From positions 1,596,541 to 1,660,540 of the forward strand of contig NZ_CP050965.1 in NCBI RefSeq assembly GCF_012273215.1: a stretch of 64,000 nt of DNA. Reading direction: 5' to 3'. Below the pieces are notes generated by a model. That model ran no database searches. It was not told the DNA's origin and was given only the letters and a program-made list of their open reading frames with translations. The translations under genes were made by a program, and so were the position numbers. Origin of the DNA: Gemella haemolysans (GTDB taxonomy: Bacteria > Bacillota > Bacilli > Staphylococcales > Gemellaceae). Numbering within the stretch: the stretch's first letter is position 1; each line of letters starts with the position of its first letter. This document shows positions 1-64,000 of the stretch, in pieces.

Positions 1-1798
1 CGTAGTGATATGAATTAGTATAATATTCTTTATCTGTTATATTCTCTACAATACCGAACTTTTCAGTATCCATACGACAGAATCTATCGGTTAGAGACTC
101 ACTAGGTGTTGAATAAATACTATACCAATAATCACCTTCTTCAGTCCACTTATCAACGCATTCTTTCATATAACGCATAATGTCTAATGTAAATTCCTTC
201 GCTTCAGGATTTTTCTCCCAGTCACCACCATAAAATACACTCGCAACCTCATATAATCCAATATAACCTAGTGATAATGTAGAACGTTTATTATCAAAAA
301 GTTGTTTCACCCTATCCTCAGGTTTTAGACGTTTTCCAAATGCTCCGTGCATATAAAGAATTGGTGCATTTTGAGGTTTTGCTTCACCACAACGTTTCGC
401 TCTATAATCTAGTGCATCTTTACAAATAGCTAATCTTTCTTTAAAGATTTCCCAAAATTCATCTTTACTACCCTTAGATTCTAGTGCTATTCTAGGAAGA
501 TTTAAAGTTACTACACCAAGATTCATACGACCACTTTCCACAAGCTCGCCTTGTTCATTTCTCCACGCAGGTAAAAATGATCTACATCCCATAGGAGTTT
601 TACAGCTTCCTGTTATCTTCGTAATTGTATCATACATCAAAACATCTGGATACATTCTTTGAGTTGCACATGATAATGCTAGTTCTTTTACATCGTAGTT
701 CGGATCCGTTGGTTTTAAATTTAATCCATCTTTAATAACAAAAATCAACTTAGGAAAAATTGCAGTTCTTTTTTCTTTTCCTAAACCATCAATTCTAACT
801 TGTAAAATTGCTTTTTGTATTTCTTTTTCAAAATACCCCTCACCTAGACCAAAACCTAAAGAAGTGAATGGTGTTTGCCCTTGAGATGAATATAAAGTGT
901 TTATTTCATATTCTAAAGACTGCATCGCATCAAAAATATCTTTTTTTGTTTTTTTATCTGCAAAAGCTTTTTGTTTTTCCTCATCATCTATCCACTCTTG
1001 TGCCATTTTTAAATTCTTCTCATAATTTAACTTAGCAAAAGGAGCAAGCACCTCATCTATTCTATCAGCACTACATCCACCATATTGACTTGATGCAACA
1101 TTAGCTATTATTTGAGCCATTTGAGCTGTTGCTGTTTGAATACTCTTCGGACTATCTACGTCTGCATTTCCTATTTTGAATCCTTTTGTTAACATTTCTT
1201 TGAAATCAATTAAACAGCAGTTTGTTAAAGGTTGATACGGAGAATAATCTAAATCATGATAGTGAATATCTCCTTTTTGATGAGCGTTAGCTACATGTTT
1301 CGGTAACATTTTAAGACCTATAGCTTTAGCCACAATACCACTTGTTAGGTCTCTATGAGTATTAAATACTAAACTGTCTTTATTGGCATTCTCATTAACT
1401 ACATTTTCATCACGATTAACTAGTTTTTCAATAGCTACATTAATATCAAGACTACGTTCACGTTCAATATCCCTCATACTTCTATAGCTAACATACTCTT
1501 CATAAATTGCTTCTTCTCCCAAAGTAAGTAGCGTATGTTCAACAATATTTTGAAGTTCATAAATTTTAATATTATCTTTAAATCTGTTCCCTATTTCAAT
1601 AATGACATTATCAACAATTCCATCAATATTAACGCTATGATTTTTTCCAAATACAGAATGAATCGCTTTTTCTATCGCTTTATAAATTTTTTCAGCATCA
1701 AATTTAACTATTCTACCATCTCTTTTTATAACTAATAGATTATTCATTAAACTATCCACCTTCGCTTGTGTGTATGAATATAAATTATTATTACGCAT
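1..1798 (-). CDS. nrdD: Anaerobic ribonucleoside-triphosphate reductase, partial (C-terminus off window)
   Basis: Class III reductase, making dNTPs without oxygen by glycyl-radical chemistry. Reading the minus strand from 1798 gives about 599 uninterrupted residues: an ATP-cone-like N-terminus (VIKRDGRIVKFDAEKIYKAI), then the catalytic domain with TNCCLIDFKEM, VASSQYGGCSADRIDE and LSCATQRMYPDVLMYD, all typical of NrdD. The gene leaves the window at base 1, so the C-terminal zinc cysteines and glycyl-radical loop are not visible. The ATG at 1798 is chosen because a GAGGG ribosome site lies 5 nt upstream. NrdG would be expected just beyond the left edge. Family assignment is secure. Confidence 0.95.
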   Translation of the reverse strand, partial: MRNNNLYSYTQAKVDSLMNNLLVIKRDGRIVKFDAEKIYKAIEKAIHSVFGKNHSVNIDGIVDNVIIEIGNRFKDNIKIYELQNIVEHTLLTLGEEAIYEEYVSYRSMRDIERERSLDINVAIEKLVNRDENVVNENANKDSLVFNTHRDLTSGIVAKAIGLKMLPKHVANAHQKGDIHYHDLDYSPYQPLTNCCLIDFKEMLTKGFKIGNADVDSPKSIQTATAQMAQIIANVASSQYGGCSADRIDEVLAPFAKLNYEKNLKMAQEWIDDEEKQKAFADKKTKKDIFDAMQSLEYEINTLYSSQGQTPFTSLGFGLGEGYFEKEIQKAILQVRIDGLGKEKRTAIFPKLIFVIKDGLNLKPTDPNYDVKELALSCATQRMYPDVLMYDTITKITGSCKTPMGCRSFLPAWRNEQGELVESGRMNLGVVTLNLPRIALESKGSKDEFWEIFKERLAICKDALDYRAKRCGEAKPQNAPILYMHGAFGKRLKPEDRVKQLFDNKRSTLSLGYIGLYEVASVFYGGDWEKNPEAKEFTLDIMRYMKECVDKWTEEGDYWYSIYSTPSESLTDRFCRMDTEKFGIVENITDKEYYTNSYHY

Positions 1799-2204
1799 GT
1801 TATCCCTCATTCCTATATAATCTTAATTTAATAAAAACGTTATAATACTATCTTATCTCAAAATATTTCCTCTGTCTACGATAAATATTTCCCGGAAATC
1901 TAGAAATCCTATAGCGTAGCCTTTGAGGTCAATTGTGAATTTTTATAGCCTTACTGTTTTTAAAAAGATATCTTGAAAATCCTATAGTATCAGCAATTAT
2001 CATGGTTTACATAAGCTTCTGTATTATTTTCTTTTTATTTTTATTTATAATACAGATTCTTTATCCCCAACATAATAATAATTAAAAATGACACTTAAAA
2101 AGTTCACCTATAACCAAAAAAATTATTATTTTATTACTTAAACTATGTTTTAATAATGTAATTTATGATAAAATTGTATTAAAGAATAAAGTGAGAAAAG
2201 ACAT
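1799..2204. other. Divergent intergenic region between nrdD and relP
   Basis: About 400 bases without a convincing ORF. It must carry the divergent promoters of nrdD and the alarmone synthetase. The only clear structure is a direct repeat of AATCCTATAG (1905-1914 and 1978-1987). I looked for NrdR-type boxes and did not find a convincing pair. Confidence 0.5.
1905..1987. repeat. Direct repeat AATCCTATAG upstream of nrdD
   Basis: Two copies of AATCCTATAG, 73 bp apart start to start (close to seven helical turns), lie 100-190 bp upstream of the nrdD start. Similarity extends a few bases (GAAATCCTATAGCGTA versus GAAAATCCTATAGTAT). A regulatory role is only a guess. Confidence 0.35.
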
Positions 2205-2897
2205 ATGAAAAAAACACAAATAGAGAAACTAACAGATCAATTATTTTCTATGGAAAATGACAACTCATTATTAATAAACGAACTAGAGCCTTATGTTGAA
2301 TTATTTATGCACTATGAATGTGCTATGCTTGAGATTGAAACAAAACTTAATGTATTTGATAAAGAATTCTCTCTACATGGAGAAAGTAATCCTATCGAAT
2401 CAGTCTCTACTAGATTAAAAACACCAATCAGTTTAATGAATAAACTAAAAAGGTTAAATTTGCCCTTTGACATAGACACAATAAAAGACAATATTTATGA
2501 TGTTGCTGGTGTCCGTGTTATATGTTCATTTAAAAACGATGTATATAAACTTGTAGATGCCTTGAAACAACAGGACGATTTAACTGTAATAGCTGAAAAA
2601 GACTATATTAAAAATTATAAAGAAAATGGATATAGAAGCTACCACCTTATTGTAAAAGTACCTATCTTTTTATCAGATAAAGTCGAACATGTTGCTGTCG
2701 AAGTTCAATTTAGAACTATAGCTATGGATTTCTGGGCAAGTTTAGAACACAAACTTCGATACAAGAAAAATCTTAGTGAGGAAAAAGAGAAAGAAATTGA
2801 ACGACGCCTACTACTTTGTGCTGAAATAAGTGCTAAACTAGACAATCAAATGCAAAAGGTTAAAGAAATTATAGAAGATGATTCACAATTTCTATAA
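2205..2897 (+). CDS. relP: Small alarmone synthetase, RelP/YwaC-like GTP pyrophosphokinase
   Basis: A 230-residue single-domain RelA/SpoT synthetase that makes (p)ppGpp from GTP/GDP and ATP; no hydrolase or regulatory domain is present. Visible family motifs: SNPIESVSTRLKTPISLMNK (substrate arginine region), YDVAGVRVICSF, the G-loop NGYRSYHLIVKVP and EVQFRTIAMDFWASLEHKLRY. The FSLHGESNPIE stretch and the overall pattern resemble B. subtilis YwaC (RelP) more than YjbM (RelQ), so the subtype is likely but not certain. It is a monocistronic gene divergent from nrdD and ends at a strong bidirectional terminator. Such enzymes are typically induced by cell-wall stress; nothing in the sequence shows its regulation here. 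Confidence 0.88.
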   Translation: MKKTQIEKLTDQLFSMENDNSLLINELEPYVELFMHYECAMLEIETKLNVFDKEFSLHGESNPIESVSTRLKTPISLMNKLKRLNLPFDIDTIKDNIYDVAGVRVICSFKNDVYKLVDALKQQDDLTVIAEKDYIKNYKENGYRSYHLIVKVPIFLSDKVEHVAVEVQFRTIAMDFWASLEHKLRYKKNLSEEKEKEIERRLLLCAEISAKLDNQMQKVKEIIEDDSQFL

Positions 2898-2898
2898 G

Positions 2899-2944
2899 AA
2901 TAAACCTCTAATATTAGGTAAAAATCCTATATTAGAGGTTTATT
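2899..2944. terminator. Bidirectional terminator between relP and the permease
   Basis: Near-perfect inverted repeat, left arm 2899-2918 (AATAAACCTCTAATATTAGG) and right arm 2926-2944, with a seven-base loop, and T-rich or A-rich flanks on both sides. It serves convergent relP (+) and the permease (-). Confidence 0.85.
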
Positions 2945-2957
2945 TTGTTCATATAAC

Positions 2958-4328
2958 CTATTTTTCTAAACTATGTTTCATAGAATAACTAAAGTAAATC
3001 ACTAAACCAATTAAAATCCAGCTACCGAATATTAACCATGTAGATAACTGTATACCATATAATAATATTACAAATAGTAGTATTGAGATAATTGGTAAAT
3101 ACGGCATCCCTGGCATAGTAAAACCACGTTTGGCATTAGGATATTGTTTCCTTATTATGATAGTTGAATAACTAACCAACGCAAATGCTATAATCCATGC
3201 TACATTAGCAAGGTCAGCTAGTTGACCTAGCGGTAAAAATCCTGTCAACACAGCCATTAAAATACCTGCACCTATTGTCGTTGAACCTGGTACATTATTC
3301 TTATTCAATTCACTTAGTTTTTTCGGTAATAATCCATCTCTACTCATAGTATATAATATTCTAATTGAAGCATACATAGTAGCTAATGGTCCTGCCAAAA
3401 GTCCTAATACAGCTCCTAAGGAAACTATTCCTGCAATTTTACCTTGCCCAACTACTTCCAATACATACGCAAGTGCATCTCCTTTTCCTAATTGTGAATA
3501 TGGAACCATACCTGTTAAAATTAGACAAACAACAATATAAAAAGCTGTGCAGATTAGCAACGTTATTATAATAGATCTCGGTAATGATTTTTGTGGATTT
3601 ATAGCTTCTTCTGCTGAAGTTGAAATAGTATCGAATCCAAGATAAGCGAAGAACACTGTTGTGGCTCCTATCATAACACCTGATAAACCTTGCGGAGCGA
3701 AGCTATCAGTCCAGTTATTAGGCTTCACATAAAAGACTCCCACCAGAACAAATAGAATAATTACTATAATTTTAATAGACACCATAAAATTATTAACTAG
3801 CTTACTGCTACTCGTCCCTCTAAATAGCACTAACATAATCAGTAAAACAACGACTATAGCCAAGATATTTCCATAGCCACCCTCAGAAGGCAAACTAGTA
3901 AATTCTCTAGGTATTTTGACTCCAAAGCCTTCTAATAAATTTTTAAAATAGCTGGACCAACCATTCGCAATTGCTGCCCCTGCGATTATATAACTTCCTC
4001 CAAGAAGCCACCCCATCAAGTGTGCTACTACTTCACCTAAGGTCATATAGCTATACGTATAAACGCTACCGCTTGATGGTATTGTCGATGATAGTTCCGC
4101 ATAACATAAGGCAGTTAGACCACAGGCTAATCCCGCAATTAAAAACGAAAACACTACAGATGGACCAGCTTTAGAAGACGCTTCTCCTGTAAGAACAAGA
4201 ATTCCTGAACCAATTACAGATCCTACTCCTAATAACACTAAGTCAAAAGTTCTCATAGTAGGCTTCAAAGTTTTTTTATCACTTCCATGAAGTATTGTTT
4301 CCAATGTTTTTTTTCTAAAAATCCTCAT
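2958..4328 (-). CDS. APC-superfamily amino-acid permease (YfnA/CAT-like)
   Basis: 456-residue membrane transporter with about 12 hydrophobic segments. The N-terminal signature FDLVLLGVGSVIGSGILVLT and the region PSSGSVYTYSYMTLGE are typical of the cationic amino-acid transporter/YfnA branch of the APC superfamily. ATG at 4328 is preferred over an in-frame TTG at 4331 because GGGAGGGGAGA lies at the right distance. It lies 355 bp downstream of grdD on the same strand, and no clear terminator was seen between them, so partial co-expression with glycine reductase is possible. Substrate cannot be read from the sequence; feeding amino acids to Stickland fermentation is an inference from location. 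Confidence 0.85.
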   Translation of the reverse strand: MRIFRKKTLETILHGSDKKTLKPTMRTFDLVLLGVGSVIGSGILVLTGEASSKAGPSVVFSFLIAGLACGLTALCYAELSSTIPSSGSVYTYSYMTLGEVVAHLMGWLLGGSYIIAGAAIANGWSSYFKNLLEGFGVKIPREFTSLPSEGGYGNILAIVVVLLIMLVLFRGTSSSKLVNNFMVSIKIIVIILFVLVGVFYVKPNNWTDSFAPQGLSGVMIGATTVFFAYLGFDTISTSAEEAINPQKSLPRSIIITLLICTAFYIVVCLILTGMVPYSQLGKGDALAYVLEVVGQGKIAGIVSLGAVLGLLAGPLATMYASIRILYTMSRDGLLPKKLSELNKNNVPGSTTIGAGILMAVLTGFLPLGQLADLANVAWIIAFALVSYSTIIIRKQYPNAKRGFTMPGMPYLPIISILLFVILLYGIQLSTWLIFGSWILIGLVIYFSYSMKHSLEK

Positions 4329-4686
4329 CAATCTCCCCTCCCATTATTCATTCAAATTACTTTTTCATCTCTTCTTTAAACTCATACTTCAATAAACTAA
4401 AAAGTAGGAATAACCTTTCCAATATTAAAGAAACTAGAACATCATAAACTTATAATTGTTCCATCACTAAATTACTTCACATAGCTCTCTAGAGAGTTAG
4501 TAATACTCTATTTTAGTATCAATAAACTATCCAAAACTATATTTACTAATATTATAATTATTTAACAACCCTAACCTCTCTTATAAACATCATTTAAAAG
4601 TTATTCCCACTTAAATTAATATTTAACTTATATTATCTTCTTATTTCTAATGTTTAATTAATAATAATTTTACCCTTTTTTATATT
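4329..4686. other. Intergenic region between grdD and the permease
   Basis: About 350 AT-rich bases without a supported gene. It holds the permease ribosome site, presumably its promoter, and a 16-base near-palindrome at 4483-4498 (AGCTCTCTAGAGAGTT) that could be an operator. No T-box specifier or T-box motif was found, and no strong terminator for the grd operon. Confidence 0.4.
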
Positions 4687-5826
4687 TTAAGAAATATATC
4701 CCGCTTCTTTTAGAATTTCTTTTGCATTTGGTTTTTTAGAAGAATTTACTAGAACTATTGGTCCTGTACATCCCATTCCACTTTCTGCATAGATACCATG
4801 TTTCCATAATAATTTAGTAGCATCTTCAAGATCCAATATGTCTACTCCTGATATTTGTGAAGTTACTACTTCTTTCTCAGGCACTTTCACTTCCTCAGTA
4901 TTTGACCCTTCTTTTTTAACTTTTAATTTTGAAATTAGTTCCCCTAATTTGGCATTATTTGCTTTTTTGTATTCTAGTTTAGCTATTTCATTAACTTTAC
5001 CTTTAGCTATCTCATAAGCATATTTCAATGCATTTGCTACGACTGGTGATCCTGATGCTCTTGATAGGATTAATATTCTTCTGTCATAATCTTCACCAAC
5101 ACCTGGACCATAACCATAGCCACTAGCCTCATAATCTCCACCTGTATTAAATGCTGAAAATACCTTCATAAACAAGTTTCCAGTCAATGAATCAACAACC
5201 ATAACATCTGGTGTAGCCATTAGCAAATCATTCCCTCTCATTACTGACCCACCATCTGCTCTTTGTGATGTTGCAAATTCAAAATTGTACCCATTACCTT
5301 TAAGGTCTAATAATATTTTTTCAACTTGTCTTACACCTTCTACGTTTGCAATTCCTACTGTAGGATTTTCTATTCCTAGTGATTTAGCAGTTGCAATACC
5401 ATACAGAGTATTTCTCACCATAGCTTCTACTCTATTAGTAGCAGAAGTACCTGTAGTTGTTGCAAGAAGCATTTCACGCCCTCTAGCAGGTGTAGTAACC
5501 CTACCTACTGTAGATACCCCAATAGGGAAGTTATAGTGCATTGTAACACAAGATGCTATTTCCCCTTTATCTAATAGGTCTTCCATAATTTTATGCGCTT
5601 CTTCTTCATCTCTTGCTTCATATGATTCGAAGTCCTTATGTCCTTCACCTATTAAAACTATATCGAATATAGGATTTTTAGCTAATATTGCACCTTGAAC
5701 TAAATTTTCAAAGCCATGTTCACTACCTAAAGTTGTTAAACCAACTTTTAATTTTTTGCCAAAGTTTCCTGTTTCTATGGCATTAGCTACTTCTAGCAAT
5801 ACTTCTGATATAATTTTTTTACTCAT
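4687..5826 (-). CDS. grdD: Glycine reductase complex component C, alpha subunit (GrdD)
   Basis: 379 residues, resembling phosphate acyltransferases of the PlsX/Pta type. With GrdC it takes the carboxymethyl group from the GrdA selenol and releases acetyl phosphate, the energy-yielding step. The conserved cysteine near the C-terminus, in YAESGMGCTGPIVLVN (Cys353 by my count), is the family's acyl-thioester site. The preceding stretch (about 290-325) is a lysine/glutamate-rich linker. ATG follows a spaced ribosome site and the gene starts 10 bp after grdC, so it is the last gene of the operon. Confidence 0.93.
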   Translation of the reverse strand: MSKKIISEVLLEVANAIETGNFGKKLKVGLTTLGSEHGFENLVQGAILAKNPIFDIVLIGEGHKDFESYEARDEEEAHKIMEDLLDKGEIASCVTMHYNFPIGVSTVGRVTTPARGREMLLATTTGTSATNRVEAMVRNTLYGIATAKSLGIENPTVGIANVEGVRQVEKILLDLKGNGYNFEFATSQRADGGSVMRGNDLLMATPDVMVVDSLTGNLFMKVFSAFNTGGDYEASGYGYGPGVGEDYDRRILILSRASGSPVVANALKYAYEIAKGKVNEIAKLEYKKANNAKLGELISKLKVKKEGSNTEEVKVPEKEVVTSQISGVDILDLEDATKLLWKHGIYAESGMGCTGPIVLVNSSKKPNAKEILKEAGYIS

Positions 5827-5836
5827 AGTATCACCC

Positions 5837-7360
5837 CTATTCTTCTAACATTTCTTGGGAAATTTTTCTCATTGATTCTGCTATAATTTTTCTTATTTCG
5901 TCTTTAGAAATTCCTGCAGTTTCTCCTTCTACAGCTCCATTATTTCTTTCGATTACAATAGATACTCCATCGAATAAGTTAGTCATTCTTCCTAAGAATA
6001 AACTTCCTTTACCTACTATCATGGCACGGTTTTTATCTCCTTTTGTAAGATCATCAATTAAGAATCCTACATATGGTACACCTGAAGGGATATGTCCTTG
6101 AGTTGGGGCCCATCCAGGTAATCCTTTTGCTTCGATGAATGATTTTAATTCTTTTTTCTCAATATCTCCTCGCATTGCTGCTAAAGCTGCAATCATTTTA
6201 TAGTTAGCTTCAGGAACATTTCCTGCTCCTGCAGATTTCGTAATGTCTGGATTCTGCATTTCTACAGAGAATACATCAACATCTGTAATTTTTAGATTAG
6301 CTTTATCTAATGGATTTGCAACTAAAGCTCCCATTACAGCCTGTGGTGAAGATCCTGTTCCTACATTATGTTTTCCTACTAGATCAGTTCTTATTATTGG
6401 ATTTACTCCATCATTTTCACCGATAAGAACAGCGAATCCACCTAGTACATCTTCAAGAACTGGTAGACCTTTTTTAACGTGATCTTTACCATTCATTCCA
6501 AGTTTTGCACTAGCTCCACCAGCAACTACTAAAACATTTTTGTAAACACCAGATTTTACTAACGCTGATGCACTTATTAAAGCATGAGTTGGTGCTGCAC
6601 AGAAACCTCTTAGGTCAGAACCAGTAGCATTAACTAGTCCAGCTACTTCTGCTATAGACTTCGCAAAGTTACCACCACCACGTTGGTTAATATCTCCACA
6701 TGCTTCTTCAGAACATTCAACTACATAATCAATATCTTCTGGATTTATTTTGTAACTACGCAGTAATTCTAATGCTGAAATAACTCCAGAAGCCTTAACT
6801 ACTAGATTTTCAAATATAACATGAGCATTCAAGTTCATATCGACATCGTGAGCTTTTTTAACATAACCTACTACTTTTCCTTCGTGAACCAATGCTTCAA
6901 AATCATCTTCTTTATCGTTTATATCAGTTCCTTCTAATTTATCGAATAAAGGAGCTAGCTCTTTGAAGTTTTCCTCTATTTTTGGACGAACACTGGCTAC
7001 AAACTCTTCTGATAGTTTTACTAAATCAAAAGCATCACAGATTTTCATCAAAGCTAAAAATTCATCTTGAGGAACAATTTGTCCAAATTTTCCGTGACGT
7101 TGACCTTGCTCGTCTTTAATATCATACCAAGGCATTGGGTAAGCTTTTAACTCATCAGGAGTTTTATTCCCGATATACACTTGGTTAGGTAAGTAGTTAA
7201 CTACTTCTTCATATGAACGAATATGATTCGATACTTCTTTTAAAAACTCAGAATCTGGATTCGTTACTCTTTCTATTGAGCAAGTAGATCCATTTCTTAC
7301 TATCATATCTGGTGTGTGAACAAGAATGTATCCTGCTCCCTTAAATACTGGATAATTCAT
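5837..7360 (-). CDS. grdC: Glycine reductase complex component C, beta subunit (GrdC)
   Basis: 507 residues, similar to beta-ketoacyl-ACP synthase III-type thiolase folds. Partner of GrdD in component C, which converts Se-carboxymethyl-GrdA to acetyl phosphate. Visible conserved blocks include NYPVFKGAGYILVHTPDMI at the N-terminus, EACGDINQRGGGNFAKSIAE and GFCAAPTHALISASALVKSG, the last carrying the thiolase-type Cys. The length matches the family. It sits 56 bp downstream of the grdB stop and 10 bp upstream of grdD, in the same operon. Confidence 0.93.
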   Translation of the reverse strand: MNYPVFKGAGYILVHTPDMIVRNGSTCSIERVTNPDSEFLKEVSNHIRSYEEVVNYLPNQVYIGNKTPDELKAYPMPWYDIKDEQGQRHGKFGQIVPQDEFLALMKICDAFDLVKLSEEFVASVRPKIEENFKELAPLFDKLEGTDINDKEDDFEALVHEGKVVGYVKKAHDVDMNLNAHVIFENLVVKASGVISALELLRSYKINPEDIDYVVECSEEACGDINQRGGGNFAKSIAEVAGLVNATGSDLRGFCAAPTHALISASALVKSGVYKNVLVVAGGASAKLGMNGKDHVKKGLPVLEDVLGGFAVLIGENDGVNPIIRTDLVGKHNVGTGSSPQAVMGALVANPLDKANLKITDVDVFSVEMQNPDITKSAGAGNVPEANYKMIAALAAMRGDIEKKELKSFIEAKGLPGWAPTQGHIPSGVPYVGFLIDDLTKGDKNRAMIVGKGSLFLGRMTNLFDGVSIVIERNNGAVEGETAGISKDEIRKIIAESMRKISQEMLEE

Positions 7361-7416
7361 AGCTATTGTGTGCTGAGGGTAAGATACCTACCCTCAGCTC
7401 CCCTTTCTTTTATTTT

Positions 7417-8724
7417 TTATTCGAATACTGTTTGACTATCTACTTCAACAGTTAAAGCATGTAATGCTTTTTCTACAAGACCTCTTCTTAGTTTTTTCTC
7501 TTCATCCGCATCTAATTTAGGATTTCCTAATGGGTGAGGAATTGCTATAGTAGGTACGATTCTGTTCGCTCCTACTGTTAGAGAAATCGGTACTACTGTA
7601 CACATGTGAACCACAGGTATACCCGCTCTCTCTATTTCTTTTACCATCGTTGCACCGCAACGAGTACAAGTACCTCAAGTAGAAGTTAAAATTACAGCAT
7701 CTACTCCATCAGCTACTAATTTTTGTGCATATTCTTTTGCAAATCCTACTGCACTAGCAACGGCTGTACCATTACCTACAGTTGTATAGAATTTTTCATG
7801 TAAACTTCCAATTTTACCTTCTTTGACGAAATCTCTCATTACATCAACTGGTAATACTCTATCTGAATCTTCATTAGCATACACTGGGTCATATCCACCG
7901 TGAGCTGTTTCATGAGTTTCGGCAGTTAAATCGTTAAATCCTTCTAATGAGTATTCCCCATATTTAGAAGCTGAAGATGATTCAATGTGATCTGGGTTGC
8001 CTTTTGGCACGATTCCTCCAGAAGTTACTAAGGCGATTTTAGCTTTAGTTAAATCTTTAACCGCTGGATTTGGTTCTACTCTATCGAAGTTAGGCATTGG
8101 ATATTCTGTTTCAAATTCTTCACCTTTAATTTTCTTAACAAGCATTTCAACAGCACGTTCAGAACCACGTTTTTCACTAAAGAAGTTTACACGAACTCCT
8201 CTTTCGTGGTATCCTTCTTCTTTTGGAGATAATATTTCTTCTCCTTTAGCTAATTTCGCTGCGAATTTAGCTAATTTTGGTAAAGCTTTTCTCATTCCTG
8301 CAGCACTATCAGATGTTTCAAGAATATAAACTTCTTTTCTAAACATATCTGTACCAGGGTTTTCTACATACATAGCTGTTACCGCTGGAATATGAAGTTC
8401 GTCTTGAACAGCTTTAGTAATAGTTCCTGCTGCAACTCCATAACGTCCCGCATTAAAAGCTGGCCCTGCGATAAATAGTTGAGGATCATATCCTTTAATC
8501 ATATCAATAAGTTCTACTTGAACTTTTTCTAAATTTTCATTGAAGTAGCTATCTCCACAAACTACTGTAGCTACTACTTCGAATTCTTCTCCCAACTTGC
8601 CTTGTAACTGAACACTAATAGGTGGTAATTCAGTTCTTAATTCTGGTGCAATGTGGGCTTTTTCTTCTCCACCTACTCCGGCGAAGAATTGGTTTATATA
8701 ATGTACTACTCTTATTTTAGACAT
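7417..8724 (-). CDS. grdB: Glycine/sarcosine/betaine reductase component B selenoprotein (GrdB), UGA read as Sec
   Basis: 435 residues when the in-frame UGA at 7675-7677 is read as selenocysteine 350. The sequence runs ILTSTU-GTCTRCGATMVKEI, the canonical GrdB active site; stopping at UGA would remove 85 conserved residues. The N-terminus VVHYINQFFAGVGGEEKAH is diagnostic. With GrdE it forms the substrate-binding component B, which activates glycine via the pyruvoyl group of GrdE and passes the carboxymethyl group to GrdA. A 7-bp hairpin starts 12 nt after the UGA (see SECIS entry). The close paralogue GrdF handles sarcosine; the glycine assignment rests on operon context and riboswitch control. 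Confidence 0.95.
7647..7663 (-). promoter_or_regulatory. Putative SECIS hairpin of grdB
   Basis: On the transcript, TCGTTGC-GGT-GCAACGA forms a perfect 7-bp stem with a three-base loop, beginning 12 nt downstream of the selenocysteine UGA. Bacterial SECIS elements lie at this kind of distance and are read by SelB. SelB recognition here is inferred. Confidence 0.6.
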
Positions 8725-8760
8725 TTTTATTTCCCCCTATATTGTTATTCAGACAATAAA

Positions 8761-9222
8761 CTACTCTCCACGAACGTCTTTCATTTCGCTTGCGATTTCA
8801 TCTACGTCTAATACCATTTCCATCATTCCTACTTGATCTTCATAGATTGCTTCATCTATTTGTGATTTAATTTCTTCTTCTACAATGTGATATACAGCTA
8901 GATTAAGTTCTACTCCAGCAAGTGGTCCTGCGAATGTTGGATCTCCCACTGTTACAGTTTCAGCTGCTAGACCAGCAGCTTCGGCTTCTGCAGCACCTAG
9001 TAAAACCACAACGTTTTCGTTACCGAATTTTTCGGCAGCTTCTTTAATACGTTTTTGGTTTTCTAAGTCCATAGCCCCTGCAGCCGTTCAGACAAAACAC
9101 TCAGTAGATGAAAATACTACTTCTAATCCCTCAATTGGTTTTACACATTCTTCTATAGCTAATCCTGGAATCCCATCACGGTCACCAATGATAACTACTT
9201 TTTTATTAATAAGATTTACCAT
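8761..9222 (-). CDS. grdA: Glycine reductase component A selenoprotein (GrdA), UGA read as Sec
   Basis: 153 residues with selenocysteine at position 45 (UGA at 9088-9090). The motif [15 protein letters not shown] is the hallmark of GrdA. Starting after the UGA leaves only 103 residues and loses the redox centre. The ATG at 9222 has GGAGG at the right distance (AAGGAGGAATAAGATAATG). GrdA is the small acidic carrier: its selenol accepts the carboxymethyl group from component B, hands it to component C, and is regenerated by thioredoxin, whose gene is two genes upstream. It lies 44 bp after grdE and 36 bp before grdB. Confidence 0.97.
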
Positions 9223-9266
9223 TATCTTATTCCTCCTTGTTCAAATCTATAACATTTATTTTTTAA

Positions 9267-10553
9267 TTAGAAAGTTTTGGCACTTAAGTAACCAAATCCA
9301 GTTTCGTTAGTAGCACCTGTAATAGCTTGGATTTCTACTTCGATAGTTCCATCTTCTCTTAATGAATCTTGGTTACCACCAGCAATTACGTTTACTACAT
9401 CAATGTGTCCTATAATTTTATCTAGTTTTGGTAATACTACTACTTGGTTAGCATTTCCACCTGTAACTACAGCATTAGCCGCAACATCAGCGTCAGCTAA
9501 ACTTTGGCTAGCTCCATCACGACCTGCATATTCATCTGTTACGATAACAGTTTTAACTTGTTCCGCTTCAATTTTTTTACAGTTCATAATTAAGTCAGTA
9601 TCTGGATTACCAAATCCTTCTTGAGATACGATTACCGCATCTAAGTTTAAGTAACGACAAAGTTTTGCTGTCCAGTTAGACGAACGTTCTTTATCCATTA
9701 AATAAACATTTTCATTAGTAATTATTACACCTAAGAAGTTAATTTCTTTACCATGTTTTTTATATAGGTCTTCAATAACTCCATTGTTTAAGTGTACATA
9801 AGTTGGGTTTTTATCACATGCCGATACACAGTTACCACTTACAATAGCACCATCCATGACTTCTGTTGGATATAGGATAGTTGGTACTATTTGTTTTGCA
9901 TCAACACCGTATACATAAGTATCATGTAATAGTCCTTGAGTTTGAAGCATGTATACATATCCTACTTTTGGAAGATCTGGATATTCAGCAATTTGTTCTA
10001 ATAGCGGTTTTGTTTCATACACTTCTACTTCTTCGGGTTCTAATGTACGAGCTAATTCTGCAATATATCTTGCAGCTTTAAATCCGATATAACGAACTGC
10101 TTTTTCATGTTCATGTTGTTTAATTCCTTCTTTTGGTTCAGCTATAACGATTAGGTTATTTGTTTTTGAAAATGGAGTATATTCAGCTCCAACACCTGTC
10201 ATATCGATGATACCTTCTTGGAATCCTACTATTTTACCAGTAGTTACAACAGCCATACCTTTAAGGGCGATAGTGCGTCCTTCTCCTACAGTATCTACTT
10301 TTGAAAGTATACCAGGGAATATTCCACCACGTCCTTCAACTTTTACACGAGGTTCAATTACATCCTTAACCGGAGTAATACGAACACTTTCACCAGGACG
10401 AGCAATTTCTAAATCAACAGATTCAATTGCATCATCCTCAAAAACAGCTTTTACAAGCTCTTCTTTATTTACATATAATACATTTGCCTCAATTTTTGAT
10501 TCTGCAGCAAATTGTATATCTTTAATATGAATCTTTCCTAATTCAAGACGCAT
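9267..10553 (-). CDS. grdE: Glycine reductase component B proprotein (GrdE)
   Basis: 428-residue proprotein that self-cleaves into beta (N-terminal) and alpha (C-terminal) chains. Cleavage occurs before a cysteine that becomes the substrate-binding pyruvoyl group: VSGNCVSACDKNPTY, with Asn241-Cys242 by my count, the position established for clostridial GrdE. The pyruvoyl forms a Schiff base with glycine, which GrdB then reduces. Length and ends match the family (MRLELGKIHIKDIQFA start). Second half of the B component; between trxA and grdA in the operon. Confidence 0.95.
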   Translation of the reverse strand: MRLELGKIHIKDIQFAAESKIEANVLYVNKEELVKAVFEDDAIESVDLEIARPGESVRITPVKDVIEPRVKVEGRGGIFPGILSKVDTVGEGRTIALKGMAVVTTGKIVGFQEGIIDMTGVGAEYTPFSKTNNLIVIAEPKEGIKQHEHEKAVRYIGFKAARYIAELARTLEPEEVEVYETKPLLEQIAEYPDLPKVGYVYMLQTQGLLHDTYVYGVDAKQIVPTILYPTEVMDGAIVSGNCVSACDKNPTYVHLNNGVIEDLYKKHGKEINFLGVIITNENVYLMDKERSSNWTAKLCRYLNLDAVIVSQEGFGNPDTDLIMNCKKIEAEQVKTVIVTDEYAGRDGASQSLADADVAANAVVTGGNANQVVVLPKLDKIIGHIDVVNVIAGGNQDSLREDGTIEVEIQAITGATNETGFGYLSAKTF

Positions 10554-10579
10554 ACCTAATACCTCCCTTTGAGTTAATT

Positions 10580-10897
10580 TTAATAATATTTTTTAATCAT
10601 AGCTTCAATATTAGGAATAGTTGCATCGTCTTTAGTTACTTCTTCGACTTTGCTACCATCTTTATATATCGCTAATGTTGGTAACCCTAAAACTTTTTGT
10701 TTAATAGCAAGTCTTCTTGCTTTTGTTGTATCTAGAGATGTGAATTTGATTTTATCTCCATATGTTTCTGCCAATTTGTGTACATCAGGCATAAGAGCTT
10801 TACACGGTTCACAACCTTGGCTCCAGAAGTCTACAAACACATATCCTTCTGCTTCCAATACTTCTTGTTCAAAGTTTTCTTTATTAAGTTCTAACAT
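10580..10897 (-). CDS. trxA: Thioredoxin of the glycine reductase operon
   Basis: 105 residues, thioredoxin fold, with redox motif [15 protein letters not shown] (Cys29 and Cys32) instead of the usual WCGPC. The GCEPC variant is typical of thioredoxins encoded inside grd operons. It would re-reduce GrdA and the other components after each turnover, taking electrons from the adjacent TrxB. Strong ribosome site (AAAAGGAG) upstream; 26 bp before grdE. Confidence 0.92.
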
Positions 10898-10933
10898 TTT
10901 CTTTTTCTCCTTTTGTTATTTTATTTTTAAATT

Positions 10934-11878
10934 TTATTCAAATTTCTCAGCAATATATTTTTCAGCGCGAATCGCTGCTACAGCTCCGTCTGATACCGCA
11001 GTAACTACTTGACGGATATCTTTAACACGACAGTCACCAGCTACAAATACACCATCTACATTTGTTCTAGTATCTTCACCAGCTTTAATGTATCCATCTT
11101 CTGTCATTTCAACTTTTCCTTCAAATAATTTTGTTTGAGGAATGTATCCGATAAAGAAGAATAATCCCATTGTTCCATCTTCTTCGTCAGCTTCAATTAC
11201 ATATTCTTCACCAGTTATTAAATTTTTCAATCTAATAGCTTCTAAAATACCATCTCCAATTGCTTCTGTAACTACAGTATTTCCTAAAATTTCAATTTTT
11301 GGATTGTTTTTAGCTTTTTCTGCAGTAACTTTTTCACAACGAACATTTTCTCTACGATATACAATTGTTACTTTACGAGCAAATTTAGTTAAGAATAAAG
11401 CTTCTTCCACAGCACTATTAGCTCCACCAACTACATAAACATCAAGCCCTTCAAAAAAGTCACCATCACAAGTTGCACAGTAAGAAATACCTTTACTTTC
11501 TAACTCTTTAATTCCTGGTGCATCTAATTTTCTTGGAGACGCTCCTGTAGCAATAATTACTGTTTTAGCAGTATAATCACCACTTACGCAAGTAACTACT
11601 TTTTCATCTCCCTCAAGTTCAACATTAAGAACTTCATCTTGTTTTATTTCAGCTCCGAAACTCTTAGCTTGTTCAACCATTCTTGCTGTTACACGAGGTC
11701 CTGTTGGATCTTCCACCGCTCCAGGGTAGTTTTCAATTAAGTGCGTAATCGCAGCTTGTCCCCCATTTTTAGATTTTTCAAGAACCAAGGTACTTAATTT
11801 CGCACGTGAAGCATACAAAGCAGCAGATAAACCAGCTGGTCCTGAACCTATAATAATTACATCATAATGTCTACTCAT
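10934..11878 (-). CDS. trxB: Thioredoxin reductase (NADPH)
   Basis: 314-residue flavoprotein. It shows the N-terminal FAD-binding motif IIGSGPAGLSAALYASRA, the redox pair SYCATCDGDFF, a second dinucleotide-binding motif VVGGANSAVEEALFL and the C-terminal VFVAGDCR of low-Mr thioredoxin reductases. It carries reducing power from NAD(P)H to the TrxA encoded next to it and so into glycine reductase. Located 24 bp after grdX and 36 bp before trxA, as in clostridial grd operons. AAAGGAGAATAATT precedes the ATG. Confidence 0.95.
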   Translation of the reverse strand: MSRHYDVIIIGSGPAGLSAALYASRAKLSTLVLEKSKNGGQAAITHLIENYPGAVEDPTGPRVTARMVEQAKSFGAEIKQDEVLNVELEGDEKVVTCVSGDYTAKTVIIATGASPRKLDAPGIKELESKGISYCATCDGDFFEGLDVYVVGGANSAVEEALFLTKFARKVTIVYRRENVRCEKVTAEKAKNNPKIEILGNTVVTEAIGDGILEAIRLKNLITGEEYVIEADEEDGTMGLFFFIGYIPQTKLFEGKVEMTEDGYIKAGEDTRTNVDGVFVAGDCRVKDIRQVVTAVSDGAVAAIRAEKYIAEKFE

Positions 11879-11902
11879 AATTATTCTCCTTTTATTTATT
11901 AT

Positions 11903-12271
11903 TTATAAAATTCTATTTATCGCATTTATTATTAAATCATGATCGATGACACTAAAATCATCTTTTACTCTATCAGTCCACTGAGGCACTTCTCTATTAT
12001 TTCTAAATTTTTTAAATGTTAATACCGCATCTGAGATTAAATTAACCGACGTTATATCCAAAGAATTATTTTCTTTTATGACAATCGTCCTATAAATCGT
12101 TTCATTTGGTTTCACACTACCATAAAGAGGATGTGTTACTATCTCCCAGTTTTCATGAACATAGTCTCTTACCTTTCTTAAGATATCTATATAACTCACA
12201 TCTAAATACTCAATTTCTATATCTTTTAAGTTCTCCTCAATAAATTTTGGATTGTTAGTTATTAGTTTCAT
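11903..12271 (-). CDS. grdX: GrdX family protein
   Basis: 122-residue soluble protein of unknown biochemical role, recognised by its start MKLITNNPKFIEENLKDIEI and its place as first gene of a glycine reductase operon, where GrdX proteins characteristically occur. No catalytic motif or membrane segment is visible. The ATG at 12271 has TAGGAGGAG upstream, directly after the terminator of the riboswitch leader. It is therefore the first gene made when glycine is present. Confidence 0.82.
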   Translation of the reverse strand: MKLITNNPKFIEENLKDIEIEYLDVSYIDILRKVRDYVHENWEIVTHPLYGSVKPNETIYRTIVIKENNSLDITSVNLISDAVLTFKKFRNNREVPQWTDRVKDDFSVIDHDLIINAINRIL

Positions 12272-12283
12272 GTTACTCCTCCT

Positions 12284-12324
12284 AAAAAATAAAAAACAGA
12301 AAGAAAGTTAGCTTTCTCCCTGTT
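12284..12324 (-). terminator. Riboswitch expression-platform terminator of the grd operon
   Basis: In the minus-strand transcript AACAGGGAGAAAG pairs with CUUUCUUUCUGUU over 13 positions (two G-U), loop of four, then a U-rich run. It lies between the glycine aptamer and grdX, so it is the off-state terminator that glycine binding would prevent. Confidence 0.85.
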
Positions 12325-12440
12325 GTCTCGCTTCAGAGTTCTGTCCTAGTATGGTCTTTTTACCTGAGAATTTCATTAATATTTGCCAAATATTAACTTG
12401 TACCTTCGGTGTCTTGCGTCCTCTCCCACACTACTCTTAC
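12325..12440 (-). ncRNA. Glycine riboswitch (gcvT-type aptamer) upstream of grdX
   Basis: Reading the minus strand: GTGGGAGAGGACGC, then ACACCGAAGGTACAAG, a hairpin around AATATT, AATTCTCAGGTAAAAAGACC, then CAGAACTCTG. These are the conserved blocks of glycine aptamers (GGAGAG, CACCGAAG, CTCAGGTAAA-GACAGA). I see one clear aptamer; the second of the usual tandem pair is not evident. The intrinsic terminator directly downstream makes it a transcriptional ON switch for glycine catabolism, which fits a grd operon. Confidence 0.88.
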
Positions 12441-12451
12441 AGTATATTTCC

Positions 12452-12480
12452 TTATATTTTTATTTTATACTATTTCTCAA
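12452..12480 (-). promoter_or_regulatory. Likely sigma-A promoter of the grd operon
   Basis: TTGAGA (12475-12480) and ATATAA (12452-12457) on the minus strand with a 17-bp spacer, placing the start of transcription just ahead of the glycine aptamer. Confidence 0.5.
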
Positions 12481-12756
12481 ATAAATTAAAACGTTTTCTT
12501 AAGCGTTATAGTTGGTTCTCTAAAATATCTTAGCATAAAGATTTACATAAAATATAATTAATTTTTAAGAAACCTCATTTTTAAGCTTTTGTATTTTAAA
12601 ATATAAAAAATATATTAATTTTTTTGATGTACCATTTTTATAATGTTAATGAATCATAGTATTGCAAATACAATATATATGATTTATATAAATACATAAC
12701 AAATAATATAAATATGAAAATAATTCGAATGTTTTTCAAGTAATTGAAAGTTTCCA

Positions 12757-12785
12757 TTGAAAAATGTTGTTATTTTCGTTATACT
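12757..12785 (+). promoter_or_regulatory. Sigma-A promoter of rarD
   Basis: TTGAAA (12757-12762), 17-bp spacer, TATACT (12780-12785), about 45 bp ahead of the rarD start. The rest of 12481-12756 is AT-rich and holds nothing else I can support. Confidence 0.7.
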
Positions 12786-12831
12786 TAATTTACTATAAAG
12801 TAAATAAATCTATTTTAAAAGGAGGATTATT

Positions 12832-13749
12832 ATGAATAATACTCAAAAAAGTTTAGTAGCTATTCTTATTTGTTACTTTTCCTGGGGACTCTTCCCCATA
12901 TATTTTAAACTGCTAAAAAGCATAGGTGCATATGAAGTTTTAGCAATGCGAATTCTATGTTCATTTATTTTTATGATTTTAGTAGTAGGAATTGCTAAAA
13001 ATAAGAAAACTATTTTTGAAGAAATAAAAAAAATCTGGGATAACAAAAAAAGTTTTTTACTACTAGTTCTAGCTTCGTTTTTAATTACTGGAAACTGGCT
13101 AACATACATAATCGCAGTAAATACTAACCACGTATTAGAAGCAAGTTTTGGATATTACTTAAATCCAATCGTTACAATTATCTTAGCTGTAGTATTTTTA
13201 AAAGAAAAACTAACTCGTACACAGACTATAGCTTGTCTTTTTGTTGGTGGTTCACTATTATACTTATTTATCTCATTAGGGTCTCTACCTTGGATATCAA
13301 TCATGCTTGCATTGACATTTGGACTTTATAGTTTATGTAAAAAGAAAATTATACTTAGCCCTAAAGCAAGCTTACTAATTGAAACTGCAATAGTATCTCC
13401 AATAGCAATAATCTATATGGGTTATCTAGCATCAAATAATTCTGTAACATTCCATACTTTTGGAACAGACACACTAATTTATCTATTATTATCTGGTGTC
13501 ATTACAGCTGTGCCTCTAATGTTATTTGCTAAAGGAGCAACGGATATCCCTCTATATATGTTAGGAATTTTACAATATTTACCACCTACAATGCAATTTT
13601 TCATCGGAATTTTTGTTTATGGGGAAGAATTAAGTGTTCAAAAATTAATATCATTCTCAATAATTTGGGTGGCAGTTGCAGTCTTCTGTTATTCTGCAGT
13701 TGTATCAATGAAAAAACAAAATTTAGTTAGTGAAAGTCACAAAAAGTAA
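12832..13749 (+). CDS. rarD: RarD-type EamA/DMT transporter
   Basis: 305 residues with about ten membrane segments; the start SLVAILICYFSWGLFPIYFK is typical of RarD proteins in the drug/metabolite transporter superfamily. Physiological substrate is unknown for the family. A textbook ribosome site AAAGGAGG precedes the ATG and a good promoter lies upstream. It is monocistronic, between the divergent grd operon and the convergent prd operon, with a shared terminator at its end. Confidence 0.85.
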   Translation: MNNTQKSLVAILICYFSWGLFPIYFKLLKSIGAYEVLAMRILCSFIFMILVVGIAKNKKTIFEEIKKIWDNKKSFLLLVLASFLITGNWLTYIIAVNTNHVLEASFGYYLNPIVTIILAVVFLKEKLTRTQTIACLFVGGSLLYLFISLGSLPWISIMLALTFGLYSLCKKKIILSPKASLLIETAIVSPIAIIYMGYLASNNSVTFHTFGTDTLIYLLLSGVITAVPLMLFAKGATDIPLYMLGILQYLPPTMQFFIGIFVYGEELSVQKLISFSIIWVAVAVFCYSAVVSMKKQNLVSESHKK

Positions 13750-13764
13750 AAATTTCTAAAACAC

Positions 13765-13800
13765 AAAAAGCGAAGTTTGATTTCTCAAACCTCGCTTTTT
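13765..13800. terminator. Bidirectional terminator between rarD and the prdDEF unit
   Basis: AAAAAGCGAAGTTTGA pairs with TCAAACCTCGCTTTTT around a TTTC loop, with A and T runs on either side. It ends rarD (+) and the prd operon (-). Confidence 0.9.
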
Positions 13801-13809
13801 ACTTTTATA

Positions 13810-14691
13810 TTAAGCTGCTTTTTTAAGCCCTTTTCTCAACATATCAAATCCTGTAATTACTACTACTACAATAATTAGCCATAACAAGCTATTTAATGAT
13901 AGAGAAGTAATAAATTGGTATCCAACGATTACCCCAATAATTCCCCCTATAGTTAATCCTATAGTACCTTTTCTTGGGTATAATCCTTCTTTAATAAACT
14001 TAGGTGAACCAATCGCCATAAGAGCTGCACAAGATCCCATCATAATTGGGAATGCTGCTTTTGGATCCATTCCTAATAATGAAACCATAGCTAAACATGG
14101 TGCATAAAGACCAACTCCTGCCATCATCAATGCTCCAAAGATAAAGTTACCTACAACACCTACTACAAGAGCAATTCCTGTTAAGTGTAATGCAGTATTA
14201 TTAGCACCAAGAAGAGCTAACCATCCCATTTTACTAGCAAACATTAATCCTGCAGTAATAAGTAATGCAAATCCCATTACAACTTGAATTTTTTTCTCTG
14301 GTAATTTCGTTACTATACGTCCACCAATTAAAGCTCCAACAACAGCTGAAACAATCATTGATAATAAAGTAACAGCATCAACTTTTACAGATTGAATGAA
14401 TAAGAATGCTTCGATTAATACTGGAATAGTGTGACCGATATTTAACGTCCCTGGTAATAATCTGTCATTTTTAATAAATCCTGTTACTTTTGCTAATAAT
14501 GTTGTTGGTGCAAAACTACCAATACCTAATGTATCCATGAAGTCTGTAACGAAACCAATTACAAATCCAACGATTGGATTAGAATCTTCGCCTACTTCAC
14601 CTTTATTTTTAATAATATCTAACGCCCACATCACTACGAAATATAGTGCTGACAGCCCTAGTAATGTTAATAATATCGTTACTAAGTTCAT
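13810..14691 (-). CDS. TauE/SafE (TSUP) family permease of the prd operon
   Basis: 293 residues, about eight membrane segments, with internal similarity between the two halves as in TSUP (sulfite exporter TauE/SafE) proteins. It begins 13 bp after prdF, so it is the last gene of the prdD-E-F unit. TSUP carriers move small organic or sulfur anions; here export of the product 5-aminovalerate or uptake of proline are contextual guesses. No soluble domain and no frame damage. Confidence 0.75.
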   Translation of the reverse strand: MNLVTILLTLLGLSALYFVVMWALDIIKNKGEVGEDSNPIVGFVIGFVTDFMDTLGIGSFAPTTLLAKVTGFIKNDRLLPGTLNIGHTIPVLIEAFLFIQSVKVDAVTLLSMIVSAVVGALIGGRIVTKLPEKKIQVVMGFALLITAGLMFASKMGWLALLGANNTALHLTGIALVVGVVGNFIFGALMMAGVGLYAPCLAMVSLLGMDPKAAFPIMMGSCAALMAIGSPKFIKEGLYPRKGTIGLTIGGIIGVIVGYQFITSLSLNSLLWLIIVVVVITGFDMLRKGLKKAA

Positions 14692-14704
14692 ATAATTTTC
14701 TCTC

Positions 14705-15724
14705 CTATCCTAATAAGAATCCGTATGTAAGTGAATCATCTGGATCATAAACATAGTTACTGAATCCTAAGATGTAACCAGAACCTGTAATTTCTGGGAT
14801 AATAGCATCGAAGTCTGCTAATTTACGTTCTTCAACAATTCTACCTTTGAATAATGTACCTAAAATACTTTCGTAAACAAAAGGTTCACCTGGTTTTAAT
14901 TCACCTTTTGCATATAATGTAGCTAATTTAGCTGAAGTACCAGTTCCACAAGGTGAACGGTCAATATTTCCATCACCAAATACTACAACATTTTTGAATG
15001 TAGCTTCTGGGTGAGATGGTTTATCATAAATTTCAACTAAGTCTACAGTTTTAATGTGAGCTAATGTTGGGTGTTGAATTTCAATATTCGCATTAATTGC
15101 ATCACGAATTTTTAATCCAGCATCTTTTAGTTTAGAAGCATTTTCTGGTTTAACTTCTAAACCAAGTTGGTCTGCAGAAATAATACAGAAGAAACTTCCA
15201 CCAAATGAGATATCAAATTTAACGTGTCCTACTCCTTCTACATCAAGTTCTACATCACGTTTGTATAAGAATGACTCAACGTTTCTAAATGAAACTTCTT
15301 TTACTTTAGTTCCATTGTCTTTTAATTTAGCAGTTGCATAAATTAATCCAGCAGGTGTTTCTACAACAACTTCTTTTTCAGTAGCACCTTCTTCAACATC
15401 TACCATACCTGTTTCTACAGCTGCTGTAACAGCTGCGATAGTGTTGTGTCCACACATGTTTAAGTAACCACCAGTATCCATGAATACTAGTCCAAAATCA
15501 GCTTCTTCTTTTGTTGGTGGTAATAAGAATGCCCCAAACATATCTTGGTGTCCACGCGGTTCAAACATTACTGATTTTCTTACGTCATCAAGATGTTCGA
15601 TGAAATATTGTTTTTTCTCAACCATATCTTTACCAGGAATTTTTGGAATTCCTGCTGTAACTAAACGAGCAGCTTCTCCTGCTGTATGTGTATCGATAAC
15701 TGAAATCATTTTATTTAGTTTCAT
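14705..15724 (-). CDS. prdF: Proline racemase (PrdF)
   Basis: 339 residues. Converts L-proline to D-proline, the true substrate of proline reductase. Both catalytic cysteines are visible: Cys91 in GGYLNMCGHNTI and Cys259 in NIDRSPCGTGTSAK. The substrate-binding start ISVIDTHTAGEAARLV matches the family. Cytosolic; length normal. It follows prdE by 30 bp in the same transcription unit, with GGAGTGAATTATT ahead of the ATG. Hydroxyproline epimerases are related, but the prd context settles the assignment. Confidence 0.95.
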   Translation of the reverse strand: MKLNKMISVIDTHTAGEAARLVTAGIPKIPGKDMVEKKQYFIEHLDDVRKSVMFEPRGHQDMFGAFLLPPTKEEADFGLVFMDTGGYLNMCGHNTIAAVTAAVETGMVDVEEGATEKEVVVETPAGLIYATAKLKDNGTKVKEVSFRNVESFLYKRDVELDVEGVGHVKFDISFGGSFFCIISADQLGLEVKPENASKLKDAGLKIRDAINANIEIQHPTLAHIKTVDLVEIYDKPSHPEATFKNVVVFGDGNIDRSPCGTGTSAKLATLYAKGELKPGEPFVYESILGTLFKGRIVEERKLADFDAIIPEITGSGYILGFSNYVYDPDDSLTYGFLLG

Positions 15725-15754
15725 AATAATTCACTCCTTAATTATTGCCTTTTG

Positions 15755-16228
15755 TTATTTGTTATTTGCATCTTGTCTCATTTTAAGTTTTAATAATGCC
15801 AATGCCTTTCTAGCATCAGTATAATCAATATTATTTTGACAAACTATTTCTGTTTCTACACCTTCTTCAGATTTATTAAAATCTAAAACGAACTTCGTGT
15901 ATTGATTTTCAACTACAAATTTATGTTTACCCATAAATTTTAGTCCTACGATAGAAATTCCACGCTCTCCTATTTCAAACATAGTATTAGCATAGTCAAC
16001 ATCACTATTTCCCCAACCATCCGCTGAGATAATAGCTCCATCAGTTCTCATTGCTTCTAACCATGTTGCAGCTCGCCATCCAACTAAATGTTTTAATCGA
16101 TTATCCTGCGGCGTTCCTACTACAATTACCCCTTGAAAGTCGATATCAGGATCTTCCGCTAGTACATCTAATAATGGATCTCTAAAGTGGTGTAAGCTTG
16201 TTTCTTTTGTAGATGGTCCAATACCCAT
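15755..16228 (-). CDS. prdE: Proline reductase-associated protein PrdE (PrdA alpha-like)
   Basis: 157 residues aligning with the C-terminal (alpha) half of PrdA: GIGPSTKETSLHHFRDPLL against PrdA CIGPASKETSRHYYREPLV, then VIVVGTPQDN, DGAIISADGWGNSDVDYANT and a KALALLKLKMRQ tail. Its first residue is Met where PrdA has the pyruvoyl-forming Cys, so it cannot make that cofactor. Gap to prdD is 14 bp. Precise function is not established; a structural or accessory role with PrdD is inferred. Confidence 0.85.
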   Translation of the reverse strand: MGIGPSTKETSLHHFRDPLLDVLAEDPDIDFQGVIVVGTPQDNRLKHLVGWRAATWLEAMRTDGAIISADGWGNSDVDYANTMFEIGERGISIVGLKFMGKHKFVVENQYTKFVLDFNKSEEGVETEIVCQNNIDYTDARKALALLKLKMRQDANNK

Positions 16229-16242
16229 AATAACACCTCTTT

Positions 16243-16980
16243 CTATACCATTGCTCTTATAGCGCCATCACGATATTCGTTAGCTGTTAGTAGCACTGGC
16301 ATATTGTTCATATCTATAATAGAAATACCTTTATCTATTCCACTAGGTTCTATTGGGAATAACTGATTATCATACATCATCCCTTGTCCTGCAACTTCCT
16401 TAACTAAAGCTACTTTAGGTTTTCCAGGATTTTTTGGATTATAAAATTCGTGAACTTCATCAGCATCACGTCCGCTAAGAACTTTCATCACTTCTCGTAT
16501 ATTTTGTAAATATACATCTGATAATTCAAAAATAGAAAATGCTAAAGCTCTATCAAAATCCACGTCTGATTTAATAATAACATCAATATGTATTAAATAA
16601 TCACTGTCAGCTGGTGATCCCGCTTTATTTAGCACAAGTTGTTCTTTAAGAATACCTTCTGAAGAACCAAATTCATGCATTTGTTCACCTTTAGTATTCG
16701 CACCTGTTAACAACATATATACCCCTGTTAAAGTATGCGTAATCCCTTCACCAAGTCTTCCTAAAACCTTTGTAGATATAGGAACTATATCCATTATAGT
16801 ATTCACATAAAAATCATGTTCACGAGGTTTAATTATTTTCACCTCTACACTTTCAAAAATATTTTTATCATATTCAATCTCTGTTGGAATAATAAGTTCA
16901 TTGTTTTCAATTTTCACTTTTTTCCCTAAAACAACATTTTTCATATGAAATGCTTTTATTTGCAATCTCTCTTTTGACAT
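16243..16980 (-). CDS. prdD: Proline reductase-associated protein PrdD (PrdA beta-like)
   Basis: 245 residues resembling the middle region of PrdA just before its cleavage site: TGVYMLLTGANTKGEQMHEF, FGSSEG, VALVKEVAGQGMMYDNQLFP, and it ends at ANEYRDGAIRAMV, where PrdA reads ILDGGIHALT-C. A TTG at 16989 opens the frame, but AAGGGA lies 9 nt before the ATG at 16980, which I take as the start. First gene of the second prd unit (prdD-E-F-permease), separated from prdB by a terminator. Confidence 0.86.
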   Translation of the reverse strand: MSKERLQIKAFHMKNVVLGKKVKIENNELIIPTEIEYDKNIFESVEVKIIKPREHDFYVNTIMDIVPISTKVLGRLGEGITHTLTGVYMLLTGANTKGEQMHEFGSSEGILKEQLVLNKAGSPADSDYLIHIDVIIKSDVDFDRALAFSIFELSDVYLQNIREVMKVLSGRDADEVHEFYNPKNPGKPKVALVKEVAGQGMMYDNQLFPIEPSGIDKGISIIDMNNMPVLLTANEYRDGAIRAMV

Positions 16981-17008
16981 AACTATCAATCCCTTACTAT
17001 TTTATTTT

Positions 17009-17022
17009 CTGTATTAATACAG
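17009..17022. promoter_or_regulatory. Perfect palindrome in the prdD upstream region
   Basis: CTGTATTAATACAG, a 14-base perfect palindrome 29 bp upstream of the prdD start, in the only place where a promoter for prdDEF could lie. It shares TGTAT/ATACA half-sites with the palindrome at the prdC promoter, though with different spacing. Operator function is inferred. Confidence 0.45.
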
Positions 17023-17055
17023 TATGTAAGTTGTTTACTAGTACAGATATTTCAT

Positions 17056-17087
17056 CAAAAAAGAAGAGGGACACCCGTCCCTCTTCT
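17056..17087 (-). terminator. Terminator after prdB
   Basis: AGAAGAGGGAC pairs perfectly with GTCCCTCTTCT around ACCC (17062-17087). In the minus-strand transcript it is followed by a run of six T. It splits the prd genes into two transcription units. Confidence 0.92.
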
Positions 17088-17097
17088 GATATTTCTC

Positions 17098-17823
17098 CTA
17101 CACGTGAGCAATATACTCAAATGGAAGAGGAACTATTTTACCTGAACTTGGTATTTTAATTAGTTGCTCTAATGTTGCTTTTAGAATTTGTGTTTGTTGC
17201 TCAACGTTTCCTGGTTCCCCAGCGTTAGCACCCATTGGTACAAGTGGTGCAACGGCTCTAGGAGTACCGTTTTGACGCACTACTGGAGGTAGTGCTGCTA
17301 TTAAGATTGTTGGAATACCTGCTTCCTCAATTGCTCTCTGCACGATCACGGCAGTTCTGTGACAAGTACCTCAACCAGCAGTTAAAATAACTGCATCAAC
17401 ATTTTCTTCTTTTAATTTTTTAGCAATCGCTGGTCCTGTAGAGTTTGTGAAAGCCTCTTGGTCTCCACCACCACCCATGAAACCATAGTGGAATTCTGCT
17501 ACACTACCGATGAATCCTTCTTTTGCAAGTTCGTGTAATCTATCGATTGGGAACATACAGTTGATGTCTTTGTTAGCATCAGCGTTATCATATCCACCGT
17601 GTGATACCATAAGATCTGTACTGTGAGCAGTATCTGGGATTTCACGGAATGTAGTATCCCCTGCTAAGTTAAATCTTTTATCTGTTTTTAAGTGAACTCC
17701 TGCTGCTGTAGCTAATGCTACTTTCATATCTTTTAACTCTTTAGTTACTGGAGCCCAAACTGGTTTTGGTGTAATAGGTACAAAAATTTCTGATTGTAGA
17801 CCTTCAAATATCGTTAATGACAT
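17098..17823 (-). CDS. prdB: D-proline reductase selenoprotein PrdB, UGA read as Sec
   Basis: 241 residues with selenocysteine at 151 (UGA 17371-17373) in ILTAGUGTCHRTAVIV, directly comparable to the GrdB site TSTUGTC. Translation stopping at the UGA would cut off 90 conserved residues (IEEAGIPTILIAALPPVVRQ and onward). PrdB is the gamma subunit; its selenol attacks the C-alpha-N bond of D-proline bound to the PrdA pyruvoyl, yielding 5-aminovalerate. Third coding step after prdA, followed by a strong terminator. Confidence 0.95.
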
Positions 17824-17841
17824 TCTAATTTCTCCTTCCTA

Positions 17842-18129
17842 CTATTCTTCATTTAGTCTGTTTTTTACTTCTTCTTGTAATTTTTTTGTGTTTAATATTG
17901 CATTTACATAATGTTCGTCAGGTTCTTCGTTTATAACTTCTGGATAACTTAGTAAAAATGCTACCTCTTGGCCAATTTTTACTGGATAATCAGAAATTAA
18001 CATTCTCATAGGAATTTTAAATTGCCCTAAGCGTCCTTTAATGTCTATCGTAACGCTGGCGTCGTTATGATCAACTATAATCCCTTCGAACACTCTTTCT
18101 GTAGATGCATATTTTAATTTTTCAATCAT
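17842..18129 (-). CDS. Small conserved protein between prdA and prdB
   Basis: 95 residues, soluble, no cysteine. Predicted beta-rich core (FEGIIVDHNDASVTIDIKGR, LGQFKIPMRMLISDYPVKIG) and a charged helical C-terminus, suggesting a small barrel-like fold. I recognise it only as the short protein often found between prdA and prdB in proline reductase clusters; its function is unknown. Gaps of 26 bp to prdA and 18 bp to prdB show it is cotranscribed and probably made in step with the reductase subunits. Confidence 0.7.
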   Translation of the reverse strand: MIEKLKYASTERVFEGIIVDHNDASVTIDIKGRLGQFKIPMRMLISDYPVKIGQEVAFLLSYPEVINEEPDEHYVNAILNTKKLQEEVKNRLNEE

Positions 18130-18155
18130 AACTTATTTCCTATCCTCTTTAAAAA

Positions 18156-20087
18156 TTAATCTTCTTTTTCGTAGATTTCTTGACGTTTTTTAGATTTTGG
18201 TAATACTTGTTCGTTATCAAGTAATTCTACTTTTTGTCCTGTAGTTTTTTCAATAACTTCTATGTTATTTAATTTAACGTTAGGATTCCATTTTCTTTCA
18301 GCTTTTTTAATTGTTCCGCCACCCATTTGTGTTTTAAGCATTGCTAAAGCACGGATAGCATCTTCTTTACATAATGTATTGTTTGAAAGAATTTCGTTTT
18401 CAATACCTTGTTTAGATTTGTTGTTATCAACCATAGCTTTCATGTATTCGTTACCTACTACAAGGGCACCTTGTACTGCTGAGTAAGTCATACCAACTAC
18501 TGATACTCCACGTTTACCGATTTCTTCAATGTGAGAAGCGAAGTCGATGTGGTTGTTACCAAATCCTTCAGTTGTTACGATAGCACCATCGATGTCCATT
18601 GCTTCGATAGTCATACCTACACGTTTAGATACATAGAATTTTTCTGAGTTAGCTTGAGGTGATCCAACTAATAATACCCCTACTAAGTCGATTTCTTCAT
18701 CAGCCATTGCTTCAAGTACTAATGGTTCACGGTAATAGTGACGAGAAGTTTCTTTAGAAGCTGGTCCAATACAAGTTAATGCGTGGATACCACCGTCTAA
18801 GATTTCTGTTGGTGCAAGCATTACTGGTAGGTTACCAAGGTCTACGTTTGGTTTAGCACCAAGTGTTCCAACTGGTTCTACCGGTAAAATTAAGTTATCG
18901 TGCATAGCACCTTGTCCCATGATTTCTTTAACGATTAATACTTTTTTGTTTCCTGGATGACGATATTGTTCAATATTGATGTTTCCAACTACTAGGCTTT
19001 CATCGTCTAATTCTTTAAGAGCTTTACGAATTTCTTCTGTAATGTGGTCGAATGCTTTGTGAGCTGCTAATGGTCCTGGACGTTCCATGTTAGCTCCTGC
19101 TTTAATTGTAACTTGACCTTTAATGAAGATTTCACCTTTATCTGGAGCTCCTGGACGACCCCACATAATGTTACGTTCTAATTCACCTTCAGAAGAACCG
19201 AATTCCCCGATTTGAACTCCGTTAGCATCAGTTCCTGTAAGAACCATTACTACACCTTTTAGTTCACGAGTAACCCCGTGTCCGATTTCTCCTTCTTCTT
19301 TAACAGCGATTGGTTGAACGTCCATGATTGTTTCACTGTAAGTGTCATATTGTTCAGGAGTGATAATTTCTAATTTAACACTTTCTACTAAAGCTTCTGA
19401 TTCAGCAGCTTCTTTACATAAATCTTCTGCTGTTCTTAAAACTAAAGTAGTTCCTTTAATTTCTGTTTTTTCACCAAATTCTACTTTATCAATTTTGTAG
19501 TGTTTAGTGTGTAGAGAACGAATAAATTTAGGTTCTCCTTCGTGTTTTTCTTCCACTTTTGCTGCTACTGCTTCTGCTTTTGCTGCTTCAACAGCTTTAG
19601 CTTCCACTGCTTGAACTGGAGCTTGTGCTACTGGAGCTGCTTGTCCACCGATAGCTGCTAATGGAATTTCAAGGTTAATGTTTTCACCTTTTCCGATTTG
19701 TAGTTTTAATACTCCTGCTGGAGCTTGTACTTGAGCTACCGGCGTAACCGGAGCAACAGGCGCAACTGGTGCGCTAACTTCAGCTACTGGAGCCTCTACT
19801 ACTTCTTCTTTTTCTTCTGCTTTTTCTTCTCCACCTTGTACGGCATCAATGATACCTGGTGTAATAGGTATTAGAGCGTCTGTTGTTTTTAATAATTTAG
19901 CTCCTAATACTTGTCCGATTGTTAATGCATCATCTGGGAATGATAATAATCCTGAATCTACTAGATCATCGAATAATCCTGGATCTTCTAAGTTTTCTGG
20001 ACTAATTACGATACCTTCCTCAGCTCTGCAACAAAATACCGCTTTATCATTTAAGTGCTCTTTTGCAGTTTCTACTGTAATTGACAT
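18156..20087 (-). CDS. prdA: D-proline reductase proprotein PrdA
   Basis: 643-residue proprotein. Cleavage before Cys439 (HALT-CIGPASKETSRH) yields the beta chain and a 23-kDa-class alpha chain whose N-terminal pyruvoyl binds D-proline. Layout: N-terminal domain (1-85), a long Ala/Pro/Val/Glu-rich linker (about 86-185) like a swinging arm, the reductase beta core (190-438) and alpha core (439 to end) ending in a charged tail. The linker probably gives flexibility but is less conserved. It lies 20 bp after the prdC stop when the PrdC selenocysteine extension is included. Confidence 0.96.
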   Translation of the reverse strand: MSITVETAKEHLNDKAVFCCRAEEGIVISPENLEDPGLFDDLVDSGLLSFPDDALTIGQVLGAKLLKTTDALIPITPGIIDAVQGGEEKAEEKEEVVEAPVAEVSAPVAPVAPVTPVAQVQAPAGVLKLQIGKGENINLEIPLAAIGGQAAPVAQAPVQAVEAKAVEAAKAEAVAAKVEEKHEGEPKFIRSLHTKHYKIDKVEFGEKTEIKGTTLVLRTAEDLCKEAAESEALVESVKLEIITPEQYDTYSETIMDVQPIAVKEEGEIGHGVTRELKGVVMVLTGTDANGVQIGEFGSSEGELERNIMWGRPGAPDKGEIFIKGQVTIKAGANMERPGPLAAHKAFDHITEEIRKALKELDDESLVVGNINIEQYRHPGNKKVLIVKEIMGQGAMHDNLILPVEPVGTLGAKPNVDLGNLPVMLAPTEILDGGIHALTCIGPASKETSRHYYREPLVLEAMADEEIDLVGVLLVGSPQANSEKFYVSKRVGMTIEAMDIDGAIVTTEGFGNNHIDFASHIEEIGKRGVSVVGMTYSAVQGALVVGNEYMKAMVDNNKSKQGIENEILSNNTLCKEDAIRALAMLKTQMGGGTIKKAERKWNPNVKLNNIEVIEKTTGQKVELLDNEQVLPKSKKRQEIYEKED

Positions 20088-20107
20088 TACTTCTAACCTC
20101 CAACTAA

Positions 20108-21427
20108 TTATTTATTATTATGTAATTCTAAGCTTTTATAGCTTCTGTATAAATGATGGTCAGTGGCACGAAGCACATGATCGGTACTATGATAAACTTT
20201 TACTCCTAACCTAGGAGCTACACCTGTCACGGTGTTAGTTCAATCTTGACAAGTACCAGTGATAACTGCTTTCGCACCATCTTTTTTCATTTTCAATACT
20301 TTTTCCGCTTGTCCTGGACAAATACCAGGTAATTCGCAACGTAGTCTTCCATTTTTATCAGGTTTCATACGTTTACACATTTGAACAGATACTACTTCTG
20401 CACCCATGCCATCAGCTATTTGTCTCAAGCGTTCTTCTTGTGCTCCACATTCACAAATAAGTATTCCTACTTTTTCTTTTTCTTGTGGATATGGCATTGC
20501 TACAAGTAACCCACCTGTTGTTTTGTTGATTGGGTCTGTTTCTAATGCAGGACGTCCTGTGAATGGACCACCGCGCACTATTTCTCCGTGTGGATTAATA
20601 TAACCACCAGCTTTTTCTATAAATACGCTTATTGGTAATCCAATTGGTACATCTAAGAAAATACCAGGATTTTGAACACGACCACCAACAGTAATATCTT
20701 TATCAATAAGTGGTTTGTCTTCTTCAATCGCTTCTACTATACGTTTGATAGTTTCTACATTTGAAATGATTGCATTTGCTTCTAGTGGCAATTGACCTGG
20801 TTTTAAGATTACACCAAGAGTTTCTCTTACGATAACTCTTTCGTCACCAGCAGGATACATATTAGGCAAAATTTTAATACTAATATTAGGCTCATTTTTA
20901 CATACTTTACCTAATGCTAGTAGTGCTTTACGATATTTTGTTTTAATAGCAATGTATCCTTCTTTCGCACCAGTTAATTCAACTATGTATTTTAAACCTC
21001 TAACTAAAACTTCTGGATGATCTTCCATGAATTTTACGTTGTGACCTAAAATTGGTTCACATTCTGCTGCATTGGCAATAACATATCCTCCAGGGATTTG
21101 TGCAGATAACTTAATTCCAGTTGGGAATCCAGCTCCACCAACTCCAACGATACCAGCATCTTTAATTTTTTGAAGTTTATCATCAGTTTTCTCTAATCTA
21201 ACATAGTCATCAGTTTGTTCTTTATCTAATTTAACAACAATTTCCATGTCATTAACTTCTTCTACTACACCTGATAAACTAGTGTGAATATTTGCCCCTA
21301 GCCCATTGGGAGTTGCAACTAGTTGACCACGTTTAACATGATCACCAACATTTACAATTGGTTGACAAGGGCCACCAACGTGTTGTTTAAGGGGGATATT
21401 GATTTTTTCAACATTAAACTCTAACAT
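20108..21427 (-). CDS. prdC: PrdC, RnfC-like electron-transfer selenoprotein, UGA read as Sec
   Basis: A call ending at 20240 gives 395 residues and stops at UGA, but the same frame continues 43 codons to TAA at 20108: TGTCQDU-TNTVTGVAPRLGVKV. This makes a CxxU redox motif (Sec396) and a 439-residue protein that ends 20 bp before prdA. The N-terminal half resembles RnfC (HVGGPCQPIVNVGDHVKRGQ; GIVGVGGAGFPTGIKLS), an NADH/FMN module. It also has further Cys motifs (ILICECGAQ, CELPGICPGQ). PrdC is thought to deliver electrons to proline reductase. AAAGGAGG precedes the ATG. Confidence 0.9.
20220..20235 (-). promoter_or_regulatory. Putative SECIS hairpin of prdC
   Basis: On the transcript ACACC-GTGACA-GGTGT starts 4 nt after the selenocysteine UGA: a 5-bp stem with a six-base loop, close enough to be part of a bacterial SECIS. 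It also lies within a reading frame that continues, supporting readthrough. Confidence 0.45.
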
Positions 21428-21492
21428 TCCATTTTTCCTCCTTTCTTTAAAATTTGTTTACAAGCAGTAGTTCCAAACTTCTACTACATTTA

Positions 21493-21521
21493 TTGTATAA
21501 CAGTATACAACTTTTTGTAAA
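21493..21521 (-). promoter_or_regulatory. prdC promoter with overlapping palindromic operator
   Basis: TTTACA (21516-21521) and TATACA (21494-21499), 16 bp apart on the minus strand. The 18-base palindrome TTGTATAACAGTATACAA (21493-21510; seven-base arms) covers the spacer and -10, an ideal repressor position. The regulator is unknown; no prdR gene lies in the window. Confidence 0.55.
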
Positions 21522-21926
21522 GATTTATTTTATTAAAAAAACAATATATATTTAAATTTTTTTATATAAATACTACGTTTTTCATACAGAATGTTAGTAA
21601 AAAAGGATTTTCATTCTAATTTTTTTTAGACTTTTTATTTATTCAAATTATGTACAATTGAAAATAGTTATCAATTTACATAATCTCATAAACTATAACA
21701 ATGTATACATTTACACATATAACAACATTTTATTAATTATATAAAAAATATCTATTAAGTATAGATGTTTCTGTCATACTTATGTACTAAAATCGTATAA
21801 AACAAGTATTTAAAACACTTTTTTATATACTTTAAATAATTACATGTTATACTACCAATACCAAATTTCTCTATATATCTGTATTATAGAAGATGTATAG
21901 AGAAGTTTATTTTTTAATTACAAAAA
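21522..21926. other. Long intergenic region upstream of prdC
   Basis: About 400 very AT-rich bases with no supported ORF. It contains a 12-base palindrome AATGTATACATT at 21700-21711 that shares the TGTATACA core with the prdC operator and might be an auxiliary site. No riboswitch motif is recognisable. Confidence 0.35.
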
Positions 21927-21975
21927 TACCGACCCCGTAATAGTTAGATTTTTTCTCTAACTTTCAAAGTCGGTA
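21927..21975 (-). terminator. Terminator after the NUDIX gene remnant
   Basis: Two nested stems: TACCGAC with GTCGGTA outside, AGTTAGA with TCTAACT inside (21941-21961). Followed by T-rich sequence in the minus-strand direction. Confidence 0.65.
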
Positions 21976-21982
21976 TAACATT

Positions 21983-22207
21983 TTATAATATTTTCCAAGA
22001 TTTATATTCTATTTTTTCTAATATATTACTATCATTCAGTATTTCCTGTTTTAATTTTAGAAGAAGCGGTGAAGCATTATCAATATTTATTTTATTAATC
22101 TCCAACCAACATATTCCATCTGAATCATTTATTTCATCATCTAAAATTGTTTGTATCTCTTCCAACTGATGACTTTCTATTTCTACATCATAAAAGACCA
22201 TCATATG
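21983..22207 (-). pseudogene. C-terminal fragment of a NUDIX hydrolase split by an insertion
   Basis: About 75 residues starting HHMMVFYDVEIESHQLEEIQ, matching the downstream part of NUDIX proteins (HH-hydrophobic-FY-V). The matching N-terminal part, with the NUDIX box, lies on the same strand 1.6 kb away (23787-24107) beyond the IS/repeat insertion. An ATG here could still produce a short peptide, but without the catalytic helix. Confidence 0.75.
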
Positions 22208-22289
22208 ATGGGAGTGGCTCAAAAATCGTGATTTCGAAGAAATGATATGTACCCCTTTTACTGGACAAACCAGTGAAAGGGGTATTTTT

Positions 22290-22874
22290 ATGCGTTATAG
22301 TTTTGAATTTAAAGTAAAATGTGTTGAGATGTATGAAAGAGGGGAATATCCAGATACACCTAACGGAATAACCACTAGAAAATTTAAAGATACTATTAGA
22401 AAATGGAAAAGAATGGTTGATTCGTTAGAAGTAAGTGTCTTGCGACATAAAACAAAAAATAAGAAGTGGAATCCAGAAGAAAAACTAGTATTAGTTTCTA
22501 AAATTTTAGCTGGTTATTCATATAATTCCGTTGCACTAGACAATGGAATTAACTATAGGACACTGTATAAATGGGTTCAAAAATATAAGGAAAAAGGTTA
22601 TAATGGACTTGTAGATGAGAAGAAAGAAAGACCAAGAAAGGTACCTATCATGAAAGAAAACAGTAGTCCTAAACCATTAAAAGAATCAGAAAGAGAAGAA
22701 TTAATTAGATTACGTGCAGAAAATAAATTTATAAAAACGGAAATCGAAAATATTAAAGCGGAAAAAGAAATAATAAAAAAATTAATAGCCTTGAGGCGAG
22801 AAAAATGGGCTGCGCAACTCAAGGCGAAAAAGCAGCAATCATCAAAGAACTTAGAAAAAAAGGATATCAATTAA
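22290..22874 (+). CDS. IS3-family transposase OrfA
   Basis: 194 residues from the ATG at 22290, which has AAAGGGG upstream; the frame is open further left into the terminal repeat, but that start is unsupported. Contains two helix-turn-helix blocks (EFKVKCVEMYERGEY; YNSVALDNGINYRTLYKWVQ) that bind the IS ends, and a lysine/glutamate-rich coiled coil at the C-terminus (LIRLRAENKFIKTEIENIKA). It overlaps orfB by 70 nt; a fused OrfAB is made by frameshifting. Confidence 0.9.
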   Translation: MRYSFEFKVKCVEMYERGEYPDTPNGITTRKFKDTIRKWKRMVDSLEVSVLRHKTKNKKWNPEEKLVLVSKILAGYSYNSVALDNGINYRTLYKWVQKYKEKGYNGLVDEKKERPRKVPIMKENSSPKPLKESEREELIRLRAENKFIKTEIENIKAEKEIIKKLIALRREKWAAQLKAKKQQSSKNLEKKDIN

Positions 22875-23698
22875 AATGCCTTTTACAAGAAATAGGAATG
22901 GCAAAATCAACGTATTATTATTTAGTAAATAAGGAAGAAGTAGATGTTGAGGCTATTCGTAATGAACCAGTGTTAAAAGAAATTAAAATTATTTTTACCG
23001 AAAATAAAGGACTATATGGTGTCCGTAGAGTTCACAATGAACTAATTAATAGAGGTTTTAAAGTAAATCATAAACGAGTACAAAGTCTTATGCATAAAGA
23101 AGGATTGAAAGGGAAAACTCCTAAAGAAAGATACCATTCATATAAGGGAACAGTAGGAAAAGTCGCTAATAATATAATAAATCGAGATTTTAGTACGACT
23201 GCTCCTTTACAGAAATGGACTACAGATGTATCACAATTCAATTTTTCATGGGGAAAGTGCTATTTTTCAGCGATTCTAGATATGCATACAAATGAAATAA
23301 TATCATATGATTTATCTTTACATCCAAATTTAGATCAGATAAAAAGGATGTTAGAACAAGCATTTAATAAATTTCCAAATACAGAAGGATTAATTATGCA
23401 TTCTGATCAAGGGTGGCAGTATCAACATTCACACTATAGAAGTGAGTTAAAAAAACATGGAATCATTCAATCGATGTCTAGAAAGGGAAATTGTTATGAT
23501 AATAGTATCATGGAATCACTTTTTGGAAGAATGAAGACGGAGATATATTATGGTTATGAAAAGGTTTATATGTCATTTGAAGAGTTTAGTAAAGCTGTAT
23601 CTGAATATATAAATTATTACAACAACAAGAGAATTCAATCAAAAACAAAATGGATGCCTCCTGTACAATACAGGATAACATCCACTTGTCTAAATTAA
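22805..23698 (+). CDS. IS3-family transposase OrfB (DDE integrase core)
   Basis: 297 residues as an open frame; it is expressed mainly as a -1 frameshift fusion with OrfA. Retroviral-integrase-type DDE core: WTTDVSQFNF (first D), MHSDQGWQYQH (second D) and GNCYDNSIMESLFGRMKTE (catalytic E). Preceded by the HTH_21-like GLYGVRRVHNELINRGFKVN. Identical in protein sequence to the copy at 44626-45519, so transposition was recent or the copies are still active. Confidence 0.93.
   Translation: MGCATQGEKAAIIKELRKKGYQLKCLLQEIGMAKSTYYYLVNKEEVDVEAIRNEPVLKEIKIIFTENKGLYGVRRVHNELINRGFKVNHKRVQSLMHKEGLKGKTPKERYHSYKGTVGKVANNIINRDFSTTAPLQKWTTDVSQFNFSWGKCYFSAILDMHTNEIISYDLSLHPNLDQIKRMLEQAFNKFPNTEGLIMHSDQGWQYQHSHYRSELKKHGIIQSMSRKGNCYDNSIMESLFGRMKTEIYYGYEKVYMSFEEFSKAVSEYINYYNNKRIQSKTKWMPPVQYRITSTCLN
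22856..22862 (+). other. Programmed -1 frameshift heptamer A-AAA-AAG
   Basis: A run of seven A followed by G places A AAA AAG exactly in the slippery frame of orfA (codons AAA AAG), inside the orfA/orfB overlap. Slipping back one base continues into orfB (RKKGYQLK). Confidence 0.75.
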
Positions 23699-23786
23699 AT
23701 ATATATGTGTCCAGAATTTTGGGTACACATCAAAATCGATTTTGTCGAGTCACCCCCGCAAAGTTTATTAGATATCTAAAAAGCTT

Positions 23787-24107
23787 TCACAAAGCGAATT
23801 TAGATATCAATAAACCACTGCGTCTATGAGTTCTCATATGAACTTTGTTAAGTTTTAGGTCTTTTGGGTAAGCTTCTTCCTCTTCTACAAATACATCATA
23901 AGCTCTACAATTATCGTAGGAGATTACTTTATACCCTGTTTCTTCTAGAAATTCTCTAACTAAAGTTTCCGTAAATCCCTCACTAGTTTTTTGACTACCT
24001 CCTGGTAAATCATATCTATTCTTATAAGGTCCCCTTGCCTTTTTTATACACAATACTTTATTTTCTTTTATACACATACCATAGATACCTAAATAATCAA
24101 TAATCAT
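23787..24107 (-). pseudogene. N-terminal fragment of a NUDIX hydrolase
   Basis: Start ATG at 24107 follows AGGAGG (TCAGGAGGTAAT). Residues after MIIDYLGIYGMCIKENKVL carry a perfect NUDIX box, GGSQKTSEGFTETLVREFLE followed by ETGY, which binds metal and cleaves nucleoside diphosphate-type substrates. After EEEEAYPKD the frame runs into repeat sequence (HMRTHRRSGLLISKFAL) and stops. The rest of the gene lies at 21983-22207, so the gene is interrupted. A truncated product would lack the C-terminal half of the fold. Confidence 0.78.
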
Positions 24108-24129
24108 ATTACCTCCTGAAATATAATAA

Positions 24130-24164
24130 AAATGATGCAAACCTTGTTTAAATCTGCATCATTT
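24130..24164 (-). terminator. Terminator after galU
   Basis: AAATGATGCA pairs with TGCATCATTT, loop of 15; in the minus-strand direction it is followed by TTTTTATTATAT. Confidence 0.75.
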
Positions 24165-24172
24165 CTTGTTTA

Positions 24173-25048
24173 TTATTCTAATTCTGCTAATTTTTGTTTT
24201 AGATACGGTACTAACTCATCTTTAAGATCACTCTTAAGGGCAAAGTCAATTGTTGTCTTAACAAATCCAATAGTTTCACCTACATCGTAACGTTTACCTT
24301 GGAAATCATACGCATAAACATTTTCTTCTTCATTTAACATTTGAATAGCATCAGTTAATTGAACTTCTCCACCAACACCTACTTGCTTCTTAGCTAAGTG
24401 TTTGAAAATCCCTGGGTTAAGAACGTATCTTCCCATGATGGCTTGGTTAGACGGTGCAGTTCCTGGTGCTGGTTTTTCTACGAATGTTTCAACTTCGTAC
24501 AAGTGACCATCTTGTCCTTTAGGTGCAATTACACCATATCTATGAGTTTGATCTTCTGGAACAGTTTGAACCCCGATTACAGAACATCCAGTTTCCTCAG
24601 CTTTATCAATAAGTTGTTTAATTGCTGGATACTCGTCGTTAATTACTACGTCATCTCCTAGTAATACCGCAAATGGTTCGTCTCCAATGAAACTACGTGC
24701 TGTTAAGATCGCATCTCCTAGACCAGCCATTTCTTTTTGACGTACGTAGTGAATATTAGCAAGTTGAGTTGGGTATTTCACCTTTTCCAACATCGCTAAC
24801 TTACCTTTATTCTCTAATTCTACTTCTAGTTCAACATTTCTATCAAAGTGGTCCTCGATAGCTCTTTTTTGTTTTCCTGTAACAATAATTATATCTTCAA
24901 TTCCAGCTTTTACCGCTTCTTCCACTATATATTGAATAGTAGGAGTATCGATAATAGGTAGCATTTCTTTTGGTAATGCTTTAGTTGCAGGTAGGAATCG
25001 TGTACCGTATCCCGCAGCTGGAATAATCGCTTTTCTTACTTTTTTCAT
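24173..25048 (-). CDS. galU: UTP-glucose-1-phosphate uridylyltransferase
   Basis: 291 residues. Makes UDP-glucose for wall polymers and glycolipids. The nucleotidyltransferase signature [20 protein letters not shown] is followed by [40 protein letters not shown] and [11 protein letters not shown], all typical of GalU/GtaB. Length is normal. It stands alone between the NUDIX remnant and htrA. With galE at 35.8 kb it would supply UDP-glucose and UDP-galactose to the surface-polymer genes further right. Confidence 0.96.
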
Positions 25049-25309
25049 GTATTCACCTATATTCTTTTCTTTTAATTTTACAAACTAATAATAACATATT
25101 TTCATTATTTTAGCAAATTTTTCTTCACTTTTCAAACTATATACATAACATTTTTTATTTCAGCATCCCTATATATCTCTAATTCAAAACACTGATATTA
25201 TGTTATTTTAAAACTTCCATAATAAAAATAACGTTATCTTTCGAACATTTTACAAACAAGTATTTAATAGAACTTGAAACAGAGAATTCTATTCCAAGTT
25301 CTAATTATT
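25049..25309. other. Intergenic region between galU and htrA
   Basis: AT-rich, no supported gene. It should carry the galU promoter. A hairpin GAACTTG...CAAGTTC with an inner AGAATTCT (25270-25301) sits 9 bp after the htrA stop and is a probable htrA terminator, though its T tract is weak. Confidence 0.45.
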
Positions 25310-26677
25310 TTATCTTGTATTTAACGCTTGAACTACAACACTTGTTGTATTTTCTTTACCATTTCTATAGTAAGTTACTTTAACAGTATCACCTATTTTT
25401 GTTTTTTCAAATAGATATTTTCTGACTGCAGCAACATCCTTAACATCTTCACCATTTAATTTTGTGATGATATCATATTTTTCTATCCCTGCTTGTGCAG
25501 CTGGTGTACCATTCTCAACAAATCTAACTACGACACCTTGCTTACCTTCGAAGTTCAATTGTGATTTCAACGTATCGCTATCAACTGTATTTACAGATAC
25601 TAATTGAACACCTAGAGCTGGACGAATTACTTTACCCGCTTGTTCTAATTGTTCAGTTATTATTTTAACCTCATTAGATGGTATTCCAAAACCTATTCCT
25701 TCGGCACTTACATTCTCTGTTGCTTTTGCTATTTTCGATTCATTAATTCCGATAAGTTTACCTTCATTATTAATCAGCGCTCCACCAGAGTTACCTGGGT
25801 TAATAGCCGCATCAGTCTGAATTACAGTTTGATTCCAGTCATTTTTACCATCACCGTCAACATCCATAGGAATTTGTCTATTTACGGCAGATACTATACC
25901 TTTTGTAACAGTATTAGATAAGTTAACATCAAGAGGAGATCCGATAGCAAACGCTGTTTCTCCTACTGCAATTTTATCACTATCAGCAAAATCCATTGTA
26001 GTTGTCACATTATCACCTTTAATTTTTAGTACAGCTAAGTCTGTCCATACATCAGTTCCAACAACTTCTGCATTCACATTAGTTCCATCACTTAAAATTA
26101 CCGATAATTTTTTAGCTCCGTTTACCACGTGATTGTTAGTTACAACATAAGCAGTATTCCCTGATTTTTTATAAATAACACCACTTCCACTAGAAGCTGG
26201 TTTTAGTTCACTAGAATTACTAGAATCACTTCCTGATTTCCTTGAATTTCCACCTAAGATTGACTCAAGATTATTGTTAGAGTTACTTTGGTAGTTTACG
26301 ATTGAAACTACAGCATCTTTAGCTTTTGAAATCGCATTTACCGTAATTTGTTGATTATCTTTATCTTCTTTCGTAGCAGTCACTGAAGAATTCAACGCTT
26401 TTCCAGTTCCCATTACAGCTTGCGCTCCAAAAACACTAGTAGCTCCAAGAGCAAACGCAGCAAAAACAGTTAAGAATAATTTTCCATAATTATTCTTTTG
26501 CGGTGCAGCTACCTGCTCATTATTCATTCCCTGTAAATTTTCAAAATTATTATATTGAGAATTATCAACATTATCATAATTTTGATAACCTTGATAATTG
26601 TTTTGTTCGTTATAATTTTCTTGATTATTAAAATCCTGTAAATTTCTATTATTTTGATTGTTATTTCTATTTTGCAT
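25310..26677 (-). CDS. htrA: HtrA/DegP-type membrane-anchored serine protease
   Basis: 455 residues. A cytoplasmic Asn/Gln/Tyr-rich tail (1-65) is followed by one membrane anchor (YGKLFLTVFAAFALGATSVF), then a trypsin-like domain with catalytic His (VVTNNHVVNGA), Asp (WTDLAVLKI) and Ser (NPGNSGGALIN), and a single PDZ domain (about 350-450; GVVVRFVENGTPAAQAGIEK). It degrades misfolded secreted proteins outside the membrane. AAAGGAGG precedes the ATG. Three TTTAA(A/G) direct repeats upstream suggest control by a CiaR-like regulator. Monocistronic. Confidence 0.95.
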   Translation of the reverse strand: MQNRNNNQNNRNLQDFNNQENYNEQNNYQGYQNYDNVDNSQYNNFENLQGMNNEQVAAPQKNNYGKLFLTVFAAFALGATSVFGAQAVMGTGKALNSSVTATKEDKDNQQITVNAISKAKDAVVSIVNYQSNSNNNLESILGGNSRKSGSDSSNSSELKPASSGSGVIYKKSGNTAYVVTNNHVVNGAKKLSVILSDGTNVNAEVVGTDVWTDLAVLKIKGDNVTTTMDFADSDKIAVGETAFAIGSPLDVNLSNTVTKGIVSAVNRQIPMDVDGDGKNDWNQTVIQTDAAINPGNSGGALINNEGKLIGINESKIAKATENVSAEGIGFGIPSNEVKIITEQLEQAGKVIRPALGVQLVSVNTVDSDTLKSQLNFEGKQGVVVRFVENGTPAAQAGIEKYDIITKLNGEDVKDVAAVRKYLFEKTKIGDTVKVTYYRNGKENTTSVVVQALNTR

Positions 26678-26780
26678 AAAAATCCTCCTTTTTGATTTTT
26701 ATTTTCCGTTGTGTTTCACAACTTATTATATAAAAAATCTTTAATTTACGTTTCTCATAGTTTTATCTTACCAACATCAA

Positions 26781-26809
26781 CTTAAACAAAGTTTAAAGAA
26801 AAGTTTAAA
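26781..26809 (-). promoter_or_regulatory. CiaR-like direct repeats upstream of htrA
   Basis: On the minus strand TTTAAA, TTTAAA and TTTAAG occur at 12- and 11-bp steps; the last two (TTTAAA-CTTTG-TTTAAG) match the pneumococcal CiaR site (NTTAAG-N5-WTTAAG) with one mismatch. htrA is a major CiaRH target in streptococci. No ciaRH genes lie in the window. Confidence 0.5.
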
Positions 26810-26848
26810 TGTACTTAATATTTTTTTACACCTATAATTATCTCGATT

Positions 26849-27265
26849 CTATTTCTCTACTCTATGATTTAATGTTAAAAATTGTAAAAATCTTATTAAA
26901 TTAAATAGCCCAAAAAACATAACTAGATAATAATAGATAAAAACTTTATCAGAATTATTATTTAAAATAAAATATATCGATAAACCAATAAATAGTGTAT
27001 TTAAAATAAAGCTAAATAAATATTTTCGCGTGCGAATTAACAGTAGCAATTGAATTATTAAAAATACTACAAAAATTGCTATCAACAACTTTACATTTGT
27101 ATCTGTAAAATACTTCGGAAACTTATATACATTTCTAAACAGTATATGCCTTATCATCCCCATCTTTCTTTCCGAAAAATAATACCAACCAGAAATCATC
27201 ACTAATAATATGATTTCTAAAAATGCAAATAAACAATATAATTTTTTACACTTTATACTCTTCAT
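26849..27265 (-). CDS. Small polytopic membrane protein, unknown function
   Basis: 138 residues with four predicted membrane segments (LYCLFAFLEIILLVMISGWY, LLIAIFVVFLIIQLLLLI, then LFSFILNTLFIGLSIYFIL and FIYYYLVMFFGLFNLIRFL) and a short basic N-terminus. I recognise no family motif. AAGGAGATAAAT precedes the ATG. It is divergent from another small membrane protein at 27372, so the two may share a regulatory region of about 100 bp. Confidence 0.65.
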   Translation of the reverse strand: MKSIKCKKLYCLFAFLEIILLVMISGWYYFSERKMGMIRHILFRNVYKFPKYFTDTNVKLLIAIFVVFLIIQLLLLIRTRKYLFSFILNTLFIGLSIYFILNNNSDKVFIYYYLVMFFGLFNLIRFLQFLTLNHRVEK

Positions 27266-27371
27266 TATTTATCTCCTTGTTTATAATTTATCTTAATGTT
27301 ATAATTCTATATATAAATTATATGAAAAAAATAAAAAGGATGCAACATTTGTTGCTTGGTAAGAGAGATAT

Positions 27372-27893
27372 ATGAAAACTAAAAGATATATTACATTAGC
27401 TTGCATACTTGCTCTAATTTTCACTTTTCTATACACATTTAATATTAACTTTGATCTCAATAAACAGTTAAACCTCGCTAATTTAGCAATTATACTAGTT
27501 GTTTTAATTTTATGGGGATTATCCGGTTATATGTTGTTAATTAAAGATATTTTTAAAATCACAGAAAATGAACGAAATGGAATCACCTTAGTCTTGGTAT
27601 TATTAGCAATTATATTTTTCTACTATAATCCATTTCCAAATCCAGAAAGTTTTTACATTACTTTACCAAGAATAATATATTTTATTCTAACAATAATAAT
27701 ATTTTTCCTACTTATTATTGCATTTTGGAAAGAAAATCTTACTCCTCTAATATCAGCAATCTTTATTCCATTCGGTGTTCAAAGCTACTTAGTAAATATT
27801 AGAGGAATTACACAATACACAAGCTACACTCTTTATGTAATAATTTTCTTTATTGCTATAGCTTACACATTAAATTATTTTAGAGGAAAATAA
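27372..27893 (+). CDS. Six-span membrane protein, unknown function
   Basis: 173 residues, almost entirely hydrophobic, with about six membrane segments; a short polar loop (KDIFKITENERNG) follows the second. No recognised domain. The ribosome site is weak (GAGAG 6 nt upstream of the ATG). Codon use is AT-rich like its neighbours. Ends ahead of a convergent terminator shared with the next operon. Confidence 0.6.
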   Translation: MKTKRYITLACILALIFTFLYTFNINFDLNKQLNLANLAIILVVLILWGLSGYMLLIKDIFKITENERNGITLVLVLLAIIFFYYNPFPNPESFYITLPRIIYFILTIIIFFLLIIAFWKENLTPLISAIFIPFGVQSYLVNIRGITQYTSYTLYVIIFFIAIAYTLNYFRGK

Positions 27894-27966
27894 AATTAGA
27901 GTTATAAATTTTGTGCATGAAATAGATTCATTAACATGAAATAGATTCATTAAATAGAAAACAAAA

Positions 27967-28002
27967 ATCTTCAAACATACAGTTCAAAATATGTTTGAAG
28001 AT
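27967..28002. terminator. Bidirectional terminator
   Basis: ATCTTCAAACATA and TATGTTTGAAGAT form a perfect 13-bp stem with a ten-base loop, A-rich on the left and T-rich on the right; ends both the membrane protein gene (+) and the pgeF operon (-). Confidence 0.9.
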
Positions 28003-28007
28003 CTTTT

Positions 28008-28541
28008 TTATACTAATACTATATATTTTTTACAAATATCCGCAAAGAAACTCTGAACATCACCTGCTTTTAACATAGCTTCTTGTTCTTCATCTACAAT
28101 ATAATTTTCACTAGCTTCCATAACCGCAAGAAGTCGTTTGAATGTATCAGCGAATAACGCTTCATCCTCATTTAATAGATAATTAAAATTCTGCTCAGCA
28201 AAAAATGGAACGAACACTTCTCTAAACGCACCTTGACGTATTCTACCAATAAGTTTTTCTCCACTAGCAGTAACGAATAAATCACCTTGTTTCTCCACGA
28301 ATTCTTTCGCCTTTATATGACTAGAAAAAATTTGGAATCCTTCAGCTTCTTTATACTCTCTAAAAACTGGAATTTTTAATCCTTGTTCTTCATAAAGAAC
28401 TTTATCTATTATTACGAAAACCTCTTCTAAATCCCAAAATTCTTTCGCTATATAATAAAATGCTACACGCCATCTACTATCACTCTTCGGCAATCTCTTA
28501 AATGTAGCTACTTGTTCAACTAATTTAATATCTTTTTCCAA
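28008..28541 (-). CDS. Uncharacterised soluble protein downstream of pgeF
   Basis: 177 residues, mixed alpha/beta, no membrane segment or signal. Blocks such as FEVFVIID-like LEEVFVIIDKVLYEEQ and GFQIFSSHIKAKEFVEKQGD are visible but match no family I can name. It begins 26 bp after the pgeF stop and ends at a strong terminator, so it is the last gene of a pgeF unit. No catalytic motif is evident and no function is proposed. Confidence 0.65.
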   Translation of the reverse strand: MEKDIKLVEQVATFKRLPKSDSRWRVAFYYIAKEFWDLEEVFVIIDKVLYEEQGLKIPVFREYKEAEGFQIFSSHIKAKEFVEKQGDLFVTASGEKLIGRIRQGAFREVFVPFFAEQNFNYLLNEDEALFADTFKRLLAVMEASENYIVDEEQEAMLKAGDVQSFFADICKKYIVLV

Positions 28542-28567
28542 TATTATTTCCTCTATTCTATATGAAT

Positions 28568-29269
28568 TTAATCTATTTGAATTATCGTTCCAATACGTTT
28601 TGGAGTAGCATTATCTAATCTATATGAGAAGAATTTATCATTATCTCTAACCGTACAGAAATCAACAATTTTGATGTTATCTTCTAGTATACCACATTTT
28701 TTCAACAATTCTTTATTCAATTGCCATAAATTTAAATAATATTTATCATCTTTTTCTTTATAATAATTCGGCACTTCTAAAGCAGCGAATTTCTCTATAA
28801 GATCATAAGAAACTTCATAGTTATCAACACTAACCGACGGTCCTATAATAGTCTTAATATTTTCTACTTTACAACCATATTTACCTGTCATAATATTCAC
28901 CATTTTCCCGGCAATATTACCATATGTTCCTCGCCATCCTGCATGAGCTAAAGCAGCAACACTTTGCTTTTTATCATAGAAAACGACAGGTACACAATCA
29001 GCAGTAAAAATCAATAACGGTGTCGCAACCAAATTAGTAATTAACCCATCAGCTTCCTTCCCATTTTCATTAATATCAGAATCCGATTCGACAATACGCA
29101 CATTCGCACCGTGAACTTGTGTGTTAAAGACTATATTTTTATGATTAAAACCATATTCATCAGAGAATCTTTTCATATCCTCACTATTTTTCGCATCAAC
29201 CTTTCTATTGGTAAATGCTATTTTTATATTGTCATCATTAATTAAATATCCATCAACTATCTCTATCAT
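28568..29269 (-). CDS. pgeF: PgeF/YfiH family purine nucleoside phosphorylase (laccase-domain protein)
   Basis: 233 residues. Conserved metal-binding and active-site blocks of the YfiH/DUF152 family: NTQVHGANV, LIFTADCVPVVFYD, ALAHAGWRGTYGNIAGKMV and IGPSVSVDNYEVS. Members were annotated as polyphenol oxidases but act on purine nucleosides, and in E. coli the protein edits peptidoglycan precursors. AGGAGGTTATT precedes the ATG. It is transcribed with the unknown gene downstream; a terminator separates it from khpA. Confidence 0.85.
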   Translation of the reverse strand: MIEIVDGYLINDDNIKIAFTNRKVDAKNSEDMKRFSDEYGFNHKNIVFNTQVHGANVRIVESDSDINENGKEADGLITNLVATPLLIFTADCVPVVFYDKKQSVAALAHAGWRGTYGNIAGKMVNIMTGKYGCKVENIKTIIGPSVSVDNYEVSYDLIEKFAALEVPNYYKEKDDKYYLNLWQLNKELLKKCGILEDNIKIVDFCTVRDNDKFFSYRLDNATPKRIGTIIQID

Positions 29270-29398
29270 AATAACCTCCTAAATTAACGCTAATATTATT
29301 ATACACAAAATATAAGTCTATGTCCCATTTCTCTACTCTATAAAACGGTTATTATCTGTACCTTCTCCATGTCCTTAATTCAAAATTCAACTAAAAAA

Positions 29399-29434
29399 TA
29401 GGAATCTGAAAGATATCTATCTTTCAGACTCCTA
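29399..29434 (-). terminator. Terminator after khpA
   Basis: TAGGAATCTGAAAGA pairs with TCTTTCAGACTCCTA around TATCTA, followed by a T-rich run in the minus-strand direction (TATTTTTTAG). Confidence 0.88.
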
Positions 29435-29447
29435 CTTAACATTTATC

Positions 29448-29675
29448 TTATTCTTCTACTAAATCTAAGTAAACTTTTTTACTAAATGTTGTTGAATTTA
29501 ATACAGTACGAATTGCGTTAATCACTGTACCTTTTTTCCCTATTATACGCCCACAATCTTCTGGGTGAACTGTTAAAATGTAGTGTTCGCGTGCATTTTT
29601 AACAAATTTTTCGATTTTGATTTCATCTTTATGCTCAACGATTTCACTAACAATACTATAAATTAATTCTTCCAT
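29448..29675 (-). CDS. khpA: KH-domain RNA-binding protein KhpA
   Basis: 75 residues consisting of a single type-II KH domain with the signature GRIIGKKGTVINAIRTVLN (GxxG loop GKKG). KhpA binds many RNAs, pairs with KhpB/EloR and affects cell elongation and division in streptococci. The gene starts 10 bp after leuS and ends at a strong terminator, so it is cotranscribed with leuS. In many Bacillota it sits next to rpsP and rimM instead, so this linkage is less usual. Confidence 0.9.
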   Translation of the reverse strand: MEELIYSIVSEIVEHKDEIKIEKFVKNAREHYILTVHPEDCGRIIGKKGTVINAIRTVLNSTTFSKKVYLDLVEE

Positions 29676-29685
29676 GTGTCTCTCC

Positions 29686-32115
29686 TTATTTAGCTACGAT
29701 ATTAACTAATCTTCCAGGAACAACGATTACTTTCATAACTTGTTTTCCTTCGATTAATTCTTTTACTTCTTCATTAGCTAGAACGATTTGCTCTAATTCA
29801 GCTGGTGTTAAATCTTTCTTAACGTCTAATTTTGCCTTAACTTTACCCATAAGTTGAACTACGATTTCTACAGTATCACTTACAAGTTTACTTTCATCAA
29901 ATGTTGGCCATGGTACGTATGAGATTGATTCAGTGTTACCATAAACTTCCCACATTTCTTCAGCAAGGTGAGGTGCAAATGGAGCAAGAAGTTGGATAAA
30001 TCCTAACGCATATTTACGAGGAATATATTCAGCTTTGTAACAGTCATTTACAAATACCATAAGTTGAGAAATAGCTGTATTAAATCCTAGAATTTCGATA
30101 TCTTCAGATACTTTCTTAACAGTGTAGTTATAGCTTACTTCTAATTCTGCATTATCTTTATCTTGAACTTTGTCATTTACTTTACCAGTTTCTTCATCTA
30201 CGAATAGACGGTATACTCTATCTAGGAAACGACGAGATCCATCTAGACCATTTTCACTCCATGCGATCGAAGCATCTAATGGCCCCATGAACATTTCATA
30301 CACACGTAATGTATCAGCACCGTGAGATACGATAATATCATCAGGGTTAACTACATTACCTTTAGATTTAGACATTTTTTCTGGACGACCATCTTTACCT
30401 TCAGCAAGAATCATACCTTGGTTAAATAGTTTTTGGAATGGCTCACGACTTGGTACTAAACCTAGATCGTAAAGTACTTTGTGCCAGAAACGAGCATATA
30501 GTAAGTGAAGTACCGCATGCTCTGCTCCGCCGATATAAACATCTACAGGTAACCAGTATTTTAATTTCTCTGGATCAGCAAACATTTCATCATTGTGTGG
30601 ATCAATGTAACGTAAGTAGTACCAACAAGAACCAGCCCATTGAGGCATTGTGTTAGTTTCACGTTTACCTTTTTTACCAGTTTCAGGATCTACTACATTT
30701 AACCACTCTTCGATATTCGCAAGTGGAGATTCCCCAGTTCCTGATGGTTTAATGTTGTCAGTTTCTGGAAGTAATAATGGAAGTTCACTATCAGGTACAG
30801 TAGTCATAGTACCATCTTCCCAGTGGATGATTGGAATTGGTTCTCCCCAGTAACGTTGTCTTGAGAATAACCAGTCACGTAGTTTGTAGGTAACTTTACT
30901 ACGTCCAACTTTATTTCCTTCTAAGAATTCAATAACTTTTGCGATAGCTTCTTCGTTATTTAATCCATTGATAAAATCAGAGTTGATGTGTTTACCATCA
31001 CCGTAGAATGGTACAACAACTTCTCCATTATCTTCGATAACAGCTTTGATCGGTAGGTTGAACTTAGTCGCAAACTCATAATCACGCTCATCATGCGCAG
31101 GAACAGCCATAACAGCTCCAGTTCCGTAGCTTGCTAGGACGTAGTCCGCAATCCAAAGTTCTACTTTTTCACCATTTACAGGGTTAATCGCATAAGCTCC
31201 TGTGAATACTCCTGTTTTATCTTTGTTAAGGTCTGTTCTTTCAAGGTCAGACTTACGTTTAACGATATCAAGGTACTCCTCAACAGCAGCTCTTTGTCCT
31301 TCTGTAACGATTTCTTCAACAAGTTTGTGTTCAGGTGCAAGTACACAGTAAGATACACCGAATACAGTATCAGCACGTGTAGTGAATACTGTGAATGCTT
31401 TGTCAGTTCCTTCAATTTTGAAATCAATCTCAGCACCAACAGATTTACCAATCCAATTACGTTGCATAGCTTTAAGACTTTCTGGCCAATCAAGAATATC
31501 TAAATCAGCAAGAAGTTTTTCAGCGTAATCAGTAATTTTAAGTACCCACTGACGCATAGGACGACGCTCTACAGGGTGTCCTCCACGCTCAGATTTACCA
31601 TCAATAACCTCTTCATTAGAAAGAACTGTTCCTAATGCTGGACACCAGTTTACAGGTACTTCATCAACATAAGCAAGTCCTTTTTCATAAAGTTTTTTGA
31701 AGATCCATTGAGTCCATTTGTAATACTTAGGATCTGTTGTATTTACTTCACGATCCCAATCATAAGAAAATCCTAATTCTTTTATTTGGCGACGGAACGT
31801 GTCGATATTAGTTTTTGTAAAGTCTCTTGGGTCATTACCAGTATCTAATGCATATTGCTCAGCTGGTAATCCGAATGCATCCCATCCCATTGGATGTAGT
31901 ACATTGTATCCATTAGCTCTTTTATATCTACTTAAGATATCAGTAGCCGTATATCCTTCTGGGTGACCTACGTGAAGTCCAGCTCCTGATGGATAAGGGA
32001 ACATATCTAATGCATAAAATTTCTCTTTTGTATGATCATCTAATGTTTTGAATGTTTTATTTTCATCCCAATATTTTTGCCATTTTTTTTCTATAACTCG
32101 GTGGTTATATACCAT
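29686..32115 (-). CDS. leuS: Leucyl-tRNA synthetase
   Basis: 809 residues, class I synthetase attaching leucine to tRNA-Leu. HIGH-type motif in [20 protein letters not shown], editing domain around [20 protein letters not shown] (threonine-rich hydrolytic site), and KMSKS loop in [13 protein letters not shown]; anticodon-binding and C-terminal domains complete. Length matches Bacillota LeuRS. I saw no T-box in the roughly 200 bp upstream. First gene of a leuS-khpA unit. Confidence 0.98.
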
Positions 32116-32237
32116 AATTTAAGCACACTCCTTCGCTTTCAAGTTCTCTAAGTTATAGTATACCAATTTTAAAGACTTTTAGCAACAACTGAAAGAATTT
32201 AATATGAAATTATTGGTATTATTTAATACATAAAAAT

Positions 32238-32291
32238 AAGGATACCTCATAGAAAATGATTTTTACAAATCAAAATTTTTGAGATACCCTT
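32238..32291 (-). terminator. Terminator after the repeat-linked C39 gene
   Basis: In the minus-strand RNA AAGGGUAUCUCA pairs with UGAGGUAUCCUU along all 12 positions (two G-U), with a 30-base loop that itself holds an AAAATTTTGATTTG/CAAATCATTTT-like inner pairing, then a T/A-rich tail. Confidence 0.7.
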
Positions 32292-32312
32292 TTTATAATT
32301 ATTTACACCTTA

Positions 32313-33755
32313 CTAACCAATCTGTACAAATGCTCCACCAATGCTAGTATCATATGGGTCTGTACTTCTTTGATTCCAAATAGTATTAACATCATACCAT
32401 CTTCCAGTAGTGTTAACATTATCTGGATCCATCGCTTTTGTTTTACCATTACTATATCCACTTAAAACAATAGCATGAGTCAATCCACCTCTTGCAAAAA
32501 TTCCATTTCCTACAGCAGCGAATACAGGTTTTCCACTTTGAAGTGCAGCTATAAGTTGTTCTTTACTAGTAATAACTGAATAACTATATCCATAAGCATT
32601 GATAGCATATACTACCCCTTTACCTGATGTTCCTAACTCTCTAACGTTCATTTCATTTGTGTGATTATAAATCGTTTCAGCAACTGAAGTTGGTAGTACT
32701 TTTTGCCCTAATCCACTAAATACCATTGCTAATGATGTAGGTGCACATCCACTTTGTGCCATCGTTCCAATACCAAATCTTTTATTACGCCAACGGTAGT
32801 CTCCTTGATAGTATTGCGGCATATTTAAAGCTGCCGTAGTTTTATTGTCACCTTTAGAATAATTAGGAATCCATGCTCCATTACTTCCTACATAATAACG
32901 ACCATTATCTACCCAGCTGTTTGTCGCCATTTTTCCATCAGCTCCTAGCCAGTAGTTTCCTGCCCATTTATTTCGTGCTAGTGTTCCATCTGTGTTGTAG
33001 TAGTACCATACGTTGGATTCTTTTACCCAACCTGTTTTCTTCTCTTCTTGGCGTTTAGCATCTTTTACCCATGCTCCATCATTTCCTACATAGTAACGAT
33101 TGTTATCTACCCATCTGTTTGTTGCCATTCTTCCATCGGCTCCTAGCCAGTAGTTTCCTGCCCATTTGTTTCTCGCTAATGTTCCATCTGTGTTGTAGTA
33201 GTACCATGTGTTCGCTTCTTTTACCCAACCTTGTTTCTTCTCTTCTGGGCGCTTAGCATCTTTTACCCATGCTCCATTTGCTCCTACGTAGTAACGACCA
33301 TTATCTACCCAAGCATTTGTCACCATTCTTCCATCGGCTCCTAGCCAGTAGTTTCCTACCCATTTATTTACTACTAGACTTCGGTTATTGTAGTAATACC
33401 AAGCATTTCCTGACTGCACCCATCCTTGTTTTGTTGCTTTCGATGTCACTTGGTTTTGAGTTGCTGTAGCTTGATTTTGAGATCCTTTTACCCACGCTCC
33501 GTTTGCTCCTACGTAGTAACGACCATTGTCTACCCACGCATTTGTCGCCATTTTTCCATCAGCACCTAGCCAGTAACTTCCTGCCCATGAATTTCTTACC
33601 AGTGCTCCTTTTTGGTTATAGAAATACCATGCATTTCCAGTTTTCACCCAACCTTGTGCAGCTTGAGCGTCATTGCTAACTACTGCATTGACAGCAATTG
33701 GTGTAGCTAATACAGTCAATAAACTTAATCCTAATTTCATTTTATTTTTCGTCAT
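32313..33755 (-). CDS. Secreted choline-binding-type protein with C39-like cysteine peptidase domain
   Basis: 480 residues. Signal peptide (KLGLSLLTVLATPIAVNAVV, cleaved before QAAQG), four ~57-residue wall-binding modules (each GWVK-x-WYxY...WxGxYWLGADG...WVDNxRYYVGxxGAWV; residues ~35-290), then a C39-like peptidase domain (~300-480). The catalytic Cys lies in AQSGCAPTSLAM, His in GLTHAIVLSGY, and a likely acidic partner in AMDPDNV. Modules belong to the CW_binding_1/choline-binding type and should dock on phosphocholine teichoic acid. Substrate is unknown; peptide or peptidoglycan cross-bridge cleavage is plausible. The same domain appears at 36888-37568 and as a remnant at 33906-34100. 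Confidence 0.85.
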   Translation of the reverse strand: MTKNKMKLGLSLLTVLATPIAVNAVVSNDAQAAQGWVKTGNAWYFYNQKGALVRNSWAGSYWLGADGKMATNAWVDNGRYYVGANGAWVKGSQNQATATQNQVTSKATKQGWVQSGNAWYYYNNRSLVVNKWVGNYWLGADGRMVTNAWVDNGRYYVGANGAWVKDAKRPEEKKQGWVKEANTWYYYNTDGTLARNKWAGNYWLGADGRMATNRWVDNNRYYVGNDGAWVKDAKRQEEKKTGWVKESNVWYYYNTDGTLARNKWAGNYWLGADGKMATNSWVDNGRYYVGSNGAWIPNYSKGDNKTTAALNMPQYYQGDYRWRNKRFGIGTMAQSGCAPTSLAMVFSGLGQKVLPTSVAETIYNHTNEMNVRELGTSGKGVVYAINAYGYSYSVITSKEQLIAALQSGKPVFAAVGNGIFARGGLTHAIVLSGYSNGKTKAMDPDNVNTTGRWYDVNTIWNQRSTDPYDTSIGGAFVQIG

Positions 33756-33905
33756 AATACACTCTTCCTTAGCTATTTATTTTAAAAATTTCATTACTAA
33801 TTTTACAATAAATTAATAAGTTACTCAAGTAAAATCTTAACATTTTATAAGAAATAAAGACTTTCTGAAATCAAATATAATTTCAAAAAGTCAATTTTAA
33901 CAATG

Positions 33906-34100
33906 TTATTTTCCTATAGCAGTAAACAAACCACCTAGCATTGTATCACTAGCAGCATCGCTTCTTTGGTTCCAAATCTCATTTATATCATACCATTTTC
34001 CAGTTGCATTCGTATTATATGGATCCATAGCTTTTACTTTCCCATTATCATATCCTGATAAGACAATAGCATGCGTAGCATATGCACTTCTTATTCTACC
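33906..34100 (-). pseudogene. Remnant C-terminus of a C39-like peptidase domain
   Basis: Directly after the amidase stop, an open stretch of about 64 codons reads RSAYATHAIVLSGYDNGKVK, AMDPYNTNATGKWYDINEIW and NQRSDAASDTMLGGLFTAIG, closely matching the last third of the C39 domains at 32313 and 36888, including the catalytic His. It has no start and no catalytic Cys. It appears to be what was left when an amidase domain replaced a C39 domain behind the wall-binding modules. Confidence 0.82.
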
Positions 34101-34101
34101 T

Positions 34102-35601
34102 TTACTTGTAGTATTCTACGATTCCATCTACAATTCCATCAGCTAGTTTTTCTTGATATTCATTAGTTTTGATTTTGCTTACTTCCTCTTGATTGTCAAT
34201 AAATCCTAATTCAACTAAGATAGAAGGAATAGATGTTTCACGAAGGACAGCAAATGTTTCTCTTTTTACACCTCTATCGTATGCTCCTGTTTTACTTACT
34301 AGACTTTGTTGTATTTTTTGCGCTAATTTTCTACTCTTTTCTAATCTTTCCGGATCATTATGTTTATCCTTATTTATAGCAGGAGTATACTCTGGACGAT
34401 CCTTATAATAATATGTTTCTATACCATAAGAAGCTCCTCTACCTCCAGCATTAAAATGAATACTTAAAAACATGTCCGCATTAGATTTATTAGCTTGATC
34501 AGCACGACTTACTAAACCTACATCTTTATCAGTATTTCTACTTGTTAATACTGAATAACCTAAAGAGGCAAGACGGCTACTCACTTTATTATATACACTA
34601 AGGGTTAAATCTTTTTCTCTTACACCATTAGCGACTGCACCTGAATCACTTCCACCATGCCCAGGATCTAAGAAAATAGCACGTTTAGTGTTTTTATCTC
34701 TTGATGCATCTTTTACCCATGCTCCATTTGATCCAACATAATAACGACCATTATCTACCCAGCTGTTTGTTGCCATTTTTCCATCAACTCCTAGCCAGTA
34801 GTTTCCTGCCCATTTATTTCGTGCTAATGTTCCATCAGTATTGTAGTAGTACCATGTGTTTGCTTCTTTTACCCAACCTGTTTTCTTCTCTTCTTGGCGT
34901 TTAGCATCTTTTACCCATGCTCCATCATTTCCTACATAGTAACGATTATTATCTACCCAACTGTTTGTTGCCATTCTTCCATCGGCTCCTAGCCAGTAGT
35001 TTCCTGCCCATTTGTTTCTCGCTAATGTTCCATCTATGTTGTAGTAGAACCATGTGTTCGCTTCTTTTACCCAACCTTGTTTCTTCTCTTCTGGGCGCTT
35101 AGCATCTTTTACCCATGCTCCGTCAGTCCCTACATAGTAACGATTGTTATCTACCCAGCTGTTTGTTGCCATTCTTCCATCAGCTCCTAGCCAGTAGTTT
35201 CCTACCCATTTATTTACTACTAGACTTCCGTTATTGTAGTAATACCAAGCATTTCCTGATTGTACCCAACCTTGTTTTGTTGCGTTCGATGTCACTTGGT
35301 TTTGAGTTACTGTAGCTTGATTTTGAGCTCCTTTTACCCACGCTCCGTTTGCTCCTACGTAGTAACGACCATTATCTACCCACGCATTTGTCGCCATTTT
35401 TCCATCAGCTCCTAGCCAGTAACTTCCTGCCCATGCATTTCTTACAAGTGTTCCTTTTTGATTATAAAAATACCATGCATTTCCAGTTTTCACCCAACCT
35501 TGTGCAGCTTGAGCGTCACTACTAGCTACAGCATTAACCGCAATTGGTGTAGCTAATACTGTTAATAAACTTAATCCTAATTTAACCTTATTTTTTCTCA
35601 T
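34102..35601 (-). CDS. Choline-binding-type N-acetylmuramoyl-L-alanine amidase
   Basis: 499 residues. Signal peptide and first ~290 residues (four wall-binding modules) are nearly identical to the neighbouring C39 protein, but the effector is a zinc amidase (Amidase_3): FLDPGHGGSDSGA (His), NGVREKDLTLSVYNKVS (Glu), FLSIHFNAGG (His) and ILVELGFIDNQEE (catalytic Glu). It cleaves the bond between MurNAc and the stem peptide, for cell separation or autolysis. The stop at 34102 is followed immediately by a C39 remnant, pointing to a catalytic-domain exchange. Confidence 0.92.
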   Translation of the reverse strand: MRKNKVKLGLSLLTVLATPIAVNAVASSDAQAAQGWVKTGNAWYFYNQKGTLVRNAWAGSYWLGADGKMATNAWVDNGRYYVGANGAWVKGAQNQATVTQNQVTSNATKQGWVQSGNAWYYYNNGSLVVNKWVGNYWLGADGRMATNSWVDNNRYYVGTDGAWVKDAKRPEEKKQGWVKEANTWFYYNIDGTLARNKWAGNYWLGADGRMATNSWVDNNRYYVGNDGAWVKDAKRQEEKKTGWVKEANTWYYYNTDGTLARNKWAGNYWLGVDGKMATNSWVDNGRYYVGSNGAWVKDASRDKNTKRAIFLDPGHGGSDSGAVANGVREKDLTLSVYNKVSSRLASLGYSVLTSRNTDKDVGLVSRADQANKSNADMFLSIHFNAGGRGASYGIETYYYKDRPEYTPAINKDKHNDPERLEKSRKLAQKIQQSLVSKTGAYDRGVKRETFAVLRETSIPSILVELGFIDNQEEVSKIKTNEYQEKLADGIVDGIVEYYK

Positions 35602-35723
35602 AAAATATTCCTTTAACTCCTACTCTAAAAATAAATATATTCCATATATTGTATTATATTTTCAACTATTTTTCAAAGAAATATAATAAATGTAACAGAT
35701 TCTTAATATTACTCTCATTTTTA

Positions 35724-35752
35724 TTGACACTTACTCTTACTTTTTATAAAAT
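35724..35752 (+). promoter_or_regulatory. Sigma-A promoter of galE
   Basis: TTGACA (35724-35729), 17-bp spacer, TAAAAT (35747-35752), about 50 bp before the galE start; a consensus -35, so expected to be strong and constitutive. Confidence 0.8.
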
Positions 35753-35800
35753 TAATATATAAAATTATAGGAAGGACTCGCTTTGCGAGAGAATTATACT

Positions 35801-36823
35801 ATGACTAAAAAAATACTTGTTACAGGTGGAGCAGGATTTATCGGATCACACACTTGTATAGAATTATTAAACAATGGAAATGAAGTAGTTGTCGTTGATA
35901 ACTTATATAACGCAAATAAAAAAAGCTTAGAAGTTGTAGAAAGAGTAACTGGTAAAAAAGTAACTTTCTATGAAGTTGATATTCGTGATGAAGCTAAATT
36001 AGATGAAGTATTTGAAAAAGAAGGAAATATCTACGGAGTTATTCACTTCGCTGGATTAAAAGCAGTTGGTGAATCTTGCCAACTACCTTTAAAATACTAT
36101 GATAACAATGTTGCTGGAACTACAACTTTATGTCGTGTTATGGAAAAACATAACTGTAAGAATATAATCTTCAGTTCATCAGCTACAGTATACGGAGATC
36201 CTCATGCATTACCAATTAAAGAAGATTTCCCATTATCTGTAACTAATCCATATGGACGTACTAAACTAATCTTAGAAGAAATCTTAGGAGATGTTTACGC
36301 AGCCGATAACGAATGGAACGTAGTACTACTTCGTTACTTCAATCCTATCGGGGCACATGAATGTGGGGATATTGGAGAAGATCCAACAGGAATTCCAAAC
36401 AACCTACTTCCATACGTTATGCAAGTAGCTGTAGGAAAATTAGAAAAAGTTAATGTCTTCGGTAACGACTTCGATACACATGATGGTACTGGAGTACGTG
36501 ACTATATCCACGTAGTAGACCTAGCTCGTGGTCACGTGGCAGCCCTTAAAAAATTAGAGAAAGGTAACGGACTATCTAAATATAACCTAGGAACAGGAAT
36601 CGGATATTCTGTACTAGATATCATTAAGAGTGCTTCAGCAGCTGTTGGACGCGACTTACCTTACGTTATCGCACCACGTCGTGCTGGTGATATCGCAGCA
36701 TGTTACGCTGATGCTACAAAAGCAAAAGAAGAACTTGGATGGGAAGCTCAGTACGATGTAAAACGTATGTGTGAGGACTCTTGGAGATGGCAAAGTAAAC
36801 ATCCAAACGGTTTTGCTGAATAA
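35801..36823 (+). CDS. galE: UDP-glucose 4-epimerase
   Basis: 340 residues from the ATG at 35801. Interconverts UDP-glucose and UDP-galactose. Rossmann motif ILVTGGAGFIGSHTCIELL, catalytic Ser/Thr region IIFSSSATVYGDP, YxxxK in NPYGRTKLILEE and RYFNPIGAHECG. A TTG at 35783 has a better Shine-Dalgarno (AGGAAGG, 7 nt) and would add six residues; homologues start close to the GGAGFIG loop, so the ATG is preferred. Clean consensus promoter upstream, bidirectional terminator downstream. Provides UDP-Gal for surface polymers. Confidence 0.95.
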   Translation: MTKKILVTGGAGFIGSHTCIELLNNGNEVVVVDNLYNANKKSLEVVERVTGKKVTFYEVDIRDEAKLDEVFEKEGNIYGVIHFAGLKAVGESCQLPLKYYDNNVAGTTTLCRVMEKHNCKNIIFSSSATVYGDPHALPIKEDFPLSVTNPYGRTKLILEEILGDVYAADNEWNVVLLRYFNPIGAHECGDIGEDPTGIPNNLLPYVMQVAVGKLEKVNVFGNDFDTHDGTGVRDYIHVVDLARGHVAALKKLEKGNGLSKYNLGTGIGYSVLDIIKSASAAVGRDLPYVIAPRRAGDIAACYADATKAKEELGWEAQYDVKRMCEDSWRWQSKHPNGFAE

Positions 36824-36849
36824 TATAATTTAATAAATGAATTAATATA

Positions 36850-36884
36850 AAATGAGTGTCTAATTAATACTTAGACACTCATTT
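36850..36884. terminator. Bidirectional terminator between galE and the C39 gene
   Basis: AAATGAGTGTCTAA and TTAGACACTCATTT form a perfect 14-bp stem around TTAATAC with T-rich flanks. Confidence 0.92.
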
Positions 36885-36887
36885 CTT

Positions 36888-37568
36888 TTATTTAGATATC
36901 ACCATAAATGGTCCACCTACAGAATTGTCTTCTGGTGCCATACTACGCTGACTCCAAATATCATCAATATTGTACCACTTATTAGTTTTTTCTGGATTAT
37001 CTGGATCTACCGCATGAGTCTTACCATTTTGATACCCACTTAGAATAATTGCATGCGTAGAATATCCTTTTACAAAAATACCATGACCAACAGAACCAAA
37101 CACAATATTTCCATTTTTTAACGCTGCTTTTAAATCATCTTTAGAATTAATCACACGATAATTACATCCCCAGTGCTCAATTGCTGCAGCTGCTCCATCA
37201 CTAGAAGTTCCTACAAACATAGTATTCATTTCTGTAGACGTATTATAAATATAATCAGCAACCTGCACAGGTGTAACCTCTTCTTTCAATACTGATAACA
37301 CCATAGATAAAGATGTAGGAACACATCCTGATATTTTCATATTAGATATACCATATCTCTTAGATCCCCACCTAGCATCCGCTTGATAATATTGAGGAAG
37401 TTTCACAGGTTTCACAGATTCTTTACCTGTAGCATCATTCATTATGCTATCTTCTGAAGTAAAAGACTCCACTTTGTCCCTTTGTTCTTTTAGTAAATCT
37501 GCTTTAACATCACTAAAACTAGTCAACAATAAACTACCTACAAGAATCATACTTATTCTTCTCTTCAT
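36888..37568 (-). CDS. Secreted stand-alone C39-like peptidase
   Basis: 226 residues from the ATG at 37568, which has GGAGGTGACAG upstream; the longer open frame to 37652 lacks a ribosome site. Signal peptide KRRISMILVGSLLLTSFSDV, a short polar linker, then the C39-like domain: LPQYYQADARWGSKRYGISN, Cys in KISGCVPTSLSMVL, His in YSTHAIILSGY and HAVDPDNPE. Same domain as the repeat-linked protein at 32313 but without wall-binding modules, so probably released or held by another contact. Function not established. Confidence 0.82.
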   Translation of the reverse strand: MKRRISMILVGSLLLTSFSDVKADLLKEQRDKVESFTSEDSIMNDATGKESVKPVKLPQYYQADARWGSKRYGISNMKISGCVPTSLSMVLSVLKEEVTPVQVADYIYNTSTEMNTMFVGTSSDGAAAAIEHWGCNYRVINSKDDLKAALKNGNIVFGSVGHGIFVKGYSTHAIILSGYQNGKTHAVDPDNPEKTNKWYNIDDIWSQRSMAPEDNSVGGPFMVISK

Positions 37569-37637
37569 AAACCTGTCACCTCCTACATTTCGTCTAAATT
37601 TATTTACAATTATACTATTTTTAACTAACAAAAACAA

Positions 37638-37695
37638 ATAGGAGTACCTCAAAACTGATAATTTTTTGAACTTAATCAGCTCGAAGCACTCCTAT
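37638..37695 (-). terminator. Terminator after the glycosyltransferase gene
   Basis: ATAGGAGT/ACTCCTAT outer stem with an inner CTGATAA/TTAATCAG stem; followed by TTTGTTTTTG in the minus-strand direction. Confidence 0.75.
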
Positions 37696-37742
37696 ATATT
37701 TTATTCCATATTATTTAGACATCAACTTCCTATAAAACTCCT

Positions 37743-38750
37743 CTATTGACTCTTACTATGATAATCTTTCTTCCAACTAAATCCTTTTACTAGCCCTACT
37801 AAAGTTCCCCATCCATAGCTAAAATGAACTAAGAATAGTAAAAACGGAATTAATAATAAAGTTGCATTAAACTTGTTATTAATTATAGTCATAATTGTAA
37901 CAAGAACTGTAAATAATCCATAGGAAACTCCAAGAAGTATTGCGAATATCTTCGTTAATGGTAACATCAACAAACTAAAGATTATACCTAAAACAAAGAC
38001 TAAAGGTACAAAGTGGAAAATTGAGAAAGCCTTAGGGTATACATGACTCACTTTACCAATCCAATACCCATTAGAATACTTTTGTTTTAACATTCTTTTT
38101 ACAGTAGGTCTAGTGTATTGATATGATAATATATCATTACTATATCGAATTTTATAACCATTTTTTCTAATTCTGTAATGCAATTCATTATCTTCTACAC
38201 GTCCAACTTGTTCGTCTAATAAACCTATCTTATCAAAAATTTCTTTTCGATACATTCCTTGGAATACAGAACTTACATATTTTTTAGAAGTTTCTTTTCG
38301 ATAATTAGCTATACCACTACCAAACATATTTTCTTCAACTAGCAACAGCGTTTTACTTAAAGCATCCTCATTTTCTATAATATTAGGTCGTGGTCCACCA
38401 CAAACATCTTCTCCACTTTCTATAACTTTAACATTATTTTCTATAAAATTCTCCGTTATATGTGAGTGACAATCTACCTTAAGTATACATTCTCCCCTCG
38501 CAGCTCGAATCCCAACATTCATACCCGCTGACAAAATAACCTTAGGATTTTTCAGTAAAACTACATTAAAGAAATCATGATTACTCTCTTTAAATTCTTG
38601 TAAAATAGCCCAGCTATTATCCTTCGACATTCCATCAATAAAGATAAGTTCGATATTCTCATGATTATATGTTTGATTTTTAAAATCTTCAATTAATCTT
38701 GGTAAAAATTTTTCTTCATTTAAAAGTCCGATTACAACCGAAACTAACAT
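37743..38750 (-). CDS. Family 2 glycosyltransferase with C-terminal membrane segments
   Basis: 335 residues. GT-A fold: SVVIGLLNEEKFLPRLIEDF start, IELIFIDGMSKDNSW (DxD-like region), ILKVDCHSHI (metal-binding DxH) and QVGRVEDNELHYRIRKNGYK (acceptor/catalytic ED). Two or three membrane helices at the C-terminus (FVPLVFVLGIIFSLLMLPLT and following) hold it at the inner face of the membrane, as in ExoA-like enzymes. Sugar specificity cannot be read. AAGGAGAAAATT precedes the ATG. It lies downstream of the glucosaminidase gene, with a terminator between. Confidence 0.85.
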   Translation of the reverse strand: MLVSVVIGLLNEEKFLPRLIEDFKNQTYNHENIELIFIDGMSKDNSWAILQEFKESNHDFFNVVLLKNPKVILSAGMNVGIRAARGECILKVDCHSHITENFIENNVKVIESGEDVCGGPRPNIIENEDALSKTLLLVEENMFGSGIANYRKETSKKYVSSVFQGMYRKEIFDKIGLLDEQVGRVEDNELHYRIRKNGYKIRYSNDILSYQYTRPTVKRMLKQKYSNGYWIGKVSHVYPKAFSIFHFVPLVFVLGIIFSLLMLPLTKIFAILLGVSYGLFTVLVTIMTIINNKFNATLLLIPFLLFLVHFSYGWGTLVGLVKGFSWKKDYHSKSQ

Positions 38751-38765
38751 AATTTTCTCCTTACC

Positions 38766-38806
38766 AAAAAGGAAGCTAGATTAAAATAACCTAGCCACAT
38801 CCTTTT
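38766..38806 (-). terminator. Terminator after the glucosaminidase gene
   Basis: Minus-strand RNA: AAGGATGTGGCTAGG...TCTAGCTTCCTT hairpin (bulged) followed by TTTTTGG; directly after the stop codon at 38808. Confidence 0.7.
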
Positions 38807-38807
38807 T

Positions 38808-40730
38808 TTATCTATCTTTTCTTCCTAATTTTTCATTAGCACTGAACATTATACTTGCAATAGATTCTCCCCAATACGGAGCTGTTGCATAGTTAACATT
38901 CATTCCTCGTGCTTTATTTCCTAAGTATGCACCATTTGCTGGATATCCTGTGTTACTTAAGTAGTTACGGTCAATCCAACGTGCTGCACCTAGAATACCG
39001 CTATCTACATCATCAAATTTTGTCGCAGAAGTATAAGGTGTGCTATCGTAAGCAGCAATTCCAAAGAAATTATTTTTATCTTTAGCTATTTTACTTCTTC
39101 CCCATGCACTCTCAAGGGCACTATGAGCAACTAAATAAAGTGCATTAACTCCATATCTTTGTTCAGCAGCCTTAAATGTAGCACCTTTTCCAGCAAGCTT
39201 ACTATCATTAGCTCCCATCAAACTATACAATCTGTTGATATCAGCAGCAGTATAGTTAGATCTTGATTTTAAATTAGAAAATTGGAAAGGATGATCTAAT
39301 TTAAATGATCCAAAGTTAATTCCATCAGCAGAATAATAAGATTTTCCTACTTGCATATTTGGATTGTGGTAAGCTACCATTACCCTGTTGTACGCTGAAT
39401 ATCTGTGATATACATATTTACCATCACTTACATAGTCAGGGATGAATGTTGTACTAGAGTTAACAGCTGCAACTTGTCCTGAATTTACATAACCTGTAAT
39501 TCCAGCTACTTGTACAGGGATTCTTCCATTCGCAGTAGCTCTGTTATCTCTAAATAAGATTGTATCTTTTGAAACGTGAGATAAGATTCTACCATTAGCA
39601 TCATATACAGGAATATATAGTGAAGTTACTTTGTAGTATCCAGAATAAGAAGTGTTAGTCGCATTCTCAGATTTAGAAGCTGTTCTGTCTTCTCCTTTTA
39701 CCCATGCTCCATTGTTTCCTACATAATAGCGATTGTTATCCACCCAACTATTTGTTGCCATTCTTCCATCGGCTCCTAACCAGTAGTTTCCTGCCCATGC
39801 ATTTCTCACTACTGATCCATTTTTATAGTAGTACCAAGAACCACTCTCTTTTTGCCATCCTGACTTGTTTGAATAGTTTTTAATCCATACTCCATCAGTT
39901 CCTACATAGTAACGATTGTTATCTACCCAGCTGTTTGTTGCCATTCTTCCATCGGCTCCTAGCCAGTAGTTTCCTGCCCATGCATTTCTCACTACTGATC
40001 CATTTTTATAGTAATACCAAGAACCACTCTCTTTTTGCCATCCTGACTTGTTTGAATAGTATTTAATCCATGCTCCATCATTTCCTACATAGTAACGATT
40101 ATTGTCTACCCAGCTATTTGTTGCCATTCTTCCATCGGCTCCTAGCCAGTAGTTTCCTGCCCATGCATTTCTCACTACTGATCCATTTTTATAGTAGTAC
40201 CATGTATAGCCTTCTTTCACCCAACCACTTTTCACTGTTGTAGTATGTTGAGCTCCTTTCACCCATGCTCCGTCAGTTCCTACATAGTAACGACCTCCAT
40301 CTACCCAAGCATTTGTCGCCATTCTTCCATCGGCTCCTAGCCAGTAGTTTCCTATCCAAGCATTCGCTACGACCTTCCCATGGTTATAGAAGTACCAAGC
40401 ATTACCAACTTTTGTCCAACCTTGTTTAGTTTCACTCGCTGTTGTTTGGTGTTGAGCTCCTTTTACCCACACTCCGTTACTTCCTACATAGTAACGACCT
40501 CCGTCTACCCAAGCGTTTGTCGCCATTCTTCCGTCGGCTCCTAGCCAGTAGTTTCCTGCCCATGCGTTTCTTACTAATGTTCCATTTTGATTATAAAGAT
40601 ACCAGGCATTACCACTTCTTACCCAGCCTTGTGCTGCTTGAGCGTCATTACTTGCTACTGTATTAACTGCGATCGGTGTAGCTAGTACTGTTAACACTCC
40701 TAATCCTAATTTAAGTTTATTTCTTCTCAT
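38808..40730 (-). CDS. Choline-binding-type endo-beta-N-acetylglucosaminidase
   Basis: 640 residues from the ATG at 40730, giving the same MRRNKLKLGLGVLTV signal start as its paralogues; the frame is open to 40763 without support. Five wall-binding modules (~35-330), an SH3-like linker (YKVTSLYIPVYDANGRILSH...), then a LytB/LytG-type glucosaminidase domain (~500-640) with catalytic Glu in HSALESAWGRSKIAKDKNNF and the following FFGIAAYDSTPY. It cleaves peptidoglycan glycan chains, probably at daughter-cell separation. Modules 4 and 5 are near-identical, a sign of recent duplication. Confidence 0.9.
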   Translation of the reverse strand: MRRNKLKLGLGVLTVLATPIAVNTVASNDAQAAQGWVRSGNAWYLYNQNGTLVRNAWAGNYWLGADGRMATNAWVDGGRYYVGSNGVWVKGAQHQTTASETKQGWTKVGNAWYFYNHGKVVANAWIGNYWLGADGRMATNAWVDGGRYYVGTDGAWVKGAQHTTTVKSGWVKEGYTWYYYKNGSVVRNAWAGNYWLGADGRMATNSWVDNNRYYVGNDGAWIKYYSNKSGWQKESGSWYYYKNGSVVRNAWAGNYWLGADGRMATNSWVDNNRYYVGTDGVWIKNYSNKSGWQKESGSWYYYKNGSVVRNAWAGNYWLGADGRMATNSWVDNNRYYVGNNGAWVKGEDRTASKSENATNTSYSGYYKVTSLYIPVYDANGRILSHVSKDTILFRDNRATANGRIPVQVAGITGYVNSGQVAAVNSSTTFIPDYVSDGKYVYHRYSAYNRVMVAYHNPNMQVGKSYYSADGINFGSFKLDHPFQFSNLKSRSNYTAADINRLYSLMGANDSKLAGKGATFKAAEQRYGVNALYLVAHSALESAWGRSKIAKDKNNFFGIAAYDSTPYTSATKFDDVDSGILGAARWIDRNYLSNTGYPANGAYLGNKARGMNVNYATAPYWGESIASIMFSANEKLGRKDR

Positions 40731-40858
40731 TCTTAATATTCCTCTGTACTCATATTTATGCACTAATAATTATACCATATTCCCAGTATATTTAAGGTTA
40801 CAAATCGGTTATTTTTTATTACATATATATTACAAAATAGCAAGAAATATTATTACTT

Positions 40859-40887
40859 AATCTCCATAATAAAAAAGAATGGAGATT
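40859..40887 (-). terminator. Possible weak terminator at the end of licC
   Basis: AATCTCCAT/ATGGAGATT stem overlapping the licC stop codon; the downstream T tract is poor, so termination is uncertain. Confidence 0.4.
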
Positions 40888-41581
40888 ATTTCTCACATTC
40901 TTCTTTTAGTATTTCTTCTAATTTTTTATAGTCTTTAACACTATCAATTTCATAGATACTATTAGGTTCTAATTCTTCTACATAAACATCTAATTTTTCG
41001 ATATTATCTTTAACCATGTTATCCCAGTATAAGTTCATAAATTCATTACTCTCATAAGCTTTATCAATAAAACTTACAATCTTCTCTGCAGTTTTCTCAT
41101 CCCAGAAAGATACTCCACTTAAGATTCTTCCAGCTTTGCTATCTACGATAATATCTTGAACTTTATAATCATCTCCATAGATTAAGAACCACTCGTTTTC
41201 ACAATCTTCACGATACACGCTGAAATATGTTGAACGATCGATATCCGCTCTAAACATATTTTTAAACAAATAGTTATCCGCATCGATTACATAACTATCT
41301 GCCAAGTACTCTTTTACTAAATATAGCGAATAAAAATTATTGTACTCAGAATATTTTTCATTGAATACAAGATTAACATTGTACTTCTCTTTTAAATAAT
41401 CGAATTGCTCATGTAGATAACCGACAACTACGATTATGTCATCTATTCCTTTTTCTTTTAAAAATTCTATTTGATACTCCACAAGAGGCTTATCTTTAAC
41501 TTTTATCAAAGCCTTTGGAGTATTATCCGTCATAGGTCTAAGACGCGTGCCTAACCCTGCGGCTAATATAATTGCTCTCAC
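40886..41581 (-). CDS. licC: Choline-phosphate cytidylyltransferase LicC
   Basis: 231 residues, very close to pneumococcal LicC along its whole length: AIILAAGLGTRLRPMTDNTP, KALIKVKDKPLVEYQIEFLK, YSEYNNFYSLYLVKEYLADS, DADNYLFKNMF and GRILSGVSFWDEKTAEKIVS. It converts phosphocholine plus CTP to CDP-choline, the donor for LicD transferases. Starts 7 bp after licB. Last gene of licABC, followed by a possible weak terminator and the glucosaminidase gene. Confidence 0.97.
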   Translation of the reverse strand: MRAIILAAGLGTRLRPMTDNTPKALIKVKDKPLVEYQIEFLKEKGIDDIIVVVGYLHEQFDYLKEKYNVNLVFNEKYSEYNNFYSLYLVKEYLADSYVIDADNYLFKNMFRADIDRSTYFSVYREDCENEWFLIYGDDYKVQDIIVDSKAGRILSGVSFWDEKTAEKIVSFIDKAYESNEFMNLYWDNMVKDNIEKLDVYVEELEPNSIYEIDSVKDYKKLEEILKEECEK

Positions 41582-41588
41582 TATTTTG

Positions 41589-42467
41589 TTACTCCTCTCT
41601 CACAATAACATACACCCCTAATATTATAATAAGTGATGTTACTACTAATTGCACATTTACTGCTAATCCTACAAAAATCATAGAAAAGATTATTGTCCAA
41701 ACAACATAACTAACATTTAGCCCAGTTGCTTTCGCTGGTTCTAATCTATTAATAGCCATGTAATATAAAATATAAGATACCATATTACTCACAACGAAGA
41801 AAACAATAAGTCCTCCGAACTTAACATCAAGACTAGTTTCAATTCCTAATCCGTTAAATAAAATTATTACTAAATATGCTAAAAATGATGTCACCTGACG
41901 AATTAATAACGTCTCAAGCTCATTTAAATTATTTTTCATCGCATATGAACTTAGAACACTCTCACTACCCCATGCAATAGCACAGATTAACGCAAACATG
42001 AATCCAAGGTAGAATGATTCAACCTGTTCACTCTTATAACTTTGGATAAAAATACCAACAATAATTAGTGCTATACCAATAATAGTTTTTGATGAAACTT
42101 TATTTTTTAAAAATATCACAGCTAGTATTACCGACACCGCTGGATAGATAGCTGTTATCGAAGAAGTAAGACCACTTCCTATATACTTCACCGCATATAA
42201 GTTACACTGCATTCCAATAGGCCCGGCAAGAAGCGCACCTATAATAACACTAATGCTTTTTATATTCGTAAAAATTTTAAAATTGATTCGTTTATACTTA
42301 ACTAATATAATCGCCAAAAGGACAAAAATACTAATAAAATCATGGATTACCGCGACTGCAAAAGGCGAAACATTATACAATGAAAATATATACGCACTTA
42401 TTGCAAGACCTAATCCCCAAAACAACCCTGATAATAAACCTGCTGATACACCTATTTTATTTTTCAT
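41589..42467 (-). CDS. licB: Choline transporter LicB (DMT family)
   Basis: 292 residues, ten membrane segments, two EamA-type halves (GLLSGLFWGLGLAISAYIFS; FALICAIAWGSESVLSSYAM). Between licA and licC and matching the pneumococcal LicB pattern, so it is the choline importer of the pathway. Its ATG overlaps the end of licA by 11 nt, so translation is probably coupled. Confidence 0.93.
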   Translation of the reverse strand: MKNKIGVSAGLLSGLFWGLGLAISAYIFSLYNVSPFAVAVIHDFISIFVLLAIILVKYKRINFKIFTNIKSISVIIGALLAGPIGMQCNLYAVKYIGSGLTSSITAIYPAVSVILAVIFLKNKVSSKTIIGIALIIVGIFIQSYKSEQVESFYLGFMFALICAIAWGSESVLSSYAMKNNLNELETLLIRQVTSFLAYLVIILFNGLGIETSLDVKFGGLIVFFVVSNMVSYILYYMAINRLEPAKATGLNVSYVVWTIIFSMIFVGLAVNVQLVVTSLIIILGVYVIVREE

Positions 42468-43326
42468 AACTTTCTACATACTCTTTCAAATTTTTTAATG
42501 CTCTTAAATATCTGTCTTTTCCATAAGTTCCAAAGTCTGCACCTTGTTCTTCTTTATAAATCGTCCACAGACTCCATAAGAAGTCTTGAAGTATTTTATA
42601 AACCATAATCTTCGCTACGCTAACAGGAGTATTTTCACTAAAATAATATTTGAAAAACTCACCTTCTTCAGCCTTTCTGAAATTAGATTCTAAAAATAAC
42701 GCAGCTAAATCCCACATTGGATCATTCATTGAAGAATACTCCCAATCAATAAGATACACTCGACCATTTTCATCTTCGATAAAATTCTCAGGAACAAGAT
42801 CAATATGACATGATTTCTTGTCCACACCAATTTCTTCTAGGTGTTTCTGTAAAGAGAATATTTTCTCCCTTATCTTGTCATAATAAGGATAATTAATATT
42901 ACCTTCTATCAAGTCCTCATATTTTCTAATCTCATCAAAAATTTTAAATTCACCTTCAAGAATTTTTCCAGAACTGTGCACTTTTTTAAGAATATTAGCA
43001 ACATCCTCTTTTTTTGATTTTAAATAATGCGCATCAAAAGTAGTCGCATTTTCAATATATTCATTTACTTTGATTCCAGATTCAATATCAAAAATATAAT
43101 TTTTAACATCTAGTTCTAAATCCGCAAGATTTGCAAGATTATTTTTCTCCGCAATCCTGTTGATTAACTTATCCGTCCCTTTACCAAAGAATTTAACTAT
43201 ATATTTATTATTTGTTGTTTCTACTAGGTAATTACTATTAGTCATACCTCCTAGTTGCTCTACTTTTACTATTTCTTCTGATTCAGTAAGTAATTTTTTT
43301 ATCTTACTTTTTATTAATTGTTTCAA
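42457..43326 (-). CDS. licA: Choline kinase LicA
   Basis: 289 residues from a TTG start at 43326 (LKQLIKSKIKKLL), which has AAGAGG 7 nt upstream. The open frame extends to 43365, but that overlaps the likely -10 promoter element (43364-43369), so the longer form cannot be made from it. Kinase fold: phosphate-anchoring GGMTNSNYLVETT, catalytic CHIDLVPENFIED (HxDxxxxN) and metal-binding YLIDWEYSSMNDPMWDLA. It phosphorylates choline to phosphocholine. Confidence 0.93.
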   Translation of the reverse strand: MKQLIKSKIKKLLTESEEIVKVEQLGGMTNSNYLVETTNNKYIVKFFGKGTDKLINRIAEKNNLANLADLELDVKNYIFDIESGIKVNEYIENATTFDAHYLKSKKEDVANILKKVHSSGKILEGEFKIFDEIRKYEDLIEGNINYPYYDKIREKIFSLQKHLEEIGVDKKSCHIDLVPENFIEDENGRVYLIDWEYSSMNDPMWDLAALFLESNFRKAEEGEFFKYYFSENTPVSVAKIMVYKILQDFLWSLWTIYKEEQGADFGTYGKDRYLRALKNLKEYVESYEK

Positions 43327-43363
43327 TGTAAAACCTCTTTTCAACATTACAATATTACTTATC

Positions 43364-43372
43364 ATTATAACA
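43364..43372 (-). promoter_or_regulatory. Extended -10 promoter of licABC
   Basis: TGTTATAAT on the minus strand (TATAAT at 43364-43369), within TATGTTATAATG. It gives a leader of about 30 nt to the TTG start of licA. No good -35; extended -10 type. Confidence 0.5.
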
Positions 43373-43424
43373 TAAAATATGATAACTCATAGTCTTTTTA
43401 CTATATTTTTTCAATATAATAAAA

Positions 43425-43452
43425 TTAGGATAAAATAAACATTCTATCCTAA
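43425..43452 (-). terminator. Terminator after the decayed acyltransferase gene
   Basis: TTAGGATA/TATCCTAA stem with a 12-base loop, followed by TTTTATTATAT in the minus-strand direction. Confidence 0.7.
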
Positions 43453-43471
43453 ACTCAATTTCTAAAATATA

Positions 43472-44506
43472 TTAAACAGCTTTTATAAGCTTCTTTTCAA
43501 TAACAATTATTAATTGTTTTATAAGATACGCAAAAATAATGCTAACTAATAATACAACAACCGTATAGATTACATCATTAACTGGCGATGAAATAAAAAA
43601 CTTACCAAGATAATGCATAACTAAACCATGTAACATATATATTTCAAATGATATATTTCCTAAAAAATCCAGATATTTATTCGAAAAGTTAAATTTATTT
43701 GTTAACAATAAAAAATACACTACGAAAACCATTGTACACAGATTCCCAACTATTCCGTAATAAACATACTTATTTGTAATTCCAATATTTTTCATAATAG
43801 CTTCATAATGATGAAATGCGTACATCAGTATACTAAATGTAACTAGAAAAACAAATTAATTTTTCTCAATAAATTTATCTATAGAAACCCTATTTTTCAT
43901 CCAAAATACACCTAATAAGAACGCCATATACTAACATATTCCCAATCCCCATGATTCTGATACGCTTTCCAAAAAATATAAAGTAATGTCAAAACTGTTG
44001 GCATATAAAACGAACTTTTTGAATCTTTCATTTTAAAAGAAACATAGAAAATAACATATAGAACTATTATACTATTGACAAACCAACCATTATAAATTAT
44101 ATTGCTGTGGTCTTTCCAAAAAGATAAGAAAAAAATCTACATTAACAACTTCTCCTAATGTCGCTCTATAAAATACATAAATAACTATAAAAACAGTAAA
44201 CGGTATAAATATTCTAGCCAATCTTTTTCTTAAAAAGTTTTCCTTATAATTTACATTGTTACTATACTGAAAATACAGTCCATAACCAGATAGAAAGAAA
44301 AACAAAGCAACAATATATCTTCCCATATATTCAAAATTCGAAAAATTTTCACCAGTAGTAATTTTTTGAGAGAGATGATGAAAAATTATAAATAAAGCTA
44401 AAAGACCTTTTAGGGATTTCGTTGATTTATTACTTAAATAATCAACATCTGTTTTCGGTATAAGATAAACAAATAATGAAATTAATAATAATATAAAAAT
44501 ATCCAC
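43472..44506 (-). pseudogene. Acyltransferase-3-type membrane protein, frameshifted
   Basis: Pieces of one gene lie in different frames. The N-terminal part (44506-44090; GTG start after AAGGAGAACATA; FHHLSQKI and LFFFLSGYGLYFQYS) is typical of O-acetyltransferase-3 proteins. The middle part reads YNGWFVNSIIVLYVIFYVSF and the C-terminal part (43825-43472) has FLGNISFEIYMLHGLVMHYL. At least two frameshifts (near 44090 and near 43935) and one in-frame TAA (near 43858) separate them. The product would have O-acetylated a surface glycan. It is located between the IS/repeat insertion and licA. Confidence 0.82.
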
Positions 44507-44625
44507 TATGTTCTCCTTTTTAAAATCTTAAAAATATCATTTGAATTAAAATTTATATGGGAGTGACTCAAAAATCGTGATTTCGTAGAAATGATGTGTA
44601 CCCAGAATTCTGGACACATATATAT

Positions 44626-45519
44626 TTAGTTTAGACAAGTGGATGTTATCCTGTATTGTACAGGAGGCATCCATTTTGTTTTTGATTGAATTCTCTTGTT
44701 GTTGTAATAATTTATATATTCAGATACAGCTTTACTAAACTCTTCAAATGACATATAAACCTTTTCATAACCATAATATATCTCCGTCTTCATTCTTCCA
44801 AAAAGTGATTCCATGATACTATTATCATAACAATTTCCCTTTCTAGACATCGATTGAATGATTCCATGTTTTTTTAACTCACTTCTATAGTGTGAATGTT
44901 GATACTGCCACCCTTGATCAGAATGCATAATTAATCCTTCTGTATTTGGAAATTTATTAAATGCTTGTTCTAACATCCTTTTTATCTGATCTAAATTTGG
45001 ATGTAAAGATAAATCATATGATATTATTTCATTTGTATGCATATCTAGAATCGCTGAAAAATAGCACTTTCCCCATGAAAAATTGAATTGTGATACATCT
45101 GTAGTCCATTTCTGTAAAGGAGCAGTCGTACTAAAATCTCGATTTATTATATTATTAGCGACTTTTCCTACTGTTCCCTTATATGAATGGTATCTTTCTT
45201 TAGGAGTTTTCCCTTTCAATCCTTCTTTATGCATAAGACTTTGTACTCGTTTATGATTTACTTTAAAACCTCTATTAATTAGTTCATTGTGAACTCTACG
45301 GACACCATATAGTCCTTTATTTTCGGTAAAAATAATTTTAATTTCTTTTAACACTGGTTCATTACGAATAGCCTCAACATCTACTTCTTCCTTATTTACT
45401 AAATAATAATACGTTGATTTTGCCATTCCTATTTCTTGTAAAAGACATTTTAATTGATATCCTTTTTTTCTAAGTTCTTTGATGATTGCTGCTTTTTCGC
45501 CTTGAGTTGCGCAGCCCAT
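44626..45519 (-). CDS. IS3-family transposase OrfB, copy 2
   Basis: 297 residues, identical to the OrfB of copy 1: DDE core with WTTDVSQFNF, MHSDQGWQYQH and NCYDNSIMESLFGRMKTE. It overlaps orfA and is made as an OrfAB fusion by -1 frameshifting at the A-AAA-AAG heptamer. Intact, so this copy may still be able to transpose. Confidence 0.93.
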   Translation of the reverse strand: MGCATQGEKAAIIKELRKKGYQLKCLLQEIGMAKSTYYYLVNKEEVDVEAIRNEPVLKEIKIIFTENKGLYGVRRVHNELINRGFKVNHKRVQSLMHKEGLKGKTPKERYHSYKGTVGKVANNIINRDFSTTAPLQKWTTDVSQFNFSWGKCYFSAILDMHTNEIISYDLSLHPNLDQIKRMLEQAFNKFPNTEGLIMHSDQGWQYQHSHYRSELKKHGIIQSMSRKGNCYDNSIMESLFGRMKTEIYYGYEKVYMSFEEFSKAVSEYINYYNNKRIQSKTKWMPPVQYRITSTCLN

Positions 45520-46034
45520 TTTTCTCGCCTCAAGGCTATTAATTTTTTTATTATTTCTTTTTCCGCTTTAATATTTTCGATTTCCGTTTTTATAAATTTA
45601 TTTTCTGCACGTAATCTAATTAATTCTTCTCTTTCTGATTCTTTTAATGGTTTAGGACTACTGTTTTCTTTCATGATAGGTACCTTTCTTGGTCTTTCTT
45701 TCTTTTCATCTACAAGTCCATTATAACCTTTTTCCTTATATTTTTGAACCCATTTATACAGTGTCCTATAGTTAATTCCATTGTCTAGTGCAACGGAATT
45801 ATATGAATAACCAGCTAAAATTTTAGAAACTAATACTAGTTTTTCTTCTGGATTCCACTTCTTATTTTTTGTTTTATGTCGCAAGACACTTACTCCTAAC
45901 GAATCAACCATTCTTTTCCATTTTCTAATAGTATCTTTAAATTTTCTAGTGGTTATTCCGTTCGGTGTTTCTGGATATTCCCCTCTTTCATACATCTCAA
46001 CACATTTTACTTTAAATTCAAAACTATAACGCAT
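45450..46034 (-). CDS. IS3-family transposase OrfA, copy 2
   Basis: 194 residues from the ATG at 46034 (the position equivalent to copy 1, with AAAGGGG upstream). Differs from copy 1 at two residues in the N-terminal half (PETPN for PDTPN; LGVSV for LEVSV). Two helix-turn-helix blocks and a C-terminal coiled coil, as in copy 1. Confidence 0.9.
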   Translation of the reverse strand: MRYSFEFKVKCVEMYERGEYPETPNGITTRKFKDTIRKWKRMVDSLGVSVLRHKTKNKKWNPEEKLVLVSKILAGYSYNSVALDNGINYRTLYKWVQKYKEKGYNGLVDEKKERPRKVPIMKENSSPKPLKESEREELIRLRAENKFIKTEIENIKAEKEIIKKLIALRREKWAAQLKAKKQQSSKNLEKKDIN

Positions 46035-46183
46035 AAAAATACCCCTTTCACTGGTTTGTCCAGTAAAAGGGGTATATATCAAAATCGATTTTTTTAGAGT
46101 CACCCCCGCACAGTTTATTAGATATCTAAAAAGCTTTTATAAAGCGATTTTAGATATCAATAAACCACTGCGTCTATGAGTTT

Positions 46184-46415
46184 TCATGTAAACTTTTTTT
46201 AAAAATCTAGTCTTTTGGGTCATTCCCAATATTTTTCAATTCTTCAGCACTTACCATTGTGACATAAAATTCAATAATTCAAAGTAATAATATCACTTAA
46301 TCTAAACATCACAATATTTAAAGGTGACTGATAAATCTTTCTTAGTAGTTTTCATGAATCACCCTATTAATTTTATTCTATTATTTTAGTTGATTGATAG
46401 CAGAAATAGTCTTTT
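46184..46415. other. Region between the repeat unit and tarJ
   Basis: No intact gene. A short minus-strand tail near 46205-46270 reads FYVTMVSAEELKNIGNDPKD then stop and may be the last residues of a lost gene. The 46196-46222 segment resembles the sequence next to repeat copy 1. Confidence 0.35.
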
Positions 46416-47438
46416 CTATATCTCCCACTTAAACACCGTTTTAAAGGCTGTATTCAAATCCGTTGCGAACACCCTATGAATGTCTTTAATATTTCTCACA
46501 GGTTGTTCAAGTTCAATAATATTCTTGAATCTTCTTTCAAATTTCTTGTTACTAAGCATCTCGATAGCTTTCTCAAAGTCGATTCTACCTGAACGTGATG
46601 AACCTATTAGTGTTAGTCCTTTTTCTAAGATGTCACGTGTGTTGATATTTACTTTGTATTCACTAACTCCCATTAGTACTAAGCTTCCTTGTGGTTTGAT
46701 GTATTTGATTATGTCGTTTATCGCATAACCACTACCATCTCCACCGCAGCATTCTACACCATGATCGAAAGTCAAGTCTTCAGGAATATCATCTGTAATG
46801 TATCTTTCTTTTGCGAAACTGAATAGTTCTAATTTCTCCCAGTGTCGACCTATTACGATTATCTCACACTCTGGAAGAGTGTAGTTTATTATGTTCGCCA
46901 TAACATAAGCTAGACTTCCATCACCAATTATCGCTATTCTATCTTTTTTACTATGTGAATTCTTTAAGAATCTATCCATAGCGTGCATACCTACACTTAT
47001 GAACTCTGTAATAGCCGCAACAGAATCTTCCACATCGTTATAAGCTACTACTCTATCTTTAGGTAAAGCTACAAATTCTCTCATAAATCCATCAAATCCA
47101 CTTGATAGGAAGTGTGTTCCTGGCATGTAGTTTTCATAAAACTCTTCATCACTTTGTCTTGGTGGTTGGTTAGGTATCATTACTACCTTTTGTCCCACTT
47201 TATACGTTCCTGTTGGATCTGCGATTACTATCCCTGCGCATTCGTGAATAAGTGCCATAGGTAGTTTTTTAGCTAGTACCTTAGGATCTCTTTTCCCTTG
47301 GTAGTATCTTTGGTCTGCGTGACATAGTGCCATATAGTTTGGACGGATGATGATTTTATCACCATCGTTTATATTCTCTTCGTTGTACTTTACATTAATA
47401 AACTTCGGTTTAATTAATTGATATATTTGATTTATCAT
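46416..47438 (-). CDS. tarJ: Ribitol-5-phosphate dehydrogenase TarJ
   Basis: 340 residues, zinc-dependent medium-chain dehydrogenase. It reduces ribulose-5-phosphate to ribitol-5-phosphate, which TarI then activates. Zinc and catalytic features: NYMALCHADQRYYQGKR, LIHECAGIVIADPTG, nucleotide-binding IAIIGDGSLAYVMANI and EVECCGG-like HGVECCGGDGSGYA. In pneumococcus tarI-tarJ directly precede licABC; here the order is kept but 3 kb of insertion and a decayed acyltransferase intervene. One base separates tarI and tarJ. Confidence 0.93.
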   Translation of the reverse strand: MINQIYQLIKPKFINVKYNEENINDGDKIIIRPNYMALCHADQRYYQGKRDPKVLAKKLPMALIHECAGIVIADPTGTYKVGQKVVMIPNQPPRQSDEEFYENYMPGTHFLSSGFDGFMREFVALPKDRVVAYNDVEDSVAAITEFISVGMHAMDRFLKNSHSKKDRIAIIGDGSLAYVMANIINYTLPECEIIVIGRHWEKLELFSFAKERYITDDIPEDLTFDHGVECCGGDGSGYAINDIIKYIKPQGSLVLMGVSEYKVNINTRDILEKGLTLIGSSRSGRIDFEKAIEMLSNKKFERRFKNIIELEQPVRNIKDIHRVFATDLNTAFKTVFKWEI

Positions 47439-47439
47439 A

Positions 47440-48147
47440 TTACTCGTCCTCTATCATACTCTTAGCTATCTTAAGGTCAGTTACTGTAGTTATTTTAATA
47501 TTAGAGTATTCTCCCTTAGCTAGTGCTACTTTTTTCCCTTTTATAACGAATATCTTACATGCATCGGTAAGTATTTGTTTTTCTTCTTTATCTAATGAGT
47601 TATATAGGTTTAGGAAATCTAAACATTTGAAACTTTGAGGTGTTTGACCTTGGTAGTAGTGAGCTCTATTAGGAATACTAGAGATATATTCTCCATTTGT
47701 ACTTTCAACGATTGTGTCTACTGCCTCTACTACTGTATCTACCGCATCACTTTCTTTAGCTAGGCGTATGTTGTCTTTAATAATTCTTAGTGTGATGAAT
47801 GGGCGAACTGAATCATGAGTGACGATAATATCCTCATCAGTTAAAGGTTTATATTCATTAATTCTATTTATAATGTTTTCAATAGTTGTATTTCTATCAA
47901 CACCACCAGGTGTAATAATGATTCTATCAGCAAACGCTGAAACATATTGTTCTACTAAGTCTTCAGCATGAGATACCCAATCTTCATGAACACCGACTAC
48001 GATTCTTTCGATTTCAGGTTCTAATAAGAACTTCTCAATTGTGTGAATAAGTATTGGTTTTTTACCTAATTCTAGGAATTGTTTTGGCATATTGCTTATT
48101 CCCATTCTAGTTCCTGTTCCACCAGCTAATATTCCTGCGTATATCAT
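47440..48147 (-). CDS. tarI: Ribitol-5-phosphate cytidylyltransferase TarI
   Basis: 235 residues, IspD-like fold: AGILAGGTGTRMGISNMPKQ, TPGGVDRNTTIENI, IIVTHDSVRPFITLRII and YYQGQTPQSFKCLDF. Produces CDP-ribitol for teichoic acid. The paralogue IspD (isoprenoid pathway) is excluded by linkage to tarJ and by the TarI-type length. It is divergent from tacF, with a 160-bp shared promoter region. Confidence 0.93.
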   Translation of the reverse strand: MIYAGILAGGTGTRMGISNMPKQFLELGKKPILIHTIEKFLLEPEIERIVVGVHEDWVSHAEDLVEQYVSAFADRIIITPGGVDRNTTIENIINRINEYKPLTDEDIIVTHDSVRPFITLRIIKDNIRLAKESDAVDTVVEAVDTIVESTNGEYISSIPNRAHYYQGQTPQSFKCLDFLNLYNSLDKEEKQILTDACKIFVIKGKKVALAKGEYSNIKITTVTDLKIAKSMIEDE

Positions 48148-48268
48148 TTTATTCTCCTTTAAAATCTATTTTTTAATATTCTATCTATTTTATTATATCA
48201 TAGAAAAACTATAAACATCAAAAATCTTCTATCTAGTCTGATTATTATAAGCCAATAAATTGAAAATA

Positions 48269-48277
48269 TGTTATAAT
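48269..48277 (+). promoter_or_regulatory. Extended -10 promoter of tacF-pce
   Basis: TGTTATAAT (TATAAT at 48272-48277) about 33 bp upstream of the tacF ATG, in the same TATGTTATAATG context as the licABC promoter. Confidence 0.5.
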
Positions 48278-48309
48278 GTTAAATAGAATTTTAGAAAGGA
48301 TTTCTTTTT

Positions 48310-49791
48310 ATGAAAAACATAAAAGTTAATGCATTAGCAAGCTTAATGGTTAATGTACTAAACATAGTATTTCCATTAATCACTAATCCTTACTTAACTA
48401 GAATACTTAGCAAATCAAACTATAGCTATTTCAACACAGCAAATACCTGGGCTAGTTTTGTAATACCTCTTGCAGCCTTCGGTATATATAACTATGGTAT
48501 TAGATCGATAAGTAAAGTTAAAGATGATAAAAACAAAATTAACTACGTATTTTCAAAATTATTCTATATATCGGTAATTACTTCGATAACTATAACAGCC
48601 TTATATTTCATATTTATTAGTGTAGGAACTCATGAAACTGAAAATCTAAAAATATTATATTATATACTTGGAATTCAAGCACTATTTCAATTTTTAAATA
48701 TTGAATGGATGAATGAAGCGTACGAAAACTACACATTTATTCTATATAAAACACTATTTATTAGAATAGCTATGTTAGTATCAATATTCGCATTTGTAAA
48801 AACAGAAGATGATATTATACCGTATGCAATTATAATGAGTGCTACTACTATCTTAAACTATCTACTAAGTTTCTTATGGATAAAAAGAGAAGTTTCATTT
48901 GTAAAAATCAAAATAAAAGACTTATTAACATCTACAAAAGCACTAACTACCATGCTATTATTAGCAAATGCTAATATGCTTTATACATTGCTTGATAGGA
49001 TGTTTATTACAAAAGCTCCGAATGAAAACTATATTTCATACTACACTATAGCATCAAGTATAGTGATGCTTATAGCAGGGGTACTTAGCGGCGCATTAAA
49101 TGTCAGCCTTCCTAGATTAGGTTATTACTTAGGAAAAAAAGACCACGACTCGTATGAATATCTAATTAGGCAAGGATCTTCCCTATTCTTCTTCCTAATG
49201 ATACCTACAAGTATTGGTATAATGATTCTAGGAACATATGCAACTGTTATTTATTCATCAGACAAATACTTAGAAGCAGGAATCGTAACGAGTATCTTCG
49301 CCATTAGAACTATTATTTGGGCTATTGAGATGATACTAGGAAAACAAATTATATTTATCAATGACTTCGAAAGTAAACTAACTTCATTTTACTTCATCGG
49401 TGGTGGGTTGAACGTAATATTAAATTCTACATTATATTTCTGCAACATTTTCAAACCTGAATATTATATCGGAACAACAATTTTCGCTGAAGGACTAGTA
49501 GTATTATTAGAAATACAGTTTATTAAAAAACATAAGTTGATCAACTTATCTTCAGTATTTTCTTCGCTGTATAAATACCTTGTAGTATCACTTGGATTTA
49601 TTCCAATTTACTTCATTTCTAAATTTACTTTCCGTGTTCATTCTTATGAAATAACACTAAGCATGCTGCTTATGGTTTGTACGGTTATAGCAATCTGTGG
49701 AATTTATTATTTAGTTGCTCTAATAATATTAAAAGATTCGACAATAAACTATGCCATAAATATGGTTAAAGGGAAAATTAAAAAGAATTAA
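48310..49791 (+). CDS. tacF: TacF-like teichoic acid repeat-unit flippase
   Basis: 493 residues, 12-14 membrane segments, Wzx/MATE-like polysaccharide exporter. Close to pneumococcal TacF in many blocks (LDRMFITKAPNENYISYYTI; IEWMNEAYENYTFILYKTLF; FAIRTIIWAIEMILGKQIIF). TacF moves undecaprenyl-linked, choline-bearing teichoic acid units across the membrane and makes growth depend on choline. Linked to tarIJ and pce. AGAAAGGA precedes the ATG; pce follows 13 bp downstream. Confidence 0.92.
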   Translation: MKNIKVNALASLMVNVLNIVFPLITNPYLTRILSKSNYSYFNTANTWASFVIPLAAFGIYNYGIRSISKVKDDKNKINYVFSKLFYISVITSITITALYFIFISVGTHETENLKILYYILGIQALFQFLNIEWMNEAYENYTFILYKTLFIRIAMLVSIFAFVKTEDDIIPYAIIMSATTILNYLLSFLWIKREVSFVKIKIKDLLTSTKALTTMLLLANANMLYTLLDRMFITKAPNENYISYYTIASSIVMLIAGVLSGALNVSLPRLGYYLGKKDHDSYEYLIRQGSSLFFFLMIPTSIGIMILGTYATVIYSSDKYLEAGIVTSIFAIRTIIWAIEMILGKQIIFINDFESKLTSFYFIGGGLNVILNSTLYFCNIFKPEYYIGTTIFAEGLVVLLEIQFIKKHKLINLSSVFSSLYKYLVVSLGFIPIYFISKFTFRVHSYEITLSMLLMVCTVIAICGIYYLVALIILKDSTINYAINMVKGKIKKN

Positions 49792-49804
49792 TAAAGGAGT
49801 ATTT

Positions 49805-51280
49805 ATGAAACTTTTAAAAACACTAATTATAACAACACTATTATTTATAACTTTTCTACCATCATCATATGCTAAAGCTAATGATAAATTACATATTATT
49901 ACCGTAGCTGAATGGTCAGATGCTATGATACTAGAAAGTAATGGTCATTACGCTATGATTGATACAGGGGAGGATTTCTCGTATCCAGATGGTTCAGACC
50001 CTAGATACCCTGACAGAGAAGGAATAACAAAAGATAAAAAGAAAATTACCCAAGATAGGTTATTCGCTCATATAAAACAGTTGGGAATTAAAAAGTTTGA
50101 TTTCATTATTATAACCCACTCACATTCAGATCATGTTGGTTCGGCACATGACGTACTAAAATCTATCCCAACAGAAAAACTATATATTAAAAAATATAGT
50201 GATGATAGAATTTCCGATAAAACTAGACTTTGGGATAATTTATACGGATACGAAAGAGCATTAAAGGCAGCAAAAGAAACTAATACTGAAATCATTCAAG
50301 ATATCTCAGAAAAAGATTCACATCTAACTCTTGGAGATATTAAAATCGATCTACTGAATTATGAAAATGAATACGAAAGTGATGGTTCTTTAAAAAAAGT
50401 ATATGATGACAATTTGAATTCTATCTTGGCAATAGTAAACATTAATAATACTAGAATTTTCCTAGGTGGAGATTTAGAAAATACTGAAAGACACCTTGAA
50501 GAAAAATATGGACCATTAATCGGTCAAGTAGATGTTATGAAATTTAATCATCATGTAGAAACAACAAAATCAAATACAAAAGAATTTGTGGATAAACTTA
50601 ATCCTAAAAAAATTATTAAAACAGGTATTAGACCTGTAGAAGAAAAATATGCTGAATATCTAAAACAAAAAAATATCAGCATTATAAATGCTGGTCAACT
50701 AGATAGAGCAGCAATTTCTTTAGAGTTTAATAATGGAGACGTAAAAGATATTTCTAATGATTATCCTCACTATGGATTTTATAATGAAAATAATATATTA
50801 AAATTTAAAAATTGGAAAAATGAAGCCCCTGAAGATGGCTGGACACAGCACAACGACAATTGGTACTATTTCTTCGATTCAGGTACTGTTGCTGTAGGTT
50901 GGAAATATCTTGATAACAAGTGGTTCTACTTTAACAATGATGGCTCTATAAAAACAGGAATAGTTAAAGATAACAATAACTTCTACTACATAGATAAAAA
51001 TAACGGAATGTTAACAGATTCTTGGAAAGAAATTGATTCAACTTCAAAATATTATTTCAAAAAAGATGGAAGTGCAGCAAAAAATGAATGGGAAAACTTC
51101 TATCATTTTGAAGCTGATGGAACTTTAAGTAAAAATAAATGGATTGGTTTCCTTCATGTGAATAACGAAGGAAAAATAAGTTTCTCTGATTATAAAAACT
51201 ATCCATTATTCATAATATCATTATTAATAATTTGTTATTTAGGATATAGCATTAAAAACAAAAAGCATCGTGATTCTTAA
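49805..51280 (+). CDS. pce: Phosphorylcholine esterase (Pce/CbpE-like), membrane anchored
   Basis: 491 residues. Signal peptide (KLLKTLIITTLLFITFLPSSYA), metallo-beta-lactamase domain with MILESNGHYAMIDTGEDFSY, metal-binding ITHSHSDHVGSAHDVL, IFLGGDLENTERHL and MKFNHHVETTKSN, all matching pneumococcal Pce. It removes phosphocholine from teichoic acids and PAF. Then a short choline-binding-like repeat region (~340-465; GWTQHNDNWYYFFDSGTVAV) and, unlike pneumococcal Pce, a C-terminal membrane helix with basic tail (LFIISLLIICYLGYSIKNKK). Cotranscribed with tacF. Confidence 0.92.
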   Translation: MKLLKTLIITTLLFITFLPSSYAKANDKLHIITVAEWSDAMILESNGHYAMIDTGEDFSYPDGSDPRYPDREGITKDKKKITQDRLFAHIKQLGIKKFDFIIITHSHSDHVGSAHDVLKSIPTEKLYIKKYSDDRISDKTRLWDNLYGYERALKAAKETNTEIIQDISEKDSHLTLGDIKIDLLNYENEYESDGSLKKVYDDNLNSILAIVNINNTRIFLGGDLENTERHLEEKYGPLIGQVDVMKFNHHVETTKSNTKEFVDKLNPKKIIKTGIRPVEEKYAEYLKQKNISIINAGQLDRAAISLEFNNGDVKDISNDYPHYGFYNENNILKFKNWKNEAPEDGWTQHNDNWYYFFDSGTVAVGWKYLDNKWFYFNNDGSIKTGIVKDNNNFYYIDKNNGMLTDSWKEIDSTSKYYFKKDGSAAKNEWENFYHFEADGTLSKNKWIGFLHVNNEGKISFSDYKNYPLFIISLLIICYLGYSIKNKKHRDS

Positions 51281-51295
51281 AATCACGATGCTTTT
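51261..51295. terminator. Bidirectional terminator overlapping the end of pce
   Basis: AAAAGCATCGTGATT/AATCACGATGCTTTT, a perfect 15-bp stem with a five-base loop followed by TTTTTT-type runs; ends pce (+) and the acyltransferase operon (-), whose last codons it overlaps. Confidence 0.93.
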
Positions 51296-52275
51296 TTACT
51301 TGAAAATACTTGATTTCTTATTTGTTTTATCGGGAAATTAAATATATTTTGGGATAATATTATACTTAAAATAACCGCAATTACAAGAAAAGCTATTTTA
51401 CCTTTTACACCATAATGGAATATATTAGAAATTCCAAATAACTTATTCAACGTATAATATATGTGCATATGCCAAAAATACACATTTATAGAATTTTTTC
51501 CCATATCTGTGATCAAGCCAAGTCTTTTATTAGGCATAAGCATAATAAGAGAGAAACCTATACTAAAAGATATGATATAGCTCGCTAGTCTCACTAATGG
51601 AGCGTAACTCATTATCTTTGGGAAAAATGGATTTCTCCCTGTAAACAGATATCTTAACCCATATATTCTATCTACTTCATAAATACATAATCCTAACCAA
51701 ACTAAAACTATAACTCCTGCTAAGAATTTATATTTAGAATTTTTATCTTTAAAACTTACTATATCGAAGTTTTGTAATAATACCCCACTCAAAAAGAATG
51801 GGAAAAATATTATTATCCTTGATAAGTATAAGAAATCTCCTATTCCTGGATCATACCCTACAAAACAAGCCAATACGATCGAAAACACTAAAATATATTC
51901 CTTGTTCTGTTTCTCAATTATTTTTAAAATTACCATATATGCCGCCAAGGCAAACATAAACCATGAAAGCCCACCATCCCATAACAGGAAAAATTCAACT
52001 TTCACCGTACCTAGTAATCTTTCCACTATTGCTGAAACTATTTTATACGCAAAACCAATACTTATAAAAAATATAGCTTTGGCTGTAATATTCTTATTCT
52101 TGAACATCAATCCAGCTATAAAAATAAACAGCGGAATATGAAACGAATAAATAAATAAAAATATACTATCATAAATATTAGATAAACCAGTAAATTGATC
52201 TACAAAATGGCCTATCACAACACATGTTACAAGGAAAAACTTCAGATTATCCCATAATGCTATTCTATTTCCCAT
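51283..52275 (-). CDS. Acyltransferase-3 family membrane protein
   Basis: 330 residues with about ten membrane segments. N-terminal signature IALWDNLKFFLVTCVVIGHF and SFHIPLFIFIAGLMFKNKNI, as in OatA/WecH-type O-acyltransferases; the HxxD/HF pair is at VIGHFVDQF. C-terminal WHMHIYYTLNKLFGI. No extracellular SGNH domain. Last gene of the long polymer-synthesis operon. Probably O-acetylates a sugar of the surface polymer; the acceptor is unknown. Confidence 0.83.
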   Translation of the reverse strand: MGNRIALWDNLKFFLVTCVVIGHFVDQFTGLSNIYDSIFLFIYSFHIPLFIFIAGLMFKNKNITAKAIFFISIGFAYKIVSAIVERLLGTVKVEFFLLWDGGLSWFMFALAAYMVILKIIEKQNKEYILVFSIVLACFVGYDPGIGDFLYLSRIIIFFPFFLSGVLLQNFDIVSFKDKNSKYKFLAGVIVLVWLGLCIYEVDRIYGLRYLFTGRNPFFPKIMSYAPLVRLASYIISFSIGFSLIMLMPNKRLGLITDMGKNSINVYFWHMHIYYTLNKLFGISNIFHYGVKGKIAFLVIAVILSIILSQNIFNFPIKQIRNQVFSSKKAS

Positions 52276-52291
52276 AAAATTATCCTCTAAC

Positions 52292-53008
52292 TTACTTTCC
52301 TTTATGTAAAATAACCTCAGCTAACTCTGCAGCTCCCAGCTTATAAATTGGATTCTCTTTCCAATTATAATTAGTATTTGGTGTTTCAAAATCTTCTCCA
52401 TATAAAGTTCTTAGATACTCCTGTGTATTATCAGGAACCTTTACTTTCATACCTTTGAAATCACATTCTTTTAGACCTAAAAATGGAATTTCATAGTGAT
52501 ACACCTCATAACGAGTAGGATTTCCTAATGCATTTGTCATGAAAAATATTGTATCAGAAGATACTTTATCATTTTCCTTCTTATAGATGATGAAATCTAC
52601 ATTGAGTCCTTTATAACTATAAGATAATTCAACTAAATTTTTATTAAAATAGAATTCTTTTGTTCTGTTAAAACCATTATTAATAAGATGTTTTTCTATC
52701 ACTTCAAATTCTTCAAAACTTGAAACTTGAACTCCAAAATCCATATCTAAATCATGACTTATAAAATCATTTTCTCGGTAGTAACCTAATAATGTTCCAA
52801 AGTCTAACCAAATATTATAATCCTTCAAATCAGAACCATAAACTACATTCAGAATTTCCTCAAAGTTTTCTTTTAACAAATTACTTCTTTTAGAATCTAA
52901 TTCAATATTAGCTTTCTCATTTAATTTTTTTATTAAAGGGAGATTTTTAACCACATCTTTTTTATCACCTAAAAAACTGGCTAAACTTCTCTTGAGCCAT
53001 TGCAACAT
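52292..53008 (-). CDS. LicD-like nucleotidyltransferase-fold protein
   Basis: 238 residues. The core WLDFGTLLGYYRENDFISHD with LDMDFGVQV is a LicD/fukutin-type GS...DxD metal site (GTLLG and HDLDMD). Other blocks are divergent from classical LicD (no PWDDDxD). N-terminal 40 residues basic/helical, possibly membrane associated. It follows the Wzy-LicD fusion by one base and precedes an acyltransferase. Phosphocholine or other phospho-substituent transfer is likely; the donor is not proven. Confidence 0.72.
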   Translation of the reverse strand: MLQWLKRSLASFLGDKKDVVKNLPLIKKLNEKANIELDSKRSNLLKENFEEILNVVYGSDLKDYNIWLDFGTLLGYYRENDFISHDLDMDFGVQVSSFEEFEVIEKHLINNGFNRTKEFYFNKNLVELSYSYKGLNVDFIIYKKENDKVSSDTIFFMTNALGNPTRYEVYHYEIPFLGLKECDFKGMKVKVPDNTQEYLRTLYGEDFETPNTNYNWKENPIYKLGAAELAEVILHKGK

Positions 53009-53009
53009 A

Positions 53010-55166
53010 TTACTTCTCCTTTTTTATATACGCTACAAAATCATCATGTTGTATTCTTTTTTCTACTGGTGGTATTTCCATATAATCATCACCGTAAATT
53101 GTAGTAAGAATATGATCATATTCTTTTGGAATATTATACATTCTATCTTCAAATTTACATTCAACTACTTCATCTAAAGCCTTAGCATCTATCTTTGTGC
53201 TGTATTTTTTAGATTCCATCAGGTAATCGATAAATTCACTTTTACTATCAATTGTAGAATAAGCGTTAAGTTTTCTATTCCAACTTTTTACACTAGTTAA
53301 TCTAAATACTACTAATAATACATAGCGAATGATATTCTTAATACCCACTTCTTTGTTTCTTATACCATACAAAGTATATACAGAAAGTCGGCGATACATA
53401 TCTAATTTAGTAACTTCTTTGTTTATATCTTTATAGTTATCAAAAGGAAATACATCCACACAGATTCCTAATTCTATATCATTTTGTATATAATTATTCT
53501 CATAGACAGTTCTACTATCATATACTCTATAAAACGGATAAGGATATCTAGAATCATTTTCCCATGAAACAACTTTATAAACACTATCATTATCCTCTAA
53601 TATTGCTTGGTATAAACTATCATACTCATCTCTCTTTAATGCAATATCAACATCGTCGTCCCAAGGAATAAACCCTTTGTGTCTTACTGCACCTAGTAAA
53701 CTTCCATAAGCTAAAGAATAATTGATCCCTTTTTTCTGACAGATATTATGAATATAGTCCATAACACCTAATTCTACCTCTTTAATTTCATTCGCATCTA
53801 ATTTTTTGAAATTACTCCTGTCAGTACTCACTATAGAATAGTTATATCCTGCCATTAAGAATAGAATAATACCTAATAATGAAATACCATAAAATGTAGA
53901 ACTTAAGAATAAATTAGATACTAAAATTACCACCAATATCATAATCATTGATAATAAATCTTTATTAACTAAGTCTTCTTTTTTATCTTTAATTAGTCGT
54001 TTTACCATTGATGTGAAAAATGATAATACAAATATTCCCATCGAGATAAATCCTGCAATTCCATTGTAAAATAAAATTTCTAAATATCCATTATGAGTAA
54101 GATAGTGTTCTCTTATTATATACTCATCTGGATTAGTCTTTTTACCTATTTCATACCAGTTCCCACCTGAGTAACCAAAAATAGGTTTTTTAGGTACGAA
54201 AGATGCTGTAGATTTCCAAATTGCGAACCTGTTATTAGAAATATTCTCTTCGCTTGTATCAGTTCTTTCTAAAGAAAGATTGTTATCTTTATTTACTAAC
54301 TTTTTATCTTGGGCTTCTAACCTTTCTTTGTTGTATTTTAAATATTGCTCACTAGTGAAATTAACAGCTTTATAACTGAATAATACAACTACAATTGCCA
54401 TAACTACTTTTAACAGTGATTTAGCATTTCCTTTTCGATAAAACATTACTATTGAATAAATAACTGATGCTAAGAACATGCAGATAAATGCTGTTCTTGA
54501 ACCAGATAAAACAATATAAATAAAATTCAATACAATAGTTGATGAAGCTATATATCTATAACTTTTCTTGAAATCACATATTTTTGACACTAAAAATATA
54601 ATTACAATTAAAGAAACTAATGATAAAAAGTTTGGACTTGCTAAAATACCAAATAATCTAGACTCTACAAATCCTTGTCTAATATACAACCCTTTGTAGT
54701 CATGTACTCTGTAACCTTTCAATAATACAAATTGAATTAATGAAACTAATACTCCAAAAGTATTAAGTACAGTAACTGTATAGAAAAAGTAATTATATAA
54801 TTTTTTACTCTCTTCTCTAGTGATTCCTGTAAATATAGGGAATACTGTTAAGAAATAAATATAAAATATTAACGTATTTTTAATATTTGTAGAATATCCA
54901 TACGATATCACTAGAATGCTAGTAATTATATTAAAAGCAAAAAATAGTAATAAGTATTCTATTGTTTTTATTTTCAGATACACTTTTTTTATGAATAAAT
55001 TATACGTCGCTAAAAGAATTCCAAGTAACGTCATTCCTCCCGCAACAATTTTATTTGCTGATATAAATTGTAATGGTACTATTAGACCACACATACAATA
55101 AACAGCAACTATTAAAATAAATGCCAGATTTATTTTAAAATAATTTTTTTCTATTAGTTTTAACAT
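53010..55166 (-). CDS. Wzy/O-antigen-ligase-like polymerase fused to a LicD domain
   Basis: 718 residues. Residues ~1-450 form about 11-12 membrane segments with a large outside loop containing NNRFAIWKSTASFVPKKPIF-GYSGGNW, the R-x-W...KP-GxG pattern of Wzy_C/ligase proteins. Residues ~455-718 are a complete LicD phosphotransferase domain: INYSLAYGSLLGAVRHKGFI-PWDDDVDIALKRDEYD and GICVDVFPFDNYKD. A single uninterrupted frame joins the two. It may couple polymerisation to phosphocholine transfer, but LicD enzymes are normally cytosolic, so the topology of the fusion matters. Confidence 0.85.
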   Translation of the reverse strand: MLKLIEKNYFKINLAFILIVAVYCMCGLIVPLQFISANKIVAGGMTLLGILLATYNLFIKKVYLKIKTIEYLLLFFAFNIITSILVISYGYSTNIKNTLIFYIYFLTVFPIFTGITREESKKLYNYFFYTVTVLNTFGVLVSLIQFVLLKGYRVHDYKGLYIRQGFVESRLFGILASPNFLSLVSLIVIIFLVSKICDFKKSYRYIASSTIVLNFIYIVLSGSRTAFICMFLASVIYSIVMFYRKGNAKSLLKVVMAIVVVLFSYKAVNFTSEQYLKYNKERLEAQDKKLVNKDNNLSLERTDTSEENISNNRFAIWKSTASFVPKKPIFGYSGGNWYEIGKKTNPDEYIIREHYLTHNGYLEILFYNGIAGFISMGIFVLSFFTSMVKRLIKDKKEDLVNKDLLSMIMILVVILVSNLFLSSTFYGISLLGIILFLMAGYNYSIVSTDRSNFKKLDANEIKEVELGVMDYIHNICQKKGINYSLAYGSLLGAVRHKGFIPWDDDVDIALKRDEYDSLYQAILEDNDSVYKVVSWENDSRYPYPFYRVYDSRTVYENNYIQNDIELGICVDVFPFDNYKDINKEVTKLDMYRRLSVYTLYGIRNKEVGIKNIIRYVLLVVFRLTSVKSWNRKLNAYSTIDSKSEFIDYLMESKKYSTKIDAKALDEVVECKFEDRMYNIPKEYDHILTTIYGDDYMEIPPVEKRIQHDDFVAYIKKEK

Positions 55167-55173
55167 ACTCTAA

Positions 55174-56136
55174 TTAATATCCTCTCTTCTCTATTATTTT
55201 TCTATATAGATTCCTATTCAATAATAAGGCAACAAATCCAATTTTTCTACCTTTTGTAAATAATGAATTTTTTAGTATATCCCTACTATGATTTTTTAAA
55301 TACGATATTAACTTGTTTTCTAATTTTTTATCGTTGTATTCCTTATCTAACAATAATCTATCCAACACATAGAAATATGCCCAATTCATTCTCATCTGAG
55401 CCACATCTTGTAATTCTGGATACTTTTCTAAAATAATCTTTCTATTTTGTTCATAAGCTTCTATTACATTTAAAAACTTAGTTGAAAATTTCTGAGTAGT
55501 AATACTATTTTCTCTATGAACATAGTAATATTTTTTCTCATTTGTTGCTACTACTACATTACATTTATCAAGAAGTTTTATCATAATAAATGCATCTTCA
55601 GCAATTTTACCAATTTCAAATTTCAAATCTGAAAATAAACTCTTTTTATATAATTTATTAACAGCTGTAACTGATAATATCTTTGCTTCCATAACCATTT
55701 TAATGGCATCTTTAGAACTAAGTTCCCATATTTTCTTATCAGCAACTTGTGCTTCAGGAACATTATTATAAACATCGTAGTGTCCACACATAGATAAATC
55801 AGCGTTTGCATCTTTTAGATTATTCATCAATACTTCATACATATCTTCATCTATGTAATCATCACTATCTATAAAACCGATTAAATCAGATTTTGCTTCA
55901 TTTATACCGACATTCCTCGCGTCAGATAAACCACCATTTTCCTTATGAATTACCCTTATTCTAGAATCTTTCTTAGCAAGTTCATCACAAAGTTGTCCAC
56001 TGTTATCAGTAGATCCATCATTGACTAAAATAATTTCTAAGTTTTTATATGTTTGATTGATTATTGAGTCAACACAGCGCTCTAAGTATTGTTCTACATT
56101 GTATACCGGTACTATTACACTAATTCTTTCGTCCAT
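55174..56136 (-). CDS. Family 2 glycosyltransferase
   Basis: 320 residues, GT-A fold: ISVIVPVYNVEQYLERCVDS, LEIILVNDGSTDNSGQLCDE, VIHKENGGLSDARNVGINEA and the DxD motif GFIDSDDYIDEDMYEVL. C-terminal region (200-320) is helical without clear membrane segments. Its start overlaps the end of the upstream LicD gene by 17 nt, so translation is coupled. Adds a sugar (unknown) to the repeat unit. Confidence 0.9.
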   Translation of the reverse strand: MDERISVIVPVYNVEQYLERCVDSIINQTYKNLEIILVNDGSTDNSGQLCDELAKKDSRIRVIHKENGGLSDARNVGINEAKSDLIGFIDSDDYIDEDMYEVLMNNLKDANADLSMCGHYDVYNNVPEAQVADKKIWELSSKDAIKMVMEAKILSVTAVNKLYKKSLFSDLKFEIGKIAEDAFIMIKLLDKCNVVVATNEKKYYYVHRENSITTQKFSTKFLNVIEAYEQNRKIILEKYPELQDVAQMRMNWAYFYVLDRLLLDKEYNDKKLENKLISYLKNHSRDILKNSLFTKGRKIGFVALLLNRNLYRKIIEKRGY

Positions 56137-56965
56137 AATATTCCCCTTTATACTTAAGATAACTATTTTCCATATCCGCTATTACCGAATCATGATGTGG
56201 AACTTGCTTTTCTTTCGGTGGCGGTGTCATATAATCACCAAATGCTGTTTTCAGATAAATATCATATCCCACAGGTATTGGCATTTTAGTATTCTCAAAA
56301 TCTATAAAAATATTATCTTCAAATGCTTCAATCGGATATTTTTTCTTCATATATCCAGGACCTGTACAAAGTTCTGTTATTCCATCACTCTCTTCTAGAG
56401 TGTATTTCGTCATTTCTTTTTCAGCTTTTTTCCAAATTTTATAACGTAATTTTCCAGGTGTTAAACCTAACAGTATAGTACTACCCCATTTCATAATTGC
56501 TCCATGTTTTTCCGGGATAGTTTGAGCACAGAATAGTGAATAAATCAATGCCCAACGAACTTGTTTTTTTCTATCCGCTTCATTTTTAGGATAATAATCC
56601 AAAGGAATAACATCTAACGCTAAACCATGTGGCATATCTAAATCTTGCTGATATGGTTTTATACATGTTGTTTCTCTATCACGAATCGTAATAAATAAAT
56701 TTCTATCGACAAAGTTACTATCACTTTTTGATAAGAAATATTGTTCTTTGGCATACTTTCTCCAAAGTTCTGGAAGTTTTTCATAATCTTTTCTAGGCAT
56801 GAAAAAATCTAAATCATCATCCCAAGGGATAAATCCTTTATTCCTTAGACCACCGATAGCTCCACCACCACAAAGATAACAAAGTAAGTTATGTTCTTTA
56901 CAAAATTCTACAAAATATTCAGCCATCTCTAAGCTTTTATTCTGTATTTCTTTTAAACTACTCAC
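56120..56965 (-). CDS. LicD family phosphotransferase
   Basis: 281 residues with a classical LicD core: LLCYLCGGGAIGGLRNKGFI-PWDDDLDFFMPRKDYEKL and the later GLALDVIPLDYYP. LicD proteins transfer phosphocholine from CDP-choline (made by LicC) to a sugar of the teichoic acid precursor in the cytosol. Overlaps the aminotransferase gene upstream by 8 nt and the glycosyltransferase downstream by 17 nt, so it is firmly part of this operon. Confidence 0.9.
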   Translation of the reverse strand: MSSLKEIQNKSLEMAEYFVEFCKEHNLLCYLCGGGAIGGLRNKGFIPWDDDLDFFMPRKDYEKLPELWRKYAKEQYFLSKSDSNFVDRNLFITIRDRETTCIKPYQQDLDMPHGLALDVIPLDYYPKNEADRKKQVRWALIYSLFCAQTIPEKHGAIMKWGSTILLGLTPGKLRYKIWKKAEKEMTKYTLEESDGITELCTGPGYMKKKYPIEAFEDNIFIDFENTKMPIPVGYDIYLKTAFGDYMTPPPKEKQVPHHDSVIADMENSYLKYKGEYYGRKN

Positions 56966-58175
56966 CTACTACCTCCTCGACTATTTCTTTGAAGTTTTCA
57001 ATAATAACAGCTACATCTTCATCACTAAGTCTAGTGTGTAGAGGTAATGTTATTTCTTTTACATAGTAATTATACGCATTAGGATAGTTTTCAATATCAA
57101 ATCCTAAGTTTTTATACGCAGTTAATAACGGTAGTGGTTTATAGTGAACATTACAACTAATTCCTCGCTCTGCCATTTTTACAATTATTTCACCACGTTG
57201 TTCAAATGTAGCACCTTCAACATGAGTTATATACAGGTGTCCACAAGATTTATAATCTTCTGAATTGTGACTTAGAGCTGTAATTCTTGTCCCTTCGAAT
57301 CCTTTATTGTACTGACTAATAATATTCTCACGACGTTCTAAAAGTTTAGGATAACGATCTAATTGAACTACTCCAATAGATGCCGCAATATCAGTTAAGT
57401 TACATTTATATCCAGGGATAACAATATCATATTCCCATGACCCTGCTTTGGTTTTAGCTAACGCGTCTTTAGTTTGCCCATGAAGAGAATATATTTGATA
57501 TTCTCTATATAATTCTTCATTATCAAAGTTTTCATTTTCTTTCCAAGTCACGCTTCCACCTTCAGCAGTAGTGAAGTTTTTCACAGCGTGGAATGAAAAT
57601 GTAGTAAAGTCAGCTACAGAACCAATTTTCTTACCTTTATAAGTACTTCCTAAAGCATGCGCTCCATCGGCTACAACAGCTACTCTACCAAGTTTTTCTT
57701 GATATTCGCTATTAGCTTTGAATAAGTGTTTCTTGCTTTCAACAACTTCGAAAATTTTGTCATAATCACATGGAATACCTGCTAAATCAACAGGAATAAT
57801 AGCTTTAGTATTCTCAGTAATAGCATCAGCTAAAACATCATAATCCATTTCGTGACTATCTTCAGCGATATCAACAATAACAGCCTTCGCTCCAACGTGA
57901 TAAATCACACTACAAGAAGCTGTGTAAGTCATCGCAGGAACGATAACCTCATCACCTTCACCAATACCCAGAACACGTAATGTTAATTCTAACGCTGCAG
58001 TTGCAGAATTTAGACAAACAGTTTTCGGTGTATCCGTAAATTCTGATAGTCTTCTTTCTAATTCTTTTGTCTTAGGTCCTGTTGTAATCCAACCTGATTT
58101 TAAAGTATCTATTACTTCATTTATTTCTTCTTCACTAATATCTGGTGGAGAAAATGGTATATTATATTTTTTCAT
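56958..58175 (-). CDS. DegT/DnrJ/EryC1 family sugar aminotransferase
   Basis: 405 residues, PLP-dependent. N-terminus IPFSPPDISEEEINEVIDTL, substrate loop SGWITTGPKTKELERRLSEF, and the PLP lysine in FTTFSFHAVKNFTTAEGGSV. Such enzymes aminate UDP-4-keto sugars. In pneumococcus a related aminotransferase is paired with a sugar transferase to make 2-acetamido-4-amino-trideoxygalactose, the first teichoic acid sugar; the neighbouring gene here is also a sugar transferase, so the same role is likely. Confidence 0.88.
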   Translation of the reverse strand: MKKYNIPFSPPDISEEEINEVIDTLKSGWITTGPKTKELERRLSEFTDTPKTVCLNSATAALELTLRVLGIGEGDEVIVPAMTYTASCSVIYHVGAKAVIVDIAEDSHEMDYDVLADAITENTKAIIPVDLAGIPCDYDKIFEVVESKKHLFKANSEYQEKLGRVAVVADGAHALGSTYKGKKIGSVADFTTFSFHAVKNFTTAEGGSVTWKENENFDNEELYREYQIYSLHGQTKDALAKTKAGSWEYDIVIPGYKCNLTDIAASIGVVQLDRYPKLLERRENIISQYNKGFEGTRITALSHNSEDYKSCGHLYITHVEGATFEQRGEIIVKMAERGISCNVHYKPLPLLTAYKNLGFDIENYPNAYNYYVKEITLPLHTRLSDEDVAVIIENFKEIVEEVVGE

Positions 58176-58222
58176 CTCAAACTCCTAATTATTTTTAATT
58201 ACTCTCAATTAATACTTCAATT

Positions 58223-58903
58223 CTATTTAATTACCGCTAAAGCAGTTCTTATCATTATTTTAATATCATTTATAACACTGAATTCTTCAATATACTTTAA
58301 GTTATATTTCATCTTATCCGGAAGAATTTCCTCCACATAGATTTCATCTACACTTCGTCCGCTTCCTTTGAATTTCTCGATAACTTCATCTTCGTCTTTG
58401 TATTCAATACTCGCTGGAGAAGTTATACCTGCAGGAAGTAGCAATGTTGCATTCATTTCATCAGTGTATTTATTTACATATTTCGCAACTTCAGGTCTTA
58501 CTCCAACAAAACTCATATCACCTACAAGTACGTTGATAAGTTGCGGAAGTTCGTCAAGACGCAGTTTACGAAGCTTGTGTCCTACCTTACTTATACGAGG
58601 ATCATTTTGCTGAGTAACAGCTGTCCCAAGCTTATCAGCATCTTTAACCATAGTTCTGAACTTAAAGATTCTAAAAGTTCTGCCATATGTAGTTATACGT
58701 TCCTGTCTATAAAATACAGGCCCTTCACTATCAAGTTTTATCCAGATAGCTATTCCTAAAATTATCGGTGATAAAGGAATAAGCAAAATTAATGCCAGCA
58801 CCTTATCAAAAAGTAATTTTAGAAACAAAGATATCTTCTTCTTTTCTATCGAAGCTCTATACTTTTTTACCGCTTCCGTTTCAAATCTATTATCAATGTT
58901 CAT
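58223..58903 (-). CDS. Initiating sugar-phosphate transferase (PglC/WcaJ type)
   Basis: 226 residues. One N-terminal membrane segment (LLFDKVLALILLIPLSPIIL), then the phosphoglycosyltransferase core: FRIFKFRTMVKDADKLGTAV, NDPRISKVGHKLRKLRLDEL and PQLINVLVGDMSFVGVRPEV. It moves a sugar phosphate from a UDP-sugar to undecaprenyl phosphate, starting repeat-unit synthesis. First gene of the operon that runs down to the acyltransferase at 51283. An extended -10 promoter lies about 60 bp upstream. Confidence 0.92.
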   Translation of the reverse strand: MNIDNRFETEAVKKYRASIEKKKISLFLKLLFDKVLALILLIPLSPIILGIAIWIKLDSEGPVFYRQERITTYGRTFRIFKFRTMVKDADKLGTAVTQQNDPRISKVGHKLRKLRLDELPQLINVLVGDMSFVGVRPEVAKYVNKYTDEMNATLLLPAGITSPASIEYKDEDEVIEKFKGSGRSVDEIYVEEILPDKMKYNLKYIEEFSVINDIKIMIRTALAVIK

Positions 58904-58965
58904 CTTTCACCTTACTTATTTAACTGAATATTTATAAACAGTTTTCAAATTTATTTCATCCCTTT

Positions 58966-58974
58966 ATTATAACA
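58966..58974 (-). promoter_or_regulatory. Extended -10 promoter of the polymer operon
   Basis: TGTTATAAT on the minus strand (TATAAT at 58966-58971) in the context TATGTTATAAT, the same as at licABC and tacF; about 63 bp upstream of the sugar transferase start. Confidence 0.45.
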
Positions 58975-59003
58975 TATTTCTAGATATAACAGAAGAAAAC
59001 CCA

Positions 59004-59034
59004 GTAAAAAAAGACAACCAAATTAGGTTGTCTT
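59004..59034 (-). terminator. Terminator overlapping the end of the acyltransferase gene
   Basis: AAGACAACC/GGTTGTCTT stem with a six-base loop, followed by TTTTTTTAC in the minus-strand direction; overlaps the stop codon at 59023. Confidence 0.9.
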
Positions 59035-60033
59035 AAATGATTTTCCAATAAGAAACGGAAAATTTTTATTAATTATACGTGCTATTAATTCACATAGTAT
59101 TATAGCTAAGAGTAATTCGACAATAGCTATAATATAGTTACTGAAAAATATTCCTGTATATTTACTAGATACTTGCTCCATAATTATATCAAGAATAAAT
59201 AATACTATCGGAGAATGGTATGCGTAATAAATTAATGTATTCCCTCCAATTTTCTCTAGAATATATAAACTAGGTATATTTACAAAAAATATTAAACTTG
59301 CCCATATACCAAAGAAAGCAGCAACAAAATACAAGAAAGTTGAATTAATCTGTTGATAATATAAATCTACTCTTGTATTATACACACCACACACTACGCT
59401 AACTGCTAGCACCGGTATGAAATATAGTTTCTTAAAATAGTTCTGTACACTAGACAGATTTTTTCTCAATATATAACCAGATAAAATAAATATTGATGCA
59501 TACGGTACAAGATCAAAACTCCAGATTAACCAAAATTCCATCGCGTATAATTTCTGTCCTAAACTACCACACAGAATAAGAACAATAAATACAATTGCAT
59601 ATTTATACAATTTATCACTATATTTTATCGCAAAATAACAAATTAGTTCCGCTAAAAATAACACATTTAAAAACCATAGTTGATAATACATATGCATTCT
59701 ATCAGCTAAAATTAATGCTTTTATGAAATATAAGATATCTATCTTTAATATAAGTTGCGGTTGTAAAATAACGGATTTAATAAAAAATATAGAAATATTC
59801 ATTAGAAAACACGGAATAACTATCGCCTTAAATTTTTTAGAAAAAAATTGAACGATAGAATCATACTTTTCAACATTTAATGTCATTCCAGATAAAAAGA
59901 AGAATAAAGGTATATGAAAAACATACAATAATAATTTTACTTTTGCAGGAGTGTATCCCATATGTCCTGCAATTACTAATATTATACAGAACGCCTTCAA
60001 CATATCTATATATTTGATTCTCTTATTACTCAC
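59023..60033 (-). CDS. Acyltransferase-3 family membrane protein
   Basis: 336 residues, about ten membrane segments; signature RIKYIDMLKAFCIILVIAGH and VFHIPLFFFLSGMTLN. GTG start at 60033 with AGGAG 9 nt upstream, overlapping the TAG of the preceding gene by one base. No SGNH domain, so probably a sugar O-acetyltransferase acting with the polytopic protein encoded just upstream. Ends in its own terminator, separate from the sugar transferase operon. Confidence 0.85.
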   Translation of the reverse strand: MSNKRIKYIDMLKAFCIILVIAGHMGYTPAKVKLLLYVFHIPLFFFLSGMTLNVEKYDSIVQFFSKKFKAIVIPCFLMNISIFFIKSVILQPQLILKIDILYFIKALILADRMHMYYQLWFLNVLFLAELICYFAIKYSDKLYKYAIVFIVLILCGSLGQKLYAMEFWLIWSFDLVPYASIFILSGYILRKNLSSVQNYFKKLYFIPVLAVSVVCGVYNTRVDLYYQQINSTFLYFVAAFFGIWASLIFFVNIPSLYILEKIGGNTLIYYAYHSPIVLFILDIIMEQVSSKYTGIFFSNYIIAIVELLLAIILCELIARIINKNFPFLIGKSFKTT

Positions 60034-61634
60034 TATTTATCACTCCTTAATAAATATATATTCATATCATTTGTAATATCACTTTCTTTTACAAAGTAAA
60101 CATCTCTATTATAATTTTCCTTAAACAATACTCTGATTTTATCAAAAACACTAGAATCACTAGATAAAATAAATTTAATATTATTGCTATTAACCGCACT
60201 AGAAAGTATATTATTCGTATCTTTTACACCGAATCTATTTAGTTTATTATGATATCCTGGCGAAAAAGTTTGCCATGTTCCAAAAGTAATTATATTATTC
60301 GTTAACTTATTTTTTTCAATAAAAACCTTACTAACATTCGGTTGTGAGCTAACTAAGTTTCCATACCCTGAAATAATATACAAATTGTCTTTATTATTAA
60401 TTAGTACATCATTATAATCCTTATTAAAATCGTATGAATTATAATTAAACCAATATAATTCATTCTTCCCATAAGTTCCTATAGTATTCATCAATAATAT
60501 GCATGAAATTGTAAAAATAACATTTTCTAAACCACTTAATAATTTATTGCTTCTTTTTATAAATAAATCATTACCATATACAATAAAAATAAATATGGAC
60601 AGAATAATAATAGGTATATAAACTCGCTCTACTATCCTCTGCCTTACTATTAGTGCTATTAATAAAGCTATAGGACTTAAAAATAACAAATATCCATAAA
60701 AACTTTTTGACTTATAAAATATAAAAACAAGAAGTGCAAAGAATGTAAACAACTTATAAAACTCATTAGAGAAATACTTAATTATTATCTTTTTAATCGA
60801 AAAATTATATTTTTCTGATACTGATCTTACTTTATCAAGATTATCTAACAACTCATTACTAAAGACTCGCTTTTCTGAGAGTATCCAAGAATTATGACTT
60901 GCTAATGTGTTTTCAGTAACACCCATTCTATCAAGACTTTCTTTTTTTGCAGAATAATCAATAGCAGGATAGTCTCTAATCAATGTACTTTTTTCGTTCC
61001 ATTCTATATACGATTTCTCAATATCATTACTTTGTATGAATAACCAATTCGTTAAGCTTACAATAAAAATTATACCAATTAGTATACCAGTTTGTTTTAC
61101 CTTTTTATTTTTTATTAATTCAAATATAATTACAGCTAGGCATAATATCAAAAGACTAGATATTATTTGAACTCTTAGAGAAATTCCTATAAATATAAGT
61201 ATAGTTGGAACAACAATATTATTTTCTTTATATAATAAAAATATTCCAGATATAGCTAACAAGTAGGCAACCATAGAATATGTAAAATATTTTATCAAAG
61301 CAAATTCAATAACTAAAACAATTATCCATAGTACTATTTTATATTTTTTATCTCTAAGCAGATAAAGTAAACCTGAGAAACTTATACTATACATTAATAC
61401 TAAGAATACAAAAAATATATTAATACTAGGAAATATACTTTGTAATATTGTTAGTGACTTTGTTAATATTATCCCCAAATATGGTAGTAAAGTATATTCC
61501 TTATTTAATATTGAATAATTAATTGTAACATCATCGACAGCGTGATAAATATAGCCATATAAATATCTATATAAAAATACTATTAATAATGTGATAACAA
61601 ATAAAATTATTAGAGATATACCCTTCTTTACCAC
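60033..61634 (-). CDS. Polytopic membrane protein, possibly a GT-C-type glycosyltransferase
   Basis: 533 residues with about 10-12 membrane segments, an early outside loop with acidic residues (YIYHAVDDVTINYSILN, a DD pair typical of GT-C enzymes) and a C-terminal soluble region (~410-533). The layout recalls lipid-linked-sugar glycosyltransferases or DUF-type wall-polymer proteins, but no specific family is recognised. First gene of a two-gene unit with an acyltransferase (one-base overlap). Modification of a surface glycan outside the membrane is a reasonable guess only. Confidence 0.6.
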   Translation of the reverse strand: MVKKGISLIILFVITLLIVFLYRYLYGYIYHAVDDVTINYSILNKEYTLLPYLGIILTKSLTILQSIFPSINIFFVFLVLMYSISFSGLLYLLRDKKYKIVLWIIVLVIEFALIKYFTYSMVAYLLAISGIFLLYKENNIVVPTILIFIGISLRVQIISSLLILCLAVIIFELIKNKKVKQTGILIGIIFIVSLTNWLFIQSNDIEKSYIEWNEKSTLIRDYPAIDYSAKKESLDRMGVTENTLASHNSWILSEKRVFSNELLDNLDKVRSVSEKYNFSIKKIIIKYFSNEFYKLFTFFALLVFIFYKSKSFYGYLLFLSPIALLIALIVRQRIVERVYIPIIILSIFIFIVYGNDLFIKRSNKLLSGLENVIFTISCILLMNTIGTYGKNELYWFNYNSYDFNKDYNDVLINNKDNLYIISGYGNLVSSQPNVSKVFIEKNKLTNNIITFGTWQTFSPGYHNKLNRFGVKDTNNILSSAVNSNNIKFILSSDSSVFDKIRVLFKENYNRDVYFVKESDITNDMNIYLLRSDK

Positions 61635-61733
61635 TTACTTTACCTCCTTTCACCTTAGATAGAGTATTTGAATTTAATATCACTAGTATAATACTATAAT
61701 TAGGTATTTATTTCAACTGCGACTGGCAACCAC

Positions 61734-61773
61734 AAAAAGCTTTAGCTCACCTAACCTGTGAACTAAAGCTTTT
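61734..61773. terminator. Terminator after the Excalibur wall-binding gene
   Basis: AAAAGCTTTAGCTCAC/GTGAACTAAAGCTTTT stem around CTAACCT, followed by TTTTTGTGG in the minus-strand direction. Confidence 0.9.
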
Positions 61774-61805
61774 ATTGTTATATTAATTCTTTTTATAATA
61801 TTTGA

Positions 61806-62819
61806 CTATTCATCTTTCAAATCGCTTATAGGTGGAAGCGATGGAACCCATGCTCCATCATTTCCTACATAATAACGGCCACCATCCACATATCTATTAG
61901 TTACCATTCTTCCATCTGATCCTAGCCAGTAATTTCCTGCCCATGCATTTCTTACTGCTGATCCATTTTTATAGAAATACCAAGATCCGCCTTCTTTTTG
62001 CCATCCTGATTTATTTCCGTAACCTTTTATCCATGCTCCGTCATTTCCTACGTAGTAACGATTGTTATCTACCCAGCTATTTGTTACCATTCTTCCGTCT
62101 GATCCTAACCAGTAGTTTCCTGCCCATGCGTTTCTTACTGCTGAGTTATTTTTATAGAAATACCAAGATCCTCCTTCTTTTTGCCATCCTGATTTATTTC
62201 CGTAGCCTTTTATCCATGCTCCGTCATTTCCTACGTAGTAACGATTGTTATCTACCCAGCTATTTGTTACCATTCTTCCGTCTGATCCCAGCCAGTAGTT
62301 TCCTGCCCACGCATTTCTTACTGCCGAGTTATTTTTATAGAAATACCAAGATCCTCCTTCTTTTTGCCATCCTGATTTATTTCCGTAGCCTTTTATCCAT
62401 GCTCCGTCACTTCCTACGTAGTAACGATTGTTGTCAACCCAGCTGTTTGTTACCATTCTTCCGTCTAATCCTAACCAGTAGTTCCCTGCCCATGCGTTTC
62501 TTACTGCTGATCCATTTTTATAGTAGTACCAAGCACCACCGCTTTTTACCCAACCATTTTGAGCATGTTGAGCGTGTTGAGCACGTGGTTTATATTGTCC
62601 ATTTGATTTACTGATTTCACATGCTATTCCATCACCATCTCTATCTAGATGTCTTGAATAACCATCTTCTCCTACTCGAATATCTCCATATCCTTGATTC
62701 CACGCTTCTTTACAACTATGGAATGTAACTGCTTGTGCTTGCGGGCTTGCTACTTCTCCTATACCTGCTACTAATGACGCAACCGCCACAATACTTAATA
62801 ATCTTCTTTTTTTATTCAT
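61806..62819 (-). CDS. Secreted Excalibur-domain protein with choline-binding-type modules
   Basis: 337 residues. Signal peptide (RRLLSIVAVASLVAGIGEVA, cleaved near AQA-VTF). An Excalibur domain (~31-75; FHSCKEAWNQGYGDIRVGED ... HLDRDGDGIACE) has the DxDxDG calcium-binding loop and paired Cys. Then four ~57-residue wall-binding modules of the same family as the hydrolases at 32-41 kb, and a short acidic tail (LPPISDLKDE). Modules 2 and 3 are almost identical at DNA level. The signal peptide differs from the other family members. Role of the Excalibur domain is unknown. Confidence 0.87.
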   Translation of the reverse strand: MNKKRRLLSIVAVASLVAGIGEVASPQAQAVTFHSCKEAWNQGYGDIRVGEDGYSRHLDRDGDGIACEISKSNGQYKPRAQHAQHAQNGWVKSGGAWYYYKNGSAVRNAWAGNYWLGLDGRMVTNSWVDNNRYYVGSDGAWIKGYGNKSGWQKEGGSWYFYKNNSAVRNAWAGNYWLGSDGRMVTNSWVDNNRYYVGNDGAWIKGYGNKSGWQKEGGSWYFYKNNSAVRNAWAGNYWLGSDGRMVTNSWVDNNRYYVGNDGAWIKGYGNKSGWQKEGGSWYFYKNGSAVRNAWAGNYWLGSDGRMVTNRYVDGGRYYVGNDGAWVPSLPPISDLKDE

Positions 62820-62949
62820 TAATATGCTCTCCTTTATTATATTATACTGATATAATACTATATATTGTATCCATTTTCAAATATAATCATAAAGGAAATC
62901 TCAAGTAAGAAATATCTATTCCCCAAAACCTACGTTATCTATATAATAG

Positions 62950-62980
62950 AACTCGAATCCAGGTTCCCCAGACTCGAGTT
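62950..62980. terminator. Hairpin next to the ISL3 end
   Basis: AACTCGA...TCGAGTT with an inner imperfect stem around GGTTCCCC; followed by TTTTATT on the + strand. It may be a terminator for an earlier gene cut off by the IS. Confidence 0.4.
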
Positions 62981-62985
62981 TTATT

Positions 62986-64000
62986 GGCTCTTTGTCAAAT
63001 TCGGGGCATGGAGAAAAATAGGAAATGAAATCTAGGCAGCATTTTGCTGCTTAGATTTTTTCTTGTTTTCTTTAAGTTTGACATTATTTTTATACTCAGA
63101 AACAAATAATCTAGACATAATTAAAATGCGTAATCTGAAATTACTAAAGCTAGAATATCCATAAGATACTCTCTTTAGTAGTTTTATTTTATTATTAAAT
63201 CCTTCTAATGGACCATTAGAATACTTATATTTAACAGCATTAAGCATATACTCTTTGTGCTTTTTCATAGTATTTATAGCTTTAGATACACCTTTAGATA
63301 ATCCTCTAGTATCCATATCTATATACTTCTCTAATTCTACAGAATCTTTAGCCTTAATAGCTTCTCTTATCTCATGCACTCTCTCATAGCTAGGTGTAAA
63401 TTCATCATCTATAGCTAATATATAATCTAATACTTCTTTTCTAGTTACATAGCGTTTAAAGCTTCTAGAATAGAATGTTTTTGTTGAATTTACTTTATCT
63501 CTATCTTCTAATATTACTTTCCAGAAGTTCTTTAAAATAGTGTAAGTAGAACTTTTTTTATTCTTATATTGGTTCATTAGTTTTATTCTAGCTTTATTTA
63601 ATTCTCTATTAATATTTTGTACCATATGGAATCTATCTATAATTATTTTAGCGTTAGGAAACATCTCTCTAATCATATTCATATAAGGAGGGTAAATATC
63701 TATACAGATTGTTTTTACTTTCTTTCTTACTTTCCTTGGATATCTCATAAAGTACTGTTTTAATATATGTTGAGTTCTTCCATCTACAATATCTATAAAA
63801 TCATGTGTTTTAGCATCTAAGAATACGAAGCTCATTCCATTTTTACTGTCTTTAGTTGACTTTATCTCATCAAAACATAGGTGTTCTGGTAGGTTTGAAT
63901 GAGTCTTAATTTCTACGGCTTCTCTACATGATTTCATTACTCTTACTACTGTAGATACTGATACATTACTTAATTCAGCTATATCTTTAAATGATATTGT
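62986..64000 (-). mobile_element. ISL3-family insertion sequence, partial
   Basis: The end GGCTCTTTGTCAAATTCGGG matches the terminal repeat style of ISL3 elements (GGCTCTT-GTCAA). The transposase begins beyond the window, so the other end is not seen. Confidence 0.82.
63032..64000 (-). CDS. ISL3-family transposase, partial (N-terminus off window)
   Basis: 322 residues visible, open to the window edge. The visible N-terminal part has a helix-turn-helix (ISFKDIAELSNVSVSTVVRV). The DDE-type core follows with LPEHLCFDEIKSTKDSKNGM (first D), VKTICIDIYPPYMNMIREMF (second D), AKIIIDRFHMVQNINRELNK and SNGPLEGFNNKIKLLKRVSY (catalytic E). These are signatures of the ISL3/DDE_Tnp_ISL3 family. No frameshift in the visible part, so it may be intact. 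Confidence 0.92.
   Translation of the reverse strand, partial: TISFKDIAELSNVSVSTVVRVMKSCREAVEIKTHSNLPEHLCFDEIKSTKDSKNGMSFVFLDAKTHDFIDIVDGRTQHILKQYFMRYPRKVRKKVKTICIDIYPPYMNMIREMFPNAKIIIDRFHMVQNINRELNKARIKLMNQYKNKKSSTYTILKNFWKVILEDRDKVNSTKTFYSRSFKRYVTRKEVLDYILAIDDEFTPSYERVHEIREAIKAKDSVELEKYIDMDTRGLSKGVSKAINTMKKHKEYMLNAVKYKYSNGPLEGFNNKIKLLKRVSYGYSSFSNFRLRILIMSRLFVSEYKNNVKLKENKKKSKQQNAA

Follow-up and report, generated by a model that had tools for sequence, protein, structure and literature searches.

Adjoining clostridial-type proline and glycine reductase operons with in-frame UGA codons in Gemella haemolysans

Results

Gene content of the locus

The window, which is the whole stretch of 64,000 nucleotides of Gemella haemolysans DNA analyzed here, contains a D-proline reductase (prd) module and a glycine reductase (grd) module separated only by rarD (Table 1). 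The prd genes are arranged in the order prdC-A-X-B-D-E-F-tauE, where X is a CBO2463-domain small protein, and the grd genes in the order grdX-trxB-trxA-grdE-A-B-C-D, preceded by a glycine riboswitch and its terminator-like hairpin. A first-pass annotation of the same DNA had proposed two complete Stickland reductases, and both modules are indeed full at this site. The range given there (8761-21427, 13 kb) was too short: it misses grdB, and the grd operon reaches position 4687. The two operons together occupy 4687-21427, approximately 17 kb.

PrdA, PrdB, PrdC, and PrdD exceed the curated cut-offs within one operon, and UGA codons are found in the UxxC motif of PrdB and the CxxU motif of PrdC. 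The TCIGPASKET region of PrdA is expected to give rise to the pyruvoyl subunit. The small protein between prdA and prdB is conserved at that position in nearly all relatives. The glycine reductase set is also complete, with GrdA (CxxU), a glycine-type GrdB (UxxC), GrdE, GrdC, and GrdD. For GrdB, the profiles of the sarcosine and betaine forms both score under their cut-offs. The permease gene downstream of grd occupies the same place in three Gemella genomes (G003, G004, and G005), and its product is a possible amino acid importer of the grd module.

Table 1. Positions of the features of the prd-grd site (window coordinates unless a locus is named)
Feature	Position	Strand	Evidence
Amino acid permease downstream of grd	2958-4331	-	APC family; BcaP is the best match, with 535 bits (below its cut-off of 690)
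grdD, component C subunit alpha (acetyl-phosphate release)	4687-5826	-	NF040747 584 bits, cut-off 350
grdC, component C subunit beta	5837-7360	-	NF040746 783 bits, cut-off 450
grdB, selenoprotein B	7417-8724	-	TIGR01917 (glycine-specific) 799 bits, cut-off 602
SECIS element directly 3' of the grdB UGA	7637-7674	-	Rfam RF01990 SECIS_4, 66.2 bits, E 1.4e-13
grdA, selenoprotein A	8761-9222	-	NF040748 259 bits, cut-off 130
grdE, glycine reductase component B proprotein	9267-10553	-	PF09338 707 bits, full length
trxA, clostridial-type thioredoxin	10580-10897	-	NF047697 173 bits, cut-off 140; position of C. difficile trxA3 (PMC10880999)
trxB, grd-operon thioredoxin reductase	10934-11878	-	TIGR01292 345 bits, cut-off 343; position of C. 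difficile trxB3 (PMC10880999)
grdX	11903-12271	-	NF038093 129 bits, cut-off 40
Terminator-like hairpin (13 bp) with a U run, between the riboswitch and grdX	12284-12324	-	Fold of 12264-12440
Glycine riboswitch aptamer upstream of grd operon	12342-12438	-	Rfam RF00504 49.8 bits, gathering 32; also in L003, L005
rarD, between the modules, part of neither	12832-13749	+	TIGR00688 217 bits; stays when either module is absent
TauE/SafE-family transporter of prd operon	13810-14691	-	PF01925 56 bits, cut-off 32.6
prdF, proline racemase	14705-15724	-	Best NCBIfam match proline racemase 513 bits, just below cut-off 556; synteny
prdE, resembles C-terminal part of PrdA	15755-16228	-	Matches PrdA profile 415-565; synteny
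prdD	16243-16989	-	TIGR04482 368 bits, cut-off 320
prdB, catalytic selenoprotein	17098-17823	-	TIGR04483 404 bits, cut-off 300
CBO2463/CBO2479-domain small protein of prd operon	17842-18129	-	NF041553 90 bits, cut-off 50
prdA, D-proline reductase proprotein	18156-20087	-	TIGR04480 989 bits, cut-off 700
prdC, selenoprotein, RnfC-like electron transfer protein, C-terminal CQDU	20108-21427	-	TIGR04481 597 bits, cut-off 490; Pfam RnfC_N and Complex1_51K
Second prd clusters (Cys PrdB, CTGGCGTCHR)	L143 8004-13695; L144 8436-14127; L145 7967-13663		PrdA keeps TCIGPA region

Four in-frame UGA codons

The coordinates of the four in-frame UGA codons in the first-pass annotation were exact to the base. 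All lie on the minus strand, at residue 350 of GrdB (7675-7677, TSTUGTC), residue 45 of GrdA (9088-9090, CFVUTAAG), residue 151 of PrdB (17371-17373, TAGUGTC), and residue 396 of PrdC (20240-20242, CQDU). The table 11 open reading frames (7675-8724, 8761-9072, 17371-17823, and 20240-21427) end or restart at each UGA; thus, standard gene calling breaks all four genes, as had been stated. When the UGA was read through, full-length GrdB (435 aa), GrdA (153 aa), PrdB (241 aa), and PrdC (439 aa) were obtained, and all four exceed their NCBIfam cut-offs. The putative selenocysteine (Sec) codons of Gemella fall at the Sec positions known from C. sticklandii (GrdA 44, GrdB 350, PrdB 152, and PrdC 392; PMC3091704).

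The broken gene calls are also what would be seen if the UGA codons were ordinary stops or sequencing errors in decaying pseudogenes. However, this explanation is scarcely credible, given how the frames behave after the UGA. In comparison with G. sanguinis, 23 synonymous and 5 non-synonymous differences were counted in the 85 codons after the UGA of GrdB, 30 and 5 in the 108 codons of GrdA, 7 and 3 in the 90 codons of PrdB, and 6 and 0 in the 43 codons of PrdC. Against other Gemella species, the differences after the UGA were likewise mainly synonymous in all four genes. Since the frame after each UGA stays under purifying selection, the four UGA codons are not due to chance, and the earlier description of an open, conserved frame is borne out. 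The same UGA codons are moreover shared by all Gemellaceae loci and many other genera: every Gemellaceae copy of the four genes that was examined keeps its UGA, the orthologous PrdB site is U in 80 of 80 named loci, and CxxU is present in all 28 Bacilli PrdC. Cysteine replacement in all close relatives had been named as evidence against selenoproteins; close relatives have UGA and no Cys codon at all four positions. A SECIS in grdB and a full Sec machinery in the genome, both described below, also speak against decay.

SECIS structures

Bacterial SECIS elements are short and degenerate. The clearest element follows the UGA of grdB (Table 1), and the UGA of prdC is followed by a strong hairpin (z -3.5) that is conserved in Gemellaceae. 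No structure above shuffles was detected after the UGA of grdA or prdB. When the 57 bases that follow the UGA were folded to a consensus, for 56 PrdB and 35 PrdC sequences, the signal did not rise above that of codon-column shuffles.

Selenocysteine machinery of the host genome

The host genome is complete, in a single contig of 2.08 Mb. The first-pass annotation had predicted a working Sec system elsewhere in it and had named the absence of selB and selC as contrary evidence; selA, selB, selD, and tRNA-Sec were all found in this genome. The sel operon (L099 15243-8523, minus strand) has the order selD, yedF, a small ORF, selB, a cysteine desulfurase family gene, and selA, and tRNA-Sec with the anticodon UCA is located at L100 5716-5812. 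Thus, the bacterial Sec decoding set of SelA, SelB, SelD, and tRNA-Sec(UCA) is complete. SelD itself possesses an in-frame UGA (CGGUNSK). Together with the four reductase UGA codons, the genome therefore contains at least five selenoprotein genes. Because a tyrosine recombinase gene (L099 15383-16486) is located directly upstream of selD, the sel operon may adjoin a mobile element.

Regulatory regions

The riboswitch matches RF00504 over the gathering score, is located upstream of glycine genes, and is accompanied by an expression platform. Glycine probably turns on the grd operon through the riboswitch and terminator, a direction that we infer and do not read from the fold.

The conserved sequence upstream of prdC comprises a putative sigma-A-like promoter (CTGTTATACAATAA) and a short leader that has AGTAG/CTACT arms. 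The AGTAG...CTACT leader (21428-21530) is also found in Gemella sp. GH3, divergent as it is. A Rex-like palindrome overlapping the promoter (21493-21510, TTGTATA-N4-TATACAA) was considered as a prdC operator and dropped, since it is absent in seven other Gemella loci. An IS3-family insertion element (22242-23698) lies approximately 0.8 kb upstream of prdC; in the closest strain (L155), the contig stops inside the element.

No credible sigma-54 activator that could serve as PrdR was found in the genome; the two activator-domain matches are weak and partial, in frames of 832 and 867 aa. PrdR-type control is therefore not expected. PrdR is a regulatory trait of C. difficile and does not define the D-proline reductase enzyme.

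Distribution in Gemella and other Bacilli

In Gemella, the order of the site is htrA-galU-[prd]-rarD-[grd]-permease-relA. The prd module is absent in G003 and G004, and the grd module is absent in G007, with the flanking genes in place. Across Gemella, the presence of one module at this site is independent of the presence of the other. GrdA was detected in 6 of 9 Gemella genomes, Sec PrdB in 7 of 9, and SelA in all 9. The site in the window is 95.3% identical over 20 kb to that of the closest strain (L155, genome G005), with the same gene content; L002 (G. haemolysans DP3_5B 174) has the same gene order and identities as L155. In G003, which has no prd module, the grd-operon trxB is broken up over three reading frames (L146 10819-11770), by decay or assembly error.

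In a tree of PrdC-PrdA-PrdB, all Gemella sequences fall into a single clade that adjoins Companilactobacillus (SH-aLRT 90), and both belong to a Bacilli group (100) that is separate from the Peptostreptococcales group. From this placement, the nearest relatives of the Gemella prd are other Bacilli. A grd operon beside prd was found only in Gemella when 10-kb flanks of PrdB loci were searched; in one Faecalimonas bin, such a flank contains a single grdD-like frame.

The host had been guessed to be a facultative mucosal coccus, for which a tie of energy metabolism to selenium would be remarkable. The guess is right for Gemella. Sec in Bacilli is less remarkable than had been supposed: SelA exceeds the cut-off in 86 of 398 sampled Bacilli genomes, and Enterococcus and Companilactobacillus have Sec PrdB and PrdC. 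GrdA was found in 7 of the 398. The Sec trait is thus fairly common in Bacilli and GrdA is rare. Among the sampled genomes of the same order, SelA exceeds the cut-off only in Gemellaceae, the family of the host.

Second prd clusters without Sec: In G001, G002, and G006, a second prd cluster with a Cys PrdB (TGGCGTC) is present in addition to the Sec cluster. The PrdC of the second cluster is without Sec, with the motif NCTDC, or NCTDF in G001, so that Cys or Phe replaces Sec. PrdA, PrdB, and PrdC of the second cluster of G006 pass the NCBIfam equivalog cut-offs. The Cys cluster may be a selenium-free proline reductase, or it may act on another substrate.

TauE partner of prd

In 70 of 72 loci from several orders, a TauE gene lies no more than 4 kb from prd, in 52 on the same strand. 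This near-constant position suggests a transport role for TauE in the pathway; the protein is a candidate 5-aminovalerate/proline transporter, perhaps for 5-aminovalerate release. TauE-family transporters are diverse, and two TauE lineages occupy this position in Gemella (59-64% versus 87% identity to the copy in the window), as might be the case if the gene were a chance neighbor with no part in proline reduction. We consider a chance neighbor unlikely, however, in view of the 70 loci that share the arrangement. The literature search found no paper that combines TauE with proline reductase.

G. bergeri has three TauE copies, the first of which shares 87% identity with the TauE of the window. 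The copy of the closest strain shares only 59% with that of the window and is 89-90% like the G. sanguinis and G007 copies. The sequences indicate that the TauE allele has been swapped, the site being otherwise 95% identical to that of the closest strain.

Discussion

Proposed function

We conclude with high confidence that Gemella carries a complete, probably functional pair of clostridial-type Sec Stickland reductases, whose translation, reactions, and physiological role are predicted from gene content. Anaerobic clostridia use proline reductase and glycine reductase for electron disposal and energy gain. By analogy, L-proline would be racemised by PrdF, and D-proline would be bound by the PrdA-derived pyruvoyl subunit, where the selenol of PrdB would open it to give 5-aminovalerate, with NADH electrons passing via the PrdC CxxU center to PrdB. 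Glycine would be bound by processed GrdE with GrdB, and GrdA and GrdCD would form acetyl phosphate, the electrons being supplied by the operon's own TrxB and TrxA. An acetate kinase gene is present in the genome, and its product could convert acetyl phosphate to ATP. Sec would be inserted at UGA by the SelA, SelB, SelD, and tRNA-Sec of the genome.

No member of the NqrB/RnfD/RnfE family was found in the genome. Because no Rnf was found, proline reduction is most likely a soluble NADH sink that is not coupled to an Rnf ion pump. Energy metabolism would depend on selenium supply.

How much the pathway matters to the cell is less certain. Each module is absent in some Gemella species that keep SelA, and a facultative coccus presumably has other energy routes. 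There is accordingly a substantial but lesser chance that the intact operons play a minor part, as a rarely used redox valve and not a main energy source, and that selenium hardly matters for growth. Against such a minor part, this strain has kept the two operons intact and under selection, together with a riboswitch and a dedicated thioredoxin system. Returning to the active pair of reductases, the broadest form of the proposal is speculative and, taken as a whole, doubtful: Gemella would use Sec almost only for Stickland reduction (SelD and the four proteins), so that the anaerobic energy metabolism of an Rnf-less facultative coccus would be selenium-dependent, some relatives would hedge with an all-Cys PrdABC, and the TauE-type transporter would export 5-aminovalerate.

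If the operons are active, a common mucosal opportunistic coccus gains the proline and glycine fermentation of clostridia, is tied to selenium supply, and is a possible source of 5-aminovalerate. Since prd and grd can each be present or missing without the other at one site, and Sec and Cys forms occur together in some species, Gemella offers a natural test bed for why Sec is kept.

Comparison with known systems

In the C. sticklandii model, NADH electrons reach the CxxU center of PrdC, which reduces the selenide-sulphide of PrdB, and glycine is reduced via TrxB, TrxA, GrdA, and GrdB (PMC3091704). The prdCABDEF genes of C. sticklandii and C. difficile belong to the same families as the Gemella prd, with Sec in PrdB. 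PrdC of C. sticklandii has Sec in CxxU as in Gemella (PMC3091704), whereas that of C. difficile has Cys where the Gemella protein has Sec. In contrast to clostridial prd, that of Gemella is accompanied by neither prdR or a credible sigma-54 activator nor an Rnf complex in the genome. The C. difficile grd operon (grdX, trxB3, trxA3, grdE, A, B, C, D) has the same genes, its own thioredoxin system, and an upstream glycine riboswitch (PMC10880999). Unlike it, the Gemella grd adjoins the prd operon at one chromosomal site, with only rarD between. Enterococcus and Companilactobacillus, whose PrdC-A-B are nearest to those of Gemella in the tree, share Sec PrdB, CxxU PrdC, and tauE at the end of the cluster; however, their loci examined have no grd genes in the 10-kb flanks.

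All four families are included in a review of the prokaryotic selenoproteome, where grdA-grdB and prdB-prdC are given as typical operons of selenoproteins (PMC13188914). Our literature search for selenocysteine or Stickland reductases in Gemella returned only incidental co-mentions and a paper on a Gemella proline racemase. All four families, the Sec positions, the CxxU PrdC, and the arrangement of riboswitch and grd are already known from clostridia. Apparently undescribed are the joint prd-grd site of Gemella, the absence of Rnf and of a PrdR candidate, the second, all-Cys prd cluster of three relatives, and the near-constant TauE partner.
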